The notes below the pieces were generated by a model that saw only the letters and a program-made list of their open reading frames with translations, made no database searches and had not been told where the DNA came from. Both the position numbers and the translations under genes were made by a program. Below, in pieces: positions 1-64,000 of a stretch of DNA of 64,000 nt. The DNA is from Hydractinia symbiolongicarpus (lineage: Eukaryota > Cnidaria > Hydrozoa > Anthoathecata > Hydractiniidae). The stretch lies in assembly GCF_029227915.1 (NCBI RefSeq), contig NC_079883.1, positions 22,134,001 through 22,198,000 of the forward strand, written 5' to 3'. Position 1 is the stretch's first letter, and each line of letters starts with the position of its first letter.

Positions 1-421
1 AGAATTAACCACTTTCCTTGACTAAATTTGGGTCTCAGTTGAAAAATGGCCTATTACTTAGAAAGGAAATGGTTGATGTGTATATTCTCAGTTTCTCTCC
101 TGTAACCAACAAAGTTCATAGTTAGATATAAAAAATAGTTTATTGACTTGAAGTAGGAACAAAATTTAAACATTTTAATAAAAAAATTAACTGGTAGTAA
201 AGTTCTTTTAGTGGGAGTTAACCGAGGAAAATTTTAGTCACCAGACCTGCAAAATAGTTACTTTTCGCCGGATTTTCTCCCCCAATAACTGAAATTTAGG
301 CTTTTTAACAAAAATAAAACTTTTACTTTAAAAACATAGAACTGGCTAAGCAAGCAAAAACACATTGCGGTGTACCTATAGAATTCTACATTTAGAGACA
401 ATATTATAAAATTGACTTTAG

Positions 422-3294
422 GGAGGCATGTTAAAGATTTTGGTGATATAAAAGTGGATGAGTATTCTTCAGAAAACCCAGAAGTAGAAAATTACAAAGG
501 CTATCCCGTAAAAAATTCACGTATTTGTGGAAAAGTCTCCAGACAGGTTAGTATGTACTTCATCTATTCCCTGAATTTGCTATTTATGTAAATCGTCTTC
601 GTGTAACTCGATTTCATGTAACTCGTGTTCATTTAACTCATCTTAACGTGACTCGTGTTCAAGTAACTCCTGTTCGTACAACTCGATTGCATGTAACTCG
701 TGTTCATGGAACTCGTGTTCATACAACTCGTGTTCATTTAACTTGTGTTCAAGTAACTCGTGTTCAAGTAACTCGTGTTCATACAACTCGTATTTATACA
801 ACTCGCGTTCATACAACTCTTGTTCATGTAACTCGTGTTCATGCAACTCGTGTTCATGGAACTCATGTTCATACAACTCGTGTTCTTGTAACTTGCGCTT
901 ATGTAACTCGTGTTCATACGACTCGAGTTCATGTAACTCGTGTTCATGCAACTCGTGTTCATGGAACTCATGTTCATACAACTCGTGTTCTTGTAACACG
1001 CGCTCATGTAACTCGCGTTCATACGACTCGGGTTTATGTAACTCGTGTTCATTTAACTCGTGTTCATGTAACTCGTGTTCATACAACTCGTGTTCATTTA
1101 ACTCGTGTTCAAGTAATTTGTTTTCATGTAACTCATGCTCATACAAATCCTATTTATAAACACTTCTAGAGCATGCTTTCTTTTTTTTCAATGGTTTTTG
1201 TTAGGTTGCTAATATTGTAGAAAAAGGAAGTGAAAATGGAGATATATGCGTTACAGTAGGAGGCGATCACAGGTAGGTTGAAAAATTTTGTTAATTTATT
1301 TATTTTATTATTTGTGTTGATCAGGATGTGGAATATTTTGATTGTGGTACGAGTTGTCGACCAAATCAACAGCTATAATTTTCAAACTACTTTTACTTAA
1401 TAGTTGATACGACTTCTCAGTCTTAAAAAAGGATGATTCTTTACATGTTACATTTCTTTTTAAAGTGTTGCAACCGGCAGTGTTTTCGGTCACCAGAAAG
1501 CAAGGGGAAATATATGTGTTCTGTGGGTAAGTTAAAAGCATTTTTCAGTTTAGTAGTTGATAAAAAAAATTGTTAATTGCGCCGCAGAAAATTGGATGAT
1601 CTGACAACGTACAACATTTTTATTTAGAAGTTTCTTTTCATCCATTCTCTTTGCATCCATTTTCTTTAGAGTTTAAAAAGCCTGATGAAAAAATTGTATA
1701 ACACATATGATTTCGACGAACGGTTAAGGATATATTGAGATTGGAATAATTTTTTGATAATGTCATCAACCATTCTGTTCCGACACGAACTGTTTAACCC
1801 AGCTTTAAGAAGTTGGTCCCATCTTGGTCCCATCTTGGTCCCATCTTGGTCCCAGATGCTCTGTAGTTACCAACACAAGAGAATAACACCAAAACAAGAG
1901 AAATAAACGAAAGATTGTTAATAAAGCTTAATTTCTCACAACATTTTAGATCGATGCACACAACGATATCAACACATTTCAAACATCACCCAGTGGAAAT
2001 TTACATGGGATGTGCTTATCCTTTCTCGTAAAAGGACTTCCATATGTAGGTCTTGCTTTCTCTTACAGAATGATTTTTAATTAATTACTATAAACCCTCC
2101 TTAAGATATTGTATAACTCTATTTAGGCTCAAGGAATACCTGGTTATGAATGGGTGGAGCCCTGGTAGGTACAGCATTAATGCACGTTAAAAAAATGTGA
2201 CTGAGAATCTATTCTAAAATCGTCGTCAACCTCTAAATCGGATATCTTACCAAAGTCACCACAATTCTTTAACGTTTTATTTCTCCCAATAAATCATGTT
2301 TTCTTCTAGCATAACACCATTCGACATTGCATATATTGGCTTACGAGACACTGATCCGGGAGAATAGTAAGTTGCTATGGTAAAGGCTATGGTGAAGGCT
2401 GTCATACATGCGGAAATCGAAACAAACAGTTTAGTCGTTGAGATTTTAACTTTTCGGTGCCTAAAACACGAAATAATAATCGAGAATTTATTAGTGATTC
2501 GCTATTGTAGTTGCAGGAAAGCAACTGTTCCAGAAAAGTGACAAAATGTTATGGCAATTGACTTAATTCTTACCTACCACCCGCCCCCCCCCCATCCCCC
2601 CGATTTTTTTAGTATTTGCTGATATTTATATTTTAGCACGATAACACACGAACTTGGTATACTCACGTTTTCAATGCACGAAGTTGATCGATACGGTATT
2701 TCAACAGTTGTTGAACGAGCCATAGAATCGATCAACCCGAGGTAATATATAAGTGTTATAAATGTGTCAAGGTTCTTCGAAAATTAAAAGAAAACCTACT
2801 CAATATTCTACCATTACATGTTAGGTTGGACAGGCCGATACATTTGAGTTATGATATTGACTCCTTAGATCCTTTGGTGTCTCCTAGCACTGGAACTACA
2901 GGTGAGAAGAACCTTTTTGCTTGAAACTCCATGCACGCAAAAAAAAACTTATATTTAAGTGAAACAAGAGGTGTTTTATTAAAAATACTATTGTTTTAGT
3001 ATACGGTGGCTTATCTTTGAGGGAAGGACTTTACATTGGAGAATACGTCAACAAATTAGGTTTGTATAACTTTCACGGGCATCTTCTTGAAAACGAAGCT
3101 TTCAAAAAGGTATTGTATAATGTACCAATGTATTTGTAGGCTTGCTTGGTGCCCTTGATTTGGTTGAAGTGAACCCAAAGTTAAAAACTAAAGAAGATGC
3201 ACAATTAACAGTTCATACTGCATTGCGTATCACTGAAGCTTGTCTTGGCAAGCACCGTTCTGGCTATGTCACCAAAAGATCATTTGAATATTAA
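422..3294 (+). CDS. Arginase, 3' ten exons (5' end outside window)
   Basis: Hydrolyses L-arginine to ornithine and urea with a two-manganese centre. Exons read: 422-546, 1205-1272, 1466-1526, 1950-2045, 2127-2164, 2310-2366, 2637-2741, 2825-2901, 3000-3059, 3140-3294; all join in frame at GT-AG sites and give about 279 residues, ending in TAA. Family vertebrate arginases are about 320 residues, so roughly 40 N-terminal residues lie before the window. All metal and substrate motifs are visible: HVKDFGD, GGDH, DAHNDIN, SGNLHG, YIGLRDTDPGE, SYDIDSLDP and GGLSLREG. The active site therefore looks intact. I cannot tell a cytosolic from a mitochondrial form, because the N-terminus is missing. Agmatinase is less likely: the SGNLHG loop and the LKDFGD-type N-terminal motif are arginase-like. 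AATAAA follows 37 bases after the stop. Confidence 0.93.
600..1155. repeat. 15-bp minisatellite in arginase intron
   Basis: About 37 tandem copies of a 15-base unit close to gtaactcgtgttcat fill most of the intron between exons 422-546 and 1205-1272. Because 15 is a multiple of three, four long frames stay open on both strands with repetitive products (for example HELHEHEL); these are not genes. Confidence 0.95.
1812..1855. repeat. 12-bp tandem repeat
   Basis: Just under four copies of the 12-base unit ttggtcccatct, in the arginase intron between 1526 and 1950. Confidence 0.9.
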
Positions 3295-3330
3295 CTTCAT
3301 TACAAATGTACAGGATAGTAGTACATTTTG

Positions 3331-3336
3331 AATAAA
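3331..3336 (+). promoter_or_regulatory. Polyadenylation signal of arginase
   Basis: AATAAA lies 37 bases downstream of the TAA stop of the arginase gene, the expected place for the end of its transcript. Confidence 0.7.
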
Positions 3337-3444
3337 GCTGGTTTAGAAATACATTTGACAGTAATGTGTGACAAGAAAGAAAAGGGAAGAAACAGTACGT
3401 TTGATATGTGACACCACGATGAATATGTAGTTATACTTTATGTA

Positions 3445-3516
3445 CCAAGGTCGTTCCCAGGGTATTCTACTCCGTAATCACGGTTCAGGGGCCACAAGAC
3501 ACTGGGGACGAGGTTG
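3445..3516. mobile_element. Short inverted-repeat element (ctcg-cccaggg family)
   Basis: Begins aaggtcgttcccaggg and ends cactggggacgaggttg, so its ends are inverted copies. The interior (tccgtaatcacggttcaggggccacaag) is nearly the same as the interior of the copy at 59046-59135, which marks it as a dispersed family and not a local accident. No coding capacity; non-autonomous. Confidence 0.75.
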
Positions 3517-3709
3517 TTTATTCACGTCAAAACGCTTTTATTAGCATAATTGAGTGACGATGTTTATTTGAAAATTGTATATTTAGGATTGGCATTTATA
3601 TTGATGTATAAAACAGATTGTGTTGATATATATATGGAAGCTTATGCACTTGCAGCTATGCGAAAGTGTTACACCAACAGATAATTTTGTTAAAAGGTTC
3701 AACTCTTCA

Positions 3710-3790
3710 ATCTCATCCCCAGGGCTTCCTTTTCGCTTTCTGATATGTGGCTAGCGCAAATTTGCGCTAGCTTACATATCAAAAAGCGAA
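3710..3790. repeat. Element with long palindrome
   Basis: Starts with ctcatccccagggc, a relic of the same terminal motif. It holds a perfect 22-base palindrome, gctagcgcaaa/tttgcgctagc, at 3750-3771. Flanking arms extend it to a nearly perfect hairpin at about 3733-3790. Confidence 0.75.
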
Positions 3791-3954
3791 ATTAACTTTT
3801 GAAAAAAACATTTGAAAACGGAATGGTTCAAACCACCCCCAAATATAAGTAAGTGCTTTCAGGTGCTCGTCCTTTCTTAGCGTTAAGTTCAAATTTTATT
3901 ATATAAAGTTTCTGTGCTCATTTCGACTACAGGTTTTAACACTCTGTTGCGCCT

Positions 3955-4052
3955 GTTGTATCTTTTCTGATATCAGAAGGGCAAGAAAAACAACGTGTTG
4001 CCGTCCTGATGTCAGAAAAGATACAAGATGCCCTGGGGAAGAGGTTGTCTGA
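3955..4052. mobile_element. Inverted-repeat element, decayed copy
   Basis: Arms ttgtatcttttctgatatcag and ctgatgtcagaaaagatacaa are inverted copies. The right side runs into gatgccctggggaagaggtt, the family end. Confidence 0.6.
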
Positions 4053-4828
4053 CGAGTGTTATCCGTCATAAACTGTTTCCCCTTTGATTCCTCCAAACAT
4101 TACGACAACCAAACTTCTATTTTTTTCAAGTTGTTAAATATGATGGGGGAGAAAAGAAGAGCTTAAGAAGTTATGGACGAGGTGCCAGCGTTTGTTGTGC
4201 AACGCTGTTTGTAATCTTTGTCCACACGATACGTGTCGCAAAAACACGTGGCCGTCGCACAAATGTTGCAGAGTTAAAAGTGCCGATTCCAACATGGCTG
4301 TGCAATCCAAAAAAGAGTCGTGGGATTGTCGTGATGCACTATTGACGCGATATTGTGTTTCCGTTGAGTTATACATAGGCAACCCTTCCATATTGCTGCT
4401 TAAGCATTTACCGTTATCGTATACTGTCAACCTCAATCACAGGGCCTGCAGCGTTTTTTGCAATCTCGTCCGTTTTTTGCAATCTCGGCTTCTTTTTTGC
4501 TCTCTGATATCAGAGAGCAAAGGATATCAGCATGCTTCGAAAAGTTGCTGGGAATAGGTTTATTCAAGGGGGCACTTGAAACAGGGGCGTAAATTAAGGT
4601 TTTTAATTTTTGTTTCATTCCGGCATAAATTTGTTTTTCACATAATATCTTAACTGTAATGCGTTGTCTTCGCCAATACTGTCATCATTTCAAAATCTGT
4701 TGCTTAACCGTCTTTCTTGTTTTTCCGATATTTCGAATGAGTTTTTAAATTATTTTTATTGGTGATATAAAAAGTCATTAAAAAAGGGGAATGTGCGTTT
4801 AACCCAAGGTGTGTCTAGTGGGTGTGGA

Positions 4829-4953
4829 AGGCATCCTCGTCCCCAGGGTTTGTTACCTATGTCAAAGCCGCTTTTGCCTCTTTTGACGGCCGAACGCTAG
4901 TTCTCCTCGATGTCAAAAAGGCAAAGCCCTTAGGCCGAGGTTTGGGGGACGAC
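4829..4953. mobile_element. Inverted-repeat element, ctcg-cccaggg family
   Basis: Left end catcctcgtccccaggg, inner inverted arms around tttgcctcttttgac and gtcaaaaaggcaaag, right end resembling gaggtttgggggacg. The copy is decayed at its right end. Confidence 0.55.
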
Positions 4954-5194
4954 TAACACTTCCACCTTTACGTAAATCTCATTCAGAAGGAAAAGGACAT
5001 TAGTTTCACAAAAAAAACAAAAAAAAATATTGAGGTTGGATAACTTCAAAAACACAACCTTTTCCCGATGGTTCACGTATTTTGCCCATCTAAATTCCCA
5101 TGAAAATCGGATTCAAATAGTATCGCGCGTTACTCATTCGTATATCATCTCGTTTTTTTTGCAGTCAAATTTTACTAGAAAAGTTGCAGTTATT

Positions 5195-8100
5195 ATGGCA
5201 GAAGAATATTTTGGTGTCCCCAGACTAATGTGGGAATCAGAACATGAGTGGAGAGCTAGATGTGCTTTCATCGATGGTAATAAAGAATATTACACTGGAG
5301 ATCGCCTTGCCACCTTGTCAATGAGTTGGTCAAACTGGAAATTTATGGGGTGTTCATATGGTATGGAAGTACAAGGTAACTTCGTCTTGTGTTTGAATTT
5401 CACACCTAAAAAACTCATATTTCTTTTAGTCTCTCAGGTTTCTAGTCTACACAGTAACAGTGTCCATAAGGTTTGTAGCTAGCTAAATAATGCTGAGACA
5501 TCAAACTCAAGTTGATATAAAACACTTAGCTATATACCTTTATTATATGTGGCAATTTTATAAAGAAATGTTTTTTTAATTGAAGAACCAAAACAAACCC
5601 TAACCCTAACTTTCAGTTTAGTTTGGAATGCCCCCCCCCCCCTTACCCTGCCATGTCCTTTAGTAATACATGACCTTAAAGTATTGCCTTTTGTGATTGA
5701 ATCTTATATACATACCTGGTGGAGTGTAACCATTACGTACCGATTTTAAGTTATGTCTAGTAGCTCCCCAGTTCACAGACTGTTTTAATTTTAACATGGC
5801 AAAAATAATGAGTTTAAATTAACTCACTATGGCCAGAAGATAAGATAATTGAATTTTTTTGTGGGGGAATATATTTTCTTGCATGGTAGGGTGCCGATAA
5901 GCCGCAAACACCCACATATATAGGGGCGAGTTTGGGCGACTTTTCGAATTAAATTGGCGGTTGTTGCCCGAAAACGCCCGTACATTTTACGGCGTATGTG
6001 GCTTATCAGCACCCTCGTTCTTGCATTCATGCTTAAATTATAATTTTGCAAGACCGACTTTACTAAACGACCGTGAAGGATTTTAATGACGGCAAAACTA
6101 ACTAATTAAATTTATTGGAGAGACTGGACATGTCCGTTGCTTGTTTCGAACTTTCGTCAGACAAAACGTCCAATAGATTTCCGTCTTGGCTGGACACCCC
6201 CCACTTACAGATCTCAGAATTATTGAATAGTCCTGGTCATCTTAATCAATGAGCAAGCCTATTTATAGCCAACCTGATCATCCTAGCTAATTCATCAACT
6301 CCTGAATTAGTTAAAAGAACTACGTAGACATGAATTTCTTTTGCTGGGCCACTTCGTCGTTGGTATAGCCAGGTCTTACACAAGAAATCCAGCCATGTAG
6401 TTCTTAACTAATGCAGAGGTGAACGCCGACGGAGCACCAAAACCACAAAACTGCACTTACAGGCGGAACAGACATTTTATCATGGATTTAATTGTAGATA
6501 ATTTCTTCATTTGACAAAACAATTGGAAACCATAGCAGGTCCGAATTTAATGGATTTTTTCTTTATGTCACAAGTGTTATATATTCAAACAATTTTAAAA
6601 ACAAAACCTACGTGCTGTATTTTCTGTATAACTTTTGTTAAAATGTAGCTGAACTTTCCGAACCAATTTTGTAGTTTTATTTAAGCCACGTGGATAAAGA
6701 TTTATTTTAAATTGAAAACGAAGCATATTTTTGCCTATTTACTTGTGATGTGAACCTGAAAACTTGTGATGTGACCTGAAAAATAATCAATAAATTTATG
6801 AAAGTGACAGTATAGTCATGCATACTATTTCGGACATGTAGAAATGGAAGTTAAGATTGAGAAAGTCGCTATATGTAGACGCTCAATCATCGTGTTTGGG
6901 GTTCACGATTCAAAACGTCCCCCACTTTTCTACCGCAAAATGAATGCAGAACATTGCACGTGTAACATCCTTTGTATGGCTCACTTCTCTTCCAAAATCA
7001 ACAAACATCACAATGTTTTTTGCTGCAAAAAAAATATCTTTTGTAAACCACGAGTTCTGTTCCCAACAGACATCACAATCAATGTTTATTCCCGGATAAA
7101 GTAGGGTCAATTGTAAGCCGCAAAACGTTCTAGTTTCGCCGAATCGCAATTATAAAAGTTCAAAGTTAGTGGAAACTAGTTAAAAAAAGCAATTTTGTAT
7201 TACGCTTCTGGGACCGTATAAGAATATAGCTTGAGATTTCGCAAAGTTTTTCCCGGGAAAAATCTAATTTTGTAGAAACGTTAATATGCCCCCGTAAGAA
7301 TTTATGCAAACTTTACTGGGTACAAAATTTCCTATGCGCAGATCCCGGGGTGTGCCATTTATTCATAAACAAGATCTGGATAAATTCATATATTAAGGAC
7401 CAGATTCAGTCTGGGAAATTTGAGCTTAGGAAGAGAAATGTTTCGGTACTTTGGGTATCAAAGTAGAGAAGTTTTTTATACAGAAGAGAAGTGTTTTTAT
7501 ACAGAAGAGAAGTGTTTTGACTAAGAACAGAAGTGTTTTTATACAGAAGAGAAGTGTTGTTATACCGAATAGAAGTGTTTTGACTAAGAAGAGAAGTGTT
7601 TTTATACAGAAGAGAAGTGTTTTGACTAAGAAGAGAAGTGAGCCATAGGGGCCATTGACCTTTGCATGTGCGTTTTATATTGCACGCGTTACTCGATTCA
7701 AATATTCCTGAAAAAGACTGATGCATGGTATGATCTAACAAAGACTTGTTTGACGAAATAAATAAGTAGCTAGCAAGATTAGTAAGTTGGAAAGAGTACT
7801 TTTATTTTTGTGCAGTCTATAAACCACTATGGCAAAATTTTGCCTTCGTGGAGATCGACAACGACGGCATTCACGACGGCAAAAGCTGAATGCCGTCGTG
7901 GATTCAGAGGGCTGTTGTTATGAAATAAAAAAAGCCTGCTTTGTGAAGCAGGCTTTTTTTATTTTCTACACAAAACGACTTACCAATGTTTACAAATATT
8001 TACAAAGCTTTGTGGGTTTTTTATATACATGCACATACATTAATTGAAGTAAAAAAGTAGCATCGTATGGGATTAATAATATCTATTCTCCATGTGACAA

Positions 8101-10623
8101 AAAAATTTAATTTTTCGTCTATGGCATACATATCATATATATCAATGTCATCTATGTATTTTAGAACCTCATGTTCCCATCAAAAAATAGTGTTTCCATT
8201 TATATACCTATAATTCTTACAAAAAAGCAACTACAGAAGTAAAGGATAGAAGAAACCTTTTTTTCATAATTTACTTCTCGTTTTTATACAAAGTTGAAAC
8301 AATATATATATTTACATCTAGCTATTTGTTACATAATGCAAGTATAAGTTGGGGATATGTATATACAATATGTTTTCTTTTGTTATAAGTTATGTTTAAT
8401 ATCGTTAGAAATTGAATTAGCTGCTAACATACTTTTTTTGTTGTAGTAAAGCATTTTGAAAGCATTGATTTTGAAATGCAACATGAACTTCTAATAATTA
8501 GGAAAGCTTGAACGCTAGTGCAAGTCACACTAACTTGACAAAAAACCTACCTACTGCTTTGTTGCAATTGCAAAAAAAATGTTGCAAGTTTGGTGTAGAG
8601 TTCTCAACGCAACTGTATTTGATAGAATTCGATAAAATTCATTACAATAATTGGCTAAGAAGGCCAAATTACTTGGAAACGGAGTGGTGATCACATACGC
8701 AACTAGGGATCTTATGGGATCAATTTTATGTTTCTGATTTTTTGTAGTGATGGGTTGTTGCTGACGTCATCAAAATTCAAATTACAGATCTTTTCCATTG
8801 TTATTTACTTCGGTGGATTTTTCCATGAGTTTAGTTTCAAGACTCTTTTAATCCAAAGGTTGTGTTTTTTGTGAGCAAGTCAACAAAATTGAAAGCCTTT
8901 TTTGTATATGTGAAGGCACTGTTATTTGGATAGTGGTCAATCAAGAATTTGCATCCCAATGTGCAATATCAACCTTTTTTCATAAAATATGCAGATCAGC
9001 CATCTCTTAGTTTTAGGATGGTATAAAATCAAGTTTGAACTTAAATTCTGGAAGACACCCTGTGCATAAATTTTTATATAATTTACTTTACTAGCAATTC
9101 TTGAAGAATGTCACACACGAGTGTCTCCAGAAGTAGATCGAGATATCAATACATTACGTGAATTAGCACGTCCAAAGGTCAAGTTTGTCAAATCAACTGG
9201 TGAAGACTTAGGAACACGCACTGGCCCACCCAGAGGTAAAAAGTAAGAACAAATTAATTTTTCAATTTTACAATTAAACAGCTATTTGACTTCTTCTCCC
9301 AGAAAATATCTTTAAAAATAACATTTCTTTAGTTGTACCAAAAGTAACTTCATAATTTTAAAATCTCTTTGAGTTTTGTCGTAATTTTTCATGTTTTGTT
9401 TAAAAGAATTGTTCTGATATTTTTGGAAGAGAATGTTGCTGCAATGTTAAAATTACTGGAGGCTTCAACTTAAAAGAAAGGACTAGGAAATTTAATTTTA
9501 TATTGACCCTTTTGGACAATTACGACAAAATTTCCATAAAACACTGCGTAATTTTCCAAATACCTTAATCGTACTAATTTTCGTGCGTATTAGTTTATTG
9601 GCAGCAATTTATATTCCCATTAAATGACAGGGCAAAAATATGGTAAAATCAGAGGCTTAGATGAAAAATTATTGATTTAAAAAGCCTTTCTGCGAACATG
9701 GTTCTTTTTTTTTTAAAAAAAGTATATTGTATTTATGTATTAAATATTGCGAACTTTGGAACGTATGCGCAATTACAGGAAAATTCTATGTTAGTTTTTG
9801 TATTTCAGGTGGTAATATTGCAAAACGTCCATGTGAGATCATTGAGAATATACCTTTAAAAAAGTCCAAATGTACAAAAGATGAAAAAACTAATGAAATT
9901 ATACATGGCCTAGTTTTATACTTTCCGTCTGTAACTAATAACACTGAATTGAACCACATATGTATATTAAACGAGAGTGTCCAAAAGAGTAAAAAAGTTG
10001 TACAATTTATAGAAAGGGATGCAAAAATCAGTTCGAAGAATTTAGTTGAATATACCACTGATGTTATTATCGAAGGAAAGTATATCGCTTCTGGAACAGG
10101 GACTACCAAAAAAGAAGCAAAACGTTGTTGTGCTGAGTCAGCGATTGTTAAATTGAAATGGAGGCAACGTATTGTTTATAAAGCAGAAATCAACCATGAT
10201 CATGTGGAAACTGTTGAGAAAGGACAACTTGTACGCGCAGCATATATGAACGCAGATAGACTGGACGATAATAATGTAGGGAATAAGTTGCTTCGAAAAA
10301 TGGGTTGGAGTGGTAGTGGGGGAATTGGGAAATATAAACACGGTATTTCAGATCCAGTGTTTGTTGATTCTAACGAACGAAGGGAAGGCGTCGGTCACCA
10401 GTTTTTGAATCGCTGTATCAGAAAATCAACCGTTGAAGAAACATTGTTGTCTTTCTTACATGATCGTGAAAGATTGGAAATGAAATTTGCGTCAGAACTT
10501 TCAAGAGAAGACAGAGCATTAGTACACAGGTTATGTCAGAGGTATCATTTAAAACATAAATCGTTTGGGAAAGATAAAGATAGATATTTAGTTGTTAGCA
10601 AAAGTAAAGAAATAAATGTTTAA
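5195..10623 (+). CDS. NKRF-like nuclear factor: XTBD, dsRBD, G-patch, R3H
   Basis: Three exons, 5195-5375, 9095-9235 and 9809-10623, join in frame and give 378 residues. Residues about 10-58 (WESEHEWRARCAFI ... GDRLATLSMSWSNWKFMGC) match the XRN2-binding XTBD domain of NKRF and CDKN2AIP. Residues about 184-224 are a double-stranded-RNA-binding fold ending in KKEAKRCCAESAI. About 263-305 are a G-patch (VGNKLLRKMGW), and about 338-372 an R3H domain (DRALVHRLCQRYHLKHKSFG). That set is the NKRF arrangement; vertebrate NKRF is about 690 residues with a second dsRBD, so this is a compact form. Known family role: binds the 5'-3' exonuclease XRN2 and a DEAH helicase in the nucleolus for pre-rRNA processing. 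The start ATG is the first that includes the whole XTBD; the frame is open upstream, so a further 5' exon cannot be excluded. The 3.7 kb first intron is full of repeats. Confidence 0.85.
5888..6015. mobile_element. 128-bp MITE-like element
   Basis: Terminal inverted repeats of 16 bases, agggtgccgataagcc and ggcttatcagcaccct, differing at one position, enclose a GC-richer core. Non-coding, in the first intron of the NKRF-like gene. Confidence 0.8.
6307..6411. mobile_element. Possible inverted-repeat element
   Basis: ttagttaaaagaactac on the left and gtagttcttaactaa on the right are inverted copies about 105 bases apart, with a two-base length difference. Could be an old MITE. Confidence 0.45.
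7476..7640. repeat. 21-bp minisatellite
   Basis: About eight copies of a unit near agaagtgtttttatacagaag, some variants reading ttttgactaagaa. A 21-base period keeps frames open on both strands; no gene is implied. Confidence 0.9.
7861..7899. repeat. Perfect 13-bp hairpin
   Basis: acgacggcattca and tgaatgccgtcgt are exact inverted copies around a 13-base loop. It stands 23 bases from a second, longer perfect hairpin. Confidence 0.85.
7923..7964. repeat. Perfect 19-bp stem hairpin with TGTG loop
   Basis: The arm aaataaaaaaagcctgctt is followed by tgtg and its exact reverse complement. It looks like a bacterial intrinsic terminator but sits in an intron of an animal gene; a foldback element or contaminant motif is more likely than a terminator. 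Confidence 0.9.
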
Positions 10624-10731
10624 ATAGACGTAATTCCTTGCAATCTATCAGTGAAGTTTTTTCTCTGTTCATCTAAAACATCTTTTTTTCAACCTACCTA
10701 GAATAATTATGTTTGCGTCATGTAAACATAG

Positions 10732-10737
10732 AATAAA
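10732..10737 (+). promoter_or_regulatory. Polyadenylation signal of NKRF-like gene
   Basis: AATAAA about 110 bases after the TAA stop of the NKRF-like gene. Confidence 0.6.
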
Positions 10738-11614
10738 CTTTATTTGATCTCGGGATTTTTAAGGATGCTTCCAAAGTAATTTTTTGATTTCTTTTGTAAG
10801 TAAACCTCTCATTGGATATGAATTTGTATATATTGATATATTTATTAATTTTCACTTTTTCGGATCTTTTTTTTGATCTACCTTACGACATTAATTTTCA
10901 GGGGTATTTGATTTTACGGATGTTTTAAATTTTCTTTGAGATACCATTCGCAAAAAATAAGAACCGCAAAAATACTAAAGAAATGCTAACAGTTTGTTGA
11001 TTTTTATCTCTGATTGAATAAGAATGCAACGAAACAATAACGCCATATTTGTACTTATGAAGTTTTCTTTTCAAATATATTTGAAACATTTTTTGATGTC
11101 ATTAGCGAAAATAACTACCCGCTGATATTTGACTCGTTAAAATAATTGACCGAGAAAATTAGTACCAGCAGCTATGAAGATTATACACTCTGGAAAAAAA
11201 AATTAATCATATGGCGACCGCAAAATACACTTATTTTCGATTCTGCATGCCTAAAAAGCACTTGTAAACAAAAAAACGCAAAAAACATGCGGCAACGTGC
11301 CATCGATACCCAAGTAAGTGTAACAGAGGAGGGTGCCACAATAATCATATAGGATTTTTTTTGAAATAAATATGTAAGGAAGGTATGCAAAAAAACAGTT
11401 TTCTATTGTAATTAATTCTAGTCTTTTCAACATTCAACATTTTTTTTAGTAAGATAAAATAATAAAAGTATCTTGCTTTGTGGCATTTTCACGAGCAATT
11501 ATTCCTTGACAACAATCCGTGACGTATACCTTTAATTCGCCAATTTTTGGGTTTGCAATTTTCCTAAACTCGGTAAAGCGAAAAAAAAAGATCTGGGGAA
11601 GATTCCCTCACATG

Positions 11615-11685
11615 TTTTGGGTTAACCCCGATGTTACTCGCACAAGTGCGAGAGTTATAACCACTAAACTACGGCGAAAAACATT
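11615..11685 (-). mobile_element. tRNA-like sequence, probable SINE head
   Basis: Read on the minus strand it has a box A-like TAGTTTAGTGGTTA, a stem-loop where the anticodon arm would be, and a box B-like GGGGTTAACCC. The acceptor stem does not close, so it is a SINE relic or tRNA pseudogene rather than a working tRNA. Confidence 0.5.
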
Positions 11686-12960
11686 GAAAAAACTGAAAAA
11701 GTATATTGATAGATTAAAGTTAGAAATATGCAGGCTAAACGCCAAAGTATGTACCTGTGGTTTACTTTGGAAATTACTTCAAATGTTACTGTATCTTTTT
11801 ACTGAGAAAGTAAGCAAGAAATCATGCATATTTTATTAATCATTTTAAATATAAAATTTCTATACACTTGTGATATTTTCCATGCATTTATTCCATATTA
11901 ATGAACAACCGTGCCAATCGATGTTATTTCGTCCAATTCTTTGACAATATGCTGAATTTTCTAACGTCACTTCTGACCAACACTAATAAAAAGAGAGCTG
12001 TAAAATAGACAACATGAAATGTGTGCACGCCTGGTTGAAAACGTGAAGCGTGAACAAAGGAGCGCCAGTAGGAACAAAAATGCAAAGGTTTTGGTGAAAA
12101 CAGCGCGCTATCGACACTTGCTGTTACCTGTGTTGTTAAAAGTACTAGTACTTTCGACGATACAAACTAGTCACCACCCTCGAGACCCTAGCGACTGTTG
12201 GAGATAGTCATCTTAAGGATTGTTTGAGTTAATGAAAATGATCTCCCTTATCCAAAAAGCACTGTTGTTTTTGCTTTGCCAGAACAATAGATAAAATGGC
12301 ACCGCAGCTGCGCACCAAAATTCAACTCCATATAAAAAAAACAAAACGGAATAATATCTGGGAAAGTATCACGCCCTAACCGAGTGATCCTTATGTGTTC
12401 GATTACGAAAAATTAAATCTTAATATTCGTTTTTCCTGTTTCGCGCAATTTATTTTCGCGCACACACATTTGAAAAATAATGAATTTTGCGTATGCAGAA
12501 CGTAGTTATGAAAGTTATTACGTCGTTATTACCTTTTCAATGAGTTGTTGAAAGTGATAATTGGCGTCGCCATTATTCTTTCCCATCAAACATGCAACAT
12601 ATTTGTCACGACACTTCGGATCAAGCAGTGAAGTGGATTGCTGACATCTGAAGAAGTCTGTCACGCACTAGGGAAGAAAAAATGAGTTATACTTTGCGAC
12701 ATATCACCGACAATTTCTGCTCTCGTCGACAAATATGGTTAAGAATGACGGATAATTTTTTGTATGCATACACTGCAAGGAAATCTTGTGGCGTTCCTAC
12801 TAAAAGATACTTGTGATCAAGCGCAAAAAGGACATATGTGGACAAGGGTGGAGGTTGTTCAAACAATAAATTTTGTGATATCCGGCTTAAACTCTTTCAA
12901 ATTGTAGTTCAAAAAAAAAGTCACTCAAACAAAGTTCATTCTGCTGCCATGTCTACGTTT

Positions 12961-13100
12961 CGTAGGGATGGGGTTGGGTGATAGGGATGTGGTTTGGTTC
13001 GGTTGGGTTGGGGGATTTACCTGGGTGGAAAGGGTGGGATTGGGTTGGGTGATAAGGGTGGGGTTAGGTGATAGGGCTGATGTTGGGAATAGGGGCAGGG
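12961..13100 (+). repeat. G-rich degenerate repeat
   Basis: Many runs of three to five G separated by short tt, tgata or attgg spacers, close to gggttgggtgata repeated imperfectly. Could form G-quadruplexes on the plus strand. Confidence 0.8.
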
Positions 13101-14615
13101 TTGTAAAGTTGTCTTCATTTTATTTATTTTCTTGAAAAGTACGCTTGAAGCTACAAAAAATGACTTTTTAAGTATAAATAAATTTTCGCGTATTGTGTCT
13201 ATCAAAAAAATTCGCGGGAATTTCCTTTCGCTAATGGTATTTTTGCAAAATAAAAAAAAACCTGCGAATTTTAAGTTAAAAACTCTGAGCGAGAATTAGC
13301 TAAAACAAAATATGTTAAGGTTACCTGTTGTTTTAACAGACCACCGTTCCAGTCATCATTTGCGTTGGATTGACCTGTCAAAAAATAACGATAACAGCGA
13401 ATTTAATTATACAAAAACGTATTGCCTACTTTCCAAAGTCCTTGCGCACCGGAAAGCAGTAACAAAATTGATATGCAGGTCTTTTTATAAACATTTCTGA
13501 TAACAGCGTTGTCAAATGTCAACACACTACATCTTGATATATCGAAGCGAGTGAGGTAAATAAGTACATGTTGGATGAACAGGTACAAATTTGGTAAAAA
13601 ACTGTATAATATAAAGAATTCAATTCTGCAGGAGACTAATAGAGAGAACAAGGTAAACAAGAATATAGTTAAAAGGTGGAAAAGGGTTTGTGGCTATTTT
13701 GTGGATATTTGGAAAACCCAAAAACCTTAAAAAACAATATTTTGTTGCGCCAAGCTAATTTCGATTGCGGAAAGACGCTTTGGCGTTGCTATATTAGACA
13801 TAATAACAGGCATCATAGCAGAGTACAGTCATGCTAGAATTTAAACAACTGAAATTTCCCGATTCTTCAGCCTAGTTTCTAAACAAGCAAAAGTCTAGCA
13901 CATCTGAAATACAGTGATTTTCAGACAATTTCCCTCACGGATGGTCCTGAAACTCGAAAACAGATAAACAACAAACAAACAACAGTATCTCTTACCAAGA
14001 AGGAAAAATAGACAAATAAATGAATACCACAACTCCATCATCTACTTCTGCCGACCTCTCACAGACAACCACGTTTTAACCTTCTTCTCACAACACAGCT
14101 GCTTCAACGAAAATACATATCACTGTTGATTTGCGCCAGCTGTTAAAAATCACGTGATCGCCTTGTTTATAGATGCAATACTCCTCCTATTTATAGTAAC
14201 AAACAAGTTTGGGAGTTTATCAAAATTCCTGCGCAATCTTTGGAAGAATAAAGGCAAAAGAGAAAACCTGCATAAGTCAATAAAACAAAAAATATACTAT
14301 TAATTGGATACTATGGAGAGGGCAATAAAAACAATATTTTAAGTGAAAAAAAATACTGTATTATTAGCTAACTAGTTTTGACCAGTTGGCCTTTTGTCGC
14401 AGTTGTTAACAAGTGTAATGTCATACACAAAGGATGATATCAGCTTTGGTTCATATTTATATAAACATCCAATGTTAAATGGAGGACATGGTATGAAATA
14501 TCCAAAGTTATTTGTGATAACCAACCAACGTTTTACACAAAATGTGTCTACTAGAAGATACTACGGCCTGGTTGAAAACATTTTGATTATCCGCTTATGC
14601 ATCTTAATTATTTCA

Positions 14616-17600
14616 TCAACTGGCGTTCCAAATCGACTTTATTAGATTCCAGATACCCATTTGGCTAATGTCATTACTTAACTGGTCTCTCTCCTCTTCT
14701 TCACTCATCGGGATTTGAGACTCATCCTTTATTATGAAATAAGATTGTACAAATTGTCGACACACGGGACAACTTTCAAGTTTTTTGAAACATATTTTAC
14801 ACACACACGAATGTCGACAAGGTAGTAAAACTCGTGTCACTGGATAGTGATGACAGATTATGCACAGTTCATTGGATTCACTTGATGAGGCGGAAGAGCT
14901 GTAGTCACTGACACCAGATTGAAACAGTTCCTATATATAAAGAATGACACCCGAGTATGGTGACAAAACAAACAAGTCAAAGAGGAAATCACATCGAGAC
15001 GAATTATTTTTCTTTTTCTCGAAAGTGTTAATATTTATTGATGTTTTAGTTAGGGCGATTCTCAGTGCTTTGTTATCACAAGTCAAATAAAAACCGCCAA
15101 AATAGAGAAATTAACCCTAAGAATAGTTTAGAGGGTATGCTAAACGTTAATTTATATAGAATCAAACACGCTACAATAGGTTTTTATCAAGACATCCAAC
15201 AAAGGTCAAACCTTGATAGGAAATATCTTTCCACCAGCTGTTTCTATGTACTGTGCCACTGTTTCATATTTGCCACCATGACATGAGAAGGCAGTCAGTA
15301 AAGCAACCTAAAAATGTCGTACATATTAAAATTTTTAACTTTCTACCTGGGTGGTTAAGGGGAGAGGGTCGCAAAAATGACCAAACCGTAACCAACTTTT
15401 TTTTCTAAAGATCTTACATGTCCGTCAACATGCAGTAGTACTCCATCATATCACTTAAAAATCTAATTTTCTATGACACAAAAGGTGCTTCTGTAAAAAA
15501 CCTGAAATGGATTACTATGGTTTATACTTCAACGCTTACGAAAATTTGCATTTCTGGGAAATATTACTTACAACGTCATTATCAGATACAGCCTCCATTT
15601 TTTCTTCATCTGACAATTGCGAATAGGCAACAAAGGGGACAAGTGTTTTAACAGAAGATTGATCACTTATCACTTCCAACAACTCTTTCTGTACATTTTC
15701 TGGTAATTTGCTGTAATGTTGTTCCAAAGAAACTTCTGTGGTATCTTCAGTAAATGTGCTTGGAGCAAGTCAAAGAAACCAATATATATTGGGGTAGAGG
15801 TTAAGACAGTTAAACTAAAAAAGATCAAACATTTCGCTGTGAATTATCTTAGCCATATCAATCAATTCCAAGTATATACAAATCTAAAAAATAAGTGTGA
15901 TTTGCTTGAAGCTGAAATCTTAAGCATAAAAAGACATCTATATTATTTTTCATAGCCCGAAGTTAAATTTTGCTTCTAAACAAAACGTTTTGAAGTAAAA
16001 CAGCATCAACAAAATAAGTTTGAAAACATTGCTCTTAAATTTTCACCTTTTACTTTACAACACAAACATGGTAATAGGCTGGCATATCCATACTTTCTGC
16101 AGATTTCAATATGCAGTGCCCGGTTTGAAAAGATACAATTTTTGCATCTTACTGCACCACATGGATATCAAATTTAAAACATCAACAATAGATTTTTCAT
16201 TAGAAATAGAACGTTCTGACTGCAGCACTTTTTTCAATTCACTGATACCAACACAGCAGTAATACAAAATACAACCATCTTTTGAACCAGTTACTTTAAG
16301 GGATAACGAATCTAAAAATTTGTAACAAAGTATTACACTATCGAAATAGACTTTGTAGAATAGAAATACAAACAAAAAGTTCGACAGTTATTTTACAGCA
16401 TTGAGCCTACCGCATATATATTTAAGCTAGAGCCCAGTCATTTATTTTTACAGGCTTGTTTAAAAACGGAAGATATTCAAAAAATTTAATGTCAACATTA
16501 CAAAAAAATCTGCTTAAATTCTAAGTTTTTCTGTTTTTTAAAGTATAAATACTTAAAACTAAAATTTTTCTCACTGAACTTTTTCTCCCTTAAAAAACAT
16601 AATATATATATATCCCCTTATTATACTATGTACTTTTGTTCAAGCAATCTTTTAATGTTTTTTTTAAAGCCACTACTTTACTAAGGACAAGAAACTTTTG
16701 CGAAAATAACCCTGTGAGTAAAAATAAATCGTGAAATCAAGGGAAAAATCTTTGCAATTTTTCTGAAAATTCCAGAATAAATAAAAATTGGTGAGAGTAA
16801 ACTTTGGCAATTAAGCATTTTCATAAACTGCGAAAGTTTAAAAGTTTCTTTGAGTCAGTTTTAACTTTTGATGAAAAATTTCAAAAGTCAATTTTTTAAA
16901 ATATTGCATTTTATTTTTTCATTTTTATGAAACGTGCTACCTTGTAGCAGTAATGGTGACCTTTCTTACAAAAACGATCTAGCTAATGCAAGATAAATAA
17001 ACAAATCATGTATACTATGTTTTAAAGCAAAAGAGATGAAGTAATAGAATAATCGTCTCTATTTTGTAAAGCATATGTTTGTTTAAATGCACAGCCTTTG
17101 ATTTTTTTCGAATATAAATGATGTATAGATTATATAAAAGGGAAGGTTAACAATATTTCCTTGCATTGACACAAGACAACAAAAATTGTATAAAGCTGAA
17201 CTTTTGAAAATTTAGAAATGATTCCTATATATATACTTGCAATACCGTAGGTCAGACCTCGTGGCCGGGTCTGCTGTACTTTTTGATATAAAAACAGTGA
17301 GATAAAAAATAATAATTTTCTAATAGTACCATGGGTTGATAAAGTTCTCTTGTCCTCTGTTTCTTGTAAAAAAGGAAATGCAAGCAAAAAGAGGCCTACA
17401 ATGACAAAAAAGATTCTTGAAACAGCACAGAATTTACACACTTTTTTTTTTATAAGAACACAAGCCTTAGATTTGTTCTGATAGAACAAAATAAGAAAAG
17501 CCTCAGGCTCAAATCATTGGTTATATATAATACAAATAACCCAACCCAAATTATTGCGCAAAGATTGCACTCATCCCTTGCATATCACGTGTGAGTGTTA

Positions 17601-20295
17601 CTTTTAGTAAACTTGTAGATTGCCAGCAGAGAAATCAATGTGGTTCTTAATAATTAGTATTATACATTTATTAGTGAATAGAGCCCGTGGTAAAATCCAC
17701 TTAAGCAAAATAACAATGGAAAAGAAGCCTTATTTGAATTTTGATAACATCAGCTACCTATCCACAAGATAAAAAGAATTAGAAACTTGTTTTTACGTTG
17801 CTTCCATTGTGTAGAGGTTAAAGCGCCGATCAAGAAAATGCATATATAGTATTATGTGCTTTTGATGAACGGTCAATGGGATAAAGGGTTTTAAAATTTT
17901 GCTGACGTCAGCAAAGTCTCCACAAAGTACAAAAATTTGTATACTTGTTGCCTTCATCCTATAGACCTTAAAACATGTAGGATCATATATCTTTGACAAA
18001 CTGTTGCAGAGATATCGAGGTTTAGAGGTTTTTGATGACATCATCAATCCATCCAATCCGAAACGAATTCGGGGACCCTGGTTTTATGAAACTTAAGCAA
18101 TTTGATTGAAAAATGAAAAAATGACTGACGTCACCACCCTGTTTCCAAGTTATTTGACCTCAAGTTTTAAGTGCATTGTAATGGCTTCTTTAATTTAATA
18201 TAAGATATTGACGTCAAATTAGCTACGTTAAATTTGTTGATTACCATTTGAGAGGTCTAGATTTGTTTAACTTATATGGGAGCAGGAAGCTTTAATTAAA
18301 GTTGTGAAGATTTGACTATAAAAAGCCCATGTTTTACCTCATCCAAATGTGAGCACAGAACAATATCATATGACAACAACTCTGCTGCACAAGGGTGCTG
18401 ACTCGCCAGACACGCTGCAAAAACCACAGGCTGTTGGACAACTTCTGGTGTTTTAAAAATAACTTAATATTTCGCCCTGAAAACCCCGAATCCACATGTT
18501 TTAAATATTTATTACCATGTATAGTTTATTCTTTGAATATCGATCAGTGGTAGTGGACCACAGTCCAAATGTAACCTTCTGCGTACACGCAACTTGCATA
18601 AATAATTACTTTTATAATGACTATTCTCTTTTAGAAAAAATAATTACACTGCAAGAAATTGGAAAGATCAGGGAAACTTATTGTATAAATAACAATAACC
18701 TGCGTGCGACGATGTTGAGAATACTTTTGGCGCAAAGTCTATAGAATTTTTAAACAAAAGCAATTAAAAATATAAAAATAAACTTTACTGTACTGTCCTA
18801 ATTTTTATCTTGAAGGAAGATTTAGATATCTTATACTTTTAGAACACAATTTCAATACATTGTTTATTACATACATTGCTTTAATTTTTTTGTAAAACTG
18901 TAACTTGCATAAGTAATTGTGACAGCAATCGGAAAAGACTCAAGAAAAAAACAAGACACACATTATTGTCGTAACTCCCTCCTTCGCTATGATTATTATA
19001 ATATATCATATATTATATAGTGTTGAAATATGTTTTCTAGTTAAAATACTGCTCAAATAGTCCGCTTTATAGGAAAAATAATATAAAAATACATCGCAGA
19101 ATATGTTTGTTAGAAAATATGCTTGTCGTAACACCCTCCTCCGTTTTGGAGACAGTTATTAAAGAAGGGAGAATCGCACTCCTTGACAAAACATAAAAAC
19201 ACTCTTGGACATGTAAAGCGTTGCACGCCTAGCGTCTTCATTGACTAAATTTGGGTAGAATGAAGTGGAAGAGCATTGGAGTAAATGGAAAATTACTTTT
19301 ATGCACATAGACTATTTTAAAGTCATGCAGCTAAAGTTATTCCTAAAGTTTTGTTAAGAAATAAAGATCGCAATAAAATGTTTAAAAGGATAATTTTTTT
19401 TTTTAAAAGTCTTTTAAACAAAAAACAAGCACATGAAACTTGCGAAAAAGCATGCGAAAAAAAAAGTTTTTAAAAACAATATTTTTTGCTCAATTTACTT
19501 TAATCTTTGCATAGTTAACAAATCATTAAATTTTATTACTTGCGCTAATATTTAAGGGAATTTTATATTTAATAAGTTTTAACAATAAAACTCGCAATTA
19601 TGAGAAAATAATTACAGTATTGTTTTATCGCGAAGCTTTTGTTAAACCACTCGCAACATACATAGCTCATGCTAACATCATTAAAGTAATTATGATAAAC
19701 AAAAGATTAAAGGGCTTCTGACTTGCAGGAAAAGGTTTGTATAGCGCGTACGCGGAAGCCTACATTCGGACTGTACTATAGTTCTGAAAAATAAATAGCT
19801 GTAATAAAATCCCACAAATAATAAACTGAGAGTACAGCGACAAAATAGCACCTTCCTTCTTCTCGACAAAATTTAACAATGAGCTCACGTGTGTCGCATT
19901 TTGGGCGCCTTCGCAGACCCAGCACCCTCTTTTCTGCAGAAGAATGGAGTTTATGTTGCATGTCTTAAGCAGACAATAGACATGTATATTTAGCCACTTC
20001 TTCTCTTCCTCTGCCTACAAGCTTTGGTCAGCAATATAATAAACAATGAAAGTTTGCTACTTGACTAGCCTACTTTGGGACAAGAAACCTTACTTTTTTC
20101 TACAGGAGCAGGAACCACTTCTACCTTAAAAGGCAGGGTTACTTTTGATAAGGACGCCATCGGTTTCCTATTGCGGTTTCTTAAATACTGAGATTCTGTT
20201 AATACATTCAGCTGTAGTTTCCATATGAACAGTGCCAAAATTACAAATACAACTGCAAGCAAAATTAAACTAAAGACGGCTACTGAGTCCACCAT
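14616..20295 (-). CDS. CGRRF1-like membrane-anchored RING E3 ligase
   Basis: Exons, in transcript order: 20295-20094, 18444-18338 (weaker), 16311-16153, 15744-15572, 15307-15212, 14930-14616. The first encodes MVDSVAVF and a single hydrophobic membrane span at about residues 6-26. The last encodes a C3HC4-type RING: CIIC, VLLPCRHSCVCKIC, SCPVCRQFVQ, then an acidic tail. The RING and the VALLT segment match human CGRRF1 (332 residues), an ER ubiquitin ligase with the same order: N-terminal membrane span, middle domain, C-terminal RING. Phases agree except between 18338 and 16311, where one small exon is missing or the 18444-18338 exon does not belong. The acceptor at 15744 was chosen because it fits the phase; a better pyrimidine tract exists at 15758. 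Function in cell-growth control or ER turnover is known for the family only. Confidence 0.78.
16400..18337. other. Intronic stretch of CGRRF1-like gene
   Basis: No exon placed. The segment around 17870-18060 carries a TTGCTGACGTCAGCAA palindrome and gatgacatcatcaatcc, which look like parts of a dispersed repeat. A missing exon of the host gene should be sought here. Confidence 0.5.
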
Positions 20296-21738
20296 TTTTT
20301 GCGGACGTATTGGGAAACCATAGCTTTCGATGTAAAATTACGGACTATTATCCTCGTAATCCCTTAGGGGTGGTTTATACGGGACGGCCAGCTCACTTGA
20401 CGGCTTGTGTTTTAGCTTCATTATATTCAAAAATATTTGGTTACGCGGGCTGAAAATGTAAAATTAAACAATGCAGAAAAAAATTACTTATAACAAAATA
20501 AAACCTAAACAAACAACACCCTGCGCCTAAACAAAAGAATTCAAAAATAAATAAAATGTGAATTGGTAATTTTGGAGCTGAATTTTACCACTCAAAAAAA
20601 ACACAGAAATAATCCAATTTTATTCTTTTGTGCATGATATATCTCAGCATTGTGGGAACAATAGTTAATTTTCAAATTTATCCGCCAAATAAAAAAGAAA
20701 AGAAAAAGAAGGTGAAAGAAACATTAAAAACAAGCTTTGCTCCATGTGCGCGAGTAATAATGTGCCTACATGCTGTTATAGGGTTTTACATGACATAATA
20801 AAGTCTTGGAATGGTGGCATAAGACACCCGCATGTTGCAATAAGGTACCAGCACGATGCATCCGCGAAAGTTTTATTCGCAAAAAGCTGATAATTTAGCA
20901 AAATCGCAAAATTAATAACTAAAATTTCACAGTTTTTTGTTTTCACAGAAGTTTTTACTCGAGAAAGTTTCTAATCCTTAGCAATTATTTTTTATATGTG
21001 CTAAAAGATCACAACGAGATTTTCAATACAAAAAACACATACATTATTCATTGGCTAAGCACAAATGATATTTAATAAATTACAATAAATACATAAATAA
21101 ACGAAACAGAATAAAGTCGTAGAATAGAAAAAAATTAGCATTTGTAAAAAATACACCGTAAAAATAATTTATATGGTAAGATTCAAAAAATCTAATTTTT
21201 AGTTGTTTGGGATGATCACTTAATATATACTTCCAGAGATAAAAATTTTATTGCTTGGATTAAGGGTTCACGTTTACTGCTTTTTAACAAAATTCAATTC
21301 CGAATCGGGATCAATCCGAGTAAGTTTCGGTATTAATAGATTACCTAAGCGGGATTAATATAAAGATTGCGAAGAAGCCTTCCCGCTCTTCATCGAATAT
21401 AGGTTGACACCATAGTAATTATAAAATCCGACTAGTTCAGTAATCCGATAGAACATCTGCGTTTGAGTGCAGGAAATTAGAAATGTGCGAACAGTGCATA
21501 TAATAAAACTACCCTAAAAATTTAAAGAACAATCGATACGCGTAACAATGACAACAACAGATAAAAAACCGAACAGAACAAAAGAAGTTCTGCTAAGAAA
21601 AATAATCACAATAAACAGAAATCTAAAAAATAAATAAGTTACCAAATTTACCTATATTCCTCTGAATTAAAAAACAACAACCTAAGATTCACATCATATA
21701 AATAAAATTAATGGTGTCAAGCATGAAACGCGTATATC
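20296..21738. other. Upstream region of CGRRF1-like gene
   Basis: About 1.4 kb between the start codon of the CGRRF1-like gene and the polyadenylation signal of the next minus-strand gene. Highly AT-rich, no exon seen; it must hold the promoter of the CGRRF1-like gene. Confidence 0.55.
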
Positions 21739-21744
21739 TTTATT
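21739..21744 (-). promoter_or_regulatory. Polyadenylation signal of ankyrin/GH20-like gene
   Basis: TTTATT on the plus strand, AATAAA on the minus strand, 94 bases after the TGA stop at 21838. Confidence 0.6.
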
Positions 21745-21837
21745 AGTGTTCCTTAGAGAAATTTTACTCAAGAATGCGTATGGTAAAATGGCGGCGACAG
21801 AGCGAGATCTGATGCAACAGTAGTTTTCCCGCCTTTT

Positions 21838-24800
21838 TCAAGCCGTAAACATGCTTAGCAGGCCAGAAGATGGCGCGTTCTTTGGTAGTATTTTACGTAG
21901 AAGGTTTTTCAACAACTCCACAGACACATAACCCGAGGAAGAATGTTTGTAATACTTGCTGCAGTATTGTTCATATTCGTTTATCAATGTCATCAATCTA
22001 AAATGACAAAAAGAATGTAATTAAGAATTATATAGCTAATTTTTTATTAACTTGTTTAAGATATTGAGTACACCAGGCTGTTCAAAATTACAAACGTTCT
22101 CAAAGAATCATTTTGATCATTCTGTCAGCTCGCTTGAACTCAATTACTAGGCTAAGGCTAAACAAGATAATTCTTAGCGACAAATCAAATTACCGCAGCA
22201 ATGTAGGCTGAAAAGTTGTCCGCGCGAATGTAAAAAAACACTGACTTGTTCGCGCGAACGTAAGAGTGTTAAGGCGTATTAACAAGCACTGTCGTTCGCA
22301 ACTCATTCTAAACTCTTTAATTGTGTCTACGAACAAATTTTTTTGTACCTATTTGAATGATCACTTTTATTTAGCTGCGACAGATCATCCAAATTTTGTG
22401 TCTTATCTTTTGTTTGCAAGTTGAGAACACCATAACAAATTCTAAATAAATGTACGTCATTAAAATTGACTCTAGATAATAACACATGCGTAGGAGTAGC
22501 ATGCGTCATTTAGTACAAACATGCACAAACACATTGTAAAATATTAACAATAGAACAGGGCAGACAAACTCCTCCACATAAATTTTTTTACATTTTTACG
22601 TGTTTTTGGTACTCCTGCACATATTTTACTTTCAAACAAACTCCCACTTTCTACCACATAAGTAAGTAACGGGAAGTTTCATGCCTTGGGTATTCCATCC
22701 TAACAACTGGCTCTTTCTCCCCTGCGACTGTAACTATTATACATTACCGCCAAAGATATAGCATTGCTCTAACTTGCTTGCCTGACGCACAAGCCAGCGC
22801 ACGAGCGTAGTGACACACTGGTATTGAAACCAGGAAACAATCTCTTTGTAAAAGTCTGTCAGACTGGTGCCAAACATGACAATTACTGACAAAAAAAAGA
22901 AAAAAAAATATTGAAAGGCCTTTTTAATACGAAAATTATAGGCACATTTTCGAAAAATTCGATGGACTATCAAATTAAGGGGTTGTAAAAAACTATGTAG
23001 TTAAATATTCATGTACAACATGTGTTTTGTTGTATTTTATCGCGTGATTAGATCCGTACCTTGATAAGAAGAACAAAACATTCAGCAAAATAATGGATTC
23101 CTCGACAAAAAAGTTATTTAAAGATGATCCCAGTTTCATCTTCTGTATGTCAAGTTTTAAAACTTTGATGGTCTTGCAAATCTCCTAAAAAATGAATGAG
23201 TAGGAACAGTACACTTGAACAGACACAAGTTGGGATTGTTAATATACAACACGTCTGAGTTTCATATATTTTATTATTCTTTAACATTTTCAAACATCGC
23301 AGATACTTGTCTTGGACCTGGTAACAGCTGTTTACTGCCCATACCTTGAAGGTATGATATTTCACATATAAGGTACAAATTTCGCGATTTTGTGATTTTC
23401 AATAGGGGACTAAGAATGGATAATACGCAAAAATCGTTTCTGTGGCAAATTAAATACTGCCAAAAAGGTTTCTACATACGGAAAATAAGTGCCTGTGGAA
23501 TTTTGCACTTGCAAAAATTGATATTTTTATAGCAATTCACAAAACAGAAAATCATTTTTTTTGGACTTTATATCAAACAATTAATTTACTTTCCTTCAAC
23601 AGATATGTATAAATTTTAAGTCTAGTCCCCAAATGATATATTTCTAGCTGAAACTGAAACAAACAATGACAAAAGTCCATCACATACCTGAAGATTTTCC
23701 GTCGTTAAAGATGACGCATCAATTGAACAATACGCCAACATGTCGTCGAATAAAGAACGATCAGCAGTTGTCAATGGTAACGAATTTCCCATGGATACAA
23801 AATAATTACCAATTAAGTCATTATCGTCTTCGTATATTTGATAGTTAATGATATTTTTAATGTACGTCTCGTCCTAAATAAAAGAGGAAAAAAATCTTAA
23901 CTGCGAATCGATACGTGAACAACATTGCTCTCTAAAGGTATGCAGAATTTCCACCAGAGGAAGATAACAATCAGAGTGAAAATTACTATGCGTGTTATTT
24001 GTTTAAAAGTACTGCAAACCGTTACTTCGTGCTAACAAAGCACCAGATAATGAGGACTGGAATATTACCAAGCGGATCCGTGAAACACCGGTTACCGGCT
24101 TGTTTACTTAAATACACGCAGGAAAACATACATACCAATTCTTTCGGGGCGTTCCATCCCATGAATGACGTCATAACGATGGTTGGGAGAAAACTGCTCC
24201 AGCTACACAACTTTTTTGATGACGAAGAGAGTTTGGTAGATAAACCAGCAACATTATAATTGTTAAGTTTGTATGAAATTTCGTGCACACTGGACATGGC
24301 ATTCATTATGTTTGGAAATAACCTAAAAATAGAAAGTTTATAACAGTTAAGTTCTTCCACCTAAGAGAATTAAAAAATTTGTCGGTTAATTTTTAAGGTC
24401 TTTTGAGGACGTTTAGGTTTGCGTGTGCATAACAAGTTGGTCATACACACACACCACTGAGAGAGTGGGCTAAAATTATTGCACTTAAAAAATTAATATC
24501 TAAGGGAATTAATTTTCGCGAAAAATTACTTAAAAATAAAATTTAATTTCCGGGAGGACTAATTTTCGCGAATTTAACAAATCCTAATATTTCGCGAAAA
24601 TGCAATTTAATAACGCTTTGTTTCTCAGTTTTTACCGTTTTTGAAAGGTTTGAAACATAAAATAATGACGGGTAAAGTTGAAATTCATTTAAGAGTGCAA
24701 AAAAGGGGAAAAAAACTCTTTACTTCCAAAAACAAACATTTTTACAGCGAAAATTAATCCCCTTAAAATTTTTCGACCCACGAAAGTATCAACCCGCGAA

Positions 24801-27800
24801 AATTAGATAAGAAGCAGCATTGAAATAAAAAAAAAAACTGTTCTTAAAACTTGTGAGAAGAAATTTGTGTAAATTACTTATTTTATGTATTTTTTGAAAT
24901 TTTTACCCTTGTATTAACGCTTTAAAATAACATAAAAAATAAGCGATTAAGAAATCGCAAATTTCTATTCTTAAATTTTTTTACAAAACATTTCTGTCTT
25001 TTACTCTTTTATCTTTTCAAAAAAAACGAAATTGGCATACAGAAGAAATTTCACTCTCGCGAATTCATCTTGTTTCGTGAAACGCGAAAGCTTTTTTGCA
25101 ATAGCAGACAGCTGTCAAAAATTCTCATTTGCACGAAAAACATAGATGTAGTTTTGTTTGCAAATAAATAATTAAGTATACAACCAGGTTACCATAACAA
25201 CAACCAGGAAATAAAAAAACAGCAAATTACATATGCTTTATAAAAAAAACATATTGAGGTTTAGAAAGGGGAATTTTTTAAACATATCCTAAGAATATTT
25301 TCCAGCCTTGGTAAATCCTTCCAATGTGTATTTCTGTATTTAAGCGTATTTTAATTAGACACATACTTTTCTAATTCCTTATATAGAATAAAACTTTGAG
25401 TTGTCTTGTGCACCCTTAGTCATCTTTCTGATCTTCTAAAACGGAACATTTCATCTTATTCCATAAAGTAACGTTTAAGTTCCTGCAACAATCATAACGT
25501 AATCATGATCTAAATCTGATTGCGTTTTTTTGCATAAGCATGCCCCAACCCGAGTTTGGACTTGCTTGCTTGCTTCATTTGCTTTGTCTCCCATTTCATA
25601 TTTCAATTATGACAATTACTAACACAGGTATAGTACTACAAAACTAAAATGTCACTCACGACGTTCTGCGTATCTGATGACGAGCAGAGAATTTGTTCTA
25701 TTCCCCGTAACGAATTACCATCAAGAAAATTTGACTGCATATTAGTAGTCGACTGGATATTAGCAGACAGGAAGACGTGTAGGAGTAATGCATTACGCAT
25801 TCGACAATAAAAAAAGAGACGTGCGTAGGAGAGACGCGCTTTCTGATGAAATTTAAAAGTCGGAATAAACAAGACAAATTGAGACATAGAAAAACATAAC
25901 ATTTCATTTCAAATTGTGCCGCTGGGTTGTTCTATTCACAAAGCAGTGTCATTATAGGTTTATCACTTATACAAACAAATTTAAATGTTAACAGCCCTCG
26001 TTAAGATTAAATCGCTTGTCAAATTATATTAATGAAAACCAATTTTCTAAATCAGTTGAGCGAGATAAATTTTATTTGGAATGTTAAAGAAGCGAACTTA
26101 TTTTGTTGATAAAATAAATAAGGCTTTTTATTGTCTTTATACTTCCGACTAAAAGCTGCTTTTCACCATGGTTGCAAGCCTACGAGCAAAAAACCATGTG
26201 ACTTATAAAAGTGCTTTCAGAAGCGTATCTAATTAGTCATCTATTATGTAAGAAATAAAAGACATCGACTTATTGACTCATTATTATAAAGCAAGCGACA
26301 ATGCTTTAATTACTCGCTTCGATTTAAAGTATTACTGTACGAAAGCTGTCGACGTGTTCAAATCTAGAAAGATCAAGTTTAGAGTTCGGCAATAAAATTT
26401 TAAAAAGATTGCAAATGACAAAATCTCCAGTTGATTTTTATGTAACTTAAAAATTTAACATCTGTGAATATATGACGATCATATTAGTAACGCATTTTTT
26501 TTGAAAACACATGAAATGGAGTTTTTAAAAGCTATACGAGCGAATGATTACAAAAAAGTGGAAAAGAAATTAAAAAAAGGCTGGAATGTGAATCAACCGA
26601 TCGAAGAATACAACAGCAAAGATCTACTATGTGTAACTATACCCTTATGTGTGGCAGCAGCTCGCGGCTTTGCTGACATTGCAGAACTGTTAATGAGTTA
26701 TGGCGCAAATATACACGCCTGTAATACGGACTGGTCTTCACCTCTACACACGGCTACATACCATGGGCATTTAGATGTTATAAGACTCCTTATCGCTAGG
26801 CGAGTCAATGTGAATAATCAAGACCAACATGGCGATACAGCGTTGCATATTGCTGTTAAGAAGGCCAATTTTGAAGCTGTAGTACTTCTGTTGAGAACTA
26901 ACGCGGAAATAGAAATGAAAAATAATACCGGAGATACACCATATGATATCGCTATGTCTCAAAACTTTACTAGAATCGCACAAACTTTAACGCAAAGAAA
27001 AATGGAAATACAAAAACAGAAACAACTCGATAACCCCAAACCAATACCACCCAAACCGAAAAAACCACCACGGGTGGGAAAGGATCCAGAAGAGAGTGAA
27101 AAAGACAGACTTAAACGACAACTGCAAGAGTTGGAACTGAAGGAGGTCAACGAGTCTATCAAAACAAAAAATGAACAAATCTTGAAAGTCACCGACGAAA
27201 TGCGAGACTTTGAAGGAGAGGTCACGCAGGTTAAGGGAAAGATAAGCGCCTTAGATAAAAAACTGAAGCAGCTAAACGAAACTTTAATAGCCAAAGCAAC
27301 TTACAAGAAAACATTACAACAAGATTTAGAATCTCTTGAAAAAAAGAAAAACAAAACATTCGTTAAAGCATCAGCAGTAAATGAAGAAGCATTTGAATGT
27401 CCGATATGCTTCGTTTTGCCTCTACCACCCAAACAAGTGTACCAATGTACTAATGGTCACATTTATTGCAGCGACTGCAAAGAAAAACCGCGCATGAGCG
27501 TCTGTCCACAATGCCGTGCGCCAATCCCAAAAGACAATGCGATTAGGAATTTGATGTATGAAGAAATCATCGCGAATGTGTTTTCTTGAAATTTTAAAAA
27601 ATGACGAAACATTGATTGTAGAAATTATTTGTAAATTAAATATTAGAAAGATTAGATTGAAAAATAAGTTTGTATTAAGTTCTAGCGACAAGAGAATCCC
27701 AGCACGCACAGTTCACTTCTTTATAACTTCGTTTCAGCGAGAAATATCATTTTTAACGAAGTAGGTAACAATTCCTACTTTTGATATATGCAAAATATTG

Positions 27801-30800
27801 TGGTTGCGTTCAGAAAAGTTCTACCATCAAGCTATTTTTTATGTTAGTCAAAAGTTACTGTAATAATAACATACCTGTTCAAATTGTTATTTTCATAACA
27901 AACAATACATTGTAATCTAAAAAAAGAATCAAAATACACCAATAACAATAAAACCATTAAAAATATATCGCGACAATATTACAATAATAATCACGTGCAA
28001 TACTCCAGAACAATCAAAAATCAGGAATAGTATCAATGCATTCCTTTCGCTGCCGACTTAATTAACATTACAATTATTTGTAAGACTCGATATATATTAC
28101 AAACTTATAAAAACCAAGATAATACAATCGGGAATTGCGTTTATTTCTGGTGAAGATTATTTTTAATTTTTGGTGAGCCTGTTACACTGGAATGTGTGCA
28201 TTTCTTTCGTTTCCCAACTTAACTATCATTATGAAGAACTCTCTTGATAAACTTTAAATGACATTCAAGGAAACAATCTTCAGGTGACTTTTTAGTAAAT
28301 TTCGTACACGCGAATAGGTAAAATGTGCCCAAGTAAAAATCCTGCAATTGCCACGAAAAGTGACAATGTGAAAATCCTCTAAGCTATGTTCTACAGCTTT
28401 CTAATTCGACGGGACGGGCGCTTACTTCAAGAGGTGCTAATAAAATAACTAGACTGCTTGAAAAGCAACCAAACTGACCCTAAGTTATCTACCATTTCAA
28501 TGCGTTCTTCTAACCGATCCGCCTAAAAAATCAAAAAATCAAATAATAAATAGAAAATTAAAATCAAAATACCTTCGCAATGTGAACTTAGCCTTAAAGC
28601 GTTTCGAATAACTATGTCAACAGTAATTTTTGCGGCGTGTAACAGCATGATATCCAGAAAATTATAAACTCAATTCTACATCAAAAAAATTCTGGCAAGA
28701 AAGTACAGCGAACATCTCCTGTCTACAGCGGACGCTTTTCTTAGGCACGAATAAAATAGCGGTCAAACTCTCATAGCAAAACCTCTACGCATAGCTGATA
28801 CTTAGTAGCAGAAGTAACTTAAAGGTTTTAATTTTCAGTTTTCCATACCTGACCAGGACTATTAACTTACAAACTCAAAGGGTTTTTTTAAGTCTGTTTT
28901 ACCTCTTTGAATGAAAGATCGCATATTTAGAACATGTCGTCTTAGGATCTTTCTCTAACATCCCTTACCTGAGACAAATTAACGGTAAACGAGAAACTAT
29001 TTAGTAATGATGTCAGGTGATCGAGATGCATATCAATTTCATTGACTGTCAGCTGCAGATGATAGTTTCTAGCTATGCAATACTGATGAAGTTGTTGAAT
29101 GAGTTTAGAACTGCTTGCATGGCGAAGATCAACATGCAGGAAGCTAAACAAAGCAGACATTATGTTAAAAAAAACTGAGAAAAGAAAATGTGAAACCTCG
29201 GAAAGTTAAGTTATTTTTAATCCGTTCAAATATATTTACGTTTATTGGCTTGAATTTATAAAGCCTTAGGTTGATTTTCAATAATGCATACTGAGCAACA
29301 GTCTCCGTTACGAATTCATTAAACACACATGTTGTGCAAAAAATTTTGCCAAAGGGTTTTTCTCGGTCTACAACTGTTGCAGGATCTGTACAACATTTGT
29401 TGTGCAACATTTTGTGTTTGTTGTAAAACATGTGTTTTTCAAACAAGTTGTAACGGTGACTGTTATGCAACCGTTGTGCAACAAAATTTCGGTTATTGGA
29501 AACCAAGCTTAAGGGTTCATACTGTATATGTTCATGCAATAAAACCCCAAACCAGAAGCACAACGATAGTAACATAAGATATACACGTAGTATAATAAAT
29601 AAATAAAAATGATGAAAATTTAAGAGGATTGGTCCAAAAATCTAAAATTTCAAGATTATTTTGACAAATGAAAAATCAAATTTTAGACTTCAAGAATCCT
29701 AGCTAGTAAATATGTGAAGATAACAAACTACGAGTTTCTACTCGCGCGAACACAATGTAAATCACAAATCTTGATGTCATGTAACTTTTAACTTCAACCT
29801 CAAAATGCATAAAAAATCAAACACCAGCTATACTTATGATGACTTACTTAGACGATGGAAACAAATCTATGTAGTTATTTAACTTTTCAATATTCAGTTG
29901 AAATATCCCATTATTTCCATGACTAAATAAAAAGAATAACAACATTTTACACGATTTGGAAGGTAAAGTAAGTATCTAAACCTAGATATTCTACGAGTAA
30001 CTTACAAAACAGTTCTGTTTTTCTAAATAACCAACATTGAAACACAAAAAAAAGCAAGTCTAAGGCTGAAAACTTGATGAATACGTTTTAGCAGATACTG
30101 ATATGAAAAACAAAGTTACTTAAAGTAAATTCAACTTGTGACAGTTTCAAAATTTCAGACTAGACCTGTTTTTTTTACGCAATACACACTCCCTAAGGCT
30201 TTCTCGGATAGGCTAAAAAACTTCATCTCTCTAGCTGTTCAGTTTAAGGATTGAAATATTCGTATTACAATATTTCCTACATTGAATATTTCATTTTCTT
30301 TCTTTTTTTTGACATTAAAATCATTCATTTTCGTCACAACAATAAACTGCTTCTATACCATAGTTGAACAAAAACAAAAAGGTTATTCACTCTCCCTAGC
30401 AACGTTGCTTGTTGTTAGGCATTGCAAGTAAATAAAAATTGTCTTGTCTACCTGATGAGGTTTGAATGTTCATCTATCACAATATAAGGAACAACGAGAA
30501 TAAATCTTTTCTGGCAATATGCTTGCAATGTGAAAAATTCTCTAAAAACAAGTAAAATAATTCAATATAAGAAAAATGAATATTTTTTAAATAGAATTTG
30601 ATCCTAGTCAATGTTTTGGATGAAACTTAAAATAATTTTCCTCTACAGTCAGAAAAATAAAGTTTTGAACTATCAAGGTTTTGAATGCAATCAGAACAAG
30701 AAAATGAATACACTAGTAGGAGATGCTTAAATTTATTTTAAGACAGGAACATATGTGTTGTTACCTTAAGTTGAAACATCCTGTATTTTTTTGTTCACCA

Positions 30801-33800
30801 ATATTTTGTATGTTCAGTTGAATCTAAAAATAATGCATAAACTGAGCTACTGCATTTTTTTGTCTCACCAAGAGTAACATTAATATCACTAAGAAGCTAC
30901 AACCTTTTAGGGAAACCTAGAACAAATATTAGAGAAAATTGTCTGCTCTACTTGGAACTTTTGTACTATTTTACTTTTTTGTTGTGAAAAACATATAAAT
31001 ATTGAATATATTTTTCTTAGTCGATCAATTTCCTTTGATGTCAGTTACCTGTATCTAAAAAAGTGTGTTGTAAGCAAGGGACACCCTTTTTCAGGATAAT
31101 AAATAAAAGGTCGACAAGAATTTAGCAGCACCCACTTTTTATATGTTCCCTTTTTTAAGTACATTTTTGGGTTCAGTCTGGATGTTTCCTAAATTTGAAG
31201 GACTTTTTTGTAGAAATCTATAAGGCCTGACCCCTATTTTCCACTCTAAATTGGTTTTCAGCCGAAGGCTTGTCATATCAATTTTAGAAAATTTAACATG
31301 ACTTGTGGATTTTTTTGTATGTTTGAGAAGGGCATATTATGCAACTCTTCTGATTGTCTTTTATGGATGATGTTATCAACAAATTATGTTTTATACCCAT
31401 TTACAATAACTTTACATTATGCAAGGAGATGCTGCACAAAACTCATCAATTTTTGTACCATGGTTACGCTATTAATAAACATAACGCAAGCATACCTGGT
31501 TAATTTTAAATAAGGCAAGAATATCTACAGTTTCACAGAAGATGTCCTAAAACAGAAGTTAAAAATATCATTAGATGAGAAAGATTTTAAACAAAAAACG
31601 GCATTGTATACTGGAAAGCTAAAAAGTAGCAAAATACTCAATTGTCCTGAAGATTATACAAGTTGGGAATAAAAGCTTTCAAGGGAACCTTAAAAAGTAA
31701 TGAAGCACGAAAATAAACTAATTTCAGTTCTTAGATAACAGTTCTTAAAATTTTTTTAGGAAACAGATAGTTTTTATGACAAGATTACTCAATATCTAGT
31801 TTGCTACCTGGTTGTCCATTAACATTGATAATGAGATGTCTAAATTTTTTGAAAATGAAAAATAGAAACCCTTTTTTTGTTTTAATCTCCCTTTTTATTT
31901 TTTTGGGTAAAACATAACACATCATTAAAATCCATATCATCTTCACTTTTGATTTAACTCAATCCTTGTTGTAGCTACATTATATATTGTACATGTAACA
32001 AAATTATTCCAGACGTAGTTAAACTAAACATTCCCTCTTTTCATATAGCTTAGAGACAAAATATAATAACAACAATTTAACACGTTGTACAAAAAAAAAC
32101 GGCCATCGATGATCACACCAACGTTAATTTTGGGTAACATGTTGCAGTAAAGCACAAGGTTTTTTTTTTAATTCGGGTCATATGACTGATTTAAAAGAAG
32201 CAAGGAGTTTGATAACTAACAAAAAATTTATTTTTCTTTGTTATTCAATTTTAAGGGCTTGTTTAATGTTACAACGTCACAACCAGAGATGCCTGTTGCA
32301 TTGTCCTAATTTCTAGCCTGCTGCACAAGCGAGTATACCGTCAGTAGAAAGCTCCATACAAGTAACAAAAATACTAAGATGTCTGTTACAATGGGGATTA
32401 AACTAGCAATCTTTAATAACAAATGATATGTTAACTACTAGACCATTGCCATTGATATGTATCGAGGCAAGATGTTATATATATTCATTGAAGCAGTATA
32501 CACAAGGGTCTGAATGTAAATTTCACACACCGACAAAGATGAAACCTACCAAATGGGGAATGTCATTGCACTGGAAGTCAAGAATAACAGATCTGTGAGG
32601 ATGAGATGGCCAATCAGAAATCTAGAACAAAAGTTGCTGAAAAAAATGATGTAAATGGTAAAATGCAAAAGTAAAATGCAATGTAAATAATTAAACAGTG
32701 CAATAATGGTACTTATTACCTAAATGGTATATAAAAAGCCCAGTTAACATGAAAACTCAGATGATTTGATTCATCTACAGCTTATTTAAACAGGGCTCTG
32801 TATAGATCCATACTAACCGGTATGGGAACCATTATTAAAATGGTACCACAAAACTTAAACAAGTAAAAAACAGATCGTAAGTTCGTTTTGTAATTTTGAC
32901 CTCAGGCTTTGCATTTCACAGTACAACACCAACACCAGTTAGTATCAGTGATTAAGAATGAAAAATAAAAAAAATATACAAACTTGTAATAATGGGACAG
33001 CTTTTCCTCTGAATAACCTTAAACACTGCACGAACGTTGATATTCCACGAAACATTGAAACAGTACAGGAAGATAAAATCACCACCTAAAATAAAAAATC
33101 ACAGAGTGCGAAGAAGCCAAAAAAATGCAAGTAAAGCAAAATAAAGAAGTGGTACAGTTTTAAGAACGTAGCAATGAGTAGAAAAATGTTGACATACCAT
33201 TAAATGCTTTTTAATAAGAATTAAATTTTAAAGCAATAAAGAAAATGTCATAGAAGAGAAATGACAATATTTTTCCCACCTTATGTGTATTCACTTGTAT
33301 TTTATACTCTTCTTTGTGTCTAAATGTATTTTCACTTATTATACATTGAAGATGAGTTTCCTTGATGTAATTCGAAGTGCCTATAAAAAAACAGAAATTA
33401 TTTAAATTTAGCAGATACTTAAACAGGGATCATAAGAATTTAAGGGAGAAAAATTCCATGACAATCCCAGGTATCAAATCACAATTTTGGAAAAGAAAAC
33501 GTTTTCTGCATTTTCATACAGTTTGGTCCCATATTAATAAAGTCCTATAAATTTTTTTATTTTCGGCTAGTTTTCTGTTCACACAAATGCAAGGACATAA
33601 ACAGCAAACTCCTATTCTGAACCTAAACACGGGCCTATTATTAAGTAGTGTTATATGCAAAAAGAAAATAACAATTTTCAGGATAGAAAAATCCAATTAG
33701 TTTTTGCAGAATTTCTCTTAGGTTTCTCTGAAATCCCAGACTGCTAAGAGTCCTGTTAAAAAAAGACAAAGTTGATTGAGGTTTCACATAAAAAAGTTTA

Positions 33801-36800
33801 AAGTCACAGAAACATAAAAATATAAAGAATCGTGTTCAATATCATTTTTTACTTTTGAATCCACTTGAAAACGCCCGAAATCTCTAAAATTTCTATTCAA
33901 CTTAACTATGGTCTTATAGGTGGGGATTGACTGCACAATAGGGATAAGCCAGGCTTTACTTACTATTTCCATTATAAATATACGATAAAGTTATTCCAAT
34001 ACTCTGAAACATTTTTGTAAACAAATTTCCAACATCTTTTATATCGTTTACATGTCCTGAAAATTAGAAAATTTGTTGATCAAACCAATGATATTATTAA
34101 CCTTCTCACAATAAATAAGTATGATAAATAATCATTGAAGTACCTCGTGAAGATACTATTTCAACCGTGAGTTCACTAGGAGGGACAAAGAATAATCCTT
34201 CAAATTGTTTCATCCTTTGCGGAGGAGGGCATAAATATTTTAGGGTGGGGTCCACTGTCACCATTTTTGGTAAAACTGATGGTTGATTCAATAAATGGGT
34301 GGATGAAGTTGACATTGAATTGCGAGACTTGTGTTTGACCTCTGTGATGACAGTGCTTTGCTCTAAATGGAAGAAATAAGTTTAAAAATATACTCATCTT
34401 TAGCAACCGTAAATGTTCACATCATGTGTGTTTTACTCACACTATCCAGTTCTCTTTCACCAAAAAAAACATTAAATACAAATTTATTTATAACCAAATA
34501 GCTATTTAGAATCGTATCAGATAAATACATTTTTGTGATCTTCTGCTTTAAAAATTGTGTATTGGTCCTGATCCACCTTCCTATGTATTTTATAAAAATA
34601 TAAACATAATTTTTCTCATTTAAATTTCTTACATACATAAATTGATGTAAATTATAGAAACAATTTTTATTGTACTTCTTAATGATAATTACATTATAAC
34701 GATAAAAAAAGATGATAAAAAAAATAATAGGCATTGTAATTTTTGACAAACCATTGTTAAAAAAGTTATAAATGCACCGTTAAAACAAGACATGCATGTT
34801 CTGAACTTGTCCAAGTTCACGGCAGAGTGTTAGCCATTTAATATTGTATGCCAATTTGGAAAAATAGTATGCCCTTACAAGAATAGTCAAAAAATACCAA
34901 TTGTCCAATTTTCTTTGCCCAAGATTGTAGAGCCGAAAACAACAAAATTTTACTGTCAGTGTTTTGTTATCACTGTACAAATTTCTGTTGAAACAGAGAA
35001 TTACGGACTTATAACACTTAGGTGTTTAAGGTTTTAAAAAGTGATCTCGTTGATGTGTAGTGCCTTTGAGAATGTTTGTACTGATTTGTGGTATAGTTTT
35101 GCTTAAGAGTTTAAGCTAAAACAAGAACACAATTAATTTTCATCAAACTGTTGAAATGTTATACAACTTATACATGAAGGAAGTCGACACATCGCTATAG
35201 ATTATTAGATTTTGTGATCAAAGTTCTATTTTGAAAATTTTAATTTTTTCATAAAGCAATATGCAGCTGTGTTTCATTAACAAAAGATGTAACAAATGTC
35301 TATGGATAAATAATGACAGTGGTGGTAGGAAATTAAATATTAGCGTTATACCAGGTATAAAAATACCTGAAACTTCTTCTGTGTGTACATCCTCAGTAAC
35401 CTCTCCTTCCGTGTTTACTGTGTCTTGCTCAGCATATTGTTCTAACAATGTCTTTAATTCTGGATCTTTAATAGCAAGATAAATTGGAGACTTTCCTTCA
35501 AGATTACTACAATAACAAGAAATCAACATGTTGTGAGAAATGCCATGGTGAATTTGGCTTGCTTATGCCAACTGTGTATCAAAGCCTGCTTGCTGACAGG
35601 CAATAAGTAAACATTATATATTGCAAACTTATTAAAAAAGACTAGTTGTTAAACCAGTGGAAATATCTACGGGTCCCCACATCTTTAAATCACACACTAT
35701 TTCGTATCCCCATTGCATGTCGCTTTTCTTGAAGACAGAAAAACAAAATACATTAGTATAGAGACGCTTTATATGTCATTACTACTCGTAACAATACCTA
35801 CATAGATGTGAACATATTTGTGCCCCTTACAGTTGGTAGTTTACTAACCCTTTAACAGGCTTGGTATTTGTGTCTGCACCATTTTTTAACAGCTCTTCTA
35901 CTATATCTTTATCACCACGTTGAATTCCATCATGCAAAGGAACAACACCGTCTGCATTCATTCCATTAACATCACCACCCCTTTCTACAAAACAAACAAA
36001 AATACAAAATTTAAACAATGCAGCAAGGATGAGCAAACACTAAGTGTCAAAGAAATAATCTCACCTTCTGTAATGTTATATTTAAATTGAATCCCAGGCC
36101 ATGAAGTATGAAATGCCATTTATAGAAGGCTTATTTTAAATAATAAAGAATTTTTGGCTTTAATTCACCTTAAGAAAGAATTAAACTTAAAATAAGAACA
36201 AGCAAAGAAAGATGCTTGTTTTGTTTTTAAAGCTTTAAACTTTAAAACATAAAAAGAGATCAGAGCTGTGCTCAACACAATAATTAATCCATTCAGTATC
36301 CAAAAAATTTCCAAATGTGCAATGTATCCATTGATTTCAATAACAAAAAAATGCTTAAGTATTATGTTACCACATATTTAAAAAAAAATATATCCCATAA
36401 TGTGTTATCACTATTGTAAATCCAAATCTGATACCAATGCAAATTATATTTTGTATTATCTATAAATCTGATTGTAACTTTAAAACAATGCAGTGTAATG
36501 GAAGTAATTATTTTAAACATTGGAATTATAGCAATGACATCACTATAGTGTATATACTACATAAAGCATTACTAATATAGAGAAACCAAACTATCTGTAA
36601 TCTCAAACAGCCAAAATTCAATTCAACCAAATTATTAAAACCATTGCTTACTATATTTGTGTGTTTACAGAAGACAATTTAACTTACAACTAGAAAAATC
36701 AATTCTTGTTGTAATGTCAAAGTTTAATAGTTAGCTGAAGGTTCTGTCAGGCATATGTTAGTACACAGGAAGAATAAGATGTCATCTTATAGCTTTTAAA

Positions 36801-39800
36801 TCATGCCCGGAAATGTGTCAGCAAAAAATTGTTGACAGTTAGAACCCTGATTCTCATTGATTAATTGCCAACAGAAAGGTTGGTTGTGTTAAAAGTAAAC
36901 AAAACAAGTTCCTGGTAACCTACAAAGTTTCAAAAGAACTCTCATCTACAAACATAAGTTCCCCACTTAGTTCTTATCAGTGACTGCTCTTTCACACACT
37001 CAGATTTCAGAAAATAAAAATAATCAGATTTTATTAATATTATTATTATTTACCCAGGATAACCTCTTCAGTTCCTAATGATACTGTTATCAATTAGGGT
37101 CCTGCGAAGTGAATAGTAGAAAGAATTCACACTTTTATAGTCTCTGGCATGAATCGGCCAAGGTTTGAACTCAAGACCTTCCGCAATGGGGGGAAACTCT
37201 TAACCACAAAGTCGCCAGCCAGTTTAAAGTTTAAAAATAGATAGAATCTAAATAACTTATTTCTTTTCTACTTCTCTGTTCAGAAAAACGTTTGATTCAT
37301 CAAAAGAGATTAAGATTTGACCCAGAAAGGAAATTTCATCACCCCATAATTCAGGCTGCACCTCAAGAGATGGTGCAACTTTTTGGTTTCTCTGGAAAAA
37401 AAGTAGGTCCCTTATCTTTAGGAGTTACCTGTTAAACAAAAAAATCACATTTCCATAATTAATACATTTTCTGTGCCAAATTCGAACCAAAACGTGCAGG
37501 GTATAGGAATTCACATTTTAACATTTTTTAGGTTTTTAAAGAAATCTTTTATTAAAAATTGGCTATTTAACTAAATTATGTTACATTTATAAAAATGAAA
37601 ATTCACTCTTAACGTACAGACTTTATCTGATTTTTCTGACATCCCAGCATATCTACAGACAGATATATTCTTGACTACAAACCCTGCATAAATTCATAAT
37701 AGATATATTGTAGTAATAGGTAATTTTATAAAATCTAACATTAAGAGGTTGATACTTAATTTTACTCAAAACAAAAGTTGAACTGTCATTTACAAACAGA
37801 ATTAAATTAAAGGAAAATTGCACATATTTCATAAATAAGAGCCTCTATTTGGGGAAAATTTTGCACTTTGGACCTTTGTTTTTGCACTTTCTCTTTGTTA
37901 GGAGGAAATTTATCCTGACTTTTTGCGCCCTTTAAATAAAGGAATGACTAGATCATTGATTCCTGGCTAATTATGATATTTACCTATGATGAGTTTGACA
38001 GTTGGCAAATCTGCAAAGCTAACTGCCCAATGCAAAACAGTGTTGCCTGATGCTGCACCATCACTGGAATTAACATCAATCCCAGCAGATAGAAGTTGTT
38101 CAACACGAAATGTCCTAAAAATGTTTTTACTTAAAAATAATCAGCGGTTAAGGAGAGTTTAAAAACTTTGCTGCCAATTTATAAGAACTTAAACTTAAAA
38201 GTGCAAAGCAATGGCTTCACTAATCTTGTCTGTGACGTCAATATTTTTTAACAGTAAAGTTTGGTATATTACAGAACAATTTTATAGATGATGTTTTATA
38301 GACTTTGTTAAAGAAAAATATGAAAAATAAAATTCACTTAAAAAATATCACAGACAGGCGCACCAAAGTTTCGTATAATTATATAGATAATTTTTAAACA
38401 ATATTTTATTTAAACTGAAGAGTCATTGTGATTTCAACGGCAGACATTTAAAAGAGTACTTGGATCAAACAAACCAGCAATACAAACAACTTTTCCCATA
38501 CAACTGCATACCTTGATTGCGACACTGCTTGCATCAACTCTCCAACATAAGCATGTTTCATTGACTCGGATGCACAATAATTGTAAGGATTAAGTTTCGC
38601 CTTGTTAACAATTGTGCAATTTGCTCCTGCTGAAAGTAACGTGCGGGCAATATCAGCAGAATCAATCTAAATTTACAAAAAGAGAGAATTAATGTCTCCA
38701 GAAATAAAATAATGAACTTTTTCAGAGATAAAACGATATAGATTTTGTCAAAAACAATGCAAAATTTGAACTCAAGTTAAACTCAAACCAACTTGAATTG
38801 AAAATTTTTAATTTGCTTTATAGTCTATTTCTCAGGACTGCTTGCATAAATATACATCACATCAGACAGTTTAAATTAAATTGACTAGCGCGTTGGAGAA
38901 ACATATTTTAATTCTTTTTATGTATAATTGTCATGTTAATCTAGAAGTAAATGATACTTGTTCTGGCACCCTTCTAAAGTTGCATAGCGAAAAAGGTTTT
39001 ACAGAAAACAAGGCTTGTACAGCTACCATATAAAATAAATATTCATCAGCATCAACATCGTCTGCTTAAAAACTGTTGTTTATGCTAGCATTGGTTAGAC
39101 AGCTTACAATAAACTTCTCGAAATCTAATCTAGACCATGTTATAGCTCTAAATATTGTTAATATGTGACATGTTTTGCGATTTGGAATACTATAGCATAT
39201 TATTAAAGCCTATTAAAGCCTTAGTTAAACATTTCTGATTGTGCCATAAAGATTTTTATTCTGTCATATGTACTTTTTTATATAAAAAATACAAACGAGA
39301 TAACAAAAATTATATGCTGTACATACATACATATTCCAGGACAAGCTTGTTGTCTGTATTTATATAGTTCAATTTTTCTACGCTGTAGTCTAATTTTTCT
39401 ACACTATATTTATGCCATATTTCGTAAAACAAAAATGAATTTTATTAAACACTGCAATATTTAATTAAGAAACAAGAATCACTGTATTTTATTAAGAAAC
39501 GATTAAAAAAGTAGAAAGAATTAAAAAAAATTTACAAAGTTTTCACAGACTTTTTATTTTTCTATTAAGAAATGACAGAAAATCTTTCTTACAAGCTAAA
39601 AAATCTCTGTGTTCTCTTAAAAAGGATTAAAAAACTGTCTTACAAGGTTTTTACACTAACATATTTTGTTATAAAACCTTTAAAATACTTTTTTACCAAG
39701 TTAATGATTTTTATAAACATTGCTAAGTTTTAAGAAACGATTAAAAAAACCTTTTAAAGTTTAAACAACACCGTTTTTCATTTTAAAACCATCATAAACA

Positions 39801-40629
39801 ACCCTAATATGGCGTAATAAGTATTTTCTATGTTGCTGCAAAAAATATCTAAGGCGTAGAAATTAAATACTACTATGTAGCACTTAAACAATTTAACAAA
39901 AAAACACTACATTGGCTTCATATTAAAGGTGTAATGGAATAATTTGATCAGCATGAAATTACGGCATATGTACTAAATATAGGAGTAACCCAAATTGCAA
40001 AACATATAACATATCATAATATAAAAGACCGCCATTTTTATTCTTGCTGCTGTCAGTGATTACTTATTATTTTTTGAGGATGTCTACAATATGGGTATTA
40101 TTTGTGCAAATTAAATTTACAGGTAACACAACTCACAGGGAAGGGGAAAAAAATCTTGGATTAATGCATATAAAAAAAAATCAGCAATAAAACATACCCT
40201 AGTAGCATAATGTAGGAGTGTTCCTGAGTCAGTATCTCTATGATTTAGCAAAAGAGAAAGTAAATCTAAGTATTCTTCACTGTCATATTTATCAACCAAT
40301 TCTTTTTTGCTGCGTTCTTCACCATCGCTATCATATTCATCTTCCTCTCGTACTGTAACAACGAATGAGACAAAAACTTAAGACATAAAGTTGAGCTCTG
40401 GTGGATGAAATATAAATTCAAAAAAAGTCTATAAATACTTTAATCAAATTTTCATGAATTTTTTCTTACATGATTGTGCAGCAGAGAGAATTTGTCTGAC
40501 AATATCTGTCCTCTTAGCTAATATTGCAGTCTTCAAGTCAGAAAATGCATCTAAAATTACAGGGTCATCACAAATGTACTCCTCTTGTTCCTCAGCAGCT
40601 TCTATCTTTTCTTCAGTTTTTTCAGTCAT
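21838..40629 (-). CDS. Ankyrin-repeat protein fused to a degenerate GH20 (HEXD-like) domain
   Basis: Exons in order: 40629-40470, 40352-40198, 38666-38512, 38114-37984, 35984-35849, 35506-35367, 34362-34144, 34056-33984, 33380-33280, 33085-32984, 32621-32550, 31839-31808, 30539-30452, 29922-29848, 29143-28969, 28522-28493, 25752-25660, 24322-24136, 23873-23688, 23184-23060, 21997-21838; about 865 residues. Phase breaks at 33984/33380, 32550/31839 and 25660/24322 mean a few small exons are missed. The acidic N-terminus is followed by about five ankyrin repeats (NTVLHWAVSFADLPTVKLII, GVVPLHDGIQRGDKDIVEEL). Then PPPQRMKQFEGLFF resembles the GH20b domain, EEYKIQV and ISDWPSHPHRSVILDF the entry of the GH20 barrel, and GSVWLLFKQSS human HEXD. 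Where active GH20 enzymes read HIGGDE or HIGCDE, this reads FLHVDLRHA, so the catalytic Asp-Glu pair is gone. Likely a non-enzymatic or altered sugar-binding protein; no signal peptide, so intracellular. Confidence 0.7.
24509..24806. mobile_element. tttcgcg inverted-repeat element
   Basis: Starts ttaattttcgcg and ends cgcgaaaattag about 300 bases away, with further tttcgcg motifs inside. A similar element lies at 52803-53132, so this is a dispersed non-coding family. It lies in an intron of the ankyrin/GH20-like gene. Confidence 0.65.
26516..27589 (+). CDS. Intronless ankyrin / coiled-coil / RING protein nested in an intron
   Basis: A single 357-residue frame, MEFLKAIRANDYKKV to IIANVFS. The first true ATG is 26516; the frame can be read five codons further up only from a TTG. 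Residues about 1-165 are ankyrin repeats (SSPLHTATYHGHLDVIRLLI, DTALHIAVKKANFEAVVLLL). About 178-196 are a Pro/Lys linker (KPIPPKPKKPPR), and 200-285 a charged coiled coil. Residues 295-333 are a C3HC4 RING: CPIC, YQCTNGHIYCSDC, SVCPQC, with all eight zinc ligands. It should be an E3 ubiquitin ligase whose ankyrin part picks the substrate; that role is inferred from the domains. The gene lies wholly inside the minus-strand intron 28493-25752 of the ankyrin/GH20-like gene, antisense to it. Lack of introns suggests a retrocopy origin or an intron-poor family. I do not recognise a specific vertebrate orthologue. Confidence 0.88.
   Translation: MEFLKAIRANDYKKVEKKLKKGWNVNQPIEEYNSKDLLCVTIPLCVAAARGFADIAELLMSYGANIHACNTDWSSPLHTATYHGHLDVIRLLIARRVNVNNQDQHGDTALHIAVKKANFEAVVLLLRTNAEIEMKNNTGDTPYDIAMSQNFTRIAQTLTQRKMEIQKQKQLDNPKPIPPKPKKPPRVGKDPEESEKDRLKRQLQELELKEVNESIKTKNEQILKVTDEMRDFEGEVTQVKGKISALDKKLKQLNETLIAKATYKKTLQQDLESLEKKKNKTFVKASAVNEEAFECPICFVLPLPPKQVYQCTNGHIYCSDCKEKPRMSVCPQCRAPIPKDNAIRNLMYEEIIANVFS
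32390..32460 (-). mobile_element. Possible tRNA-derived SINE relic
   Basis: On the minus strand: GGTCTAGTAGTTAACA resembles a box A, and 40 bases on TAGTTTAATCCCC resembles a decayed box B. Confidence 0.35.
37080..37220 (-). mobile_element. tRNA-derived SINE
   Basis: Read on the minus strand it begins GGCTGGCGACTTTGTGGTTAAG (box A), and carries GAGTTCAAACC (box B) about 35 bases later, followed by a non-tRNA body to near 37080. This is the typical head of a tRNA-derived SINE. Sits in an intron of the ankyrin/GH20-like gene. Confidence 0.65.
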
Positions 40630-42740
40630 TTTAACTTTTTTTCTAAAAAATAAGCAACAATAACATAATACAACATCCTAATAATAACACATTTTATAAC
40701 ATCTGATGACAGCCACAAGATGGGACAAAAAATAACTTTCGAGGAAAAGAAATAACAACAACCATGTAAATATTAACTTTTTAATGTAACATCATAAAAA
40801 AGGCAGTTTGTGTATGTAATTATAATTTTATTCATATATGTAATACATAAAAATGATTTAAATAATTGAATTTCACAACATAACATACAGGACTTTAGCA
40901 TACTGTCGTTGGTTAAAAAAGAAGGTTACTAACTAACTATATATATAACTATATAGTTTGTTTTCTTTTGCTTTTCTTCACATTTTTTTAGCACTTTGAA
41001 TATGAATAGTCATAATAAAGTCTTATGCAAATTTTAGTTGTTATATATAATTATTATCATTACACTGATTGCAGTGAAAGATTTATCAAAATCATAAGCC
41101 TAAGACTGGATAACAAAATTTGTAAAAAAGTAAGTAGTCAAAGCAACTTTGCTTGTTTTTTTTCAATCTTCCTGTGACATTCCATTATTGCAACATTGTC
41201 CACAAGAAGTGCCAAAATATTAAAGTTGATAAAAAGGCCTGCATACATAATTTAACTTGAACTTATAGCAAAACACAGTGATGTAAATGTTGGTTATAAA
41301 ATGCTTTCTCTACAAGGTTTCAAGTTTAAAATTATAATGCAGCAAATTTATCGAACTTACTTGGAGTAGGTGAACTTACCGAAGTTCAAGATTTTTATAA
41401 ATTTTCCAAAATGAAACACCTTTTCTACATGATGCATATTTTGAAAGAAACAGGCATAAATTTTCCAAAATGAAACACCTTTCCTACATGATGCATGTTT
41501 TGGAAGAAACAGGTATAAATTTTCCAAAATGAAACACCTTTCCTACATGATGCATATTTTGGAAGAAACAGGTGTAAATTTTGAAAATAAAAAACTTCCC
41601 ATTTTCCTAAGCGTACATTAAGCCCTATTTAATGTAAACAAGGGTCTGGCAACAAAAAACTTTTTAAACACTTCTTAGTTGATTTTTTTGGCGAAGGGGA
41701 GGGGGTGAACAGTTGCGCGTAGAACATTTTTTTGTGATGAAAATGTATCATGTGACAAACAATGTTAACAAACACAGATTTTTACTTAGTACACAAGCCT
41801 TTGGCTTACACCCAAACCATTTTTGTTCATTTTTCAGCAAATAACTTTGGACATGTTAAGTCTGCAAAACATGATGGAAATTATTTTTCACCAACCCTTA
41901 ACAGTATATTTTCCATGTTTTCTGGAAATTTATTTTTTTAAAGAGAAAACAAATTAAAGGGCAAGGGAGTCACACACAAAGTATTATTTATCTACACAGT
42001 TCTTGACAGCCAGAGAAACTGTATTTACTGCGATTCATTCAGAAACAGGGTCTTCGGTAGACACTTCATATTGTCGGACAATGAATTTGGTTTAATTCTG
42101 TATACTACAATACTCCTTGTCGAACAACTTCATCCATAACAAATAAGACATTTGGCATACCATAATCCTCACCAATAAATTTATTTCCTGGCTTATTTGA
42201 TCCAAAAGAAAAAAAAGTATTGAAGAAGATTGTTTTATTTAATTCTTAAAAATATTAAAATGAATAATAAGTTAAAAATTAACAGAAATTCAAATCTTTC
42301 ACTTTAAAACTTATTTGTTTTGCTACTACGTATCGCTTACAGGGCGCTATTATGACAAATACTGCAATTGCAAGATAATATGATTATATAGTGGTTTTCT
42401 AAATGCTTGGATATATAAGTCCTAAAAGTGTTGAAATAAACAAAGAACTTTAGCTAAATTTCATCATTTTCCTTACCTTTTCCTGTCCAAGGTCCTGTTC
42501 CTTTGCAAAGGGCTCACAAAAGACATGATCACACATATATTTTGTAGAATGACCTGACTTTGCAGAATATGCTTGTGGCCTGCTTTGCAATATGGAAGAG
42601 TGACCAGGCCACCATTAATTATATGTTCGAGTTCTCCAACCAATTCAATTAGGTTATAAAAAACTCACATTGATAAGTCGAAAAAACTCCTACAAAGAAT
42701 CAAAGTGATGCTCAGTTACTTATGACAAACAGTTACTTAT
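40630..42740. other. Upstream region of ankyrin/GH20-like gene
   Basis: No exon seen. Presumably holds the promoter of the minus-strand gene starting at 40629. A 59-bp tandem repeat lies at 41396-41582. Confidence 0.55.
41396..41582. repeat. 59-bp tandem repeat, three copies
   Basis: Three copies of a unit holding ttttccaaaatgaaacacct, ctacatgatgcat and gaagaaacagg, at a spacing of 59-60 bases. Copies differ at a few positions only, so the expansion is recent. Confidence 0.9.
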
Positions 42741-43760
42741 GACAAACATGCCCCTTTCAAAACACATAGATTTTCTGGCCGTGTTGAGGCATGGGTCACT
42801 GATGAATTAATAATAGCCATCAAAGAAAGAGACTTCTTGAAACGGAAAGCATCAAAAACAAAATCCATCATAGACTGGGAAGCTTTCAAACAAAAAAGGA
42901 ACCAGGTAATAGGTCTCAAAAATCGACTCAAAAACGAGTACTATAATGACGTTTTGCAGGACTTTCAAAAACGGCCAAAACAACTTTGGAAAACCCTAAA
43001 AAAACTGGTTCCTGATAAGTCAGGCAATACTACCTCGATAAAACGAGTAGTCCAAAACGATGGTACAGAAACTTCTCACCCAAAAGAAATTTCCAACACA
43101 TTCAATTCATTTTTTGTCAGTGTTGGTGCAAAACTAGCCTCTAAATTTTCTTCTGACACTACTAATGTTAATCCACCTGTTAGCAGACACGATTTTCGGT
43201 GGGCTCGTATTGAGACCAAAAGTGTCGAAAAAATAATTAGATCACTAAAACTTAATAAAGCTACAGGCTTGGACGGAATTGGTTCACGACTGCTAAAAGC
43301 AGGTTCGTCAGTTTTAAGTATTTATTTATCAAGTCTTTTCAACAAATCTTTATTTACTGGTTATGTACCTAAATGTTGGAAGACTAAAAGGGTCTCGCCT
43401 ATTTTTAAAAGTGGCAATAAAACAGATCCTACTAATTATCGGCCTATCTCCATTTTGCCAATTCCTATGAAAATTTTTGAAAAGTTAGTGCATGAGCAAA
43501 TGTCTCATTTTATTTCTGAGCACAACTTCCTGAATGACAGACAGTCCGGATTTCGAAAACTCTTTTCCACAGAAACTGCAGTAGTCGATGTCTCTGATTT
43601 TATTCTTACTGAGCTCGACCAACATAACTTTGTTTGTGCTGTGCTCATTGACCTTAAAAAAGCTTTTGACACTGTTGATCATAAAATTTTGTTAAAAAAA
43701 CTATGGTGTTTTGGCATCAGAGATGCTGCCTTTGACTGGTTCTGTAAACAAAGATTCTAG
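42741..43760 (+). mobile_element. LINE reverse-transcriptase fragment (jockey/CR1/L2-like)
   Basis: An open frame from DKHAPFKTHRF onward matches the region just after the endonuclease of LINE ORF2 (EAWVTDELIIAIKERDF). It runs through the first reverse-transcriptase motifs: LNKATGLDGI, FKSGNKTDPTNYRPISILP, QSGFR and, with the first catalytic Asp, LIDLKKAFDTVDHKILL. It stops after FDWFCKQRF at 43758, before the YxDD motif, so the rest of the polymerase is missing and the element is dead. It has no endonuclease upstream. The sequence after the stop (ending near cgaataaaac at 43830) may be the 3' UTR joined by an internal deletion. Confidence 0.85.
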
Positions 43761-44199
43761 CAAGTCATCTATAAGGACCAAGAACTCTGATGAAATTTCC
43801 CTCATCCCTACTTTTTTGACTTACGAATAAAACTTTGTCTTGTGATTAAAAAATAAATATTTTCCTTGATATATTGGCTATTTTAGCTTATAAAACTATA
43901 CCAACAGTTGATTATCCACGCGATAGGATTAGCTATAGCTAGCTATTAGAAACACGTAGTAATCCACATAATTACAGCTGCAGTGTTTACAAATTACTCC
44001 GCCATTATGAAATGGGGCTGTTACTTCATTTTAACTTTTATAAGTTGTATGAAATGTGTCTATTTTCATGACCAGTATAAACAATAGCCCCGAATCTTCC
44101 GCAACTTTTTAGGCATATACGGGTTTCAAGGATACACGGCATTTAAATCAAAATATTTTTTAGGAAAAATATATCTTAACAATATTATTTATAATTTAT

Positions 44200-44960
44200 T
44201 TATAATATTTTGTCAGTGGGTTTAACCAATGCTTTTATTAAATCTGTAATAGCAACTGCACTATGAATGAACGAAACAATTTTTCCTCCTCTGGTGTGCA
44301 TATGTTGTAAATTCTGCCTCCGCAACATTCTGTATGCATTTCTTGTGAGGCTTTGTGATACAACTTGTGTTTCCAATAAAAACTGTTGTTTGTATTTATT
44401 GTTTGTATTTTTGGAAACCAAGAAGGTCATGAATGCGTATTAGGATATTTACCTTACAAAAAACCAACTTAAAATAGAATGTGTGTGAACGAACAAAAAA
44501 CAGTCTGTTTAGTTCTTAACATAAGCGTTAAATGGAGATTTTGATGCGAAAAATAGTCCCGAAAGTATGATGCCGATAATTTTTTTAGATTTTTGGTTAA
44601 CGTCATCGTTGTACGTCATTAAATCGTTTTTCAGAAGTCAAAATTTCTGCCGTGAAATGTTTCATACTCGACATCAATTGGCACATTTCACAACAAAACA
44701 TGCCGAATGACATTGAGGGGCCAACATATAGTTTGGCAAAAGTAGGACACTAAATCCTGAAATTAGATAAAATAATTAACAAAATTTTTTTAAAATCTTT
44801 TTACAAGTTATTGAGAACTAGATAGTTTGCTAAGGTCTTAACGCATCATGCTCACATGAGCTAATCGTTAGCCCAAATAGAACCACACCTGAATAAGATT
44901 TTTAACTAAATTTAATTCAAGTCTTTTTCGTTTCTTCTGGTCATCGCTAATTCTCTTTGT
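44200..44960 (-). CDS. Unidentified small gene, last two exons
   Basis: Two exons join in phase 0: 44960-44889 (TKRISDDQKKRKRLELNLVK...) between cag and gtgtgg, and 44382-44200 (FLLETQVVSQSLTRNAYRML...) ending IKALVKPTDKIL and TAA. Both are flanked by good splice sites and are rich in Lys, Arg and Leu, predicted helical. I do not recognise a family. The 5' exon was not found; it should lie between 44960 and 46600. It could also be alternative 3' exons of the J-domain gene upstream, which ends at 46617 on the same strand. Confidence 0.4.
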
Positions 44961-45819
44961 CTGAAACATATTTAGCAGCAAAAAACAGTATGTTTATATT
45001 TTTTCATTCTTTCACAACATGCATCCAATTTAAAAATGAAGTTTTTTTATGATAAAACAGCGGGTAAATTGATATTTTAAAGATCGGAATCCGCAAATTC
45101 GATCCCAGGACTTGTTGTATCTTTTTGTATTATTCTAAGGCTAGCAAACATACCTGCAAATAAGCACATCACCGACAAGAGACAATAAGCCCTAGGAATA
45201 TGCAAAATCCGTAAAAGTGTACGCAATACAACGCTGTGAAACGTTACCTGTTTTACGAATGTTTCTAGAAAATTTAGTTGATAAACTAAAGATTTGCCAG
45301 GTTATTGAGCTAGCAATGTTTTGGTAGGTAGGCTGATACAACATCATACACATGGCCATCACAATTAATTGAACAAGAAAAAGACTATTTTATTGTGTTT
45401 TGCAACTAGTCACCAGATTTCATAGCGTTTATCTCTTTATTGATCAAAGTGAAAGACTGTGGGAGACCTGCTTTAAAGCCTCACCACATAGGAAAAAAGT
45501 TGAACATGGCTACTAACTATTATGGCCTCGATATTCGATCTTGGCAGTAGCAAAATGATAGAAAATACAAATACATCAGGTATAGTCATATCGAGTTCTA
45601 TATCGAGTTATAACGACATAATCAACAACAGAAAAAAAACATGAGTGTTGAGGTGAAGGTTGTTTTTATTTACACACACGGTCAAATTTGACCTAATTAG
45701 TCCTAACTCTACCAGCCACACAAGAAGCACCTAATCGCACAGTGAGTAAAATATTCGTTTAATAAATAATAATAACGATAACAAGTATTGTCATTATCTT
45801 TTTACAAATGATTATTTAC

Positions 45820-45870
45820 AACTTCGTCCCCAGGGCATCAAAAGATACAAGATGCCCTGGGGACGAGGTT
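45820..45870. mobile_element. Short inverted-repeat element, ctcg-cccaggg family
   Basis: aacttcgtccccagggcatc and gatgccctggggacgaggtt are inverted copies around a spacer of about 12 bases; the smallest complete copy in the window. Confidence 0.8.
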
Positions 45871-46616
45871 GGATTAATTAAATAATCACAGTGCTCATAT
45901 TTTTATAAGCAACCAGTTCATGTGCAACAGTACTATAATCTGAAAGATTTCTAAGCAACATTGGTGTAAACAACATTGGATACAGGCAATACAATTTTGG
46001 CTTTGGTTGCATCTTCTGAAAAGGCATTACCAGGCTTACATTATTTTTAACAATATTCGTGTCATTCTTCTCTGGTTTTGAATTGAGTAGTTACTCAATA
46101 GACAAACTCGATTAAAGAGGTCGATACTAAAAATGATTCTTATTCCTAAGTTCCTTAGCAAAAGGTATAACAAAGTACTTAATTTCGTAAATATTTCTGT
46201 TCGTTAAGTGCCTCAATTCCTACCTGTAAGTTACGGTCAAACCCTTTATATAGCCGGGCTTCCTAAGAATAGCCTCGTTTTTAAAATAATTATTTTCTTT
46301 AAATCTAAATAAAATCCAACCAGAATATTATATTGGTGTAAAAACTTCATTTTTGTCATGATAATTTGATATTCTATCTGAATATTTGAAGAGCACAGAA
46401 CCATTAAAAAATTTTGGATGACGGCATAATTATTATAATTAATAAAATTCGGAAAAGGTGTTTTGGGGCTTTGAGGGAAAACATAACATTATCTCCACAA
46501 CTGTGTTGGGTGAACACTAATGATTTTTGGCTGCGATTTATATGATCTTAAAAAATTTTCCAACCCAAGTACTAGGTCGTTAAAGTTAAGTTGCTTATAA
46601 AAAGAAATGTACAAAT

Positions 46617-48519
46617 TCAATCAGATCTTCTTGAATTTTTGATCACCTCCATTGCTACTTGAACTTTTATAAAATCTTCATCTTTTCCGGAAGCTTTGTC
46701 TGGGTGGTATTTTCGTGACAGTTGGTGATACGCTTGATTGATCTTATCATTTGAGTCTGTTGGTTTCACTCCAAGATAATTATAAGCCTCTTCAAGCGCT
46801 GCGGATTTAGGAATTCCGAATATCCATTGTGTCAAGCGATCTGAGATTGTTTCTCCAAGGTAATGCCCAAATATAGAACCAAATATTCCTCCTTTAGTAA
46901 AAAAAACATACTTAAGTAAGTGCGCAGTATTTTCTTTTGGATGTATTTTTGCAACCTTATCCTCAGGGTATTTTGCTTTGTTTATGGAATTCAATAGCGG
47001 CCACTTCGTGATAACGGTTAAGAGTCTGTAAGACCCTGGGGACGAGATTGATATTTTCCACATTAATTTCAAATGCAAAACTATACATGAGAAGTTTCCA
47101 CGAGGATGCACATTATATTATAAATTGACCAACGCAATGTATTTATATTGGTTTGGCACCTTCTGCAAAGAAAATCATTAACTTACACTGGCAATGTACG
47201 GAATAGGCCTGTAGAAGTGTCATTGGCCAACTATAATCTTTTTTATTTTTTCATTAGTTTTGTCGAGTTTATTAACCAGGGAGATTTTAAGAAAATATAC
47301 TTTTTAATCAAAAATGGAAAGAAGTGCTAGTGAGCTTGGTACTACTCTTTTATCACATGCTCGTCCGTTAACAAAGAGGTGTATCGGTTTAGTCTGTGTT
47401 GTTGTTTCCGTAAAAGAAAATTCATATTCTAGGTTGTTAGTTTCTTTCCCTTTACAAGGTTTTCTCCTAATGAGTTAAGCCAAAACGAAAGAAAATAAAA
47501 ACAGGACGAAAAAACCCTCTACTTTACGCACAAAAAGTCTCATGAATTTATCCCGCCCGTCTCAGCAATAATTCAGTGATAGACCTTGCTATAATCTGAT
47601 AAACAAGACATTTCCTGCAGATTTTCAGGATCAATATATTATAGAGATTTTATCAGAGTTAAAAACGCAGACCGAGCACAATTTTTTATACCACAAGGAA
47701 ATCAGAATAGTCAAGGTAAAATAAAATTACACTGGATCGCAAACGAATTTTCTGCGGTCAGAATACTAAAGAATAGAATAAAGCAATTGATTTATCAGCA
47801 CACCTACCTGCAAACACATAGGCTGGCCCGCCACCTACATAACCTACCAACGCGGCCGCTCCTAACCCACCACCAGCACCACCCGTTAAACCTGAAGCAG
47901 TATCTATAATATTCTTCACGCATCTCACACCGGTTATCTCCCCTTTCCACCAACGTCTGATGTTAATAACTGCGTCATAGGCCAAATAAACTGACGAAAG
48001 AGCAACCATAATCGGAGTCCCTCCATGCTTTGTCACCAACCCAGTTAATTCATCAGCTACCAACACTAAGTTTTTCGAATGTAAGCTCAAACAAACTTCT
48101 TTTATCATAGGTAGCAACTCTTTCTGGCCTTCCACGCCGATAATTTCCCAAATTTTTGCCAGTTCTGGAAAGGATTTGCTAATTTGTAATTTTGCAACTG
48201 AAAAATGATAATTTTGGCCATCATGGCTCGGTGAACCGTTTACGTCTAAAAGATTTTGATATATTTCGGACATAGTTTTACGAAATTGAGGATCTCGCTT
48301 TGCTTCCTTGGTATCAGCCGCTAAATTTGATGCATACATTTTAAAGGCATCTTCAGAAGACGTTGCCATGTTCAGGGTCTTCCATACAGGAGATTCGCCG
48401 CCTTTATATTCTTTCTCTTCCTGGTCAAGATACCATAACGTTCTTGAAAAATCTTCCGGGTTGTGCTTAAAAAATTTAAAGATAAGTTTTCGGATATCAT
48501 CTTTCGAATTTTCTCCAGT
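46617..48519 (-). CDS. Glycine-zipper and J-domain protein, last two exons
   Basis: Exons 48519-47808 and 46891-46617 join in frame, giving at least 328 residues; the frame is open at the 48519 acceptor, so a 5' exon lies upstream. The first ~190 residues are soluble and helical (TGENSKDDIRKLIFKFF onward). Then comes a hydrophobic glycine-rich stretch, GLTGGAGGGLGAAALVGYVG and FAGGIFGSIFGHYLGE, which resembles a glycine zipper or a membrane hairpin and runs across the splice joint. The C-terminal 70 residues are a J domain, AYNYLGVKPTDSNDKINQAY with the HPD motif in SRKYHPDK. J domains stimulate Hsp70; the glycine-rich part suggests a membrane-associated co-chaperone, which is inference. The order, J domain at the extreme C-terminus, is unlike the usual DNAJA/B/C layouts I know, and I recognise no named orthologue. 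Confidence 0.75.
47111..47807. other. Intron of J-domain gene
   Basis: Lies in the 46892-47807 intron. No exon seen. A solitary end motif of the ctcg-cccaggg family (gaccctggggacgag) occurs at about 47031. Confidence 0.5.
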
Positions 48520-48731
48520 CTAAAATTATAAAAAATACGATTTTATAGAACAAACTACATCAGACATATGTCTTTAAAAGGCCAAAACTTTAGAACATGC
48601 TAAGAACATCATTTAGGGCTTTATTAATACTAAAAACTACTGAATTATTTCTTCTAAATGAGCTTCTAAATGCTTGGGTAAGGAGGGGGGGGGTCAGGGT
48701 GATTTGTCCCCCCCTCTTTAATTTCTAAAGT

Positions 48732-49269
<538 letters not shown>

Positions 49270-52200
49270 ACCCAAAATGGTAGCTTAGCTGGGCAGTGGC
49301 AAGAAGCACGCAATGCGGTATAAAAAGGACGGACGAACCCGTGGATGTTCCGCGGGCTAACGACTAGTTTAAATAATTAATCAAATTAATCAAAAAATTG
49401 ATTGCCATGACAACACTTCGGCATATGGGAAATTAAAGCTAAATAAAAACTAGGAAAAAGAACAAAATATCAAGGTGTAACTATAAAGACATATAAAGTT
49501 ATGGGAAAAAGTTAAATATGCGGAATCAGCCCCCGTTCCCCAGCACGAACAGGGTTAAACTTTAAAAAAGAATTACAAAAGAGGAGAAATATTAAGAACA
49601 GAGAACATTTGAAAGGCCCACAATAAGCGTACCGGTGACGAGAGACAGAAAACTCTGGAAATGAGATTCTTTGCTGCTACCAAATTAATAAAAAAAGCAA
49701 AACGGCCTGGGAACGAGGTTGAAAAAATGTCATCACATAAAATTACCAATAAAATGTCTGAAGGAGGTTTATTATTGCTAGATTTAAAAAATCCATTGCA
49801 AAAACTTACCGAATCTCCACATGTTATGATGAAGAAGGTCAATATTAACGTTATGAAAAAATAATACATCCTGCAACGTTGCAAACAAGATCCAACTAAA
49901 ACAGAAACTTTATTTTTCGTATTTATGCTTGTCATATGGAAATTCCCTGTGATCGGAAGCAATAACAAAAAAGGAAAATTACAAGTTTTATAAAGCGACG
50001 GTGTCTGGTGGACTTCAATACTTATTTTAGGCTTTATTTTGCTTCTAAGTTGCGTGCGCTCATTATCCGAAGTTTATATATTTTTTTGTATTCGGTTCAG
50101 CGCAGTAGTTAGCACTTCTTCCTCAGATGATAGGCTTAAAATGTATCCTGTGCACACGTCACTCCCATATCCACTATGATCAACAACCAATCACATTTTC
50201 ATTGTAACTTCCATTCTGTTTCAGAAGGGCTAAAACATGGTGAATTTTATACTTTTCTTCTTATGCAACTTTTTTGAATTTTTTTTTGACATGACAGGCT
50301 TTTTTACGCAGTTGGATTCAATTATTGTGTCTTAATAATTTATCATCATTGATTTCTACACATCTTTTTTGGAAAAACTAGATTTTTTTTGGGGGGGAGG
50401 TACATAAATTGGTCACGTTGAAATTCACTCTGAGCATCTTTTTTTACTTCAACATGTGTTTAAAACCACCTTGACAGCATTATTACTATAGCAACAAAAA
50501 GGGTTTTTCTTAACATACACACTATTTTATTTTTCAAGCAATCTTTTGGATTATTAGCGAGGGCTTAGCCAAGAGACCCAGCCCAATTTTTTTACTACCG
50601 GGAAATCGGAATAGCAGGTGGGAAAAATTACGCTGGGTCGTAAACGAATTTTGCTTTTTGATTGTCTACTTCTATTGTTATTTGCTCACATGATCATTAT
50701 CAAAATCCTTTCTTCTTTAAAATTTTGAGCTAGAATGGTCTCACTCACCCGAACAAACGTGATCAATTCCCACATTATTTAGGAGGTTAAGATGTGGCTA
50801 CGCTGGCTTAATGCTCATTCTTCTTTGATTTTAAATCGAGGATTGCTCTGAAAATTATTTTGTGATAATTGGTGAATTTGAATTTATGGTTTTGCTCTGG
50901 CATATTCTTTTGCGTCTAAGCTTTCGCATGAGAGAAACTCAATTTAATATTCTTGAAGGAAGCTTAGTTGACTAGGCTAGCTTGTGCTCTCTATCGCAAT
51001 CAAAACAGAGAGGTTTTAATAAATAGTCTTTCTTTGTTCTTACAACTTGTCTATTTTGTGCTCAGGGTAGTTTTTCATCAAAGTCGAAATTTGAAACTGG
51101 AATTTAAAGTCTTATCGCTTGCCCATAATTTCACATTAAAACTATTTGCGAAGTATCTTGAATGCTTTTATGACAATAAAAGGGGTATTTCCTAACTTCC
51201 ACTAAACTCTGCTAACATTATTTTTAAAAAATCGTTAGACATGGTTGGAAGCACAAAAGTCTAAACTGCGGGCGTCTGACGCGCGAATTAAAACAAAACA
51301 AATTCAGTACACACGCGAATAGTTTTCAGTTGATTAAACCAAAAATTATTGACTTCGTTCCCAATCCCCGGATAAAATAATGCTTTTTGTAAATGACAAC
51401 TTTTCGACTATTTCCAAAGTTGCTAAACATTGCTAAAATTCAGCGTTGGCAGACTTTGCTTTTGCAAATGTGTAGGGCAGCTAAAATATGCTACTAGCAA
51501 TTTCTCTGGTTGATGTTCGCGGTATGGCACAATCCGTGCAATGGGCTCCCAAGGTCCGTTAACAATGGGGAATATTTTGCACTACAAGTTTTACCTATCA
51601 ACATTTGCACCCTGACATCCAGCGGATAAAGCAACCTCGCCCCTAGCCACTTTGACATCATGCAAAACATTTAGGGGACGAGGATGAGATGAATTATTTG
51701 TCTTTGTCTTGTCTTGTCCTAAGAAAAGCGGTAGAAATGCGAAATATAGAAATTAAATGTAGAGAAATGTAATATGCCAGAGTCATACCGTCACAATTAT
51801 TATTGATGTAGAAGAGATGTTGCCTGGCACAGGTTGGTCATGGGACACACAAAAACTCCCCCAACACACTGGAAATTTTGGAAAGATAATGAAGTCTTGA
51901 TAGATAATTCACCACTTTCCTCAAAACACTCAGTGCTACCATACAACTATAAATCGCAACACGACCTAACAGTATCATTTATATTCCCCAGATAATAAAC
52001 AAAAATAAATATGAAATAATATACATTTCTATTACAAAATAAAAAACAAATACTGCCCGAGAAGAATCTTTTCGCGAACGTAAACAGTCGCTAAATTCGT
52101 TGCGTTTTTGGCGAAAAGAAAAACGTTTGAAAGAGAAAATCTGTTCTGCCAATGACACAGTTGAATATAGACAAGATATTTTTTGTCATCCTACTTAGGC

Positions 52201-52607
52201 CTTCAACAAAAATCAGTAACAAGAAAAACCTTGCTAAATAAGTCAGACTTTTTAAAAGACAAAATGTCTTATTAGAAGAGGAAAATCTTCGTATATGGAG
52301 TTAAAAATTGCCAAAGCCAGTGGTTAGTAGAAACACATCAACACAGTATATCAAAAATAAATGTTAAGAATTTTCGATCACTTTAAGACAACCGAAAAAA
52401 ATATCTATTGGTCAGAAGTCTATAGTAATATAGCCAACTGATTCTAAATAAGGAAGAATTGAATAACTCGACGGAGTCTCTTCTGATGAATATAATGTTT
52501 GTAACACTGCATCGGTAGAAAAATGTTGGCGTGTCTACCATTTCGACTAACACTGAAGTCGCATCATTTCAAAGAACTTTAAAAAAGACATCGCAACAGA
52601 CAATTTG
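49270..52607. other. Stretch between J-domain gene and Rab27
   Basis: No convincing exon. Should hold the 5' exon and promoter of the J-domain gene. A box A-like gcgcagtagttagcac at about 50101 hints at another SINE relic. A ctcg-cccaggg family relic lies at about 51632-51687. Confidence 0.5.
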
Positions 52608-55600
52608 CTAACAACCGCATCCATTTTTGCTTTCTTCATGGGCTTCATCTACCTCTTGTAGTTTGTGACCTCTCTCAACTCCATTTGTTAAGCCGGGAGG
52701 AAGAGTTGCTTTATCGACGCATTTCTCCATTTGATCCATTACCTAAGTATAAAGGATTAAGAAAACAACCAATTTACAATCTGCTTATTATTTTTTTATT
52801 GCTAATTTTCTCGGAGTATTAAATTTTGCGCACGGATAAATTCGTCAAAATATGCACCCGCAAAATTTTCTTTATGATACCATTCGCGGAAATTTATATC
52901 TGCCAAAAAATGGAAAAATGTCGATAATTCGTGAAATTTAATCTCAGCGTCAAATAAGAATTAATCACACGAATAAAAAAGACCACACTATCGTAAAAGC
53001 ATGACAAAGCTAATAAAAAGAGCACTTGTATGAATGTTTTATAAAAAAGACGCTTTTTTTCAAATATATTTTTACATTACTCGCGAAAATTAATGCTCGT
53101 AAATTTTTGCAAACAACTAACCGCGAAAATTAACACCCGCATAACCTTTTCTGCTAAGAGTAAATTATCTACGGGTTAAAATTATACCATCTAGGTTTGG
53201 CAAAACAACTCAAGGTAAATTTTTTTACTTGTTCCAGTAATGCATCGACGGCTTCGTTGACATTCTCACCAGTCTTGGCGCTAGTTTCAAAATATTTTAT
53301 TCCTAGTGTTTCAGCAAGTTGTCTAGCAGAGCTTTCATCCACTTGACGCTCATTCAGATCACACTTGTTGCCAATCAAAACTAAAATATAAATTTTTCAA
53401 GTTCTCAAAATGTTCTAAAAAATACTCGCATGGCAAAACAAGATCACTTGACACCAAGAGCGCCTGTGGATTAGCTACCATGTCACAAAAATTATATATT
53501 AAGAATCGCTTTAAAAAACTTTTGCCAATTGGTCATTCATGCTATAAATCCGAAAAGTTAATTCACGCAAAAAGGTTCACATTACCTATTCGCAGAAGTC
53601 AACTCTGTGCAGATTATTTTTCAGTACAAAATAAAAAATGGAGAAAATTGATGATAAATTGACAATATCAGTAGACGATAAAGGATATGTATTCTTAAAT
53701 TTTGATGGACAATAACATGCAGAACAGAAATTTTTAAAAAGTACAAATAAAAAATACTAAAAATAATTAAAAATCTAAAATTACTAATTTGTTGTACATA
53801 AGTAAAAAAGGAAAATATGGGTAAATCTTATGATTTACCTTTTAAAAATGTCAAATATACGACCCCACCCTCCTTACCGAAATTTTCGTATCGTAGCACT
53901 AATACAATATGACAAATATTGTATTAGTGCTGGACAAGCATACAAACAAGACTTTTTAATTATAGTACTGAAGAATACAGGAGTTTCTAGACAGCTATAA
54001 TGTTTTGCAACAGAAGGTGGATAATTTTCTTTCACGCAATACAGTTGACAAGTTTTGTTGTACTTACCAAATGGAGTCTTACCTATAGTAGGATCTTCGC
54101 AGTACGCATGCGTTTGTAACTGTGACAACCAACTGCGAACGTTCACGAAAGATTCCTCGTGGGTTAGGTCAAACATCAATAAAAAGCCCATAGCGTCACG
54201 AAAAAATGCTGTTGTTAAGCTGCGAAATCTAAATTGTTAGGTAACTTAAATTAATGGAACAAAATACCTGATTTATACCAAACAAGTCGAAGGTTATGGT
54301 AATCCACAACAACACACCCACCGCTACCCGTAGCTACCATCTTGGTCCACAGACGGAAAGTTGGGTATTAATTTTATAGCAAGTTTAAGTTTTGATATTA
54401 TTTCACCAATATTATATACATCATTAAATTAAGAACAAAAATTTTGTACCTCTCTTGTCCAGCTGTATCCCACAATTGCAGATGGACACGTTGGCCACGA
54501 TTTTGTTTGCTGCCATCGGGATTTTTAGCATGATAAACCTAAAAATAAAGCATCGTACAGGTGAGTGGAATTAACAAATTTGATAAGGATCATAAAATGG
54601 AAGAAGTGAAAGTCGAAATGTCTGAGTAAAGATGTTAAAAACTACCCATATACACCACCAAACTATACTATGGAATCGTTATGAATTGCAAGCAACAAAA
54701 GAATGTTAATAAAACCACAGCTACTAGCAAATTAATTTTCAGAAAATAAAAAGAGAGTAAAAACAAGTTACTAGCTGATGCTAGTCTGTTATGACTTGCA
54801 AATGCATGGTACATCTTAAATTAAAAAAAACAGGACATAATCAGTAAAGCTTTTTGCATATATTGCAAAAAACTTGCCAATACAAATTGTGACCGCAAAA
54901 AAACAGGAATATGTATACCTTGCTGTTTAATAAGTTCTGTTTATTACACCCGACAACTTTATAAAAAATGCTAGCTTAATGGCTGCAAAACAATTACATT
55001 GTTAGTGTGTACATATTTCAGGAAATTAAAACGAAAATCTCACAACAGCAAGAGCAATTTTATTTTATTGACTGTATATAATTGTAAGAGTGTATATAAT
55101 TGTTTCAATTGTAAGAGTAAGAGAATTATAAGAGAATTCAAGAGTATATACGAATTACAAAAATCTGTACAAGTAAATTTATGCTAGAACCAGCTATTTT
55201 TTTCTTTCACAAACAAGAACAAGTTTAAATCTCATTATAACTCTTTCTTCCAATGTAAGATAGATGTAAAACAACAAATTGTGGAAGCTTTATTGACAAT
55301 AAAATGCTAAAATATATATAGATTAAAATGCACCTAAAAAAATGAGGAACTAACTTGAGTCATTTTGTGACATGTCAATTAAAAGCATATAGAAACTTCT
55401 CAAAAACGAAGGATCCTTATATTAAAAATGTCAATAAAACGAGAATCAAATTTTGTAACAAAAATAACATTAAGTTATGAAAATAATCGATCCTATAAAT
55501 ATTTTTTAAAATAAAAAACACATCATAGACTATAAGTTATTTGTTGTTAGACTGTCTAGATTTTGACAACTAACAATACAAGATTTTAAACATTCTTTTT

Positions 55601-57589
55601 TACTTAATGCATAAGCAAAAGGAAATTTAAGATGATGCTGGATATGCAAAATACACAATCAGCCTTAGAGTTTGCATACATTATGCAGCAACAAATTAAA
55701 AACCTAAACATTGGTCTCGTTTTTAGCTTTAAAAGAACGTCAACAACAACAACAACAAAACAAAGTACAGTGCTGTTAAGTGTCATTGTGTATAAGGCAA
55801 AAGAAAAAAAGGATTTACTAAGGCTGAGCAAAAATTAATTAAATATGATTGTAAACGTTACGCTTATCCAAAAAAAATACACTTCTGTGAGATAACAAAA
55901 TGGATTGCCCATTGTCAAAAAGTAAATTTTTCAATGCAAAGTTTTTATTATTATTATTATTATTACTAAGGAACTTGGTGAATTTGAGATAAGTGACAAC
56001 TTTTTTAGTCTAGAAAGTTAACATTTTGGTTAATACTTTTACTTTATTGTCGAAGCAGAATAAAGAAATCATGTTACCATGGAGTTGCAAAGGAGTATAT
56101 GAGATACTTTTATTCATGGAAATGTTTAACCTTTTTATAAAGATAAATACAAAATGTGATAAGTATAAATTCTTAAAGGAGAATACACCTGCAACAAAAA
56201 TATAAACAAAAGTTCAAAATAACAAAAATGTTTTTGAAAATCTTTTCAAAAATGTCTTTAACATGTGGCAGTTCATGTTTTAATACTCAAAATTTATCTT
56301 TGGCTCACCTTAAAACATATATAATATGATCTTTGTATCATTAAAAAATATATATATACATATAGTGTTTTTCATACCAGCAATCTGGGTGGTAAAAATC
56401 CATCCAAAATCATCAGATACGTAGATATAAAGAAAATTTTGTTGACTAAATATTTACTCATAATTTAGTATCATAATTTTAATATAACTCACTATTATGC
56501 TGAGAATACACAAAATTTCACATTTTGAATTTTTTTTATGGCCTACGCGACATCCTAAGCTTGTTTCATGTTGATTCACCAATAAAAATAAAAATACTTA
56601 ATCACTTGATTTTGGTTGACAACATGGTGCATTCCTTTTGTTTCAATGGCTGAGGTAGCATGCAAATTTCTCTTTTTTAGTGCTTATGTTTTCCATCAAT
56701 CAGAATTGTGTGAAACTGGTTGGCGTACACAAAACTGCAGTATATTTGCTCCATAAAAAATAAATTTTGTTCACAATGAGGGTGGTCCTTTTTGTGCCAA
56801 GCTGTTTGTATTACAGGAATAATTCAGGCTAGTTTGGGAAATTTAGTTCAAGGTGTGATGTCTTGCTGTTAATAAACTGTTTTGAATACTTATGTCACTA
56901 GGAAAGGCATGTTTAGCCCATGCAGTTCTTTTTGATAGACAAAGTGATGTTGACATAAACACGTTGTCGTTATTGTGTTTTGGTGACATATTTTGAGGGT
57001 TTTTTTAAAATATTGAACTCGCCTGAAAACACCGTAATTTTTTGCCAACATCTAATATAGGTTTTGTTATTTTGTATTCTCCTAATTGGGTGATTGAAAT
57101 AAATATTTTTAATGGCCATCATTAAAGTTATGTCTTGTGCGCGTCCAATTCCTTGCAAAAAATAATTTGGCTTGGTTGGCTGTACTTTTTCCTTGATTTT
57201 CTGATCAGCAACAGTAAATTGTTTCCAAGACCATAAAACAAATTATTACCATGCACTTCTTTCTTTTGCCGTAACTTTATAACCTAAATAGCTTAATTTA
57301 GAAGACAGCAAGAAATCAGGGTGAGATTAGGGAGAGATCCTGTACTGTCTAGCCAATCACTCTAATATTTCAATGGAAATAGCAGTTATACATGCCAATT
57401 TTTCAAGTATATAAATTAAATTACCACTCTTTTTTCTCGAAAATCAATGCCGACTGTAGATATAAATTCTTCTATAAACTTTCCATCAGTATATCGGTAT
57501 AAGAATGTCGTTTTTCCGACTCCAGAGTCTCCCAAAGCTAGAAGTTTAATTAGATAATCGTAGTCTGCTAACTGGGGTTTCTCTTCCAT
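52608..57589 (-). CDS. RAB27: Rab27 small GTPase
   Basis: Exons 57589-57425, 54538-54450, 54228-54083, 53380-53229 and 52742-52608 join in frame to 228 residues, the usual length (about 220). GTP-binding motifs: P-loop GDSGVGKT at 20-27, switch [10 protein letters not shown], switch [14 protein letters not shown] and ETSAK. The segment [20 protein letters not shown] before WDTAGQE and [15 protein letters not shown] after it are Rab27 hallmarks, separating it from Rab3, Rab8 and Rab37. The C-terminus NGCGC is a CxC double geranylgeranylation site. Known role: tethers secretory granules, melanosome-like organelles and exosome-bearing compartments to the cortex through effectors such as synaptotagmin-like proteins. 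Start: ATG 57589; the frame is open upstream only from a GTG. A second set of 5' exons upstream can replace the first exon (see 58906-59716). Confidence 0.93.
52803..53132. mobile_element. tttcgcg inverted-repeat element
   Basis: Begins taattttctcgg and ends ccgcgaaaatta, with internal ttcgcggaaa and cccgcaaaattttc motifs. Same family as 24509-24806. Lies in the last intron of Rab27. Confidence 0.55.
53895..53931. repeat. Perfect 16-bp stem hairpin
   Basis: agcactaatacaatat and its exact reverse complement around the loop gacaa. In the Rab27 intron between 53380 and 54083. Confidence 0.85.
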
Positions 57590-58682
57590 TATTATTATCA
57601 AGTATGTTAAACCATTTTCCACTTTGTTTATACCTCATGAGGTGATCTATTGACCATCACCAACTTTCATGACGGAACTTTTTCAACAACAGATGTTACC
57701 GCCTCGATTTCAAATAGAACGCGTAGCCTCGTTTTAATTCAAGTTGTAAAACTACACGGGGACGTGAACCACGACCGTTGTTAGATTTAGGACATTCTGC
57801 CCAACTGTGATGATCGTGCCGTTTTAGTTCGCAATGAAAGAGCATAAAATTTAGTATTATTTCGTTTAAAAAAAAAGAAAAAAAACATCGTGTGTTGTAA
57901 ATATTTTGGAGTCGTGAGTTGTGGTGGTTTGCCGTTTGTGATGCAGAGAGAAAACCTCGTTCCGACTTGTTAGATTTTCTCATATTTGGGTTTTTTGTTT
58001 AAATATGAGCAGTCCTCCTACATGCACTGGGGACGAGGTTGTAATAGATGTTTTTAATTTTGAATATATTTTTTTAGATAATAAAATAAATAGAATAAAT
58101 CAAGCATAAATTAGTCTCGGCCCAGCCCAAAACTATTAGGCTTTTTATATTTGGGACAGCCTTGTTGATCAGATATTTAAAATGTTGACATTGCTTCAAC
58201 TCAAGTGTCGATACAAACATGCATTCCGCTACAAACAACAAAAGGTCAACTAGAAGACTTGTTTTTATGTTGTTAATATTTATGAGTTTTTTTTTCTTAC
58301 TAAATACACCTATTTAAACAGTGTGATGCAAGAAACGGCATTAATTGTTGTGTACTCGATTGTGACACAAGCTGTTAAACAGAAAAAGTGTATTCACATT
58401 TAAAATCGTTGATCTTTCTTAAAAACCCGGCTCCAGGCCTATTCTGCTCCCAGGGCTGCACGCATGGCTGCCTGAAAAGAAGTAGCCAGCCACATATTAC
58501 AAAGCGAAAAAATCTCTTCGAACAAGAATTCATTCGGTTTTTTTGGCTTTTTATCTGTTCTTAAGTCCAATTAAAAAACGCTTTAAAGTATGAACTTATA
58601 AGAGTTATAAGAAAAATACCTATTTCTCAACAAGAAACTTCAAGGCTGCTCTAACTTTGCGGTGAATTGTTTTCACGTGTTA

Positions 58683-58726
58683 CATTGATCAGCAGATCCA
58701 TGTTACAATGGATCTGCTGATCAATG
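58683..58726. repeat. Perfect 19-bp stem hairpin
   Basis: cattgatcagcagatccat and its exact reverse complement around the loop gttaca, between the two alternative Rab27 5' ends. Precursor-like in size, but no conserved microRNA is recognised. Confidence 0.85.
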
Positions 58727-58799
58727 CAAAATTATAAAATACATCTGCTGAGGAGAGAAAAAAGCCACAAGACAACAAAGTAACTGATGTTACTGGAAA

Positions 58800-58887
58800 C
58801 ATCGTCCCCAGGGCATCTTGTATTTTTTTTTGATATCCTCGACAGCCGAATGTCAAACAGGATAAAGATGCTCTGAAGTACGAGGTT
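58800..58887. mobile_element. Inverted-repeat element, ctcg-cccaggg family
   Basis: Left end catcgtccccagggcatc, right end gatgctctgaagtacgaggttg. It stops only 19 bases from the downstream border of the alternative Rab27 exon at 58906. Confidence 0.7.
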
Positions 58888-58905
58888 GTGTTGCGGTTAA
58901 CTTAC

Positions 58906-59716
58906 TATTAATTTTTCTTGCAGATCCATTCCAATTGTAGGGATGAACTTATCAATAATTTCGCCCTGCACATATTGAAGAATAAATGATGTCTTCCCTA
59001 AAAGAAATAAATTTTCAACATGTTTATCGTCAACACTGAAGCTACCAACCTCGTTCCCAGGGTATTTTTGCCTTGTTGATAAGTTGAACTCCGTAATAAC
59101 GGCTCAGGGGCCACAAGACCCTGGGGACGAGGTTGAGGAGCTACGACAGCTACGATTTTTGGATGGGTTTTCTGAAAGGTCGGCTTAAATGTCATTGACT
59201 TCAATTAACCTGTAATCTATCTCTAAGTGCGTTAGGCCGTGTTTTATTTTTTCGGTTCTAATCATAACAGAACATAGCAGTCATTATGCTGTCAGATATT
59301 GCAAACATTAATATTAAAATAAAAACATCTTCTAACACAACTATATTGAACTACCTCTCCATTATTGCCCGACCTCAAAACCAGCGCTGTCCCCCGATAT
59401 CAAAAAGAAAAAAAAATCTAGAATCAAGATTGAATATTGTCTGATAATTTTGGCTATAAAAGCCTATAAGAGGCTCCACTATTGACACTGGTTATATTTG
59501 TGAGAAAATCACAGCGCGTATAAATATTGGTAGTTAGGTGAATGTTTAACAGTTCTGAAGAAACTACCAATAACCTGAATTGTGTCACCAAAACTTTTCT
59601 TGGATAGGACTAAATAAAAGCTAGAAGTCCATACCTACTGCGGAATCACCAAGTGCTAAGAGTTTAACAATTGCATCCGGTCTAAAGTCATAGGTTCCAT
59701 CATGGCCAACACTCAT
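58906..59716 (-). CDS. RAB27: Alternative 5' exons of Rab27 (second P-loop and switch I)
   Basis: Two exons, 59716-59635 and 58997-58906, join in frame and encode 58 residues from ATG: MSVGHDGTYDFRPDAIVKLL, then ALGDSAVGKTSFILQY, then DKFIPTIGMDLQEKLI. This is a full match to the N-terminal 55 residues of the neighbouring Rab27, with an intact P-loop (GDSAVGKT) and the switch I threonine. The second exon ends in phase 0 at a gtaagt donor, exactly the phase of the shared exon at 54538. The likely reading is an alternative promoter that replaces the whole first exon of Rab27. It is split by an intron within the P-loop, which the other copy lacks. The other reading is a broken tandem duplicate; no further downstream Rab exons follow before 57589, and the frames are undamaged, so I favour alternative use. 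Confidence 0.75.
59046..59135. mobile_element. Complete inverted-repeat element, ctcg-cccaggg family
   Basis: caacctcgttcccaggg at the left, ccctggggacgaggttg at the right: about 17 bases of inverted repeat. Interior shared with the copy at 3445-3516. Lies in the intron between the two alternative Rab27 exons. Confidence 0.85.
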
Positions 59717-62025
59717 AATGTTTTTATTGACATACTTTCCCTGATGAAATACAATTTGTATATAAAACGTACTTAATATAAAGATATGCTTTACCTCTAC
59801 CCTTTACCCCCAAGAATGCATTGAACTATTCACAAGAAATAGAAGAACAACACAACCTTAGGACATTTTGTCTTTCTTCTTGACTGATCTAGGCTCGCCG
59901 TTACATATACAAAAAGCAACAACGGGTCCTGGAATCTAGATTGACAGTATTAACGAATAACAAGGCCAGTGGAAAACCCAGGTTGTGTAGAAAATCAATT
60001 TTTTTTTTGAGAAATAGAGCTGGAAACAGTTCTACAGTGGAATCTTTCTAAAACAAACGCTTGTTGGATAGAAAGTTTTATCCCATCTAAAGAGGTTTAA
60101 TCTATGCAAGGTATGGTTATGCTTCATTTGGATAAGAATAAAAATAAACTATAATAAATAAATAGACATATATAAATAAATAGAAACATACATCAGTCAA
60201 CTTGATTTTTATTAACTACTACCGTACTCCGTACCAAGGGTTTTCACCTTAAAGATGAAAAGGGTGGGAGGTTATTAAACCTCGCTCGAATAACCTGCAA
60301 ATAGGGGGTGGTGGAGGCGAGGGTCTAATTAGAGGGGGATCTTTCAGACTATTTTTAATGTGCATGTGTGTGTGTGGAGGGAGGGGTTGAGCCCCTCCTT
60401 TGATTAGGTTTCTATGAGAAACTTAATAAGTTTAAATTTTAATAATCCATTTTCATCTTGATTGACACAAAAATAAAATTCAAAAAAATAGTCTTCTTTT
60501 GGGCCAGTCTTGAGAGCACGAAGCCAAGCCCTTTACATTATAAAATAGTTAATATTTTATTAACTTATTGAAGCAGAACAAATCTGTTAAAAAAATGGGA
60601 AGCACTTCTGAATGAACATTCCATTAAGAGAAACCATGCCAACACAAAACTTAAATACAATATCAAGTTTAAAAAAAGTTTAAAATAAACAAAATGTTGT
60701 TACAGAGTCAAACAAAATATTTTGTGAGTAAGACATGTTAAACTTTGCATTCAAATAAAAACAATGCTACACCAAACACGGATGCCTCTGTAAACAAATC
60801 AAAACAATAGAATTTTTATGAGTTTGTTATACCATACACTGCATAGAGATATTGTATACAACAAACGATATACTTCAACGACAGAACATGTGTGCTTTTT
60901 CCAAGGCACATTCCTGTAACGAAAGATACATTACACACTGATTTACCTCAACTTTAGAATATATGAATCGCTCGTAAATTCTATAACAAATTTCATGTCA
61001 TTACAAGACTTGCATGTTTAATACTGTCCTTTTAATTAAATAAACGTTTTTTTTTTAAAAGATAAAATAGACTATACGACCTGGTTTCTACAGTATCATA
61101 AAACTTTATCTTTGATTGCGTAGACGTAAAGATAACATAAGGGGTTTCACACAGTAGCAGCCTAGGCGTGCCACGGGGTGGGTTGGAGATTAGTAAGCCC
61201 TCTCCCACTCCCCTTAAAAAAGAGAATAATTTTGCCAGGGAAAACTTAGTGTAAAGAATACGTTTGTAGTCTAGAGGGTTCAAGTTTAAAAAACTTCCAC
61301 CTAAAGCGTCAATGCAAAAAAATTGGGTGCCTCTACGGCCCTGTTTACATAAGAGATTATTGCACATTCTATGCCCCCTATCGATTCATGTGTTTCTGCC
61401 AGTTTTGTGCCAGAGATACGTGACGGAAAGATGCTTTAAATCTTTAGTTTTTGGCTGACATGTCCAGGTGAATGTTCCGACAGATATTCATAAAAATACA
61501 TTATACATTGCCGATTTCACTACGCATTTACTTTCTGATGGGATCTCACTAAATCTATATTTTTAAATGACGTTGTATGCTTCCGGCGATTAAAGATTTT
61601 TCGTCAATTCCTTTTTAATTTCAATATACAAGTCTTTGTACACTATGAAGAAATTGACTTGTAAAGGAAAGTGTCTGAAGCTTCCAAAATAGAACTGTTG
61701 GAGTGCGTAAAAGATGGTTAAAAATTAATTATTTGTTTGTTAATGTTTTATAAAAGAAATTGATAAGATTTTGATTTTCGTTACCTAATTTCAACAGTTT
61801 TCGCTGCCTCTTCGACTAAGCATAACATTGTGTTAAAAATGTTATTGAGATTTATCTGAAATAGCATTGGGAACGAGAATAGCATGTGATAGTGTAAAGA
61901 AATTTTGTGGCCATGTGCAGAAAAAAATAATAATAAAATTTCAGCTAACCTGGACTATTCCGATACAACGAGAACTAGCTCTGTTGAAATATCCATGTAT
62001 ACACTTCACCCCGGAATGAGAATAT

Positions 62026-62134
62026 CAACCTCGTTCCCAGCGCTTGTTGTCTCTTTTCTATAACTGGGATGGCGAGACGTTTGTATTGCAGTCCGATGTC
62101 AGAGAAGATGCAAGATACCCTGGAGACGAGGTTG
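62026..62134. mobile_element. Inverted-repeat element, ctcg-cccaggg family
   Basis: Left end caacctcgttcccagcgctt, right end accctggagacgaggttg; 109 bases, non-coding. Confidence 0.75.
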
Positions 62135-63204
62135 GTATAAGATCAGTTCAGTTAAAAGTCACGAACACAAAAGATTCGACTCTCCACACTCGAAATTAAA
62201 GTCAAACCAAAATAAAACAACATGGAATTTACTTCGGTCTCGTGTAAACGGCATCTAAAATTATCTTTTTATACAAAACTGATTTTGAAGAAAGCACTAG
62301 AGTCTTAGAAAACAAAAGCGTTAACTCGCTGAATAATTGATAATGGACTGTAGTTAATGTATCGACAATGTAAACAGGACCTTACATTATATATCTAATT
62401 AAATGAGACATAACAATCATTACAATATCATTTTTAAAAGTTTATAAAATACACCATAATTAAATCCATTGTTTATTACTGTAACATTGGAGAATATACT
62501 CTTTAGTAGAAAAACAATACGAATATTGTACTGAATGATTTTAATACCTAAAGTTGGTTGTTATACAATAAATCTAAGTATGGAAATTATAGTATTCTTG
62601 GTAAACTTAGTTTGTAAAATACTATGTACTATAATTTATATAATTAACATATTGAGATTTATTATTTTCGTTCTTTGAATTCTTATATTCTTTGAAAAAG
62701 TCACTAGATACGTAGTTTAGAAATCTGTACTTCTTTACCTCTGGTTTACTACCTGCCTAGCTGTTCTATTATCATATTTATTTTTGTTTCTTTATATTTG
62801 TGTGCTGATACACGGCACACTAGTTCCAGTCTAACTAAGACGACCACGCTACTAAATATCGCGTTATTATTGTCCTGTATGGGTTTTAGAGAATAGATAA
62901 GGTTATCTTCGTTTAAGCAAAACGAAATAAAAAAATAAGCCAGTTTTTTTATAAGAGCAAACAAATTTAGAATGTGTTTTGAATATTCATTGGTCAAACA
63001 GCCGAAGAACTATATGGTCACTCGTTTTATAATAAAGAGCGCCTAAGATCACTGAGCCTAGGCGCACCTGAAAGTCTTTGCACTTATAAATGCCTAGGAT
63101 AACTGAGCATTTTAATAAACATCTAATTACGTTTCAAATGTATGATTGTGTCATGTGTCTCGCAGTACTGTCACTTTTATTTTCAATGTGTTCCTGTTTA
63201 AACA

Positions 63205-63305
63205 CAACCTCGTTCCCAGGGCTTTTTATTTCTCATCGGCGCTGCGCTTATTCATCGGCGTCTGATATGCAAAAAAAGCTAACAGAGGTCCTGTGATCGA
63301 GGTTA
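63205..63305. mobile_element. Inverted-repeat element, ctcg-cccaggg family
   Basis: Left end caacctcgttcccagggctt, right end ggtcctgtgatcgaggttag, the right end decayed; about 100 bases. Confidence 0.7.
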
Positions 63306-63610
63306 GTTTCAACAATTACTAGGGTTGTTGATTTGATTAAATTTGTACACCCTCTTCAGTTACTTGCTTTGTAAACACTTTGCGTACAACAGAATTAAAT
63401 GATATTCAAACCTTCCATTTAAACAGTTTATTTCGTACTGATAAGTAAAGTAACAAAAAAATCAAAAGTATTACAAATAAACGACTTTTCCTTCTAGATT
63501 GAATGTAACAGCTCTGACAACTATAAAACCATACAGATTATGCTAAATAAGCCTTTTTTTACTGCTACAATACATAAAATTGTAATATTTTTCAAGGTTA
63601 TTCTTCAAGC

Positions 63611-64000
63611 ATGGAGCGTGTCTGCTGCTCAATGTCATCAAGAAGAAAGACAGCGATTTATCTGAAAGTATTTATTTTAATCACACTACTCTTGACGCCC
63701 TGCACCATTTTACTGATGCAGAGAGTTAACAACAACATGAATACAGCATATGATACTTCAGAGGACCTATCGCCACGTAGATTTCATTCCAGCGTTGACA
63801 AACTGTTCAAGAGGGTGGATAGAAGTGTGAATGAACTTTCCAAACGAATTGAGAGACTGAAAAAACAAAAGTACAAATATGGTAGCAGTGATAAAATTAG
63901 AGCTAAAATGGAGAGAAACTTAGATAAACCAATACAACAATTGGTCAAGTCAGAAAGAATAAAAGGAAAATTTGTTCAGAATGAGGTGTACGAAATAAGA
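63611..64000 (+). CDS. Type II membrane protein, N-terminal part (runs off window)
   Basis: An open frame of 130 codons from ATG 63611 to the end of the window, without a stop. Residues 1-17 are basic (SSRRKTA) with Cys, residues about 18-36 are a hydrophobic span (YLKVFILITLLLTPCTILLM), and the rest is a charged, helical stem (FKRVDRSVNELSKRIERLKK). Short cytosolic tail, one signal anchor and a coiled-coil stem are the build of Golgi glycosyltransferases or sulfotransferases; FUT8, for example, has such a stem. The catalytic part is outside the window, so the family cannot be named. A possible donor, gag/gtgtac, lies near 63987. Confidence 0.65.
   Translation, partial: MERVCCSMSSRRKTAIYLKVFILITLLLTPCTILLMQRVNNNMNTAYDTSEDLSPRRFHSSVDKLFKRVDRSVNELSKRIERLKKQKYKYGSSDKIRAKMERNLDKPIQQLVKSERIKGKFVQNEVYEIR

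Follow-up and report, generated by a model that had tools for sequence, protein, structure and literature searches.

A gene that places ankyrin repeats in front of an apparently disabled glycosidase offers a concrete test case of whether a glycosidase barrel without catalysis becomes a sugar reader or a mere scaffold. Such a gene lies within a stretch of 64,000 nucleotides of Hydractinia symbiolongicarpus (the window; NC_079883.1, positions 22,134,001 to 22,198,000), and a sequence-only reading had described its product as ankyrin repeats fused to a GH20 hexosaminidase-like domain that has lost its catalytic pair.

Gene Structure and Domain Order

Spliced assembly of the minus strand at window positions 40629..21838 yields 23 exons that encode a 916-residue protein in one open frame; all 22 introns are of the GT-AG type, with consistent phases. 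The true gene is larger than the interval 28969-34362 originally assigned to it. The assembly, completed before the comparison with P0001 (NCBI uncharacterized protein LOC130656447 isoform X2 from H. symbiolongicarpus, 734 residues), is identical to that protein in 716 residues, from residue 201 on, which comprises everything downstream of the own first exon of P0001. This isoform lacks exons 1-4 and has an alternative first exon (36119-36065; MAFHTSWPGIQFKYNITE). Exons 1-4 are backed by the EukProt protein P0003, aligned from its start Met with 40% identity over residues 1-87.

The order of domains is acidic N-terminus, ankyrin repeats, Glyco_hydro_20b, GH20-type barrel, and helical tail. Exon 1 (40470..40629) carries the start codon and the acidic residues 1-53, a stretch aligned, like the start Met, with P0003. 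The ankyrin part begins in exon 2 (40198..40352, residues 54-105), continues in exons 3 (38512..38666) and 4 (37984..38114), both also recognized by Pfam, and in exon 5 (35849..35984), where identity with P0001 starts, and ends in exon 6 (35367..35506). Exon 7 (34144..34362) encodes the linker and the start of the GH20b lobe (PPPQRMKQFEGLFF), and the lobe runs through exons 8 (33964..34056) and 9 (33280..33380) to its end in exon 10 (32984..33085), all four according to the assembly and Pfam. Barrel strand 1 (HRSVILDF) is in exon 11 (32550..32621), helix 1 in exon 12 (31496..31546), strand 2 (IQLNIQN; exon letters IQLNIQNIGEQKNTGCFNL) in exon 13 (30765..30823), and strand 3 (FILVVPYIVIDEHSN) in exon 14 (30452..30541); strands 1 and 3 are placed by hhalign and the structure model in addition to the assembly, helix 1 by the model, and strand 2 by P0001. 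Exon 15 (29848..29922), known from the spliced assembly, is followed by exon 16 (28969..29143) with strand 4 (FLHVD) and the modelled strands 5 and 6, and by exons 17 (28479..28522) and 18 (27875..27916), both present in P0001. The part aligned with GH20 barrels in the fold comparison ends within exon 19 (24136..24322), which extends beyond it and is likewise present in P0001. In the tail, exon 20 (23688..23873) carries the conserved motif IYEDDNDxIGN and, like exon 22 (22349..22441), is covered by the P0003 alignment; exon 21 (23060..23184) is helical by prediction of the model, and exon 23 (21838..21997), found in P0001, contains the stop.

Most of the pieces quoted in the sequence-only reading, namely PPPQRMKQFEGLFF, ISDWPSHPHRSVILDF, RFILVVPYIVID, and FLHVDLRHA, are indeed exonic and lie within P0001, and the fusion itself is borne out, since the ankyrin repeats continue into the GH20 part in a single spliced frame. 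The supposedly HEXD-like GSVWLLFKQSS, by contrast, is intronic: exon 17 (28522-28479) stops before gtcagt, and P0001 reads ..VDNLG|LQCIVCYENNN.. at this place. Membership in HEXD as argued from this motif was therefore rejected. The strand-2 exon (30823-30765) and the six exons after 28479 had been omitted; in the protein completed with them, the place of strand 4 has Arg-His and no Asp-Glu pair.

Hydrophobicity windows reveal no hydrophobic N-terminus in the Hydractinia protein; this argues against the secretory route of the lysosomal hexosaminidases, and the protein is probably cytosolic.

Relationship to GH20 and GH84 Enzymes

The ankyrin repeats are recognized by Pfam Ank_2 (E 4.7e-20, above its cut-off) and the lobe by Glyco_hydro_20b (PF02838) at residues 336-468 (E 6.5e-8, 33.8 bits versus a cut-off of 26.1). 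Weak Pfam matches to bHLH_IRO3, CENP-M, PIN_12, and Ank_KRIT1 (the last below its cut-off), as well as NCBIfam matches to MzaA and FliJ, were taken as noise. The catalytic models of GH20 (PF00728) and GH84 (PF07555) are not listed at E<=10 for either the Hydractinia or the Rhopilema proteins, although HMMER filtering removes the majority of matches with E over roughly 0.1. The (beta/alpha)8 barrel of GH20 type is thus recognized not via Pfam but via the search of PDB sequences, profile-profile comparison, and fold. A single-sequence search against PDB sequences retrieved GH20 enzymes with a best E of 2e-5, and a profile of the two species reached 1.7e-7; GH84 rows appeared in the latter search at E 0.0054, covering only profile positions 107-169, the lobe end and strand 1. 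In hhalign, the match to seven bacterial GH20 proteins (E 4.7e-9, 96% probability) ends at strand 3. Judged from sequence, the protein is homologous to GH20 through barrel strand 3. A tail profile gave no match to PDB sequences below E 0.83 (three rows, phosphoenolpyruvate synthase) and hence no convincing relative.

The structure model, with a mean pLDDT of 57.5 and a pTM of 0.47, is of moderate confidence only, and its input alignment included seven GH20 rows, up to strand 3. Blocks within P0001 residues 141-450 have pLDDT of 62-86, except 211-220 (49) and 331-340 (47), and those in 451-500 have 50-59. The predicted structure search did find GH20 barrels, among them 1m03, the D313A entry of the Streptomyces enzyme, but GH84 and GH20 are tied (Z 23.6 versus 23.4). 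The fourth main barrel strand in the model is FLHVD, P0001 residues 399-403. A first model, built from three alignment rows (mean pLDDT 42), was too weak alone; Foldseek placed GH20 in the lead for it, with query-normalised TM of only 0.14-0.20 among the 50 matches listed.

A Relative in Rhopilema

One protein search with the GH20 part found three proteins among 47 candidates: the query itself, P0002 from Rhopilema, and P0003, which is taken as the same species because 848 of the 849 aligned positions are identical to P0002. Other searches returned the query alone among the 7995 candidates scored (those sharing most words) and likewise among 53. The Rhopilema models have the same ankyrin-GH20 fusion, with Glyco_hydro_20b at E 1.2e-6 and 4.5e-6. 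The architecture is therefore common to a hydrozoan and a scyphozoan, the one other species found in these capped searches, and the two proteins are probably orthologous.

The ankyrins of the two species are 52% identical, the linker 34%, the GH20b lobe 38%, and strands 1-3 37%. From strand 4 onward identity drops to 19%, the lowest among the segments measured; the tail has 35%, with a rise to 59% at residues 727-760 around IYEDDNDxIGN. The low barrel identity could partly reflect misalignment. Among bacterial GH20 proteins, compared at three of seven loci, two pairs with equal GH20b identity (37-38%) reach 58-61% over strands 1-3 and 45-46% over the part that follows, and the remaining pair (L006-L007) has 28%, 48%, and 38%, respectively. 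Set against these bacterial values, the 19% suggests that the catalytic half has been freed from enzyme-type constraint, whereas the ankyrin part and one tail motif have been preserved; conservation is concentrated in the ankyrins, the GH20b lobe with the early barrel, and this tail motif.

The Catalytic Site

In GH20 enzymes an Asp polarises the substrate and a Glu protonates, the pair standing at the end of strand 4; in the GH84 O-GlcNAcases the pair is Asp-Asp. At the corresponding place the Hydractinia protein probably has Arg-His (R587-H588 in exon 16), by a register taken from motif and strand order of the model, so the loss of the pair, which the sequence-only reading had claimed and which agrees with our result, is as probable as this register. 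Beyond strand 3 the alignment of sequences is not statistically supported, and hhalign on that part alone ended at strand 3 (28 columns). One MAFFT alignment contradicts the register, placing bacterial HIGGDE opposite the stretch around NYHL rather than FLHVDLR; it was set aside because it takes no account of the modelled strand order or of the PS..(F/Y)(L/I)H pattern that is shared. Since MAFFT misplaced all seven bacterial C-terminal barrel pieces, these were dropped as rows, and the bacterial contribution to alignment A5 consists of seven N-terminal pieces only.

Nine of the ten rows of this alignment have R in the column of the strand-1 Arg and D in that of the strand-2 Asp, Hydractinia being the exception. 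At the places of this Arg, this Asp, and the strand-3 PGH, Hydractinia has N, G, and DEH, and Rhopilema R, D, and ADV; the His of PGH is thus retained in the former and missing in the latter. Rhopilema has FLSISLDDL at strand 4, that is, a pair of GH84 type, Asp-Asp, in place of the Asp-Glu whose fate in orthologues was in question, whereas Hydractinia has neither. No Trp occurs between residues 468 and 708 in Hydractinia or between 279 and 682 in P0002; GH20 pockets have several Trp as lining. Catalysis by the Hydractinia protein is very unlikely and would require a pocket different from that of every GH20 or GH84 enzyme familiar to us; its activity was presumably lost. The description as a pseudo-enzyme is likely to hold for Hydractinia; for the family as a whole it is weakened, because the relative has Asp-Asp. 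With the Arg and the strand-2 Asp also kept, some activity may remain in Rhopilema.

Possible Function

The gene product is probably an intracellular adaptor. The ankyrin repeats would hold one protein partner, and the GH20-derived unit (GH20b lobe, barrel, and helical tail), putatively a former hexosaminidase that lost sugar hydrolysis in Hydractinia, would be retained as a folded platform on which a second partner docks.

The sequence-only reading had suggested instead a glycan or O-GlcNAc reader, perhaps cytosolic. In such a reader the dead barrel would still bind a GlcNAc-type sugar, comparable with the inactive GH18 chitinase-like proteins, and the ankyrins would relay this. Such proteins are secreted, and YKL-40 is one of them; they resemble the Hydractinia protein in retaining a glycosidase barrel after loss of catalysis, yet belong to a different family, one in which glycan binding is known. 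That pseudoglycosidases have turned into glycan-binding proteins, with YKL-39 as an inactive GH18 example, is stated in PMC7828330. O-GlcNAc would be a natural ligand at an intracellular location, and the fold is equally close to GH84 and GH20. Nevertheless, with two substrate-binding columns replaced in Hydractinia, a barrel free of Trp where GH20 pockets are lined by it, and its second half the least conserved segment, we consider a reader rather unlikely. A broader version, in which hydrozoan and scyphozoan cnidarians share an old intracellular ankyrin-hexosaminidase family turned sensor of O-GlcNAc or free GlcNAc, with pocket decay differing by lineage, is unlikely; if true, the GH84-like Asp-Asp kept in Rhopilema and lost in Hydractinia would make a natural enzyme-to-reader series.

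An unusual but active glycosidase, perhaps using Asp-Asp as in GH84 and lost secondarily in Hydractinia, would account for the strand-4, Arg, and strand-2 residues of Rhopilema, but the absence there of PGH, of Trp in the span given above, and of both catalytic Pfam models, and a conservation not centred on the pocket, make it quite improbable. That two genes were joined by annotation, or that the gene is decaying, is hardly credible: isoform X2 does begin with an alternative exon upstream of exon 5, but its GH20b lobe is still preceded by the ankyrin residues that exons 5-6 encode, the fusion recurs in Rhopilema with P0003 aligned from its start Met, and the frame is open across 22 GT-AG introns.

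Among known systems, the GH20 beta-N-acetylhexosaminidases (Paenibacillus TS12 3gh4, Bt4394 7dup, human HEXA and HEXB) share the GH20b lobe followed by the (beta/alpha)8 barrel, and the likeness holds in both sequence and fold matches; the Hydractinia protein differs in the Arg-His at the likely Asp-Glu place, the lack of a listed PF00728 match and of a hydrophobic N-terminus, the ankyrins in front, and its own helical tail. The GH84 O-GlcNAcases (BT_4395, CpGH84D) are alike in lobe, barrel, and helical part, and in the Asp-Asp of Rhopilema, but their sequence match is confined to the lobe end and strand 1, PF07555 is not listed, and to our knowledge they have no ankyrins. We know of neither a GH20b lobe nor ankyrins in HEXD (GH20C), both of which the Hydractinia protein has; the resemblance once seen rested partly on an intron, and the best sequence matches are bacterial and lysosomal hexosaminidases that bear GH20b.

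No named protein or paper with the ankyrin and GH20 pairing was found in the protein searches or among the papers listed by the literature searches, including the main texts of two Hydractinia papers, in agreement with the first reading; the NCBI entry gives the protein no name (LOC130656447, uncharacterized). The parts are of known kinds and their combination is new to us. The protein, common to a hydrozoan and a scyphozoan, is a candidate GH20-derived pseudoenzyme in animals. CRISPR/Cas9 knock-in in H. symbiolongicarpus is reported (PMC6122657). Finally, hydrophobic windows occur at residues 821-839 of the Hydractinia protein (mean 1.98) and 701-719 of P0003 (1.88), at places that do not correspond, and on this ground both proteins may associate with membranes.

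Barrel strand 4 reads SISLDDLD in P0002 and P0003, the Rhopilema relatives of the main Hydractinia ankyrin-GH20 protein, which places Asp-Asp at the inferred position of the GH20 Asp-Glu pair. In this respect the two proteins differ from GH20 and resemble GH84, whose catalytic pair is Asp-Asp.

In the main minus-strand gene, exons 18 and 19 are separated by an intron (27874-24323) that houses, on the opposite strand, an ankyrin-RING gene with one open frame (26516-27589, plus strand; Ank_2, 9.4e-23; Sina_RING, 1.2e-7). One ankyrin gene is thus nested in another. About 2 kb upstream of the start of the ankyrin-GH20 gene lies a reverse-transcriptase fragment (42726-43757, plus strand; RVT_1, 9.1e-16), probably the remnant of a retroelement.

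Elsewhere in the window, an open frame at 9676-10620 (plus strand) matches dsRNA-binding, G-patch, and R3H domains, a combination known from NKRF-type proteins. The C3HC4 RING-finger frame at 14622-14930 (minus strand; zf-C3HC4_3, 3.5e-12) is probably an exon of another minus-strand gene downstream, and a short frame at 46620-47117 (minus strand) carries a DnaJ domain close to its end (5.6e-13). Finally, a long simple repeat (48718-49288) is open on both strands, reading TDRQ on the minus and CLSV on the plus strand, and a degenerate repeat array (552-1169, plus strand; VTRVHTTRVH...) is open in several frames.
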